In this document: positions 1 through 35,344 of the stretch, piece by piece
Layout: every line of letters begins with the position of its first letter
How positions within the stretch are numbered: the stretch's first letter is position 1
DNA from: a virus
Length of the DNA stretch: 35,344 nucleotides
IMG/VR virus record: IMGVR_UViG_3300025168_000283
Coordinates: 1-35,344 of that record
Direction: 5' to 3' (one strand)
Position numbers and translations under genes: made by a program
Notes under the pieces: generated by a model
What the model was told of the DNA's origin: nothing
What the model saw: the letters and a program-made list of their open reading frames with translations, nothing else
Databases searched by the model: none

Positions 1-96
1 TTCAAGAACGCCCTACAAATGATGGGTGGCTCTTTGAAAGTTATTGCTAGGCAGGTTAATATGCCAAACAGCGAATCGTTTTATGCAGAGGTTTGA
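1..96 (+). CDS. C-terminal end of an upstream gene (partial)
   Basis: An open frame enters from the left edge and stops with TGA at 94-96, giving the last 31 residues of a protein that ends in SFYAEV. The fragment is too short to assign. It is followed after two bases by the ATG of the next gene, so it belongs to the same + strand transcription unit. It could be the tail of another virion or accessory protein. Confidence 0.55.
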   Translation, partial: FKNALQMMGGSLKVIARQVNMPNSESFYAEV

Positions 97-98
97 TT

Positions 99-389
99 AT
101 GGGATGGACTTATATTTTGAAGTCTTTTTTTGGACCTAGAGAGTTTCTAGAACACTTCCAAGAAAAGTTGGGAGGAAATATAGTTTCCAGCGAATCTCGT
201 TCTCATAGAACTAGAAGTAGTAAAAGAAACAGAAACTCTAGCGAAACTACTCTACAGCATTCTAATGGATTTCTAAAAGTAGTTTCCAAAGGAGGAAAGT
301 ACTATATTAGCAAGGACAACGCTGTTATTGTTTCCGGACTGTCTCTAAAAGAACTACTCCCTATAGTTGAAAATAATTTAAAGGAGTAG
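99..389 (+). CDS. Tagged basic Ser/Arg-rich protein
   Basis: A 96-residue protein of unknown function. ATG 99 is preferred to an upstream TTG at 93 because it has a GAGGT element upstream and places the peptide MGWTYILK at the N-terminus. That peptide is a divergent form of the MSWxxILK tag seen on many proteins in this window. After the tag comes a polar segment rich in Ser and Arg (about residues 30-52), probably disordered and nucleic-acid friendly. A short C-terminal part with a GGKYYISKDN stretch looks folded. Two bases separate it from the next gene. The tag suggests the protein is loaded into the virion, which is inference. Confidence 0.7.
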   Translation: MGWTYILKSFFGPREFLEHFQEKLGGNIVSSESRSHRTRSSKRNRNSSETTLQHSNGFLKVVSKGGKYYISKDNAVIVSGLSLKELLPIVENNLKE

Positions 390-390
390 T

Positions 391-627
391 ATGTCACAAG
401 ATTGGCGAGATATTCTTACTATTGATGGGATGCCTAAATCATCCCAAAGAATAGTGTATGAAATTCTAAGGTACAATCCTAAGATTAAGTTCAATGGATT
501 GAAGAATTCTTTGAGCAAAAGGAAAAGAGTTAGTGATAGGGTTTTGAAGGAGTTTCTAAGGAATGCTACTTGGATTAAAACTACAAAACATACTGACGGT
601 ACGAAACTATATCAACTCAGAGAGTGA
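391..627 (+). CDS. Small winged-helix-like protein with variant tag
   Basis: A 78-residue protein starting MSQDWRDILT, a tag variant with two extra residues before the tryptophan. From about residue 17 the pattern helix (SSQRIVYEILRYN), helix (FNGLKNSLS), helix (VSDRVLKEFLRNA), then a hairpin (WIKTTKHTDGTKLYQL) matches a winged helix-turn-helix, so DNA binding is likely. It could be a transcription regulator delivered with the genome or an early regulator. The fold is inferred from secondary-structure pattern only. An AAGGAG Shine-Dalgarno lies just upstream, inside the end of the previous gene. Confidence 0.7.
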   Translation: MSQDWRDILTIDGMPKSSQRIVYEILRYNPKIKFNGLKNSLSKRKRVSDRVLKEFLRNATWIKTTKHTDGTKLYQLRE

Positions 628-631
628 TTTT

Positions 632-1207
632 ATGTGGCAAGATATACTCAAAGACATTGAATATCTCACTGAGAATGCTATTGATGTTAAAGTAGAGGGT
701 TTTAAAACCGCAGTTGAGAAAGGCTATCCTTCGGTGATTACTCCCCTTACAGCAGTAACCGAAGTTAATGATGGGAGAATAGACGGCTTTACTTGTTTCA
801 GCGATATGGGTAAATTCTATTTTGTGGGTGTCGCTGAAGTTTTTGAACATGCCACAGGTAAAGGCGTTTATTCTAAACTACTAGAAGAAAGGAATAATAA
901 AACTAAAGGTAAGCCAAGAATAACACTTCTTAATCCTCTTACTGATAGAGGAAGACAGATAGTAACAAGGATGGCAGAAAAACTAGGTTTCAAAGTGACT
1001 GAGTATTCTCAAGTAGAAGACATAATGGATGAGTCTACATATAGGCAAATGTCAATACTAACCATGTATCGTTATCCGACTATAGGAGAAGAAGTTAATA
1101 GCGATAACCTTGAGAGAATGGCAGGAGCCGTAACTACTACTGCACCGGCACATGCTAAGTTATTCAAACCTGCATATCGCACTAGAAAGAAAAAGAAGGT
1201 GGACTAA
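632..1207 (+). CDS. Tagged GNAT-like acetyltransferase
   Basis: A 191-residue protein beginning MWQDILKD, the same N-terminal peptide as the protein at 27019. The open frame extends upstream to 563, but ATG 632 has GAGTGATTTT before it and puts the tag at the end. Residues about 40-125 follow the GNAT order: a beta strand (KFYFVGVAEV), an acetyl-CoA pyrophosphate-loop-like stretch (HATGKGVYSKLL, residues about 73-84), a strand (PRITLLNP) and a helix ending in KLGFKVTEY. The last 15 residues are basic (RTRKKKKVD). An acyltransferase acting on a host or viral protein would fit, but the substrate is unknown and GNAT membership rests on pattern matching. The stop overlaps the next start by one base (TAATG). 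Confidence 0.72.
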   Translation: MWQDILKDIEYLTENAIDVKVEGFKTAVEKGYPSVITPLTAVTEVNDGRIDGFTCFSDMGKFYFVGVAEVFEHATGKGVYSKLLEERNNKTKGKPRITLLNPLTDRGRQIVTRMAEKLGFKVTEYSQVEDIMDESTYRQMSILTMYRYPTIGEEVNSDNLERMAGAVTTTAPAHAKLFKPAYRTRKKKKVD

Positions 1208-2181
1208 TGGTAAAGGTCAATAAAAAAACGGCTAAGGTAGGGGACGCTACTATTGAGTCTACTGGGGTTTTGATAACCTTCCCTAAAGATTTCGAGGCAT
1301 GGGAAACTAAGTGTTCCGGAACCAGTGCTGGCGGAAAGCAAGACATGCTTGAAGCAGTAGAACAACACGCCACTAGCCCTAGAAGTAAGTCCCCGAATAC
1401 TGGCAATGATGGCGCACATCTTTACTTGGCCGCTATCCGAAAGTTGCTAGAAGAAAAGAAAGATACAGTATATTTTGAAGAAGATGCTGAGAAACTAGAA
1501 ACTATTTTGAATGATATTGAAGGGCTGAAAGATACTGAAACTTTGAATCCCCAAAACATTAAATTCTCAGTGCCTAGGAAATTCAACAGTAAGAATGGAA
1601 ACTATGCTCAAGGAGTAAAGAAAGATTCTGTCTATGGACACTACCTTAGCACTTTCAATCATGTCAAAAATAAAACGCCAGATAAGCAGACTGATGGAAG
1701 CGGGTGGGTTAGTGATAAGCCTAACACAGCCACGCCTCCAATTTATCAAGCACTATACGGTGGGAAACTAATAACCACAGGATTGGTTGATGTTTTGAAA
1801 AAAGCAATAGACGACATTGACGAACAACGCCACTCCATAGAAATTACAACCAGTAAGCCAGCAAGAGCATTAGTATCAATACCAGATTTTCGGGAAAAAC
1901 TCCAAAAGGCTATGAGTTCTTCTACTACATCGGAAGGGGTTAGTGTTTCTAAGGTCATGCGAAAACTATCCAATAAAGAATTCAAAGTCCCTGCTTCGGG
2001 AAAATCTCAAAGATTTTTGGCGAATTACATTAAATCCAAAGAACTGGCAGGAACCATTACTGTTTTTAGGATAAAATTAACTCCAGCCAAGACTAAGAAA
2101 TTGATGAGTTACTATATGCAGTCTAACATGAGGGTTAAGACTAAGCCAATTATTAAAAGTTGGAAGGAAGTGTTGCTATGA
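1207..2181 (+). CDS. Unknown protein with C-terminal tag
   Basis: A 324-residue protein with no family I recognise. It has a central mixed alpha/beta region and a basic C-terminal third. Its last eight residues are KSWKEVLL, so the tag that is N-terminal in its neighbours sits here at the extreme C-terminus, as it does in the scaffold at 21821 and the small protein at 18786. It overlaps the preceding stop by one base and the next start by four (ATGA), so it is probably translationally coupled. A conserved head-internal protein or a second scaffold-like factor are both possible. Confidence 0.75.
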   Translation: MVKVNKKTAKVGDATIESTGVLITFPKDFEAWETKCSGTSAGGKQDMLEAVEQHATSPRSKSPNTGNDGAHLYLAAIRKLLEEKKDTVYFEEDAEKLETILNDIEGLKDTETLNPQNIKFSVPRKFNSKNGNYAQGVKKDSVYGHYLSTFNHVKNKTPDKQTDGSGWVSDKPNTATPPIYQALYGGKLITTGLVDVLKKAIDDIDEQRHSIEITTSKPARALVSIPDFREKLQKAMSSSTTSEGVSVSKVMRKLSNKEFKVPASGKSQRFLANYIKSKELAGTITVFRIKLTPAKTKKLMSYYMQSNMRVKTKPIIKSWKEVLL

Positions 2182-2438
2182 CATGGGAAAACATATTAAA
2201 GATTAAAACATTGAGCGATAGCGATGGAAATTACAAAGTGTCAGATTTATACAGTCCTTCTAAGTTTAGTGATATTGTTCATAGTGATTTAAATGAATAT
2301 CACAATATGCGTGATTTTAAAACTATTAGTTTTGACGGCAATCATCCCCATGTCGGAGGCGCACATCAGTATTTTAAACCAAATAATACAAGGGAAGCAG
2401 TTTGTATGCAATGTATGGTAAGGATAAATTCTCAATAA
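2178..2438 (+). CDS. Tagged small protein with C-terminal CxxC
   Basis: An 86-residue protein starting MTWENILK. ATG 2178 overlaps the upstream stop as ATGA, and the frame could begin slightly earlier at 2160, but the tag fixes the start. The C-terminal part contains HPHVGGAHQYF followed by AVCMQCMVR, so two cysteines and nearby histidines could bind one metal ion. No known family is recognised. Confidence 0.72.
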   Translation: MTWENILKIKTLSDSDGNYKVSDLYSPSKFSDIVHSDLNEYHNMRDFKTISFDGNHPHVGGAHQYFKPNNTREAVCMQCMVRINSQ

Positions 2439-2451
2439 AGGAAGTGAAAGA

Positions 2452-2832
2452 ATGAGTTGGAAAAACATATTAAAGAACGATTTAGAAAGCGATTTAAAAG
2501 AGGATTTACTAGAGATGATTGCCACCGAATTAGAAAGATTCGGTGAAGATAAAATGCGAGAAGATTATGAAGATGCACATTTTGAATCCGGAGTAGTTAA
2601 AACCATAATTGATTTTCAAGACGGATATGAAGGCGAGGAAGATTTAACAGAAGAAGAAATTTTTGAGATGGATGAAGGATACTATACTATAGAATTCAAA
2701 GACGATGCTGGAGATTTTGCCTTAGCAGAATACACATACAATGATGGGTATAAAGTCGTTGAAAATAATTTAGACGAAAAACATAGCCTTGAAATGTTGA
2801 AAAGAATACAGAAAGGACTACAATATCTTTGA
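2452..2832 (+). CDS. Tagged acidic small protein
   Basis: A 126-residue protein beginning MSWKNILKND with a GGAAGTGA site upstream. The body is strongly acidic, with many Glu and Asp residues in helices (residues 10-70) and a likely beta hairpin (YYTIEFKDDAGDFALAEYTY). It has no recognised family. Its acidity contrasts with the basic tagged proteins at 12230-14513. A DNA-mimic or an inhibitor delivered with the genome is a speculative option. Confidence 0.7.
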   Translation: MSWKNILKNDLESDLKEDLLEMIATELERFGEDKMREDYEDAHFESGVVKTIIDFQDGYEGEEDLTEEEIFEMDEGYYTIEFKDDAGDFALAEYTYNDGYKVVENNLDEKHSLEMLKRIQKGLQYL

Positions 2833-2841
2833 GGAATTATT

Positions 2842-3495
2842 ATGAGAAGAAAGAGTTGTGCTTTATGTCAGCATAGTGATGCTGATTCCATGGAAGCCGA
2901 CTTAGAATCTCTTGTTATCTCTTGCGATGATTTGGATGAGAAAATGGGCTGGAGAAGTGGAACTTCTGCACAACACCAAAGAAACCACATGGGCGAATTC
3001 GTCAACAGTAGTAATCCAAAATGTGCCATTTGCACAGACCCTATGAGAGCAGAATACGAAAGGCAATTACATGAAGGTCTAATCACAGCCGAAGAAGTAA
3101 GCGAAGGTCTTGATATTACTAAGGAACAAGTTCACCGGCATATTAAGCACCATCTACAACCAATAGTACAGAAGTCTGCGGCGGCAATTATTGCTAAGAA
3201 AGAACTGAATGAAGTGGACATGTTGGCAAATAACATAGGGCTTCTAGATACCAAAATTACTGAGATAGCGTCTAGAGATGATTTAGATGCTAGAGAATTA
3301 GATGCTCTTGTTAAACTAGCAAGAGAGATTAGAGAGTCTTTGAAATACATGATGGAGTTCAAAGGAAAACTTGTCCACAAGCGACAAGATACAATTATTG
3401 TTGCACAAATGCAGATTGTTCAAGAAGTTTTAGCACAGAATAATCCGCAGATTTGGCTAGACATAAAAAGTAAAATGCAGGAGAGATTACAATGA
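2842..3495 (+). CDS. Tandem CxxC/HTH zinc protein, candidate small terminase subunit
   Basis: A 217-residue protein without the tag. It contains two similar units of about 45 residues. Unit 1 has CALC near residue 6 and ends in HQRNH near residue 50. Unit 2 has CAIC near residue 60, then an HTH-like stretch (SEGLDITKEQVHRHIKHH). Each looks like a CxxC-helices-HxxxH zinc-stabilised DNA-binding domain. The C-terminal half is helical (DARELDALVKLAREI), as expected for oligomerisation. A DNA-binding N-terminus with a helical C-terminus, upstream of the large terminase gene, fits a TerS role, but about 5.6 kb separates them, so this is tentative. A transcription regulator is the alternative. Confidence 0.75.
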   Translation: MRRKSCALCQHSDADSMEADLESLVISCDDLDEKMGWRSGTSAQHQRNHMGEFVNSSNPKCAICTDPMRAEYERQLHEGLITAEEVSEGLDITKEQVHRHIKHHLQPIVQKSAAAIIAKKELNEVDMLANNIGLLDTKITEIASRDDLDARELDALVKLAREIRESLKYMMEFKGKLVHKRQDTIIVAQMQIVQEVLAQNNPQIWLDIKSKMQERLQ

Positions 3496-3500
3496 GTTGG
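3483..3500 (+). repeat. Start-cassette repeat, copy 1
   Basis: An 18-base sequence covering a GAGATTACA leader, the ATG and the codons for Ser-Trp. It is identical at 3862-3879 and 4191-4208. Copies 1 and 3 share 20 identical bases (3481-3500 and 4189-4208). The repeat carries the ribosome-binding region and the beginning of the tag, suggesting that the 5' end of one tagged gene was copied to others. Confidence 0.7.
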
Positions 3501-3854
3501 AAAAATACATTAAAGAAAGCCTACGACATAGAAGGAATAAGAAGAATTGACCCGGATTATGCAGATGAAGTAGAGAGAATGGAATACTTCATTAAAAATG
3601 AAGAAATAGTAATGAATTTAATTGAAGATATAGAACGATTCAAAAAAGAAAATGATTGGCTCGGCCATAAAGAAGCGGTTGAAAATGCAATAAATAACAT
3701 TAGTCCACCACATAAAAAAGACGACCATATTTTTAATTATAATATGAGTTTATATAATGTGAAAGACTATGAAGACTTTAAAACAAATCCAATTGCTAGT
3801 ATGGAAGATGTTTTATCCGAGTCAGTATATTATTTCGGAAGAGAAGGATATTAA
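3492..3854 (+). CDS. Tagged helical small protein
   Basis: A 120-residue protein beginning MSWKNTLKKAY. It overlaps the upstream stop by four bases (ATGA). The body is predicted to be mainly helical and charged (residues 20-70), with a Tyr-rich C-terminal part. No known domain is seen. It is the first of three consecutive small genes sharing an almost identical start cassette, which suggests local duplication of the 5' end while the bodies diverged completely. Confidence 0.7.
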   Translation: MSWKNTLKKAYDIEGIRRIDPDYADEVERMEYFIKNEEIVMNLIEDIERFKKENDWLGHKEAVENAINNISPPHKKDDHIFNYNMSLYNVKDYEDFKTNPIASMEDVLSESVYYFGREGY

Positions 3855-3861
3855 TGCAGGT

Positions 3862-3879
3862 GAGATTACAATGAGTTGG
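3862..3879 (+). repeat. Start-cassette repeat, copy 2
   Basis: Second exact copy of the 18-base leader-plus-start sequence. It marks ATG 3871 as the true start of the gene that follows, although the open frame itself begins at 3769. Confidence 0.7.
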
Positions 3880-4188
3880 GAAGATATATTGAAAAGTGCT
3901 TGGTATGTTAGAGATGGAGATGCCCCTTTGCACGACCATGTTCACGAACTACTTTTCTTTATGGCTTACAATGAAGACCCTAAATTAAAACAAGCAGGTG
4001 AGGCTTTATTGAATAAATTTGATGAATACTATGAAAGGGTGGAGGATAAAGATAAGTTAAATGACCTTTACTCTCTCGAATTTTTTAGTTTTCAAAGCAA
4101 CTTAAAGAAACTCGCAAAGGCAGTTACTTCAAAGATGGGATTAAGAGAACAGTATTTGTATTTGATTGAAGCAAAGAGATTGATGTAA
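3871..4188 (+). CDS. Tagged helical small protein
   Basis: A 105-residue protein starting MSWEDILKSAW. The open frame extends 34 codons upstream into the previous gene, but GGTGA at 3859-3863 and the repeated cassette place the start at 3871. The body is alpha-helical with a histidine-containing segment (HDHVHELLFF, about residues 20-29) that might bind metal. No family is recognised. Confidence 0.72.
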   Translation: MSWEDILKSAWYVRDGDAPLHDHVHELLFFMAYNEDPKLKQAGEALLNKFDEYYERVEDKDKLNDLYSLEFFSFQSNLKKLAKAVTSKMGLREQYLYLIEAKRLM

Positions 4189-4190
4189 GA

Positions 4191-4208
4191 GAGATTACAA
4201 TGAGTTGG
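4191..4208 (+). repeat. Start-cassette repeat, copy 3
   Basis: Third exact copy of the 18-base leader-plus-start sequence. With the two bases before it, it matches copy 1 over 20 bases. It provides the ribosome-binding region and start of the gene at 4200. Confidence 0.7.
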
Positions 4209-4391
4209 GAAGTAGTAATCAAGGAACCTTTTGGCAGGGGGAGCGAAAAAGACATTGAAACCCTTCTAGAAATTATAAGGCAATTGGAGGCATTCAAGAC
4301 CATAGATTACAGCGGTAAAAAGAATGTTGCCCTCGAAGCCCTTAGAGAATTCCGAAAGGAAATAAAATCCAATCTTAGGTTTCAACAGTGA
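4200..4391 (+). CDS. Tagged 63-residue protein
   Basis: A 63-residue protein starting MSWEVVIKEPF, where the usual ILK is changed to VIK. The remainder is a pair of amphipathic helices (ETLLEIIRQLEAFK and ALEALREFRKEIK). The function is unknown. It is the last gene of the first tagged cluster, before a 48-base gap and the large protein at 4440-6374. Confidence 0.68.
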   Translation: MSWEVVIKEPFGRGSEKDIETLLEIIRQLEAFKTIDYSGKKNVALEALREFRKEIKSNLRFQQ

Positions 4392-4426
4392 CAAACTTAA
4401 TACTTCATAGTCGTTAGCACAACACA

Positions 4427-4434
4427 GGGAGGGG
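4427..4434 (+). promoter_or_regulatory. Strong Shine-Dalgarno (GGGAGGGG) before a non-standard start
   Basis: A purine-rich GGGAGGGG lies 5 bases before an ATT at 4440 that is in frame with the gene annotated from ATG 4518. No ATG, GTG or TTG in that frame lies between the upstream in-frame stop (4398-4400) and 4518. ATG 4518 itself has no clear ribosome-binding site. Initiation at ATT 4440 would add 26 residues, including FRDILTETG, which resembles a degenerate tag. Confidence 0.45.
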
Positions 4435-4517
4435 TTGTCATTAGTCCAAAAAACTCTACTATTACTATCAAATATGACCCATACCGACTGTTTAGAGATA
4501 TTCTAACAGAAACCGGA

Positions 4518-6374
4518 ATGGCAGATGTTATTGAGCATTTGGAATCTCCTAGAGCAGACCATTCAAAGGTTACTGATGTTCTTGAACCAATAGATGTTTC
4601 AGCAGGAATAAGTACTGGTATCAGTTCTGCACTAAAAGAAAATCAAGAATATGTTTTAGCCGTTTCTAAGTTATCTGAAACACAAAATATAAAAGATACT
4701 AAACTGAGAAGGAAGTTGACCTCTGCCCTAACTAAAGTTATGAAGGCTAAACCTTCTGCACAATCATTTGTTGATAAATTAAAAGAGTTTGTTGACAACC
4801 CAACAGATGAATTATTGTTTAAAATAATGCCTAATATTATTTCTTCCGGCGGTGCTAATCACATAAACAGGGATTTGACAAAAGCAGATACCGACCCCTA
4901 TGAACTAGTGGATAAAATAGAAGAAACACAGGCTGGAACTAAGACCCCCACAGAAGAGAATTTTGATTCTTCTCCGCAAGTTGTATTTGGGAAGTTCACA
5001 TCAACATTTACTGTAGGCAGGAAGCCAGAAGATGATTCTAAAAGGTCGGATGGTTTTGGCCGTACTAAAGAAAGCGGCTTTGAAGGACTCAAGATTGCTG
5101 GAAAACTGACAGGGTTCGTGACTATAAATTATGATGCGGAATTGACAGACCGTGAAGGACAAATTAAAGATGAAATAGAAAATGAAATAGAATTATTCAA
5201 CCAAAATTATGATGAGGCATATGTGACTTTTGAATATCCTCCGCTGTTTAAGGCACTGGTAGGAGAAGGAAAAATTACCTACATTGAATCAAACTACGAA
5301 TCTAAGGGTAGTGAAACCTACCAAGAAGACATTGATGCAAATGAAGTCTTAGAATACTTTAAATTAGCCGCTAGGCTAAAGAACGGTAAAATAATTCTTC
5401 CCGAACTTAAAGACCACAATACTGGAAACGCTCTCTTTATTAAATCTAAATCAGTCAACCCATATTTAAAAATCCTACTGACTTCGGGTGCAGATAGCCT
5501 GTTGGAAGATACTATTTCTTCTGTTTCTAATTCATCGTATTTATCGGAAGATGCAATAAAGGAAGTCTTTGACGAAGTAGATGAAACTTCAACTTATTTA
5601 AGAAACACTAGCAAAGCAACTACATCTAAAGACACACCGAATAAACAAAACCTCTGGGATACTATCAAGAAGGCTATTGTGGCTATGAAAGAAGATAGCG
5701 ATACTCCTTCTTGGGTTACGGGACTAGATACAGACACACAGAAGGCTCTTAAAAGCCAAGCCGACGACATAACTGAGGAACAATTGAACTCTGTTTCTAC
5801 TGTTGAAAATTTAGTCAATATCCCGTTTGACATAGATGAATTCTTGACTGGTGAAGTTCAACACGCAATTGGCCAAATAGATAATGCCCCCGAAACTCGA
5901 CTACCTGCTTTGAATAACAAGTTAATGGCTGGTCTTTTAAAAGATACTACCGAGAGAGCAGTGTTTTCTATTCTTAGTCAAAATCCGGAAAATTTAGAAT
6001 ATGATGGCTCGGCTTTAGACAATGCTTACAGTACCGTCACTAATGTTAATGTGGCAATGAGAATTCTTTTGAATTTTGCACATGTGGGGAGTACTGATAT
6101 AGATTCTACAGTGAAAGATTTAGTTTCTACAATGGTTAATTATACAAAAGATGGAATCATAGATGCAGATGAAGGCGACGAAATTGCAGATAAAATTGAA
6201 GATTTTATTGATGAGTTGAGTGACTCCCTTTCTAATTTATTGGCTGAAATTACAGAGTCTATACGCACTAAGTTAATGGACATTATAAAAAGACCAACCT
6301 ATTACACTAGTAAAACAGAAGATTCTCTAATGGATGATTTGATGGGTATTGGTATTATACGGGAGGCACAGTAA
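4518..6374 (+). CDS. Large unassigned protein (probable virion protein)
   Basis: A 618-residue acidic protein I cannot assign. It is predicted to be mostly helical, with a beta-rich section at about residues 150-270 (KFTSTFTVGRKPE, KLTGFVTINYD, DEAYVTFEYP) and long helices toward the C-terminus rich in Asp and Glu. The start is uncertain: ATG 4518 is the first standard codon, but translation may begin at ATT 4440 (see the Shine-Dalgarno entry), since the intervening codons read as plausible protein. It ends two bases before the next large gene. Size and position upstream of the terminase suggest a structural or injected protein. Confidence 0.8.
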   Translation: MADVIEHLESPRADHSKVTDVLEPIDVSAGISTGISSALKENQEYVLAVSKLSETQNIKDTKLRRKLTSALTKVMKAKPSAQSFVDKLKEFVDNPTDELLFKIMPNIISSGGANHINRDLTKADTDPYELVDKIEETQAGTKTPTEENFDSSPQVVFGKFTSTFTVGRKPEDDSKRSDGFGRTKESGFEGLKIAGKLTGFVTINYDAELTDREGQIKDEIENEIELFNQNYDEAYVTFEYPPLFKALVGEGKITYIESNYESKGSETYQEDIDANEVLEYFKLAARLKNGKIILPELKDHNTGNALFIKSKSVNPYLKILLTSGADSLLEDTISSVSNSSYLSEDAIKEVFDEVDETSTYLRNTSKATTSKDTPNKQNLWDTIKKAIVAMKEDSDTPSWVTGLDTDTQKALKSQADDITEEQLNSVSTVENLVNIPFDIDEFLTGEVQHAIGQIDNAPETRLPALNNKLMAGLLKDTTERAVFSILSQNPENLEYDGSALDNAYSTVTNVNVAMRILLNFAHVGSTDIDSTVKDLVSTMVNYTKDGIIDADEGDEIADKIEDFIDELSDSLSNLLAEITESIRTKLMDIIKRPTYYTSKTEDSLMDDLMGIGIIREAQ

Positions 6375-6375
6375 T

Positions 6376-8790
6376 ATGGTGATGGGTGTTGATGAGATTT
6401 CGGGACAGATTATTCCTAGCCTCAATAAAGATGTAATTTTTACCATGGCTAAAGTCAAGGGAAGCCCTAGAAGATACATCAAAACTTTGGTTGAAAACAA
6501 GGTAGATGAGATTAGCCAAGACTCTAGAAAGAAAGGCAATAGAATACCTAGAACTACTATCAAAGAAGCAAAGAAAAAAATTCTTCTGTCTTTGATGGAA
6601 GATTATAAGAAATTAGGTGAGATGGAATACCCTGTGGAAATTGAAGACCTTCCCGATAAAGAAAAGGAAGAAGAAAGAGAAACCGCAATCAACAACATTC
6701 TTTCTAAAGTATTTTATGGTATAACAATCAAAGGCAAAAAGATAACTATGATGGAATTATCTAGAACTTTTTCTACTTCCGATGTAGAAGTTTCTTCTAA
6801 AGGTGCTTTTGGTAGGAACCAAAATCCCTTAAAGAGTTCCGATAAAATTCGTAAAAAACTTGAAGAAAGAAATTTGAATGCATTTGAAACAGATGATTTG
6901 AAAGAAATGTTTAGTAATATAGAAACCGTTCTAGATGGAATTGATGAATGGTATTCAGAATCATCCGGTGGTGGTTCATTTGAAACTAAAGTGAGAACGG
7001 CTGGAGATGAAAAGAACACAGTAATTGATGTTAGAGATAATATCTTGCAGTTAATGGGCAATCAAAGGTATGCAAAGACAAACACTAGAAAGGCAATATA
7101 TGCCAGTTGGAAAAAGGTACACGAACAACATAAAACGGTAGTAACCAAAGTCAATAGTTTAGTGGTTTCTCTTAAAAAACAAGACATAGATACTAATGAA
7201 CTAGAAGATAAAATTAAAGAATTTTCTAAGGAAGAAAATAATTATGTTCAAGAATTTGACACAGCCCGAGTGGACAAGGCTACTAGATATGCAGATACTG
7301 TTTTAGCATTTTCACAAGGATACATAGAAGAAGAATTTGGATTTTCTGTTAATAATGATGGGGAAGTATTTATCACAGATGGTGTAGAAGAAGGAAGTAA
7401 AATAAAAGAAGAACAACAAGAGTATAGCGGAGAACTTCCTATAGTAATAGACCCTCTAGGATATTCCTACATTAGTTCTTATGTTTATGGTATTTTTTTG
7501 AATCCGGAAGACATTCCAATGGTAAAAAAGTACAGCATTAAGTTCATGTCAGAAATGGGCTTTGAAGACATGGAAGACAAGAGAAGATTTGAAGATGCAT
7601 TAGCACTCTTTACTGATGTAAATCCAATCATAGAAGGATTGTTTCTACCCGTACAAATTGTAAATAACAAGGGAATAAAACTAGCCTATCCAACTACAAA
7701 GGAAGGAAACAGAATTAATCCTTCCACAGTAGAAGCAACTATAGTGGATTTGCTCACAGCATTAGAAGATGTACTATTTGACCAAAAAAGTTCTAAGGGA
7801 GGCAACATTGATGTTACTGGACTGCAATACAGTAAAGACAAAAAAGCCGATAAATACAGAACTGCCTATGGTAAGAAACCTGCCATACCTGCAAAATTAG
7901 GTTCCAAAACAGAAGTAGCAGAAGTTATGAAGGCATTGGATGAATACATATACAATCCTCTCATAAATCCTGTAATGACGATGGACTTAGATTTCCCAAT
8001 GACTAGAAAATCAGCATACAAGTCAATACAAGTTTTAGGTACGGGCGACTATGCTAAGGCATATAGAAAACTAATACAGACTGCACAAAAGAAAACAGTT
8101 AAGTTGTTTTCTAATAAGGATTTGGTAGCAATTAAAAAATTCTTAGAAATACTGAATAAACCAAATATAAAAATGTCCGAAGTTAGAGAACAAGGTCTTA
8201 AAATTAGACCAGCCATTAATAGGGCATTTGGCAGAGATAGGGAAATAATAAAAGATTTCGATAATGATATGGCTGAGTTCCTATATGCTATTTCACTAAA
8301 AACTAGAGAGGCAGTGGGTAGTATTAGATTCAAAGGAGCCACTATAGCCGCAACCGATAAGGACAGTTACACTCAAAAAAACTTAGATGTTCAAAGCACT
8401 AATAGAGTTACCGTTCTGTCACTATTAAAGCAGTTCTTCCAAGACCCATCTAATGCAAGTCTATTGACTAAGAGGGGAAGCACCACTGTAAAGCAGATTT
8501 TAAGTCTTTTGAATCAACTAAGAAAGAGTGAAATAGAAAATAAGATTCTAGAAACTCACGATTCTCTTAGAATTCTTAAAGGGATGCCTACCTACTTTGG
8601 CTTAGGTTCTCTTTCGTCTTTTGACAATGTTTCCGAGATTCTAAAAACTTCCAAGAAAAACTTTAATGTTGATTTAACAAATACAGATGTAGTTAAAATT
8701 GTAGAAGAAGTAGATTCTTTCTCAAATATCGCTAAGTCTGTAGGTGTTTCGGAAGAGATAGTGTACTATGTTAAGGCTAACTTCCGGTGA
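6376..8790 (+). CDS. Large unassigned helical protein
   Basis: An 804-residue protein. The frame extends to 6349, but ATG 6376 has GGGAGGCAC upstream and immediately follows the previous stop. It is rich in Lys and Glu and largely helical, with coiled-coil-like stretches (about residues 190-310) and no membrane segments or catalytic motif I recognise. Like the proteins at 4518, 16443 and 28915, it is a very long charged helical protein, a type common among minor virion, tape-measure or injected proteins of archaeal tailed viruses. It could be an internal head protein; this is inference from context. Confidence 0.8.
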   Translation: MVMGVDEISGQIIPSLNKDVIFTMAKVKGSPRRYIKTLVENKVDEISQDSRKKGNRIPRTTIKEAKKKILLSLMEDYKKLGEMEYPVEIEDLPDKEKEEERETAINNILSKVFYGITIKGKKITMMELSRTFSTSDVEVSSKGAFGRNQNPLKSSDKIRKKLEERNLNAFETDDLKEMFSNIETVLDGIDEWYSESSGGGSFETKVRTAGDEKNTVIDVRDNILQLMGNQRYAKTNTRKAIYASWKKVHEQHKTVVTKVNSLVVSLKKQDIDTNELEDKIKEFSKEENNYVQEFDTARVDKATRYADTVLAFSQGYIEEEFGFSVNNDGEVFITDGVEEGSKIKEEQQEYSGELPIVIDPLGYSYISSYVYGIFLNPEDIPMVKKYSIKFMSEMGFEDMEDKRRFEDALALFTDVNPIIEGLFLPVQIVNNKGIKLAYPTTKEGNRINPSTVEATIVDLLTALEDVLFDQKSSKGGNIDVTGLQYSKDKKADKYRTAYGKKPAIPAKLGSKTEVAEVMKALDEYIYNPLINPVMTMDLDFPMTRKSAYKSIQVLGTGDYAKAYRKLIQTAQKKTVKLFSNKDLVAIKKFLEILNKPNIKMSEVREQGLKIRPAINRAFGRDREIIKDFDNDMAEFLYAISLKTREAVGSIRFKGATIAATDKDSYTQKNLDVQSTNRVTVLSLLKQFFQDPSNASLLTKRGSTTVKQILSLLNQLRKSEIENKILETHDSLRILKGMPTYFGLGSLSSFDNVSEILKTSKKNFNVDLTNTDVVKIVEEVDSFSNIAKSVGVSEEIVYYVKANFR

Positions 8791-8795
8791 AAGAT

Positions 8796-9101
8796 ATGTC
8801 TTGGAAAAACATTCTAAAGTCCTTCACTCCATTAGAAGAGTTAGAAGAATGGATGCAAGTTTTCATCAATTCGATATATGAGATGCAAGGTGATTTAAAT
8901 AAAATTAGTAGGCATTGGGACTACATAACCAATATAATTCAAATGATTGCCTACAAAGGAAAGGGTTCTGACCATAAAGATATTATGAAACTTTTTGGAA
9001 AAATTGTCGAATATATCGAGAAGGAATTTTCAAATGGTAAAGAACTTAAAGATAAATTACAAACCATAATTACTAGAAGAAAAGGTGAAAGATATGGATG
9101 A
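8796..9101 (+). CDS. Tagged helical small protein before terminase
   Basis: A 101-residue protein starting MSWKNILKSF. A GTG at 8787 is in frame, but GGTGA sits at the right distance for ATG 8796. The tag is encoded with codons different from those at 2452 (TCT for Ser, ATT-CTA for Ile-Leu), so the peptide rather than the DNA is conserved. The body is helical with a basic C-terminus (TIITRRKGERYG). It overlaps the start of the terminase gene by eight bases. Function unknown. Confidence 0.7.
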   Translation: MSWKNILKSFTPLEELEEWMQVFINSIYEMQGDLNKISRHWDYITNIIQMIAYKGKGSDHKDIMKLFGKIVEYIEKEFSNGKELKDKLQTIITRRKGERYG

Positions 9102-10518
9102 TATTGAAAACCTAAACTTAGAAAAACAAATGGATATGGAAATATCTAAAAATTCATTTCCTTATTTTTTTGAGCATGTATTAGGTTGGGATTTTGCGGC
9201 ACACCAACAAGAATGGTTAGAACTAATGGGGGATACTCAGCGAACAGTAATCATTTGTAGTCGTGGTCACGGAAAATCAGTGTTCATGCATTCTTGGGTA
9301 GTTTGGAATTTAATTTTTCAACCTCCCCCATATCAAATGCTATACATTTCCTCTAACCAAAAACAGACTATGGTTCACATGAGGGACATTGACAAGGTGT
9401 TCAATAACCCCACAATTAAACACTTTAAACCTGCTAAGGGTTGGGCTATTGGAAACATAACTTTGACCAATGGTAATCAAATTTTAGAGCGTTCCGTTGG
9501 TTCACAGATTCGTGGTCTTCACCCTCAAGAAATTATTATTGACGACCCTTTGAAGGAGTTTAGTCTGTCTGCTATTCAAAAGGTTACAGATTGGTTTTAC
9601 GGTGACATGATTCCTACTCTTCACCATTCTGCATCACTTAGAGTTATTGGAACTCCTTTTAGTTACACCGATATTTATTCTCAACTAGAAGAAAATCAAG
9701 CATATACTGTTAGAAAGTATCCTTGCTTTAACGCTCTTAACGAACCCCTATGGCCTAACCGTTGGGACTATGATGCTCTCATGGCTAGGAAGGCTGAGAT
9801 AGGTTCTCTAAAGTTCACTAGGGAGTATTTGTGTGTTCCAGTATCTACAGGAACTTCACTGTTTAATCCCGAGTATCTAGAAAAAGCAAAAAATAAGAGT
9901 CTAGTTTTGAAGCCTACTCGAAGAGAGGGCTTCAAGTATTATGTTGGTATTGACCCTGCAATATCTACTGATGGCGACTACAATGTTATCACAGTACTAG
10001 AAGTGGATGAACATGACAATAAAAACATAGTCTACATTGATAGGGCAAAAAATGTTGAATTTAGAGAAAACATACAGAAGGTTAGACTGATAGGTAAGAT
10101 ATTCCAACCCGAAGTAGTACTATTTGAAACAAATGTATTTGCTAAATCTTTTACTCAAGAACTGCGAAATGTTTCGGATTTGAATGTTCATGACTTTAAC
10201 ACTACTAGAAAAAAGAAGCAAGACATTATCCTTAATTTACAAATGAATTTTGAGAATGAAAAGATACATCTTCCCTATGCTAATGAAGAAAGTAGGCGTG
10301 TAACTACTGCTCTTATCGAAGAATTATCAATGTTTTCTATAACTTCCAAGGGTAAGTTTGAGGGAGTCGGGGCGCATGACGACATGGTTATGAGCCTAGC
10401 ATTAGCAAACGCCGCCACTAAAACGATTAGTGAAAACTTCTTATTGCTAGACGATTTGGGTATATTCGATGCGCCTAGGACTACTAGTCATGGTGGTATT
10501 ATGGGATTAAACTTTTAG
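9094..10518 (+). CDS. terL: Terminase large subunit (DNA-packaging ATPase/nuclease)
   Basis: A 474-residue protein that packages DNA into the procapsid through the portal and cuts concatemers. The ATPase domain has Walker A SRGHGKS (K61), Walker B EIIIDDP (D150, D151) and the typical RGLHP segment before it. The C-terminal RNase H-like nuclease shows YVGIDPA (D287), VVLFETN (E345) and GAHDDMVMSLALA (D429, D430). The length is normal for the family. GTG 9085 is an in-frame alternative, but GGTGAAAGAT favours ATG 9094. The identification is secure. Confidence 0.97.
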   Translation: MDDIENLNLEKQMDMEISKNSFPYFFEHVLGWDFAAHQQEWLELMGDTQRTVIICSRGHGKSVFMHSWVVWNLIFQPPPYQMLYISSNQKQTMVHMRDIDKVFNNPTIKHFKPAKGWAIGNITLTNGNQILERSVGSQIRGLHPQEIIIDDPLKEFSLSAIQKVTDWFYGDMIPTLHHSASLRVIGTPFSYTDIYSQLEENQAYTVRKYPCFNALNEPLWPNRWDYDALMARKAEIGSLKFTREYLCVPVSTGTSLFNPEYLEKAKNKSLVLKPTRREGFKYYVGIDPAISTDGDYNVITVLEVDEHDNKNIVYIDRAKNVEFRENIQKVRLIGKIFQPEVVLFETNVFAKSFTQELRNVSDLNVHDFNTTRKKKQDIILNLQMNFENEKIHLPYANEESRRVTTALIEELSMFSITSKGKFEGVGAHDDMVMSLALANAATKTISENFLLLDDLGIFDAPRTTSHGGIMGLNF

Positions 10519-10528
10519 AGTGATTATT

Positions 10529-12133
10529 ATGCCTACTCCCGAAGAATCAAGAGAAGCGGCTAAACTTCTAAATGAGATGGCAGATTCCCAAGAAAAAGAC
10601 CTTAAACAAATTGAAGACTTAACCGGAGATATAAAAATGAGTTTGGGTTCCGAACTTAGTGTACTCTCTGAATATGAGATGGTTTCCAAGATAGCAACTA
10701 CTTACCAATTAAACGCATCTCAAGCAAAAAAACAAATAGAGTCTTTTCCTTCTAGTCATGAGATGTATGGTGAAAACATACCTCAAATAGTCAAGACATT
10801 AAGAAAGGCTAGAAGAGAACTGAAAGGCGAAGATAGAAATAAAATGTCTAAAAATATAGACAACATTATTGAAGGATATTCGGAACATCTATCTAAGTGC
10901 ATAAGCAGTATTTACTGGCTAACTCCTTACAATACACCATTTCTAAAAATGAAGTTTGATGAAGGGGACTTGGCTAAATTATACAGCATGAAACATAGTA
11001 ATCAAAGAAGGGCTGTAGTTGATTCTATCTGTAAGTATTGGGAGGCAGAACTAGACCAAAAAGAAACTCCATATGGACCTCAGTATTCTTCTTTGCAGAA
11101 AGAAATGAATGCGGCCAAGAAACAGTTTAGAGCAGAACTAAAGAAGGTAAGTGTTTCATCTTTGAAGAAATCTGTAAAAGAATTGACTAAAGAATATATC
11201 GTAAATGAAGTTAGTGCTAATCAAGGAATATCGGCTAGAGAACTTCATGACCGAATGCCGTCTACATTATACGACAGAAACTCATGGCATACTATTTCTA
11301 AGATGGCTAAGTCCGTAGATGTTACATCTGTTTCTGGAAAGTATTTTAGTTTGGATGCAGAAATAAAGAAAAACATTTGGGCTTACACTGCGGCATTTAT
11401 TGATTCGGATGGTTACATTACAATGGATAGGAACCACAATCCTAGAGTCGGACTGGTAGCCACAGGAGATAGGGGTAAAGCATTTATGACCGAAATACAC
11501 AAGGCAATCGGGGGAATAGGAAAACTACACCTTGACCAAAAATCTCCACAAGACACACGGCCAGTTAATCGTCTTAATTTTTATTCACAGGCAGAAGTTA
11601 CAGAACTGCTTACTAAATGCCTACCTCATTTCCGAATGAAACAAGGTAATGCTAATTTGCTTTTAGAACTAATTAGAATGAAGAAATCCTACAAGAAGGC
11701 GGATTGGTATAAGGGTCGTTGTGATGAAATTTTTAAGTTAATGAAGTGGGAGAACCATAAAGACCATGTAGGTTTTGATTTTTCTAAGGAAGGTATTTAC
11801 GCCGACGATATTCAAAAATATACAGACAACTGTAAAATGTCAATGATGGATGAGATGGAAAACATTGGTGGAATCATTGCTAAGAAAGAATTTGGAGATA
11901 CTTCATTCAAAGCCTATTATAACAAGGTTAAACGCATATTAAAACAGACTACTATGGACAAGGAAGACGAGGACATTATCATGTCTTTCCTAGATGCTGG
12001 TATGAAAGACGAAGAAAGCAGTGAAGACGAAATGACAATGATTAGTGCTGGTTTTGCTAAAAACAAAATTGAAGAAGTTCTAACTAAATATGGGAAAAAC
12101 GAACAACAACTATTTACACAAGAAAATGCCTAG
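10529..12133 (+). CDS. Protein with LAGLIDADG-type homing-endonuclease domain
   Basis: A 534-residue protein directly after the terminase. Residues 1-200 are helical and unassigned. Residues about 220-280 look like a winged helix (YIVNEVSANQGISARELHDR, then a hairpin). Residues about 283-410 resemble a single LAGLIDADG domain: AAFIDSDGYITM with the acidic DSDG at about 290, then RPVNRLNFYSQAEVTELL and MKQGNANLLLELIRMKKS. No intein splice residues are seen, so this is not an intein. It may be a free-standing homing endonuclease, often found near terminase genes, or a domesticated DNA-binding virion protein. Start ATG 10529 has GAGTGATT upstream. Confidence 0.85.
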   Translation: MPTPEESREAAKLLNEMADSQEKDLKQIEDLTGDIKMSLGSELSVLSEYEMVSKIATTYQLNASQAKKQIESFPSSHEMYGENIPQIVKTLRKARRELKGEDRNKMSKNIDNIIEGYSEHLSKCISSIYWLTPYNTPFLKMKFDEGDLAKLYSMKHSNQRRAVVDSICKYWEAELDQKETPYGPQYSSLQKEMNAAKKQFRAELKKVSVSSLKKSVKELTKEYIVNEVSANQGISARELHDRMPSTLYDRNSWHTISKMAKSVDVTSVSGKYFSLDAEIKKNIWAYTAAFIDSDGYITMDRNHNPRVGLVATGDRGKAFMTEIHKAIGGIGKLHLDQKSPQDTRPVNRLNFYSQAEVTELLTKCLPHFRMKQGNANLLLELIRMKKSYKKADWYKGRCDEIFKLMKWENHKDHVGFDFSKEGIYADDIQKYTDNCKMSMMDEMENIGGIIAKKEFGDTSFKAYYNKVKRILKQTTMDKEDEDIIMSFLDAGMKDEESSEDEMTMISAGFAKNKIEEVLTKYGKNEQQLFTQENA

Positions 12134-12141
12134 GTGGTTTT

Positions 12142-12261
12142 TTGAAATACTGTACCAAATGTTATACATGCGATGTTATAGATTTAAGAGCGTTTGGATA
12201 CTGCAAAGAATGTTGGGAGGCACAAAATAATGACTTGGCAAAAAATACTAAAGAAAGATAG
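12142..12261 (+). CDS. 39-residue zinc-ribbon-like protein
   Basis: A very short gene from TTG 12142 to TAG 12261, with AGGTGG five bases upstream and placed eight bases after the previous stop. The product contains CTKCYTC near the N-terminus and CKEC about 17 residues later, a four- or five-cysteine zinc knuckle. It overlaps the next tagged gene by 32 bases in another frame. It may be a DNA- or protein-binding peptide. The ribosome-binding site and cysteine spacing support it, but its shortness limits confidence. Confidence 0.55.
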   Translation: MKYCTKCYTCDVIDLRAFGYCKECWEAQNNDLAKNTKER

Positions 12262-12466
12262 TAGAAGCAAAAGGAAGGTTCCTAAGCATACTTACAAGGC
12301 TCCTAAAGGGGTCTATAGCAATCCTAGCCTTAGAGAGAAAATACACAGAAGACTGTGGGCTAAGAACACTCATGGTACTGGAAAATACAAATGGTCTGCT
12401 AGAAAATCTCAAGAGTTGAATAGGCTTTACAAAAAAGAAGGTGGCGGCTTTGTCAACAAGAAGTAG
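12230..12466 (+). CDS. Tagged small basic protein (KWSARKSQ type)
   Basis: A 78-residue basic protein starting MTWQKILKKD, with GGGAGGCAC before ATG 12230. The body reads NPSLREKIHRRLWAKN, then KYKWSARKSQELNRLYKKEG. From memory this matches a small basic family in marine tailed phages and large DNA viruses with a 'WSARKAQ...KKxGGGY' signature; in those I recall no MSW tag. If so, the tag was added to an existing protein. A DNA-associated internal head protein is plausible. Confidence 0.75.
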   Translation: MTWQKILKKDSRSKRKVPKHTYKAPKGVYSNPSLREKIHRRLWAKNTHGTGKYKWSARKSQELNRLYKKEGGGFVNKK

Positions 12467-12722
12467 TTGGAAAGATGTTTTGAAGGCTTTAACAGAAGCG
12501 CAGAAAGACATGGTTGAGTGGAATGAGGAAGAGTGGGGACCACTTACTCCAAAATCCAAAAAGAAAGGCAGATATGGCCCTAAATCACTTAGAAGTTCTT
12601 TGACTCCTTCACAAAAAACCGCAGAAAACAGAAAGAAAAGAGCGGGTACTAGAAAGGGGAAACAACATGTTTCTAGAACTAAGGCTGGAAAGAAAGCCTA
12701 CAAAACAGTAGAAGGTAGATAA
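12450..12722 (+). CDS. Tagged small basic protein (TPSQKTAENRKK type)
   Basis: A 90-residue basic protein. TTG 12450 is preferred (AAGGTGG about seven bases upstream) over GTG 12441. It starts MSTRSSWKDVLKALT, so the tag is set in by a few residues. The body contains KGRYGPKSLRSSLTPSQKTA and RKGKQHVSRTKAGKKA, which resembles another small basic protein type found in marine phages and large DNA viruses (recalled, not searched). It is strongly lysine-rich and probably binds nucleic acid. It overlaps the preceding gene by 17 bases. Confidence 0.7.
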   Translation: MSTRSSWKDVLKALTEAQKDMVEWNEEEWGPLTPKSKKKGRYGPKSLRSSLTPSQKTAENRKKRAGTRKGKQHVSRTKAGKKAYKTVEGR

Positions 12723-12723
12723 T

Positions 12724-13116
12724 ATGACTTGGAAAAACATACTAAAGGTACACTGCGGAACAGAAAGGATGGGTAAGCCATGCAACTGCAAAGAGTGTGT
12801 AAATAAGAAATTAACACCTAAACAAAGTAAGCATTTAGATAGAAACAAAGACGGTAAAATTAGCCGTGAAGATTTTGACCTACTAAATAAAAAAGAAAAA
12901 AATCTAATGAAAGATATTAAGAAAAAAATCCTTTCCACTAATACCAAAAAAGGAGGTGCTTTAGCAATGAAAGATTTGAAACATATTGCTAGTCAAAAAG
13001 ATTTAGATAAAGCCCTAGCCGAATTAATAGAGGAACGCAAGATGTTTCATCACACCGATGGAGATTTTTATACACATGAGCCGAGTAGTAAAAGACGGGG
13101 GCCATTTACTGCATGA
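12724..13116 (+). CDS. Tagged EF-hand-like protein with cysteine cluster
   Basis: A 130-residue protein beginning MTWKNILKVHC. Residues 39-50 read DRNKDGKISRED, which fits an EF-hand calcium loop: D1, N3, D5, G6, I8, with Asp instead of Glu at position 12 (a substitution that can favour Mg). It is flanked by helices. Cysteines at 11, 20, 22 and 25 could bind zinc. The C-terminal half is helical and ends in a short basic region. Calcium-responsive release or stabilisation in seawater is possible but speculative. It begins two bases after the preceding gene. Confidence 0.75.
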   Translation: MTWKNILKVHCGTERMGKPCNCKECVNKKLTPKQSKHLDRNKDGKISREDFDLLNKKEKNLMKDIKKKILSTNTKKGGALAMKDLKHIASQKDLDKALAELIEERKMFHHTDGDFYTHEPSSKRRGPFTA

Positions 13117-13514
13117 GTTGGCATATCATTCTAAAGAATCTAGTTTGCCCAAGAGCAACTCAAGATTTGAAACTCAATACTAAAAATAGAGATAGGGCAG
13201 TAAAAGAAAAGTATATTCAGTATGGCCCTCTTAATCTAAACGATGAAAAGTATTGGGAAGAATATGCTAAGAAGTGGAATACCACTGCTGATGTTGCTAA
13301 GAAATCTAATTGTAGTAATTGTGTTGCATTTGATATATCCCCAAGAATGGATGATTGTATGCCACTAAATACTGATGAAGATGGCCGCTTAGGTTATTGT
13401 TGGATGCACGATTTCAAATGTCATTCTGCAAGAACTTGCTACACTTGGGCTAAAGGTGGCCCAATTGATGATGATAAGACTTCTAAAGAAAACCAATTGA
13501 GGGGCGAGAAATGA
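13113..13514 (+). CDS. Tagged cysteine-cluster protein
   Basis: A 133-residue protein starting MSWHIILKNLVC, overlapping the previous gene as ATGA. Six cysteines fall in the second half: C67 and C70 (NCSNC), C82, C96 (GYCWMH), C103 and C109 (ARTCYTW). The spacing resembles small phage proteins that bind zinc or an iron-sulfur cluster, reminiscent of high-potential iron-sulfur patterns. The metal is not determinable from sequence. A redox or structural protein carried in the virion would fit the tag. Confidence 0.75.
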   Translation: MSWHIILKNLVCPRATQDLKLNTKNRDRAVKEKYIQYGPLNLNDEKYWEEYAKKWNTTADVAKKSNCSNCVAFDISPRMDDCMPLNTDEDGRLGYCWMHDFKCHSARTCYTWAKGGPIDDDKTSKENQLRGEK

Positions 13515-13777
13515 GTTGGAAAGATACACTAAAGGCATATAACCCCGATGAGATGGATGCTAAGAGAAAAAAAATTCAACAGAAAAATGAGTACCTAAGA
13601 AGACAAAAAAAACGGGACGAACAAATAGTTATAGATTTGAAAAGTCGAATCTCACAAAGGGATGCAGATGCTAACTTAATTCGTGATTTACAAACTGATA
13701 AAAAAACCACTAAAAGAAGAAAGAAACCGAGGAAAGGAAGCCCACCACCTCCACCGCAAAGAGGTGGAAAGAGATGA
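13511..13777 (+). CDS. Tagged basic coiled-coil protein
   Basis: An 88-residue, very basic protein starting MSWKDTLKAYN. Residues 15-60 form a charged helix, probably coiled coil. The C-terminus is a disordered tail with KKTTKRRKKPRKG, a run of five prolines and RGGKR. It overlaps its neighbours by ATGA on both sides. A DNA-condensing internal protein is the likeliest idea, based only on composition and tag. Confidence 0.72.
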   Translation: MSWKDTLKAYNPDEMDAKRKKIQQKNEYLRRQKKRDEQIVIDLKSRISQRDADANLIRDLQTDKKTTKRRKKPRKGSPPPPPQRGGKR

Positions 13778-14160
13778 GTTGGCAAGATATTTTAAAGAAT
13801 GATTCCGACTATAAAAGCCGTAAAAAGTATAAGGATTTAAGCCCGGAAAAACAAAAAGAATTAGATGAAAAATATGATAGGTTAATGCCTAAATTACAGG
13901 CTAAAAGACGCTCCCTAGAGATTAAACAGTACCAAGCCATGTTAAGAATGCTTGTCGGAAAACATGGTAAAGATTCTGAAGAAGTTTTAGATTTAGGTAA
14001 AAAGTTTATGGCTATTAATCCAACAGAAGAAGAAATAGATGGGCTTATGAATTACCTTGAAGAATTACCGGACAAACCTAAGCCTCGCACTCCTATGGAT
14101 GAATTTAAAGACAGGCAAAAACTATCCCAACAATACTTAGATTCCATGAGGGATGATTAA
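13774..14160 (+). CDS. Tagged helical small protein
   Basis: A 128-residue protein starting MSWQDILKNDS, with an ATGA overlap upstream and a TAATG overlap downstream. The body is highly charged and helical, with a helical segment at about residues 35-75 (QAKRRSLEIKQYQAMLRML) and a proline-rich linker (PDKPKPRTP) near the C-terminus. No family is recognised. Confidence 0.72.
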   Translation: MSWQDILKNDSDYKSRKKYKDLSPEKQKELDEKYDRLMPKLQAKRRSLEIKQYQAMLRMLVGKHGKDSEEVLDLGKKFMAINPTEEEIDGLMNYLEELPDKPKPRTPMDEFKDRQKLSQQYLDSMRDD

Positions 14161-14513
14161 TGAGTTGGGAAAATATCCTTAAAAAGAAGCCCAAGAGCGC
14201 AAGGTCAAGGGCTTTAGAAAGAGCCAAGAAGAAAGGGCTTTCCGGTCTTAATAGCCCACAGAGATTAAAAGACGACTCAGGTAAATCACATCATGTAATG
14301 GCCTTTGAAGGCAAGAAAGCCAAGTATATTAAGTTCGGACAAAAGGGAGTTAAGACAAATCAAACTGCTGGACAGAGAAGGGCTTTCAAATCTCGTCACG
14401 CTAAGAATATCAAGCGTGGAAAAATGTCTGCGGCTTATTGGGCTAACAAAGTAAAATGGAGTGCAAGTAAGACCAAAGAGCCGAAGAACAAGAAGTGGCG
14501 TAAAGGCTCCTAA
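14160..14513 (+). CDS. Tagged small basic protein (FGQKGVKTNQTAGQRRAF type)
   Basis: A 117-residue, strongly basic protein starting MSWENILKKKP. The central part, IKFGQKGVKTNQTAGQRRAF then KSRHAKNIKRGKMSAAYWAN, resembles a small family common in marine phages and giant viruses that has an FG...R.SF.ARH...YW pattern (recalled, not searched). The basic charge suggests DNA or RNA binding. It is the last gene of the tightly packed tagged run 12230-14513 and precedes the portal. Confidence 0.78.
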   Translation: MSWENILKKKPKSARSRALERAKKKGLSGLNSPQRLKDDSGKSHHVMAFEGKKAKYIKFGQKGVKTNQTAGQRRAFKSRHAKNIKRGKMSAAYWANKVKWSASKTKEPKNKKWRKGS

Positions 14514-14523
14514 AAAGTTAGGA
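14508..14523 (+). terminator. Short hairpin at the end of the tagged gene run
   Basis: A perfect 6-bp inverted repeat, TCCTAA-AAAG-TTAGGA, spans the TAA stop at 14511-14513 just before the portal gene. The stem is short and AT-rich and no T-run follows, so it is weak as a terminator. It might be an RNA-processing or translation-insulating element, or chance. Confidence 0.2.
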
Positions 14524-14575
14524 TAGGGCAATCGTCATTAAGGATGGGTATAAACAACAACTGAGGGGAAATACC

Positions 14576-16213
14576 ATGGCTGAGAAGAGAAGGTTCAATG
14601 TCGGCAATTTATTCCGAAGGTCTACGCCTAAACCGGCAGACCGTAAAGTGTATAACATGGGCATACAGGAAAGGGAAACTTCCTACAGAATGTCGGCTCC
14701 TATGGTCTACAGCATAACCCAACAGTCTGTTATTGTTAGAACTTGCATTACTCAACTAAAGCAAGAAATCTTTAGAAGAGGATATGTTTGGGAAAAAGCA
14801 TACGAAGCCAAGTGTAATAATTGCACTAAGACACACCAAAGACCAGTCACAGAATGTTCTAGATGTGGTTCTAACGACTTAAAGAAACCTGACGCTGACC
14901 AACTAAAATATGCTGAAAAATTCATTGAAGGTTATATTAACAAATCCGAACAATTATTTATTGATGTTCTCAAAGAACTAGAAGACGACCTAAACATAAT
15001 GGATGATGCTTACATTGTTTTGGTCAAGGAGTATTATCTTGACGGCAATGGAAAAATAAGAATGCATCGCATTAAAGAACTCTTTAGAGGCGACCCAGTT
15101 ACTATGGCAATATATGCAGATGAACTGGGAATTAGAGGAACCAAAGGCTTTACTTGTATTAACCATAGAGATTATATTTCACATGAACCTCATGAAAACT
15201 GCACAGAATGTGGCGGTAATCTATTCCCTATTCATTATGTGAACAGGGCTAATGGAGAGGAACAGTATTACATCGAAGGAGAAATACTTCACTTTAGTAA
15301 ATACAGTCCCAGTAGGCTGTACGGTCACTCTCCAGTAATGACACTATTTAATCACATTATGACACTCATAGCCATGGAAAACTATGTCAATTCTTCATAC
15401 ACTAAGAGCAGAATGCCTAGAGGATTGCTTGCAGTTCAAACTAGAAACATGGAATCAATGGCTAGTTTTTGGAGAAGTGTGAAAGAACGAATGGAGCAAG
15501 ACCCGCACTACATCCCAGTTATGGGAATAGAAGCAGACAATGGTAAGGGGTCTGTAGAGTGGATTAAGTTTATGGACAGCCTAAAAGAAATGGAATATGT
15601 CGCTGTTAAGGATGATTTAAGAGATAGGATTTCTGCGTTCTACGGAGTTAGCAAAGTCTTCATGGCAGACAATACTACTAGTGGCGGTCTTAACAATGAA
15701 GGAATGCAGATTCTAGTAACTAATAGGGCAGTACAAATGGCACAAAATGTCTACAATAATTATGTTTTCCCGTTCCTAACTAAGCAGTTTGGTATAACAG
15801 ATTGGAATCTAAAACTGCCTCCTTCGGAAGAAGAAGATGAAATCGCAGGACTTCGTAAGAGAGAATTAGAAGTTAGTATTGCGGCGGCAGTTAAGAATCT
15901 AGGCTTTGAAGTAGAGATGGATGAAGATGGCAACTTTACTTACAACAAGCCAGAGCCAGTACAGGAACCACAAGACGAAACTAAATCACTAGATGCCTCA
16001 CCTAACCCGTTGGCAGGGTCTAACTTAGACCAGAGGGATATGGATGAGAACATGAGAACTATGATGGAGGGCGGTTCTAAACCACAAGAGAATCCTGCTA
16101 CCACAAGAAATAAACCATCTATGAGCGTAGGGCCGGATAAGCGCATGACCGGATTACCAGCAGATGCGGGTAATCAAAATGTGGATAGAAGAACTGAAAG
16201 GAGAATACCATAA
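14576..16213 (+). CDS. Portal protein with two zinc-binding inserts
   Basis: A 545-residue portal, the dodecameric ring at the packaging vertex. Family features are the helical N-terminal region (SITQQSVIVRTCITQLKQEI), the stem/crown region with SKYSPSRLYGHSPVMTLFNH, and YGVSKVFMADNTTSGGL followed by NEGMQI. Two insertions look like zinc knuckles: C80/C83...C94/C97 and C194/H197...C209/C212. The C-terminus is disordered and polar. An ATG with GAGGGGAAATACC upstream fixes the start. Position after the terminase and before the protease and capsid genes agrees. Confidence 0.93.
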   Translation: MAEKRRFNVGNLFRRSTPKPADRKVYNMGIQERETSYRMSAPMVYSITQQSVIVRTCITQLKQEIFRRGYVWEKAYEAKCNNCTKTHQRPVTECSRCGSNDLKKPDADQLKYAEKFIEGYINKSEQLFIDVLKELEDDLNIMDDAYIVLVKEYYLDGNGKIRMHRIKELFRGDPVTMAIYADELGIRGTKGFTCINHRDYISHEPHENCTECGGNLFPIHYVNRANGEEQYYIEGEILHFSKYSPSRLYGHSPVMTLFNHIMTLIAMENYVNSSYTKSRMPRGLLAVQTRNMESMASFWRSVKERMEQDPHYIPVMGIEADNGKGSVEWIKFMDSLKEMEYVAVKDDLRDRISAFYGVSKVFMADNTTSGGLNNEGMQILVTNRAVQMAQNVYNNYVFPFLTKQFGITDWNLKLPPSEEEDEIAGLRKRELEVSIAAAVKNLGFEVEMDEDGNFTYNKPEPVQEPQDETKSLDASPNPLAGSNLDQRDMDENMRTMMEGGSKPQENPATTRNKPSMSVGPDKRMTGLPADAGNQNVDRRTERRIP

Positions 16214-16437
16214 TGACAGAAGACACAGCACAAAAAGAAAGAAGATTGGCTAAAGAATTGGCACAGGTTAGAGCAAGACGAGCCGCAGAAGATAGAACCC
16301 CTACAAAATCTAGGGACTATTCAGTAGGTGGATTGCCTCCCGACACTACCCACAGGGCTACTAGAAGTAGTGCAGATACTCCCGATGTAATTCAACTACC
16401 TGCTAAGAAAAGAAAGCGCACTGAAAACAAGTGGTGA
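16213..16437 (+). CDS. Small basic disordered protein after portal
   Basis: A 74-residue protein that overlaps the portal stop by one base (TAATG). The N-terminal 25 residues form a charged helix (KERRLAKELAQVRARRAA); the rest is polar and probably disordered, with a basic end (PAKKRKRTENKW). There is no tag and no family I recognise. Coupling to the portal suggests a role in head assembly. Confidence 0.7.
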   Translation: MTEDTAQKERRLAKELAQVRARRAAEDRTPTKSRDYSVGGLPPDTTHRATRSSADTPDVIQLPAKKRKRTENKW

Positions 16438-16442
16438 AGTTT

Positions 16443-18440
16443 TTGTTACTAAAGGCAACAATACCTGCGGAAGAAGTTAAAAACTTCACCAAAGAAATTG
16501 AAGAGCAAATAAAACTTATTAAAAAGGTTACGAAAGTATCCTATGAAGTTGAAAATGTCAAAGAAAAGGCCAAAGTAATTTATCCTAAAAAGAGTGAACT
16601 AGATGCTCTAGAAGAAGCAGTTGATTTAGATAGTACTAAAGAAATCGGACAAAACTCTCAAACACTATCTTCAAAGAAGGAAGAATATTACTCTTCTAAA
16701 AAACTGTTAGAATATGAAGAGGGTCAACTAGAGGCTCTATCATTAGATGATGAAGAATACGCAGAACAAGTTCTTGAACTAGAATCCGCAGTGAATGCTC
16801 ATAATAATGTAATAGCCTCATTTGTAGAAGAAAGAGTAGAATTTCTAATACGCCTACTAAAATTAAAAATTTATTTACACGAAGAAAAAGAAAAAATCAA
16901 AGAAGGAACTAGGCCTATGAGCGCACAAGGAGGGTTCTCTCCAATAAAAATAGGAACAGAGTCACAAAAAAATGAAAGTCCCTTTGAAGTATTGTATAGT
17001 CCGGAACAGGCTAGTAAAATCATTGAGGAAGTAACTAGTTTGGCCGAATATCTAATGGAAGTAACAGAACCAGAAAAAATAAAACAATCTCTAATGGACA
17101 TGATACGAAACACTCTTATTACCTTCAATGAAGTCAAAAAGGCTAAAAAAGAGAGAGCAATGTCTGTAGAAGAACAGGAAGAAAGACAATTCCCACCACA
17201 AAAAGGAGAAGTTACAGAAGCCATAACAACCAGAATAGAAAACGCTAGCCAATCTCTTCAAGCAACATATGACAAGTTCAAAGTCGAATTAAACGAGAGA
17301 AGATATAGAGGCAAAAAACTACCTAAACCAAAAGAAAGCACTCAAGAAGAAATTTTGTCGGAGAGGCTGACTAGACTCATAGACATGATGAACAGAAAGA
17401 CCATACCTCCCATGGAAACTCCAATGGAAAGTTCAATAGTTTTGAAAATTAGAAAACAAATGAATTTAGAAGTAGACTTGCTTATGTCATATTCTGGAAA
17501 TGATAACACAGTAAAAAGTAGGCTCAGTGCTATCCAAAGTTTGCTTTTTGATATGAGTTTCAAAGAAAGAATAGAGGCTAAAAGACAACCAAGAGAAACC
17601 AAAAAAGACCATGCAAAGAGACTAGACAAACTGAAAGAAAAATACGGTAGTAAGTTTGAAATTTTTAGAGAAGAAGCAAGGGAACTAAAAGTACCTAAAG
17701 AAACAATTAGTGAGATTGACAAAATAAACAAAGCCATAGAAAAATACATTTCTAAGATGAAAAAGGGCAATAAATCAGAGGCAAATACTATTCTTGAAGA
17801 AAAAATTTTAGGTGATTATTCTAGAACTGTAGTAGCAAACAGAATAAATTATCTAGAACGAATATCGTCAAACAGGTGGAAGTCTGAGGCCAGACGATTT
17901 AAATTTAAGAGTACTGGTAGCAATAAAGGTAAGTTTAATGAAATGGGTGGAGAACTAGCAACCGGAAAACAGAAGGAAAAAACTCCTGCCTATAGGTACA
18001 CTGATTCTTACAAGGGATATGCTAAGTTAATTGACGGCGCAAATAAATTACATGGATTATTAGAAAATAAAATAGAAGATAAATCTGTTATTGATTTGAT
18101 AAAAGGAAATGTTAGATTATTGAATCCTAAGCAACTTAAGAGAATTGAGGCGGCATATGGTAGAACTGTAGAAGGGGAAATAAAAACAGGTGGTGAGTAT
18201 GAAGGCAATAGGCCAGTAACACCACTAGAAGCACAATTTGACAGGGAAATGTCGGCCAATGCTGAGGCAAAATTACAAAGAATACTAGAAGGCAAAAACA
18301 AGAAAGAACTTATCGAAATGGCTAAGGTAAGAAATGTAGGTCATGAAGGTACTAAAAAGGTCATAATCCAAAACATTATGCAAGGAAAGCCTCAAGAGGA
18401 AGAGCCATCTAGCGAAGATATAGAGGGGGAAGAAGAGTGA
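16443..18440 (+). CDS. Large helical protein with C-terminal SAP-like domain
   Basis: A 665-residue lysine- and glutamate-rich protein. TTG 16443 has GGTGA five bases upstream; two GTG codons at 16431 and 16434 are alternatives. The first 450 residues are long helices with coiled-coil character. Near the C-terminus (residues about 612-647) GKNKKELIEMAKVRNVG then HEGTKKVIIQNIMQG matches the SAP motif, a helix-extended loop-helix that binds AT-rich DNA. The last 15 residues are acidic. It may be an internal head protein touching the genome. Function is inferred. Confidence 0.82.
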   Translation: MLLKATIPAEEVKNFTKEIEEQIKLIKKVTKVSYEVENVKEKAKVIYPKKSELDALEEAVDLDSTKEIGQNSQTLSSKKEEYYSSKKLLEYEEGQLEALSLDDEEYAEQVLELESAVNAHNNVIASFVEERVEFLIRLLKLKIYLHEEKEKIKEGTRPMSAQGGFSPIKIGTESQKNESPFEVLYSPEQASKIIEEVTSLAEYLMEVTEPEKIKQSLMDMIRNTLITFNEVKKAKKERAMSVEEQEERQFPPQKGEVTEAITTRIENASQSLQATYDKFKVELNERRYRGKKLPKPKESTQEEILSERLTRLIDMMNRKTIPPMETPMESSIVLKIRKQMNLEVDLLMSYSGNDNTVKSRLSAIQSLLFDMSFKERIEAKRQPRETKKDHAKRLDKLKEKYGSKFEIFREEARELKVPKETISEIDKINKAIEKYISKMKKGNKSEANTILEEKILGDYSRTVVANRINYLERISSNRWKSEARRFKFKSTGSNKGKFNEMGGELATGKQKEKTPAYRYTDSYKGYAKLIDGANKLHGLLENKIEDKSVIDLIKGNVRLLNPKQLKRIEAAYGRTVEGEIKTGGEYEGNRPVTPLEAQFDREMSANAEAKLQRILEGKNKKELIEMAKVRNVGHEGTKKVIIQNIMQGKPQEEEPSSEDIEGEEE

Positions 18441-18793
18441 CTTGGGAAACCGTTTTAAAACAGCCAGAAATTATAGAAAAAGAGAACAGTCCTATTTTGG
18501 ATTCCTTGGACTCTAAGAAAACTAAGCGGCTTAAGAAAATTCTACAAACCGCTGAACCTACTGAGTACTTCGGACAAGACTTTACTAGAATGGGGGAACT
18601 CATTGATGTTCTTCGTGAACTTGATTTGGTTAAGACAGACACCAAGATGAAAAAGAAGTTCGTGAGTATTGATGAAAGAAACATTGATATGGTTGCCCTT
18701 TCCAGCAAACTACGAAAGGAATATGAAGTTCTCTACCGTCAACTTAGAGAAATTGTATATCCAAAGAAAAAGGGGGATTTAAGAAATGAGTGA
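18437..18793 (+). CDS. Tagged helical small protein (GTG start)
   Basis: A 118-residue protein starting GTG at 18437, overlapping the upstream TGA by four bases. The N-terminus is MTWETVLKQPE, again the tag. The body is alternating helices with basic stretches (KKTKRLKKILQT) and a C-terminal segment YRQLREIVYPKKKGDL. No family is recognised. It lies between the SAP protein and the mini-scaffold-like protein in the head module. Confidence 0.75.
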   Translation: MTWETVLKQPEIIEKENSPILDSLDSKKTKRLKKILQTAEPTEYFGQDFTRMGELIDVLRELDLVKTDTKMKKKFVSIDERNIDMVALSSKLRKEYEVLYRQLREIVYPKKKGDLRNE

Positions 18794-19013
18794 AACAAGT
18801 GAAGACATGCTAATCATACTGAAAGAATTGGTCGGAAGAATAAAATCATTAGAACAGGCAGTCTACGATAAAGACAACCTTCTAATGAAATCCGGATTAG
18901 TAGTGGTTGGTGGCCCAACGCCATCTATGAATAACCATGCAGTACCAAGTTCCGACTCCATTCATAAAATGTCGTGGGGCGACATAGATAAGTTCGTAAA
19001 TGGGAGAGTTTGA
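18786..19013 (+). CDS. Small coiled-coil protein with C-terminal tag
   Basis: A 75-residue protein with an N-terminal helix of coiled-coil type (MLIILKELVGRIKSLEQAV), a polar linker with GGPTPSMNN, and MSWGDIDKFVNGRV at the C-terminus. The end matches the scaffold C-terminus MSWSDIHKAVGGNI closely. This coiled coil-linker-terminal peptide plan looks like a miniature scaffold or an accessory assembly factor. It overlaps the upstream gene by eight bases and the stop lies two bases before the next ATG. Confidence 0.75.
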   Translation: MSETSEDMLIILKELVGRIKSLEQAVYDKDNLLMKSGLVVVGGPTPSMNNHAVPSSDSIHKMSWGDIDKFVNGRV

Positions 19014-19014
19014 T

Positions 19015-19248
19015 ATGCCGGAGAAAATGACAGAAGAGGAAGCACGAATTAGCCGAGCAATTAGACTTGTTCGTAAAGCAAAAGAAATTCTTCAAGAAGA
19101 AGATAAAAACAGAATGCCTTATGATTCAGAAGAAGATAAAGAAGCGAAAGTTAAGAAACCCAAGGCAGAAAAAGATGATACTAAGATTGAGAACAACACA
19201 GGTACTCATTCCGGATATGGTCTTGCTGGAGATACTAACGACGCTTGA
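19015..19248 (+). CDS. Small charged protein
   Basis: A 77-residue protein from ATG 19015 (an in-frame ATG at 19000 lies inside the preceding gene). Residues 5-30 form a helix (EEEARISRAIRLVRKAKEIL); the rest is acidic/lysine-rich and likely disordered. No family is recognised. It directly precedes the DNA ligase gene. Confidence 0.65.
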   Translation: MPEKMTEEEARISRAIRLVRKAKEILQEEDKNRMPYDSEEDKEAKVKKPKAEKDDTKIENNTGTHSGYGLAGDTNDA

Positions 19249-19256
19249 GTGATTCG

Positions 19257-21791
19257 ATGGCAACCACTGGTTTGATGTTCGAGAAGGATAAGGCCCCTAT
19301 CTCTAACGAAATTCTAACTCTATTTGAAGAAGTAAGGGTTGCTTATCTTTCTGCTAGAGCAGACCCAAAAGAATACGGCTCTAGATGGAGAAAGGCTATA
19401 GAAAAAATAGAAGAGGCATATGACAGTATTTCTCCTTTAGGAAAAGAAGTCAAAGAATACTTAGATGAGCGGCATATAGAAGCCGACGATGCTAGTAGTC
19501 CTAGTAGCGGCACTGCTAAAATTATTTATGAGTCTATTAAACAAATGCGATTTGATTCGGAAAATGTAAATGACCCTTTCTCTAAAAAATTAAAAGGCAA
19601 GGTATTGGAAAGCCTACTTACTGATATTGGTATTTTTATTAAATTTATTCATTATGCCATTAGGTCGGATGATGATGCTTTAGTAGAAGACGCATACACT
19701 AAATTTGAATACGAAGCAGACAAAATTACTGATGGTCTAGAAGGACTAGACTTAGCGATAGAAGATGTTCCTCTATTCATAATTGAACATTATGGTGATG
19801 ATAAGGATAGTAAAAAAGTAATGCCTAAATTTAAGGCCGCTCTTGCTGAATTAGAAAAGATATTTTTAAGCAATAAAAGCGAAGAAGACTGGAAAGATTT
19901 AGTTAGAGTAGAACTAAAAAAAGCAGAAAAGTCCGAGGAAGAAAAGGCCACTTCTAACTTTATTGTTCCAAATAAGCCAATGTATCGTATCTTTGATATT
20001 GAAGATATGGAAGAACTACAAGGTTTTTCTGGCGACTATGTAGTTCAAGAAAAGTATGACGGTATGAGGATACAGATACACAAGATTGACGGAAAGGTAC
20101 AAATCTTCTCATTCAACAAACAGGACATTACAGATAAGTGTGCTGAACAAGTGGCAGAACTAAACAAAAAATCATACGGAGATTGTATTCTAGATGCTGA
20201 GTTAATTCTGTTCGAGGGAGATAACTCCCTACACCGAGCAGATACTATTGCTCATGTGTTCAAAAATAAATATCCCGATGCTAAACTAAGGGCGCATGTT
20301 TTCGACATAATGAGACATGAAGAAAAGAATTTGACAGATGAAGAACTAGAAGTTAGAATAAATACTCTGTTTAATAATTACTCTTCCAAATCATCACAGT
20401 CTATAGAGTTCCCTTCTAAGAAAGATACTAGAATTGCAGATTCATTAAAGGATATAGAAGAATATGCTAAAGAGATTATGGAGATGCCTACCGCTGAGGG
20501 AGTTGTCATTAAAGATTTAACTTCTACTTACTTTATCGGAACTAAGAAAAATCCTAAGTGGGTTAAGTGGAAGAAATTTGTAGACTTAGACATGATGGTT
20601 CTAGATAAAAAGTCTACAAAATCTAACCTATTCTCTTACACTTTAGGAGCAGGTCCAGTACTAGAAGAAGATAAGAACACAGTAGAGATGGATGGAGTTC
20701 TTTATATGAATGTTGGAAAGGCCCTCAATACTAAAATTGATGTAAAGGTCGGAGAAATTATTAGAGTTAAAGTAGATGAAGTCAAAGAGTCGGATGGTAA
20801 ATTTACTCTATTCTCGGCTAAGGTAATTGAAGTTCCCGAAGCCGCTACGCCCGACAAGATAGTTACTTTGGAGTTACTATCTAAAAACACAAAACCTTCC
20901 CTTAAATACAAAGTAGAGGCCCTAAAGAAAGGAATAACCATTACAGATAACATTCACGGTTCCGCTACTATTATTGCCAAGGCTATGGATGGCTTCACAG
21001 TATATGGATTTAATGAGAACAACTTAATGTCGAAGAACGCTATTGTTGATTTAGATATGTGGAAGCAACAGGCAGAAGATACTCTCAAGACATTACAAGG
21101 AACTCTTAGAGCCGCTATTGTTAATCAAATTAAGGCTAAGGGAAGAGAAAATCTAACTAAAGGGACTTTAGGGTTGAATCTGACAGAAGTACATAATTTC
21201 CTTGTTGCCAACCATCCTAGTGAATATGAAAGCGTCCTTGACAGTAATAGAGAATCATTAGGAAATTTTATTGAGAGTTCCGAACACACTAACCTTCAAA
21301 ACGGAATTGCTACTATTGATGATACCGTAGTACAGAAAGAAGTAGATTCTAATTTAGGAGAATTTAAGGTCTACACTAGAAAGGACGGTAATTTAGACTT
21401 TATTATTAATTACAAGGGTGAAAATCTGTCTTGGTATATTGATTTAGATTCCGATGATGATATTTTTTCACTGTTTGGTAAAGCCACTAAGTTTCCCGCA
21501 GAAATATCTACAAACATTTCTAAAGAAAAATTAATTGATACTGGAGAAGTAGAGATTGGAGTTCAAAGACATGGTTATCATGAGTACATTCTAAATGGAA
21601 ATAAGTTTGAAACTAAGATTCATTTTAGAGTAGTAGAGGATGGAGATAAACCTATGTGGATTGTTTGGACTGGATACGAACAAAAGCCAGTAGATAAAGA
21701 CACAGATGAGGGTATTTGGAATATCTATGAAGACAAATATAAGGGTCTTAAATACAGAAAAGATACCGAAAATACCGAACTTATTAAATAG
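19257..21791 (+). CDS. ATP-dependent DNA ligase, extended
   Basis: An 844-residue protein that would seal nicks in DNA using ATP. Motif I is EKYDGMR with the AMP-accepting lysine at about K266, motif III DAELILFE (about 313-320), motif IV EGVVIKD (about 414-420) and motif V KWVKWKK (about 434-440). An OB-fold-like region follows (NVGKALNTKIDVKVGEIIRV). There are about 240 extra residues before the adenylation domain and about 300 after the OB fold that I cannot assign. ATG 19257 (GAGTGATTCG before it) is preferred to TTG 19245. Placement among head genes rather than replication genes is unusual and hints at a virion-associated or packaging-linked repair role. Confidence 0.9.
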   Translation: MATTGLMFEKDKAPISNEILTLFEEVRVAYLSARADPKEYGSRWRKAIEKIEEAYDSISPLGKEVKEYLDERHIEADDASSPSSGTAKIIYESIKQMRFDSENVNDPFSKKLKGKVLESLLTDIGIFIKFIHYAIRSDDDALVEDAYTKFEYEADKITDGLEGLDLAIEDVPLFIIEHYGDDKDSKKVMPKFKAALAELEKIFLSNKSEEDWKDLVRVELKKAEKSEEEKATSNFIVPNKPMYRIFDIEDMEELQGFSGDYVVQEKYDGMRIQIHKIDGKVQIFSFNKQDITDKCAEQVAELNKKSYGDCILDAELILFEGDNSLHRADTIAHVFKNKYPDAKLRAHVFDIMRHEEKNLTDEELEVRINTLFNNYSSKSSQSIEFPSKKDTRIADSLKDIEEYAKEIMEMPTAEGVVIKDLTSTYFIGTKKNPKWVKWKKFVDLDMMVLDKKSTKSNLFSYTLGAGPVLEEDKNTVEMDGVLYMNVGKALNTKIDVKVGEIIRVKVDEVKESDGKFTLFSAKVIEVPEAATPDKIVTLELLSKNTKPSLKYKVEALKKGITITDNIHGSATIIAKAMDGFTVYGFNENNLMSKNAIVDLDMWKQQAEDTLKTLQGTLRAAIVNQIKAKGRENLTKGTLGLNLTEVHNFLVANHPSEYESVLDSNRESLGNFIESSEHTNLQNGIATIDDTVVQKEVDSNLGEFKVYTRKDGNLDFIINYKGENLSWYIDLDSDDDIFSLFGKATKFPAEISTNISKEKLIDTGEVEIGVQRHGYHEYILNGNKFETKIHFRVVEDGDKPMWIVWTGYEQKPVDKDTDEGIWNIYEDKYKGLKYRKDTENTELIK

Positions 21792-21820
21792 TGTACTTTA
21801 GACAACAAGGTTTGAACCCA

Positions 21821-23002
21821 ATGTCTACTATCATGACTGCAATACCGGAAACTGAGTTTTCCATATTGAAGGCATCATCGGACGAATTGATGATTGGTGG
21901 CTATGCTTCCATAGAAATGGTAGACAAGCAAAACGACTTAATTACTCTAAAGGCTCTAAATGAGGCAGTTAGTAAATTCATGAAACACAACAAGTTTCGC
22001 AATGTTATGACTAACCATTCCAATGTTCAAGTTGGAGAGGTAGTCGAATCCCATCGAGATAGTAATGGAAAACTATGGAAAACACATGTAGATGATGTGG
22101 GATTCTTTGTAGTAATTAAACTACGAGATGATATTGAAAAAGCAAAGGAAATAAATCGAGGCATTCGCAAAGGGTCATTGAGGTCTTTTAGCATAGGTGG
22201 GCAAGCACTACAAAAAGTGAAGAAACACCACGATGAATTAGGGGAGTATAGTGAGATAAGCAAACTAGAACTCCACGAAGTCACAATATGTGAAAAAGGA
22301 ATCAACCCCGAAGCGAGGTTCGATATATTAAAGGAGGACAAAACAATGAACAAATTGGAAAAAGCATTGGCTGAACTAGATACTCTTCTAGAAGAAGTTA
22401 ATACGCTACGAAAAGAAGAAGAACCGTCAATGGAAGCAGGTGGAAAACCTCATCCTTTGGACGAGAAGATGGAAAATGAAATGATGGATACCGAAGTAGA
22501 GTCTACGGAATACATGGATGATGAAAGGAAGGCTACTACTCTCGACGGAAACGATGAGGCTAACCTTGGCGGTGCTGGAGAGTATATTGAACAAGCCGGA
22601 CTTCAAGCAAAGAAGGAAGGAATGGTTTCTAAGACCTTCGCTAATGAAGAATTTAGTACTCTCAACCTAAGTGTTGCTAACATTGAAAAAGCATATCAAC
22701 AGTACAGGGCAGAACAACTAGAGAAGGCAGGACTTACTTCCCTAGAACAAACCTTCGCTAAGAGATTCGCTACCGAATCTAATGACCGAGCAGACATGGT
22801 TGCTAAGTCGGAATACGACGCACAATCCGAGATTGCTCAACTTACAAGCCAGTTTGCAGACCTAAGAAAGTCGCTAGAAACTGATACTAACATTCGCAAG
22901 GCAAGCGTAGAAGCCGCTACATCGACTAAGGTTTTCTCTACACAAGAGATTGCAGATATGTCTTGGAGCGATATTCATAAGGCTGTTGGCGGAAACATTT
23001 GA
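21821..23002 (+). CDS. Prohead protease with scaffold tail, C-terminal tag
   Basis: A 393-residue protein. Residues 1-173 match the XkdF/U35-like phage serine protease: GGYASIEMVDKQNDLITLKA, NVMTNHS (H66, probable catalytic His) and KGSLRSFSIGG (S122 or S124, probable nucleophile), then KLELHEVTICEKGINP. The rest is a scaffold-like region with coiled-coil and acidic segments. The last 14 residues are MSWSDIHKAVGGNI, a C-terminal copy of the tag. The gene lies directly before the capsid gene. ATG 21821 is preferred to GTG 21791 because AGGTTTGAACCC precedes it. The protease would mature the head by cutting scaffold and possibly tagged cargo. Confidence 0.93.
   Translation: MSTIMTAIPETEFSILKASSDELMIGGYASIEMVDKQNDLITLKALNEAVSKFMKHNKFRNVMTNHSNVQVGEVVESHRDSNGKLWKTHVDDVGFFVVIKLRDDIEKAKEINRGIRKGSLRSFSIGGQALQKVKKHHDELGEYSEISKLELHEVTICEKGINPEARFDILKEDKTMNKLEKALAELDTLLEEVNTLRKEEEPSMEAGGKPHPLDEKMENEMMDTEVESTEYMDDERKATTLDGNDEANLGGAGEYIEQAGLQAKKEGMVSKTFANEEFSTLNLSVANIEKAYQQYRAEQLEKAGLTSLEQTFAKRFATESNDRADMVAKSEYDAQSEIAQLTSQFADLRKSLETDTNIRKASVEAATSTKVFSTQEIADMSWSDIHKAVGGNI
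22346..23002 (+). CDS. Nested scaffold protein (internal in-frame start)
   Basis: A probable second product of the protease gene. AAGGAGGA at 22331-22338, the strongest Shine-Dalgarno in the region, sits seven bases before an in-frame ATG at 22346. This would give a 218-residue protein, MNKLEKALAELDTLLEEV..., lacking the protease and keeping the coiled-coil and the C-terminal MSWSDIHK. The arrangement mirrors phage lambda C/Nu3, where scaffold is translated from within the protease gene. The product itself is inferred. Confidence 0.6.
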   Translation: MNKLEKALAELDTLLEEVNTLRKEEEPSMEAGGKPHPLDEKMENEMMDTEVESTEYMDDERKATTLDGNDEANLGGAGEYIEQAGLQAKKEGMVSKTFANEEFSTLNLSVANIEKAYQQYRAEQLEKAGLTSLEQTFAKRFATESNDRADMVAKSEYDAQSEIAQLTSQFADLRKSLETDTNIRKASVEAATSTKVFSTQEIADMSWSDIHKAVGGNI

Positions 23003-23012
23003 GGTGAATTAA

Positions 23013-24365
23013 ATGGGATACATTAACACGATAAGAGATTTAGAAGCGGCGACATACGGACTACCTGCCTTTGGCGGAAACTCTGTATTGAAACAAGCAG
23101 GTGCAGTTCAAGGACTACACACTGCACACGACATTGCAGATGCTGGAGCAAACGGCCTAACTGGTATTGGAACCACAACTGGTTTCTACAACCAACTATT
23201 TGGACAAAAGGTTTGGTCTATGCTAAACCGAGAAGTGAACGCTCTTGCTATGGTTAGTAAGCGGCCTTACAACTCATCCGGTTGGAGAATTCTTAAGAGC
23301 CGACCCTTTGGTGGTTCGGACTCTAAACTTGCAGTTGACATTACTGGTGATACTACTGGTAGCGGTGTTGTTGGTATTGGTGGCTCTGCGCCACACGCTG
23401 ACCAAATTGGTGGTGTTCCGGAAAACGCAGGACTTTCTACTGCGGCAGATGGACTTGGCTCTATGGCCCCAACTTACGCTCAACTCTTTATGAGTCCTAA
23501 GACTATTGCACATCAGTTCGATATTTCTGAACTCGCAATGGAAATGGCTCAAATTGATGATGGACTTGGAGATATTCGTTCTATCATTCGTGAAGACATG
23601 GGTAAGGCACACGCAGAAGCACAAAACAAGATGCTCCTTATGCCTCTTGGTGCTTATGGTGAAGCGGCGGCTCTAGCAGACATTGAGCGAAACTACACTT
23701 CCTTGATGAAGGTAGTTTCAAGCCGAGCAGAACTTCTTGCTGGTGATTCTACTGTTCTTTGGACTGATGCGGCTAGCGCAACAAACAACCTTGGTAAAAT
23801 CTACGGTGATGAGCGACACTCTGCCGCTTCATTCCTTGATGCAGAAGTGGACTTTAACAGTTCTTACGCCGCATCTTCGGTTCGACCACTAACTCTTACT
23901 TTGCTTAACAACATGATTCGTAACTTGCGAATTGCTGGTGGTTCTCCAAAGGTTATCTTGACTGGATACGATACTATCCAAGCAATTGCAGACCTACTAC
24001 AGTCTCAAGAGCGATTCATGGACCGCAAAGAAATCATCCCTACCGTGAACGGTGTTCGTGGTATTAAGGGTGCAGAAGTCGGTTTCCGTGTGGCAACTTA
24101 CTACGACATTCCTTTGATTCCAGTTAAGGATATGCCCGCTACTGCTAACGCTTCGGATACTACTGCAATTAGTGATTTGCTGTTCTTGGACACAGACCAC
24201 TTGTGGCTATCGGTTCTTAAGCCTACTCAATACTTTGAAGATGGTGTTTCTAATGGGAACCCATTCGGTGTTGGTCGTCTTGGCAACCAAGCACTCTACC
24301 GAACTATTGCAGAGATTGGCTGTTCCTTCTTTAAGGGACAAGGCAAGATTACCAATGTGGCTTGA
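23013..24365 (+). CDS. Major capsid protein (HK97 fold)
   Basis: A 450-residue capsid protein, assigned by position after the protease/scaffold, size, and HK97-like features: a helical, Gly-rich N-terminus (GLPAFGGNSVLKQAG), a long spine helix region (HQFDISELAMEMAQIDDGLGDIRSIIREDMGKAHAEAQN) and a C-terminal domain with ILTGYDTIQAIADLLQSQ and PFGVGRLGNQALYRTIAEIG. GAGGTGAATTAA before ATG 23013 is a near-perfect ribosome-binding site, in keeping with high expression. Codons such as CGA, AAC and GGT are more frequent than in neighbours. It is the proposed partner of the tag peptide. Confidence 0.92.
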   Translation: MGYINTIRDLEAATYGLPAFGGNSVLKQAGAVQGLHTAHDIADAGANGLTGIGTTTGFYNQLFGQKVWSMLNREVNALAMVSKRPYNSSGWRILKSRPFGGSDSKLAVDITGDTTGSGVVGIGGSAPHADQIGGVPENAGLSTAADGLGSMAPTYAQLFMSPKTIAHQFDISELAMEMAQIDDGLGDIRSIIREDMGKAHAEAQNKMLLMPLGAYGEAAALADIERNYTSLMKVVSSRAELLAGDSTVLWTDAASATNNLGKIYGDERHSAASFLDAEVDFNSSYAASSVRPLTLTLLNNMIRNLRIAGGSPKVILTGYDTIQAIADLLQSQERFMDRKEIIPTVNGVRGIKGAEVGFRVATYYDIPLIPVKDMPATANASDTTAISDLLFLDTDHLWLSVLKPTQYFEDGVSNGNPFGVGRLGNQALYRTIAEIGCSFFKGQGKITNVA

Positions 24366-24374
24366 GGTGGTAAA

Positions 24375-24971
24375 GTGACAAACGCTGTTACTTTAATCGC
24401 TGACCATAAAGGTATAGCAAAGCCATTCGTTGTGGGACACCAATATGTCTCACTAGCGAGTGTTGCTATTTCGTCTTACCGAACAGGCTCTCCTGCTACT
24501 GCGGCTAACCAAACCCTTGCGGCGGCTGATGCTGACCCCGATACTATAACAAGAGCGGCTGGTAATTTTATTACTGACGGATTTGTTGTGGGTGACTACG
24601 GAACTTTGTCGGACTCAACTACTGCCAATGATAAGGTCGCTTTTAAAATTGCTACCATAACGGCTACTGTTCTAACTGCTGACCCTGTTGGTACTTCCGG
24701 AACGCTTGCGGCTGATAGCGGAGGCAATGAAGAATTTACCCATGCTGGTGAAAAACTTCTAGCGGCTGACTTTGGATTGGCTACCTTCACACAAGTTGAG
24801 GTTTCAAACCCATCTATGCTAAACTTCAATTACACTGTGGGAGCCATCAGTTCGGACGGTACATTCTGCTATCTTTACTGTACTAAACTAGGCTCTGTTT
24901 TAACGGACGGCGTAGTTGCTTTGGCAGAAAATGTAGGGGCTGTTACAGTTCGTGCAACAGGACTTCTTTGA
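24375..24971 (+). CDS. Putative head decoration or minor capsid protein
   Basis: A 198-residue protein with GTG start (GAGGTGGTAAA upstream), nine bases after the capsid gene. It is Ala-, Thr- and Gly-rich and predicted to be beta-rich, with a region of the type TITRAAGNFITDGFVVGDYG followed by VAFKIATITATVLT that resembles the beta module found in many phage structural proteins. No membrane segments or catalytic residues are seen. Position and composition point to a decoration protein or a capsid-stabilising protein. Confidence 0.78.
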   Translation: MTNAVTLIADHKGIAKPFVVGHQYVSLASVAISSYRTGSPATAANQTLAAADADPDTITRAAGNFITDGFVVGDYGTLSDSTTANDKVAFKIATITATVLTADPVGTSGTLAADSGGNEEFTHAGEKLLAADFGLATFTQVEVSNPSMLNFNYTVGAISSDGTFCYLYCTKLGSVLTDGVVALAENVGAVTVRATGLL

Positions 24972-24980
24972 GGTGTTTGT

Positions 24981-25358
24981 TTGGCAACCATCCGTTTAAG
25001 TGAGTCTTGTACGGTTCCAACCATGAGGCTACGAAACGGGGCAGAAGGTTTTATGGAAGTAACGAAGGTCGAAGATGTTAAAATCTCGGCCTTCGTTGCT
25101 TCACATTACATTGGTGGTAAGAACTGTACGGTTGAATTTACTTCCGAGGATAGAGAAGATATTGAAAATCTACCTAGTCGAGAAAAGGCTATGTTGTCAA
25201 AATATCTTAGACTACCTCAAGAAGCACTTGCTAACGCACTAGCCCCCCTACCTCCTAAGAAAACTGTTCCGGAAAAGTTGAAGGCGACTGCTAAAAAAGC
25301 AACCGCCAAGAAGTCTGTTTCTAAAAAGACAACAAAGAAGACAGAGAAAGAAGAATAG
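24981..25358 (+). CDS. Small beta protein with lysine-rich histone-like tail
   Basis: A 125-residue protein starting at TTG 24981 with GAGGTG upstream. The first 85 residues look like a compact domain (TIRLSESCTVPTMRLRNG). The last 30 residues are a Lys/Ala/Thr tail (KKATAKKSVSKKTTKK) like the tail of histone H1 or bacterial HU-type tails, which would bind DNA or a charged surface. Located between the decoration candidates; a head protein touching DNA or a head-surface protein is possible. Confidence 0.75.
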   Translation: MATIRLSESCTVPTMRLRNGAEGFMEVTKVEDVKISAFVASHYIGGKNCTVEFTSEDREDIENLPSREKAMLSKYLRLPQEALANALAPLPPKKTVPEKLKATAKKATAKKSVSKKTTKKTEKEE

Positions 25359-25413
25359 TTCCGCAACCTTCAATAAGAAGTTGTGGCTAGCCTTAGACAT
25401 AAAAGGTGAGATT

Positions 25414-25713
25414 ATGGCAGATACAAGCAGAAGCAGTGGGGTGTTGGGCGCAAGCGCAATTATCTCTAAAAACCAATGTAGACTTAAGAGTATTCACGCT
25501 AATTTAGTGATTGTTGGTAATGCGGCTGTGACCGTCAAGGTATTCGACGGACAGGACAATAGCGGTACTGAAATTGCTAGAATTCACAATACAACTACAG
25601 GCCAATACAACCTAGAATATGACATGCATGGTGTTCTATGCACTGGTGGTATATTCTTGGAGATTGCAGAAGCCAGTTCTTCCACTGCACACATTTCAGT
25701 GGAATTTAATTGA
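25414..25713 (+). CDS. Small beta-rich virion protein
   Basis: A 99-residue protein from ATG 25414; GGTGAGATT precedes it, so the open frame up to 25381 is not used. It is predicted to be nearly all beta (SIHANLVIVGNAAVTVKVFD, then IFLEIAEASSSTAHISVEFN), a pattern common in phage head-fiber, decoration and receptor-binding folds. It lies ten bases before the first membrane-protein gene. Confidence 0.75.
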   Translation: MADTSRSSGVLGASAIISKNQCRLKSIHANLVIVGNAAVTVKVFDGQDNSGTEIARIHNTTTGQYNLEYDMHGVLCTGGIFLEIAEASSSTAHISVEFN

Positions 25714-25722
25714 GGTGAGTAC

Positions 25723-26121
25723 TTGCCAGCACTAAATCACGACACTCGTTTGATTATGACTATCCTATTCGTAGGTACGGTTAGCGGAGCAAATGTTTTC
25801 TTTTATGCTAAGTTCGGTCTTAATTTCCCGTACACTATCTTGATGCATGGAGTATTGTTTGGACTCATTACTGTTGGGGCTGTCATGGTCATGAAAGCAC
25901 TATTTGATTTGGCACTAAATGACAAAATAGAGATGTGGCTTTTAGACCGAAGAATTACTGCTTATTGGCAAAGAATCGCTAAAGATGAACAGCAGAGAAA
26001 GAAAATGCAAGACTCTTTGAAGACTTTCCAAAGTGAAAACGGTACTTCTAGAATACCTCAAATAGCCCCAGTATATGAAACAGAAGGTGTTTCTTCTGAC
26101 TTTTTAGCCACCCTACAATGA
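25723..26121 (+). CDS. Two-TM membrane protein of the GTPase cassette
   Basis: A 132-residue protein from TTG 25723 (GAGGTGAGTAC upstream). Two hydrophobic helices occur at residues about 10-29 (LIMTILFVGTVSGANVFFYA) and about 37-57 (TILMHGVLFGLITVGAVMV), followed by a basic, helical tail of about 70 residues (RRITAYWQRIAKDEQQRKK). No signal peptidase site is obvious. It may act as a holin-like or membrane-anchoring partner of the next two genes. The arrangement of two membrane proteins followed by a GTPase is conserved-looking but I know no named family. Confidence 0.8.
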   Translation: MPALNHDTRLIMTILFVGTVSGANVFFYAKFGLNFPYTILMHGVLFGLITVGAVMVMKALFDLALNDKIEMWLLDRRITAYWQRIAKDEQQRKKMQDSLKTFQSENGTSRIPQIAPVYETEGVSSDFLATLQ

Positions 26122-26130
26122 GGTGGTTAG

Positions 26131-26343
26131 ATGTTAGGATTTGATGAATCTACAATTGCTTACGACCTACAAAGAGCGCACTCAGCCGACATTTGGTTGA
26201 TGCAAATGAGGTTTTGGTTTTGGGGTTTAACTTGCGTGTTTTCTTCCTTTTTAGTTGGAAACATAATGGGGGTTTTTGAAATAAATGTCATGGGTTGGCT
26301 TATTAATAAAACAGTAAATCTTTGGGATTACTTTTGGCATTGA
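26131..26343 (+). CDS. One-TM small membrane protein
   Basis: A 70-residue protein from ATG 26131 with GAGGTGGTTAG upstream. An amphipathic N-terminal region is followed by a Trp/Phe-rich helix at residues about 27-49 (FWFWGLTCVFSSFLVGNIMG) and an aromatic C-terminus ending NLWDYFWH. It sits nine bases after the two-TM gene and eight before the GTPase gene. It might recruit the GTPase to the membrane or act as a lysis or pore protein. Confidence 0.75.
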   Translation: MLGFDESTIAYDLQRAHSADIWLMQMRFWFWGLTCVFSSFLVGNIMGVFEINVMGWLINKTVNLWDYFWH

Positions 26344-26351
26344 GGGATTAC

Positions 26352-27014
26352 ATGTCAGTACTAGCCGGATTTGCAGTAGTATGCATAGAGGCTACAGTAG
26401 CATTTTACAAAAGAATACACGCAATACAGTTTGGAATATATGGGGCTACAATGGTAGGTAAGACTACTCTTCACCATCAGTTGCGTACTAGAGGGGAAGT
26501 TCCCGACATAAAACAAAGAACTGTAGGAAAACAAAGAGCCACTAGAAAAGTGATAAAATTAGACGGTGAGGTTCACACTGTAAAAACCGCAGATATGGGC
26601 GGTGAAGCAATTTATTGGAAACAGTGGATGCAAGACATAAAGAATAGAAATGTCAAGTATGTTATCTTCGTAATAGACCATAGACACTTAGATTCACCTG
26701 CTAATTTAGACCACCAACTAGCATGGAAATTTTTAGTAGACGGTATTTGTAGTGATAAGTGGCCCAACGGAAAAAAGAAAAAGAACAATGATTATCCCTT
26801 GGCTGTAGGTATTTGGGCAAATAAATATGATATTTGGGGAGAAAAATATAAGGAAGAAGGTGACATAACTAAACACTCTATTTTTTCATCTTTAAAGTAC
26901 GGTATGCAACAACTTAATGACAGGGGAATACCTACACACAAATACATAGTGTCGGCTAAATCTCAGCCAGAAATGGTCTATAAGGGCGTTACTACAATGA
27001 TAAAGGATTACTGA
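26352..27014 (+). CDS. Membrane-anchored Ras/Arf-like small GTPase
   Basis: A 220-residue protein. ATG 26352 has GAGGGATTAC upstream; the frame could extend to 26322 inside the prior gene. Residues 3-19 form a hydrophobic helix (VLAGFAVVCIEATVAFY), likely a membrane anchor. The G motifs are in order: G1 GATMVGKT (31-38), G3 DMGGE (81-85), G4 NKYD (157-160) and G5 SAK (201-203). The DMGG motif and small size are closest to Arf, SR-beta and Ras-type GTPases, and SR-beta also has an N-terminal membrane anchor. It could be a molecular switch or regulate host membranes or trafficking. It is rare for a virus head module. Confidence 0.85.
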   Translation: MSVLAGFAVVCIEATVAFYKRIHAIQFGIYGATMVGKTTLHHQLRTRGEVPDIKQRTVGKQRATRKVIKLDGEVHTVKTADMGGEAIYWKQWMQDIKNRNVKYVIFVIDHRHLDSPANLDHQLAWKFLVDGICSDKWPNGKKKKNNDYPLAVGIWANKYDIWGEKYKEEGDITKHSIFSSLKYGMQQLNDRGIPTHKYIVSAKSQPEMVYKGVTTMIKDY

Positions 27015-27018
27015 TATT

Positions 27019-27555
27019 ATGTGGCAAGATATTCTTAAAGTGGACAGGTTCACCAATGAAAGTGGCTATAAAGGAATCTATGATGGACAAACTGATGAGG
27101 TTTTAATCAACTTAGATAATTTTAATACAGTAGCAAGGCAATATGATGATATGGAAAGAGTTGTTGAGTTTGCTAATGTAGTGACACATGAATTATCTCA
27201 TAGAGAATATGCAAAAGAACTAGGTGATAGCATGGACGAAGTTCTTAAAGAACTAGACGCTATAACTAAAAAATATGCAGAAGGTAGTTCTCCATTGGAT
27301 TCTATTGAAAAAAAACTAAAGACATATTATAATTATGTTATTATCAATGAATCGTTTTCATTTGGAAGTGGAAAAGACTATGAGAGATTGAGTCATTTAG
27401 ATGGAACAAAGGGTTCAACTAGGTCTGTAATGACTCAAGTTCAAAATCACATTAGAAAATTAGTGGGTAAAAAAGACAGACAATTAGAAAAAATGTTGTC
27501 TAGACTTTATGATGAAACCATGAGAGCAATTAGAAAATTCAAGAGAAACCTATAG
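27019..27555 (+). CDS. Tagged HExxH metallopeptidase-like protein
   Basis: A 178-residue protein beginning MWQDILKVDR, preceded by GGATTACTGATATT. Residues 57-61 are HELSH (the zinc-binding HExxH motif with E58 catalytic), and 50 residues later VIINESFSF supplies a likely third ligand, E111, in an NE context typical of gluzincins. The C-terminal part is helical and basic (RKLVGKKDRQLEK). A zinc protease with the N-terminal tag could be carried in the head and act on host or viral proteins. Its substrate is unknown. Confidence 0.82.
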   Translation: MWQDILKVDRFTNESGYKGIYDGQTDEVLINLDNFNTVARQYDDMERVVEFANVVTHELSHREYAKELGDSMDEVLKELDAITKKYAEGSSPLDSIEKKLKTYYNYVIINESFSFGSGKDYERLSHLDGTKGSTRSVMTQVQNHIRKLVGKKDRQLEKMLSRLYDETMRAIRKFKRNL

Positions 27556-27583
27556 AAAGAAGTACAACAACCGAGGAATAATT

Positions 27584-28213
27584 ATGTTTCAGCAACCTAA
27601 CTTAATCGCTAGCAATCCCAACCTAAGTAGTGCTTTTTTGCCGCCTCTCATAGCCGCAAGAGCGGCAGGGCCAGTAGATGAGTATTCTTTCCTACAAATT
27701 AAACCTAAGAAAAAATTAAAGGAAATTACTAAAGTACTAAAAGCAGAAAAAAAGAAGTTCCTATTCATTAGTTATGGTTGGAAATTTAATCTAAAAGACA
27801 GGTGTGTTGTGTGTGGTGTTCACCATGTATGGGATAGTGGGGATTACATGAGGCCCCCTTTACCTCTAAGTCATGTATCTAAAGGCCGTCCAATGCGAGG
27901 AACTTACTGTCCTAAACACGCTACACATCACAGACAAATGGAAATGTTACAACAACAAATACTCGCTGACGAGCATGGTTTAGATTTTAAAGCATTTATG
28001 CCAAAACCAAGAATGCCCCAAGTTTTATCTAAGGGGCCGCTTACCACGCTATCAAAGGCAGATGTTATTTCGCTAGTCGGAGCGGGTTGGATTATTAATT
28101 CACCCGAACCAACTACTGATGAAAACAAATTAGAAGAAATCATTAGACTGACTGACAGAATTAGAACAGACAGTGAAAGAATGAATGCTTTGATAACTAA
28201 GAGGGATGAATAA
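27584..28213 (+). CDS. Zinc-binding protein in the head-to-tail region
   Basis: A 209-residue protein. The N-terminus is hydrophobic and Ala/Pro-rich (LSSAFLPPLIAARAAG). Residues about 80-128 hold a probable metal site: RCVVCGVHHVW, then YCPKHATHH. Downstream is a helical, charged C-terminus (EEIIRLTDRIRTDSERMNAL) of coiled-coil type. The stop overlaps the next gene by one base (TAATG). Family unknown; a virion protein that bridges to the next product is possible. Confidence 0.78.
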   Translation: MFQQPNLIASNPNLSSAFLPPLIAARAAGPVDEYSFLQIKPKKKLKEITKVLKAEKKKFLFISYGWKFNLKDRCVVCGVHHVWDSGDYMRPPLPLSHVSKGRPMRGTYCPKHATHHRQMEMLQQQILADEHGLDFKAFMPKPRMPQVLSKGPLTTLSKADVISLVGAGWIINSPEPTTDENKLEEIIRLTDRIRTDSERMNALITKRDE

Positions 28214-28902
28214 TGGGCGTTTTTGGAACAAGTAATGGAGCAGTAATGGGTGCAGTTCAAGCACAGAATGATACCCAATTTAAGACAGTCAACAACTTAC
28301 TTTCACTTCAAGAGAATCATGTTGAAGAGTTCTTTCAATATCACGGAGAACTGTTTTTAAGTTCACTTGAGAAACTTATGGAAGATGTTATTGAAAGGAG
28401 CGTTAGTCAAATGCTAACTAAGTTGGAGTTTTACCAAGACTCTACTACGGGCAACATGAAGGTAAGTACAGATAGTCTAAGAGAATATGAAAAAATTACT
28501 CAAGAAAACATTGAATTAGATATGAGTGCTATTCTACAATCGGCTATCAATACGGAAGTCATTAATCAACGAAAGATGGCAAAACAACAGTATCTAGAAT
28601 CTCAAGGTTTCAGTTCACCACAAGCAACAGGTGGAATGCAACAGCAACAACCTATGATGGGTACGCCACAAATGACTGGAATGCCTAATCAACAAGTACA
28701 GCAGGGCGCTTATGGCGCTACTGGGCTGGCTATGAACAACGGTAGTGGCTATCCTATTCCTCCTAGTGGACAAGACAATTACGGAAGACCGTATTGGATT
28801 GACCCTTCCACTGGGCAAATGAGTTACGAACCTCCACAAAGCGGATTACACTTGGCACAAAAAGCACAGAAATTAGCGGCTTGGGGCAAGTGGTTAATGT
28901 GA
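28213..28902 (+). CDS. Q-rich protein with WW-like C-terminal motif
   Basis: A 229-residue protein. Residues 1-130 are helical (VEEFFQYHGELFLSSLEKLMEDV). A Gln/Gly/Met-rich disordered part follows (residues 137-185, with GGMQQQQPMMGTPQMTG). Near the C-terminus GRPYWIDPSTGQMSYEPP (W195 first) resembles a WW domain hairpin in which the second Trp is replaced by Tyr, and PIPP-type sequences precede it. The helical part may oligomerise. No known phage family is recognised. Confidence 0.75.
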   Translation: MGVFGTSNGAVMGAVQAQNDTQFKTVNNLLSLQENHVEEFFQYHGELFLSSLEKLMEDVIERSVSQMLTKLEFYQDSTTGNMKVSTDSLREYEKITQENIELDMSAILQSAINTEVINQRKMAKQQYLESQGFSSPQATGGMQQQQPMMGTPQMTGMPNQQVQQGAYGATGLAMNNGSGYPIPPSGQDNYGRPYWIDPSTGQMSYEPPQSGLHLAQKAQKLAAWGKWLM

Positions 28903-28914
28903 AGGTGATTTACA

Positions 28915-30516
28915 TTGGTCAATTTTAAGATTACTCCCAACAGAACCTACGATTTAGATAGTGGGACACAATTAAACGAAGACCTTGTAAATTTTATTTT
29001 TTCAGAATATTTACCTGATAGTGAAATAAGTATTCTAGACTTTATAGAAGAACTCGATGGAATAGAAACTAACATTGGTGAGTTTATTCAAACCCTAAAT
29101 ACTTCTATTAGTGAGATTACAAGAACACAATTGAATACTCTTTTAGACGAATATAAATTGACTACTAAATTAACAAACATAGGAACTGTTGATGTTGACA
29201 TAAAAGACAAAGATACAAAAGAAGAACACCCTATATTTGAGCCAGAAAAAATTACTCTAACCCTTAAAGAACTAGAACCTAAAACCGTAATTGAGCGCCT
29301 TAGTGCGCTTGGAGCATTCTCTAGAGATTGGAAAACTCCAATAACCAGTGAAGATGCAGATAAGGCAGTAGATAAAATCATGGACCCAAATAGTGTAGAT
29401 GATTTGGAAGATTCGCTCTTACCCAAACTAGCAGAAATGCTAATTGAAAAGTTAAAAGATTCAGTTGAAAATACCCGGCGGGGAGTTTCTGCTCAATTCA
29501 AACTTGAAGAAGACAAACTAAGATTGCTAAAAATGGAAGGAGTGCCTGTCAATTACATAGGGGGGGACCCTACTACGGCTAGATATAATAAAAGCACTAT
29601 TGGTGATAATAAATCTACTAAGTTAAAAATAATCGAAGAAGGAAAACCAAATGTTAAGGATATTGCTAAAATACTAGGAAAATATATACCGACAATATAT
29701 TCATTAGATAGAGTCAATTCTTTTTCCATATACATTTCTGGAGAGGAATATCGAGAAATAGGGGAAGTACATCCTTACACTAAACAAATGAAACTACTTA
29801 GAAAACTGGTAACAAAACTTAGTAAATCATATGCGGAACTTAGTGAGGAAGAACTTGAAATAATAAATGGCTCTTCTATTATCAGCCTAGGCGGAAGAAA
29901 CTTAAAGGGCATAATAATGGACCTTTCCGAAATGACAACGCTACTAGACCAATTAGAAGAACTAGATAAGAATAATTCTCAAGACACTAAAGAAATTAAA
30001 ACTGCTACAAGTGAACTATCAAAGTTGGACACGATACTAAAGAACTTTAGAAAATTGGTAAATGAAGAAAAAATTAAAAGCACACTTAAGACTAAACTTA
30101 AAGGTGGTACAAAATTAGAAAAATATATTTCTTCAAAGGTAAAATTCACAGAAACAGTGGAGAAAGGGTATGCAATAAGTGCGATAGAAAATTACACTCC
30201 TACTCGATTGACTCCTGTTATGGTTGCCGAAGGCGCAACTGGGTCGGGTGAAGAGTACAAAAAAAAGAAAACTACTGTGGGCCAACAACGGAAAAACTCT
30301 ACGCTATTTATTAAACGAGACGAAACACTAGCACAGTACAAAGAAAGAATGAAGGATTTAGGAATGGAACATATTTTGATACCCAAGATACAAAATCTAA
30401 ATGAATACCAAGAAGAATCTCAAGCATTTTTATATGAAATTACTGATAATATATCGGAGTTAATTTCTGCTTCCGACGAACTAAGAAATAAATACAGAGA
30501 ATTAGGAGGTAAATAA
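28915..30516 (+). CDS. Large charged coiled-coil protein
   Basis: A 533-residue protein starting at TTG 28915 with AAGGTGATTTACA upstream. It is charged, helical, with coiled-coil stretches around residues 290-380 and no recognised catalytic motif. It ends GGK, one base before the connector gene. Its style resembles the other large charged proteins of this virus. A minor head or neck protein is the likeliest role, given that the connector follows. Confidence 0.8.
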   Translation: MVNFKITPNRTYDLDSGTQLNEDLVNFIFSEYLPDSEISILDFIEELDGIETNIGEFIQTLNTSISEITRTQLNTLLDEYKLTTKLTNIGTVDVDIKDKDTKEEHPIFEPEKITLTLKELEPKTVIERLSALGAFSRDWKTPITSEDADKAVDKIMDPNSVDDLEDSLLPKLAEMLIEKLKDSVENTRRGVSAQFKLEEDKLRLLKMEGVPVNYIGGDPTTARYNKSTIGDNKSTKLKIIEEGKPNVKDIAKILGKYIPTIYSLDRVNSFSIYISGEEYREIGEVHPYTKQMKLLRKLVTKLSKSYAELSEEELEIINGSSIISLGGRNLKGIIMDLSEMTTLLDQLEELDKNNSQDTKEIKTATSELSKLDTILKNFRKLVNEEKIKSTLKTKLKGGTKLEKYISSKVKFTETVEKGYAISAIENYTPTRLTPVMVAEGATGSGEEYKKKKTTVGQQRKNSTLFIKRDETLAQYKERMKDLGMEHILIPKIQNLNEYQEESQAFLYEITDNISELISASDELRNKYRELGGK

Positions 30517-30517
30517 A

Positions 30518-31822
30518 ATGCCAGTATCATCCTCCCCTAGTGACTACACCACCATAAACCCAAACTACGGTACGGGTAATGGTTTTTATACCGATATTGG
30601 AGCAGTTTCCGACCTACTACAAGTCACCCCTTTTACTTCGGGAACTAACCCGTCTGCCGCTCAAGTAGGGGCTATTATCAAAAGAATAGAAGGCATGGTA
30701 GATGAGAAAATAAACCGCTCTTATCGGCCTATTATTTGGAAGAACGAATTTAAGGATTTTGAATTTACTCGGCATCCGATTATGTCTTACTATGGTGGGT
30801 ATGTTGGTTTCATTCAACTGTCACAAATGAAGGTTAGAAAAATTGTTAGTCTTAGAGTATGGGAAGGAAACAACTATCGAGAACTAGCATCGGCACAGGC
30901 AAAAATAACTCTGTTGGAAAACTACCGAGAATTGTATTCCTTAACTCTACAGTTGCCTAACGGTGGTGTTTCTTTCCCTCTACTTGCAGAAGGAACAGTT
31001 TCTAATCTAGCAAATGATGAATTCTGCACTACCTTTGGAATTAAGACTACCAATGATGAAATAGATGCCCTAATTAATGAAAAGTTTCCCTCCAGTACAT
31101 CCCAATTTACAGGAGCAACCGCACCAAAAGAAGTTACAACAGATAACCTAAGTGTTTCAGACTTTTTCTTTTCACAGAAGGACGACCAAGACGGTTCTAA
31201 TCTTTTGATTGCCTCTCTTCTTTCGGGAGATGATGGAGCGGGTTGTTCCCTAAAAGCATCTATTCAGCAGTCTTGTTCAGTAAGCAATAGTAGCAATACT
31301 CTAACTGTAGCAGATTCATCTAGAATAATTGTAGGAATGGAAGTGACGGGAACCAACATTCCTGCCTCTACTACTATCTCTAGTATTAGTGATGCAACAA
31401 CAGTAGTAATGTCTAAAGCCGCTACTGGCAATGCTTCAATAACTGCTACCTTTACTACTACAGAAAACATACCTACCGTATGTAATTTAGTGGAATTCAC
31501 AGATAAAGAAGACATGAAACGACTCGGTGATTTTTGGACTATTGGAGATGATGGTAAGATATTCTTCATGAAGAAATACCCATTCCACAATAAGAATTCT
31601 ATTATCGTTTCCTATATTGCAGGTGACGGTAGAGTACCTGCAACAGTTCACGAAGCCGCTACCAAATTAGTGGCGGCAGAAATACTGCGGCATGACGACC
31701 AAACTATTATGATTGCTGAAACGGGAGCAAACATTTCAGTAAAAGAAAAGTATGATTTGCTTAGGGCAGAAGGTCTTGCACTAATTGATGGCAAGAAAGA
31801 TTTGGTCTATATCTTGGATTGA
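30518..31822 (+). CDS. Head-tail connector with inserted beta module
   Basis: A 434-residue protein. The first 60 residues (DIGAVSDLLQV, AAQVGAIIKRIEGMVDEKIN) and the ending (PATVHEAATKLVAAEILRHDDQTIMIAE) match head-tail connectors of the gp6/HK97 gp6 type, which attach to the portal. A beta domain is inserted at residues about 252-318; it contains VGMEVTGTNIPASTTISSI and is shared with the protein at 32525. Position is right for a connector between head and tail genes. GGAGGTAAATAAA precedes ATG 30518. Confidence 0.8.
   Translation: MPVSSSPSDYTTINPNYGTGNGFYTDIGAVSDLLQVTPFTSGTNPSAAQVGAIIKRIEGMVDEKINRSYRPIIWKNEFKDFEFTRHPIMSYYGGYVGFIQLSQMKVRKIVSLRVWEGNNYRELASAQAKITLLENYRELYSLTLQLPNGGVSFPLLAEGTVSNLANDEFCTTFGIKTTNDEIDALINEKFPSSTSQFTGATAPKEVTTDNLSVSDFFFSQKDDQDGSNLLIASLLSGDDGAGCSLKASIQQSCSVSNSSNTLTVADSSRIIVGMEVTGTNIPASTTISSISDATTVVMSKAATGNASITATFTTTENIPTVCNLVEFTDKEDMKRLGDFWTIGDDGKIFFMKKYPFHNKNSIIVSYIAGDGRVPATVHEAATKLVAAEILRHDDQTIMIAETGANISVKEKYDLLRAEGLALIDGKKDLVYILD
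31270..31465 (+). repeat. Shared beta module, copy A (in connector)
   Basis: Encodes a roughly 65-residue segment with NTLTVADSSRIIVGMEVTG, IPASTTISSI and TTVVMS. The same peptide pattern recurs at 32837-33020 in the tail-completion candidate. This kind of beta module is common in phage structural proteins and is often swapped among them. Confidence 0.65.
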
Positions 31823-31827
31823 TTGGT

Positions 31828-32331
31828 ATGTGGAAAAACATATTAAAAAATAACAGTGATGGTAAAACCCACATTCCTTATCACACTAAAGTAGAATTTA
31901 TGAATGGTTTGTATCGGGAACTTGTTGATACAATAGAAAGAAAGGAAGGACTTGAGGGTTTTGAGTTCAGCAATGGAATGATTTATTTTCCTAATTACAT
32001 ATTGAGTTTTAACCCAAATGTTGGTCGTCATAATGACGACTTTATATCAAAACCATTTGAAGAAATACAAATAACATTAGATGTAGATTGGTATGATTTG
32101 TGGTACAGAGGGTTTGAAGACGAAATAAATGAAATTGCTGATAATTTTGGCGAAGAATACAGATTAAAAGCAGAAGACCAAGGCGTTTATCCTGTCTATG
32201 AATACAATGCAGGTTCTCACAATAAAGAAAACGGTACAATTAGTGTGTTTTCAAAAACCTCTAATTCATTCATTGAGTCTCTAATTAAAAACATTCATAA
32301 AAAAATAGAAAGTAAATTTGGCGGAAGGTGA
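31828..32331 (+). CDS. Tagged protein between connector and tail genes
   Basis: A 167-residue protein starting MWKNILKNNSD; GATTGGT precedes ATG 31828, five bases after the connector stop. The frame could open at 31819, but the tag is at 31828. The body is mixed alpha/beta with Trp/Tyr-rich sequence (DWYDLWYRGFEDEINEIAD) and no recognised family. It is the last tagged protein in the window and is out of the main clusters, so the tag is not restricted to one region. Confidence 0.75.
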   Translation: MWKNILKNNSDGKTHIPYHTKVEFMNGLYRELVDTIERKEGLEGFEFSNGMIYFPNYILSFNPNVGRHNDDFISKPFEEIQITLDVDWYDLWYRGFEDEINEIADNFGEEYRLKAEDQGVYPVYEYNAGSHNKENGTISVFSKTSNSFIESLIKNIHKKIESKFGGR

Positions 32332-32337
32332 TTTTTT

Positions 32338-32532
32338 TTGGTTATGAATTTAGTTTCCGAATCCAAAAAAATAGTCGAAAGACACCAAAAAAGAAAACAG
32401 GATATGGAAGTAGTATCTCAAATACTAGGAATTGATATTGCGTTTTCCGAAGAAGAGATTGAGAAATTCATAACAGAAGATATTGAAAAGTATCTCGCTA
32501 AGAAATTTATGGAGAGTGTAACATTTGGATGA
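32338..32532 (+). CDS. Small helical protein
   Basis: A 64-residue helical protein. TTG 32338 has GGAAGGTGA seven bases upstream; ATG 32344 is an in-frame alternative. It has two helices (LVSESKKIVERHQKRKQ and FSEEEIEKFITEDIEKYL), no tag and no known family. The stop overlaps the next start by eight bases, so it is coupled to the tail-completion candidate. A small connector or chaperone-like protein would fit. Confidence 0.65.
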   Translation: MVMNLVSESKKIVERHQKRKQDMEVVSQILGIDIAFSEEEIEKFITEDIEKYLAKKFMESVTFG

Positions 32533-33244
32533 AGTATCTCTAATGTTAGATTTAATAGACAGTGGTTGGTCTAGTTCTTCTACTGCTTTAGACCAAGCAG
32601 GAACTATTGCGTCAGCAGTAGCAAAACCTAATCTAATTGATGTTAGAACCTTGGAAAAAGGAAAGGGAGTTAGGTATGACCTTTCTAGCAAAGATGTGGT
32701 TATGGTGTTTGAAGACAGTAACTCAATAGAATATCCTACTGTTCTGTATGATGTTAGGAATGAAATTTATTCCTTTACTTTGCATCTTAGATGCGTTCAT
32801 GATGAAAGAGCAGTAGGCACATCTTTTACTACTGGCGGAGGGTCATACTCCACTGGTAGTACTAACATGACTCTATCTTCCACTACATCCATAGCAGTAG
32901 GAATGGAAGTTACTGGCACTGGAATTCCTGACGGCACAGTGGTTTCATCCATAACAAACAGCACCGTTATTGTCTTATCAAATACCCCAACAAAAACAAG
33001 AAGTGGGCAGACTATCAAATTTAATTCAAGAGATAGTAATTACGGAAGAGATAGGATTAGGTCTTTATACTTGATTCTTCGTCATGTGCTTGAGAGCAAA
33101 CGGCGAGGGTATGTTGCGAGTGATGGTTCCGGCTTTAGTTTAATAGAAGTGGGTAGCAGAAGTGAAGCAAATGACCGAAACAAACGACTCTTTGGATATA
33201 AACTAACAGTGGAAGCAAAGAGATACGCACAGACAATCCCCTAG
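32525..33244 (+). CDS. Tail completion / neck protein candidate
   Basis: A 239-residue protein from TTG 32525. Residues 1-100 (LMLDLIDSGWSSSSTALDQA, DVVMVFEDSNSIEYPTVLYDV, LHLRCVHDER) and the end (SLYLILRHVLESKRRGYV, KLTVEAKRYAQTIP) follow tail-completion/terminator-type proteins that form the upper tail end. Residues about 105-165 carry the same beta module as the connector (GMEVTGTGIPDGTVVSSI). Located just before the tail tube gene, as expected. Confidence 0.75.
   Translation: MDEVSLMLDLIDSGWSSSSTALDQAGTIASAVAKPNLIDVRTLEKGKGVRYDLSSKDVVMVFEDSNSIEYPTVLYDVRNEIYSFTLHLRCVHDERAVGTSFTTGGGSYSTGSTNMTLSSTTSIAVGMEVTGTGIPDGTVVSSITNSTVIVLSNTPTKTRSGQTIKFNSRDSNYGRDRIRSLYLILRHVLESKRRGYVASDGSGFSLIEVGSRSEANDRNKRLFGYKLTVEAKRYAQTIP
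32837..33020 (+). repeat. Shared beta module, copy B (in tail-completion candidate)
   Basis: Encodes the second copy of the beta module, with AVGMEVTGTGIP, TVVSSITNST and VIVLS. It matches copy A at peptide level with many codon differences, so the duplication is old or the module was acquired separately. Confidence 0.65.
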
Positions 33245-33271
33245 TAAGTTTGTAAAAGGGAGAGGGATTTT

Positions 33272-35344
33272 ATGACGAACAATAATATATTTTTAGGAAG
33301 CGGTGCATCGGTGACATTTGTCCCCGAAGTTGATTTTACATTTAAGGGAACGGCTGGAACCGGAAATACTATCGTGACAATGGATAGTGCCTATAGCGCA
33401 AATGGAAAATTTCTGTTAGTCAATAATCTATATCAAGGCTGTATTTTGGAATACTACGACAACGGTTCGGCACTTAATGGTGGCGCAGGGCCACTATCGG
33501 GTGCGGCGGCAGGAACTATCAATTCGGCTACAATTACAAATGGCGGAACAGATGTTACTGCTTCTCAATCAATTCTATCATATACTTCATCCAGTGTTTT
33601 TACCCATACTAATGCGGCAGGAACAGCAGATAATGAAACTGTATCGGGTCTTTCCGGTGGTTCGGGTGCTGAATTACTTCTTACTCTTTCACCGCACACT
33701 GTTGATATTACCATGACTGTTTCTGCATCGAATTCTGCAAACTACCAAACAGGGTTTATTGAAATACACACGGCAACTACTACCGGAGATTATGTTTTTG
33801 GAATAGTTTTCGATACTCCTAGCGGAATTACCAATACTGGGTCTACAATGGATGATTTTGTAGAAGTTAATATCTCAAACGACCAAACTGCCGTTCAAAT
33901 AGCAACTGCAATACAAGCGGCTATGACTACTAAAATAAATTCGGGAGACTTAGCCCTTACAGTAACTAGAGCAGGTACTAAACTTAGTATTGCTAATACT
34001 GTTGGTGGATTTGTAAATTCGGGTAATATGATAGTTATTGGTGCAGGTGCATCCGGCACACACACTACCATTAGTAACGATGTAGACGGAGGTATTGTTA
34101 CAGCAGTATCAATTACAAATGCTGGAACTTCTATTAGCGGTGCGGGTAATTTGACAATAAGTTCTACCGGAACAGACCCCGTTATTGCATTAGATACAAC
34201 CAATTCAGCAGATGTGGTGACTGTCCCAACTTCAATTCATAGAATAACCGCAAACACTTCTAGTACTCTTACCATTTCACCAGCAATAAGTACCACCATA
34301 ACAGTGAGTGCCACTAATGACTTTTTCGTACTAAAGAGATATGGCGCACCATTACCTGCTCCGGCTTCTACTGCTGTCAAGCGACTAGCGGCAGACAATT
34401 GGTTAGGTGTTGTCGATTCACTCACTTTCCCCGAAAATGAAATAGAAAATAAGCAAGTCAATCTTATGGTTGGCGGTTCTAGAAACTACACATACCAATA
34501 CAAAGGAATTGAAACCGCAGGGGCTACTGATTTAGGAGTCATGGCAAATCACGGTGCTTGGCTTTACTATTTCTTTGGTAAGGCTACTGTTAGTGCTACT
34601 TTGGTTTCTAGCGATAATGCTGCGAGTGATATTGCGGCTGATACTGCGGATAAGTTCTATCTAAATCCAGACAGAAGTTCAACAGGAAATCATAGACAGG
34701 CTCCACTATTCTATCGCTCTATTGGTACTATTCTTACTCCCCCAGTTTCAGCACTAGACGACCAACATACTGACTTAGATGTACTAACTGCTCCTACAGG
34801 AACGGCTACTTCTATTACTCACCCAATCACTTACACAATGACAGAAGAAGATGGAGATAATCTACCATCGTTCTCTTTAGAACAATCCTTTTCTAAACTC
34901 TCATCTAGTAATACCTACAGAACTGAAACGGCTAACGAGGATGAAACGGAAAACTTCGTTAGAATTGCTAGAGGAAACCGAGTCAATACTCTCAACCTTA
35001 CTGCTAACGAAAACGAAGAACTCAAGATGAGTATGAACTGCATGGTTCGTTCAATTCACAATCTAGAAAAGACTGAATCCTATGAGGCTAGAAGGGGAGT
35101 CACTGCTGAAACTTCTTTCATCAACTATGATTCTACTGATTCTTTCCGAGAACCATTCTTCTTCTCCGATGGACAAATTAAGATGTTCGGACAACCGTTC
35201 TTGAAGATTACTAGTTTCAGCCTAGCCATGAACAATACTCTTACTGATAAGCGATTTATTGGAATTGGAAGTCGTGGAGTTAAGGATGCTATTCCAGCAC
35301 AAAGAACTTACGAAATGACTTTCAGTGCTATGGTCACTGATGAT
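33272..35344 (+). CDS. Tail tube protein with large beta insertion (partial)
   Basis: An open frame from ATG 33272 (GGGAGAGGGATTTT upstream) to the right edge, 691 residues with no stop. Residues 1-70 (NIFLGSGASVTFVPEVDF) and about 350-691 (RLAADNWLGVVDSLTFPENE, TYQYKGIETAGATDLGVMAN, FRIGEN-like beta strands to the end) look like a tail tube protein. Between them is a Ser/Thr/Gly-rich insertion of about 280 residues, with repeats such as ATITNGGTDVT and VSITNAGTSIS and a segment QTAVQIATAIQAAMTTKINS of a common phage beta module. The insertion probably forms outward-facing domains. The protein indicates a tailed virion, of sipho or myo type. Confidence 0.8.
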   Translation, partial: MTNNNIFLGSGASVTFVPEVDFTFKGTAGTGNTIVTMDSAYSANGKFLLVNNLYQGCILEYYDNGSALNGGAGPLSGAAAGTINSATITNGGTDVTASQSILSYTSSSVFTHTNAAGTADNETVSGLSGGSGAELLLTLSPHTVDITMTVSASNSANYQTGFIEIHTATTTGDYVFGIVFDTPSGITNTGSTMDDFVEVNISNDQTAVQIATAIQAAMTTKINSGDLALTVTRAGTKLSIANTVGGFVNSGNMIVIGAGASGTHTTISNDVDGGIVTAVSITNAGTSISGAGNLTISSTGTDPVIALDTTNSADVVTVPTSIHRITANTSSTLTISPAISTTITVSATNDFFVLKRYGAPLPAPASTAVKRLAADNWLGVVDSLTFPENEIENKQVNLMVGGSRNYTYQYKGIETAGATDLGVMANHGAWLYYFFGKATVSATLVSSDNAASDIAADTADKFYLNPDRSSTGNHRQAPLFYRSIGTILTPPVSALDDQHTDLDVLTAPTGTATSITHPITYTMTEEDGDNLPSFSLEQSFSKLSSSNTYRTETANEDETENFVRIARGNRVNTLNLTANENEELKMSMNCMVRSIHNLEKTESYEARRGVTAETSFINYDSTDSFREPFFFSDGQIKMFGQPFLKITSFSLAMNNTLTDKRFIGIGSRGVKDAIPAQRTYEMTFSAMVTDD

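Follow-up and report, generated by a model that had tools for sequence, protein, structure and literature searches.

Why does the protein that presumably builds the head of a virus end in nearly the same peptide as the one that opens (or ends) many other, otherwise unrelated proteins of the same virus? The question is raised by an IMG/VR record of 35,344 bases (the window, i.e. the whole stretch of DNA analysed), for which a sequence-only reading had proposed that scaffold and cargo share a capsid-binding element. The window was compared with 14 related records (15 genomes in all), and its features are collected in Table 1.

Table 1. Features of the window that bear on the tryptophan box and on the lysine cleavage-like sites. 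A slash marks the putative cut.
Feature	Position	Strand	Basis or remark
Tag MGWTYILK	99..122	+	N-terminal
Tag MWQDILK	632..652	+	N-terminal
Cargo protein with C-terminal tag IIK/SWKEVLL	1207..2181 (tag 2149-2178)	+	53 homologs
Tag MTWENILK	2178..2201	+	N-terminal
Tag MSWKNILK	2452..2475	+	N-terminal
Tag MSWKNTLK	3492..3515	+	N-terminal
Tag MSWEDILK	3871..3894	+	N-terminal
Tag MSWEVVIK	4200..4223	+	N-terminal
Tag MSWKNILK	8796..8819	+	N-terminal
Tag MTWQKILK	12230..12253	+	N-terminal
Tag SSWKDVLK	12462..12485	+	near-N-terminal
Tag MTWKNILK	12724..12747	+	N-terminal
Tag MSWHIILK	13113..13136	+	N-terminal
Tag MSWKDTLK	13511..13534	+	N-terminal
Tag MSWQDILK	13774..13797	+	N-terminal
Tag MSWENILK	14160..14183	+	N-terminal, on phrog_7595 protein
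Tag MTWETVLK	18437..18460	+	N-terminal, GTG start
Apparent mini-scaffold, 75 aa	18786..19013	+	coiled-coil-like N-terminus, LMK/SG site, C-terminal box; homolog in 158/159 loci
Mini-scaffold LMKS cleavage-like site	18882..18893	+	[ILV]xK[AS]G in 145/147 copies found by C-terminus
Mini-scaffold C-terminal box MSWGDIDKFVNGRV	18969..19010	+	homolog comparison
Prohead protease-scaffold	21791..23002	+	Pfam PF04586 (Peptidase_S78), E 5.2e-10; PHROG head maturation protease; 23-relative alignment
ILK/A site just before protease domain	21863..21874	+	DFxI[IL]K[SA] in relatives, invariant (DFxI[IL]K)
Seven [ILV]xK[AS] sites, scaffold half	22355..22984	+	LEKA189, IEKA298, LEKA310, VAKS337, LRKS358, IRKA368, IHKA395
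Scaffold C-terminal tryptophan box MSWSDIHKAVGGNI (last 14 residues)	22958..22999	+	~200 loci and 28 tag-recruited scaffolds, no exception
Major capsid protein (MCP), HK97 fold	23013..24365	+	phrog_24667, E 4e-19, SU10_MCP
VLK/Q site, MCP N-terminus	23085..23096	+	[LI]LK[QAS] in relatives; Lys invariant in 60 aligned MCPs
Tag MWQDILK	27019..27039	+	N-terminal, protein with HELSH sequence
Tag MWKNILK	31828..31848	+	N-terminal

The window and its head module

The head genes of the window (terminase, portal, S78 prohead protease and HK97-fold MCP) are of the tailed-phage type, and they agree with the set that PMC10160649 describes for magroviruses, which infect abundant marine archaea, the Poseidoniales (MGII). 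Foldseek matches of the MCP are the capsids of SU10, Mic1, T5 and HK97, and distant relatives of this protein occur in haloviruses HVTV-1 and HCTV-1. A contig scan for a host link matched only contigs labelled as a Maricaulis MAG, and the Poseidoniales link was not found in that scan. Two magrovirus contigs (L146 and L147) are binned within a public MAG labelled Maricaulis sp. (NZMJ01), apparently by contamination. Furthermore, one record (IMGVR_UViG_3300021958_000021, 184,733 b) may be a chimera of two genomes since it contains two different magrovirus MCP loci (L047 and L221).

Several other genes of the region deserve mention. Inside the head module, between the mini-scaffold and the protease, lies an ATP-dependent DNA ligase protein of 848 aa that has long additional regions (19245-21791). 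The structural cluster just after the MCP region includes two small membrane-like proteins followed by a Ras/SRPRB-like GTPase (25723-27014). Beside the terminase, a 537-aa otherwise unknown protein (10520-12133) contains a LAGLIDADG-like stretch, FIDSDGYITM. A zinc-ribbon-like protein near the terminase (2842-3495), possibly a small terminase, has a conserved C-terminus, IWLDIKSKMQERLQ, similar to the box except that the N-cap residue is missing.

The scaffold C-terminus and its conservation

The protease-scaffold, whose ORF sits directly upstream of the MCP gene, consists of an N-terminal S78 protease (approximately residues 30-183) and of a scaffold half that ends in the box. Positions 22943-22999 encode QEIADMSWSDIHKAVGGNI and are followed by the stop codon TGA (23000-23002). 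The proposal that this protein ends in a tag-like motif is therefore confirmed for its last 14 residues, MSWSDIHKAVGGNI. That the motif is the same as in cargo holds in part: the sharing is genuine, but the scaffold version is a distinguishable subclass, with a polar W+4 and, in one clade, loss of the Lys. W+4 is His or Asn in scaffolds versus Leu or Ile in cargo tags, and W+5 is Lys or Arg in scaffolds (Asn, Ser or Ala in one clade) versus Lys in 196 of the 209 cargo tags. Since W+4 is polar in one form and hydrophobic in the other, the two may bind related but different sites; one contact shared by both is likely, if not certain. Scaffold C-termini of the L146 clade have Asn, Ser or Ala instead of Lys (MSWGDIHNLARKV, MSWAEINSFV) whereas the cargo tags retain it; the Lys can thus be separated from the W-x-[DE]-I core. 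In part of this clade, the mini-scaffold likewise lacks that Lys.

The motif [ML]-x-W-x-x-[ILV] was found near the stop codon in every locus read (77 + 66 + 59), some of these roughly 200 loci sharing a contig and the counts being uncorrected for common ancestry. Moreover, among 42 contigs recruited independently, by the N-terminal tag pattern alone, 29 encode a protease-scaffold, and the box is present in all 28 whose end could be read, among them clades only ~45% identical to the window (MSWEEINDLV, MDWSDINALV, LSWEEVNALV). The C-terminal motif is thus conserved in relatives, as the sequence-only reading had asked to be checked, and these data establish both the sharing of the motif and its universality in these viruses.

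The same reading would have been contradicted by a tag-rich virus without such a scaffold. No such virus was found among the 42 tag-recruited contigs, since all readable scaffolds carry the box and the scaffold-less contigs examined appear incomplete or of another kind. Eight of the 13 scaffold-less contigs were examined, the other five being short: four stop shortly after the portal, one of which (G067) still has a mini-scaffold with its box; two (G059 and G064) look like pieces of magroviruses that stop ahead of the head genes; and two near-identical contigs (G055 and G078) belong to another kind of virus, the single match examined lying within a longer ORF.

Outside magroviruses, HVTV-1 and HCTV-1 have neither tag nor scaffold box, and a more distant halovirus record contains one stray motif match. 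Tag and scaffold C-terminus are therefore present together in magroviruses and absent together in HVTV-1 and HCTV-1, which represents a single evolutionary contrast. In vir519, a Methanofastidiosa virus (L144, 8986-11385), the protein preceding the MCP ends in MTTEEIERQFGGE / KMTTEEIERQFGGE, which resembles the scaffold C-terminus without Trp and is possibly an ancestral form of the box. The MCP of vir519 used as a query retrieved no relatives.

Tagged cargo proteins

Proteins that are otherwise unrelated open with the same kind of short peptide, the tag. In each of the 15 genomes, 9-19 ORFs carry W..[ILV].[KR] at their N-terminus, where 0.3-0.9 would be expected, and 1-6 carry it at their C-terminus; the suggestion that the motif occurs at either protein end is borne out. 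A strict DNA pattern gave 82 forward matches in 20 records versus 0 for the reversed pattern. With a scoring matrix (PSSM) made from 209 N-terminal tags of the 15 genomes, only 0.012% of internal 6-mers score as high as or higher than the scaffold 6-mer WSDIHK. Terminal enrichment, the reversed-pattern control and the PSSM level rule out chance similarity. Furthermore, tag codons include several synonymous ones at Ser, Ile, Leu and Lys, which indicates that the constraint acts on the protein and argues against a DNA- or RNA-level signal. No printed occurrence of six tag spellings was found in the literature searched.

The tag appears to be a module grafted onto proteins. For instance, roseophage homologs (CRP-13, CRP-5, P12053L, ICBM2) of the phrog_7595 protein (14160-14513) align after the tag and are devoid of MSWENILKKKP; such alignments demonstrate modular grafting at the sequence level. 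Tagged proteins are no shorter than the untagged, from which they differ by a slightly more basic composition. One of them (12724-13116) contains a single EF-hand or dockerin-like calcium loop (LDRNKDGKISREDF).

Some tags are C-terminal. Homologs of the protein encoded at 1207-2181 display 27 distinct boxed C-termini, in which [ILV]xK precedes the box in 16 cases, Lys occupies W+5 in 10, both occur in a single case, and no C-terminus is devoid of both (Fisher p 1.3e-6 for the site before versus after the box, kinship ignored). Arg frequently takes the W+5 place when the Lys lies ahead of the box, an argument that Lys is required for cutting rather than for its charge alone. If a C-terminal tag were cut behind W+5, the cargo would be left unreleased, a case that the model proposed below does not explain.

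A second carrier of the box

Between portal and protease, magroviruses encode an apparent second scaffold, absent from the sequence-only reading, which has the C-terminus of the protease-scaffold. This mini-scaffold is a separate gene (75-85 aa in relatives) and gave no match in Pfam or PHROG. Conservation of its Trp is partly by construction since the search required a C-terminal box. Its N-terminal part, which played no role in the search, is conserved as well: a coiled-coil-like KALxxKxExLEKxVYxKDN is followed by L[MR]K-[SA]-G (145/147), then by a flexible-looking part with a conserved PxP, and finally by the box M[DSE]W[SDE][DE]I[HN]KMV. In seven loci of one clade, Trp is replaced by Phe (MSFDEMAKII). 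The recurrence of this arrangement establishes the mini-scaffold as a conserved gene; functionally, it would be a minimal scaffold made of an oligomerising helix, a cuttable hinge and a docking end.

Lysine cleavage-like sites

Adjoining cleavage-like sites of the form [ILV]xK are a further addition to the earlier picture. The scaffold half of the window contains seven [ILV]xK[AS] versus 0.55 expected (Poisson P 2e-6). Scaffold halves have 5-7 versus ~0.5 expected (P ~2e-6 to 3e-4), the reversed motif occurring 0-1 times, and most sites are conserved in the 23-relative alignment. The I-L-K that ends the cargo tags follows the same pattern as the sites of the scaffold and MCP. Conservation of the cargo tags stops abruptly at the Lys in W+5 (Lys 196/209, Arg 2/209), as it would for a leader cut after Lys. 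While the site pattern itself is shown by the sequences, cleavage at these positions is what we infer from it.

An equivalent of the pre-protease site, VFK[AS], exists in most haloviruses compared. In HVTV-like haloviruses (L367-L376), [ILV]xK[AS] sites also lie at the protease N-terminus and near the end of the MCP N-terminal extension, suggesting that haloviruses have the same Lys specificity.

Proposed mechanism and alternatives

The peptide is shared by the head builder and by many proteins, and an apparent cutting site adjoins it; it thus resembles an address label that directs proteins into the forming head and is then clipped off. We consider it fairly probable that the tryptophan box is a procapsid docking peptide of scaffolds and cargo, binding most likely the inner face of the MCP, and that Lys-specific clipping follows. 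M-[S/T/N/D]-W-x-[D/E/N]-[I/L] (core M-x-W-x-[DE]-I) would form a short docking helix building its carrier into the procapsid. There would be three kinds of carriers: the protease-scaffold and the mini-scaffold, both with a C-terminal box, and approximately 10-20 unrelated cargo proteins per genome, whose boxes are mostly N-terminal and sometimes C-terminal. The likeliest docking partner would be the inner face of the HK97-fold MCP. Putative [ILV]-x-K/ sites adjoin the cargo box, separate the coiled coil of the mini-scaffold from its box, are repeated in the protease-scaffold and occur at the MCP N-terminus. Once assembly is complete, the S78 protease would probably cut these Lys sites and dismantle both scaffolds; a cut between tag and cargo would free the cargo inside the head, from which it might be delivered along with the DNA. 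Capsid binding, packaging and delivery are thus predicted from the sequence pattern. By a small margin of belief, we also favour the more general proposal that one peptide code, usable at either protein end and combined with a movable Lys-cleavage site, is the procapsid address of two scaffolds and of 10-20 variable cargo proteins in magroviruses.

The partner of the box may be a different part of the procapsid (protease domain, scaffold core or portal), the cargo then joining the core like the internal proteins of T4. We give this alternative a minor but appreciable weight. AlphaFold was applied to two natural fusions of scaffold tail and MCP, which arise by read-through of an in-frame stop, and neither modelled an MCP contact, in agreement with this alternative. 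The first fusion reached pLDDT 54 overall; the second reached pLDDT 70 overall and the HK97 fold, with the box peptide at ~50-60. In both, the peptide had a pLDDT of ~60 or lower and no confident placement on the MCP. The low-confidence region of the second contains a helix-turn-helix (helices 7-11 and 15-23), the second helix starting at Trp. However, in both scaffolds the box follows a flexible stretch and stands at the extreme C-terminus, where herpes and P22 would lead one to expect a shell-binding end, and a core component would have no need to bind itself there.

It is improbable that the box serves the prohead protease as an exosite signal for substrate docking, the scaffold C-terminus, devoid of a cuttable Lys in some clades, acting as a pseudosubstrate or a tether. 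Such a role would fit the K-site that abuts nearly every cargo box on one of its two sides. However, most cleavage-like sites (ILKA, LRKS, IEKA, LMKSG, LLKQ) stand without an adjacent tryptophan box, which is therefore not required for a site, and the box at the end of a separate coiled-coil protein would be left unexplained.

Slightly less probable again is a tag aimed at a host factor (chaperonin, membrane or translation) instead of the head. Propeptides of T4 do also recruit chaperonins (PMC10052503), but this explanation accounts neither for the box on two scaffold-like head genes nor for the adjoining protease-like sites, and varied codon use in the tags makes a DNA or RNA signal unlikely. 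Finally, convergence on the grammar of helix N-caps (hydrophobic staple and capping box) without a common partner is very improbable: M(-2), S/T/N/D(-1), D/E(+2) and I(+3) do fit a helix N-cap, and the helix begins at W in one low-confidence model, but this grammar does not demand the Trp found in all scaffolds read and in most mini-scaffolds, nor does it predict so rare a PSSM match or the joint presence and absence of tag and box.

Implications

Three additions change the initial picture of a docking peptide: the mini-scaffold, the Lys sites, and C-terminal cargo tags with a Lys on either side of the box, almost never on both. If procapsid docking is correct, proteins likely to be packaged in the head, and possibly injected, could be named from sequence in a very common group of archaeal viruses, and T4-style head loading would extend to archaea. 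These viruses could then bring nearly any protein into the head and set it free through maturation cleavage, and the tag would be a portable means of loading proteins into capsids. Moreover, the boxed protease would give direct sequence support to the entry of a prohead protease into the head by a cargo-like signal, an idea put forward for gp21 of T4 (PMC9026906).

Comparison with known systems

Loading of cargo by a terminal peptide is known elsewhere. Encapsulin targeting peptides also attach cargo to the inner surface of a shell with the HK97 fold, as would be the case here, but they do so without scaffold or protease clipping and have another sequence. DarB of phage P1 has an N-terminal signal that is sufficient to load a reporter into the head, whereas the Dar proteins lack a consensus. 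The scaffolding protein of P22 has a C-terminal helical shell-binding end, to which the low-confidence helix-turn-helix model may be compared, but its contact is mainly electrostatic and its sequence is different. We know of no cargo tag shared with the P22 scaffold. The scaffold helices of HK97 and D3 attach close to the spine helix and the P-domain of the MCP, a mode proposed to be general (PMC12749128).

Herpesviruses have scaffolds, including one fused to the protease, whose common C-terminus binds the MCP and is released by the protease (PMC12474303). As for UL26/UL26.5, an N-terminal protease is fused here to a putative scaffold, and a second protein has the same C-terminus. However, the mini-scaffold is a separate, unrelated-looking gene and not an in-frame sub-gene, cargo shares the motif, and MCP binding, known for the herpes C-terminus, is what we infer here.

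In the CTS of T4, residues 4 and 7 target the protein and residues 8 and 10 are involved in processing; gp21 cuts after L/I-x-E, shreds the scaffold, and has been suggested to enter the head itself via CTS-like propeptides (PMC9026906). As in IPI-III and gp21, unrelated small proteins of magroviruses carry a short N-terminal peptide with a presumed targeting part followed by a putative protease site; the scaffold is rich in the same sites and the cargo is sometimes basic. Unlike in T4, the putative site is [ILV]xK instead of L/I-x-E, with Lys in P1, the protease is of the S78 type, the box also ends two scaffolds, C-terminal tags exist and the viruses are archaeal. Judging from the sequences, the magrovirus case works like the T4- and herpes-type systems while failing some defining features of each: Lys replaces Glu, the protease is of the S78 type and the second scaffold is a separate gene.
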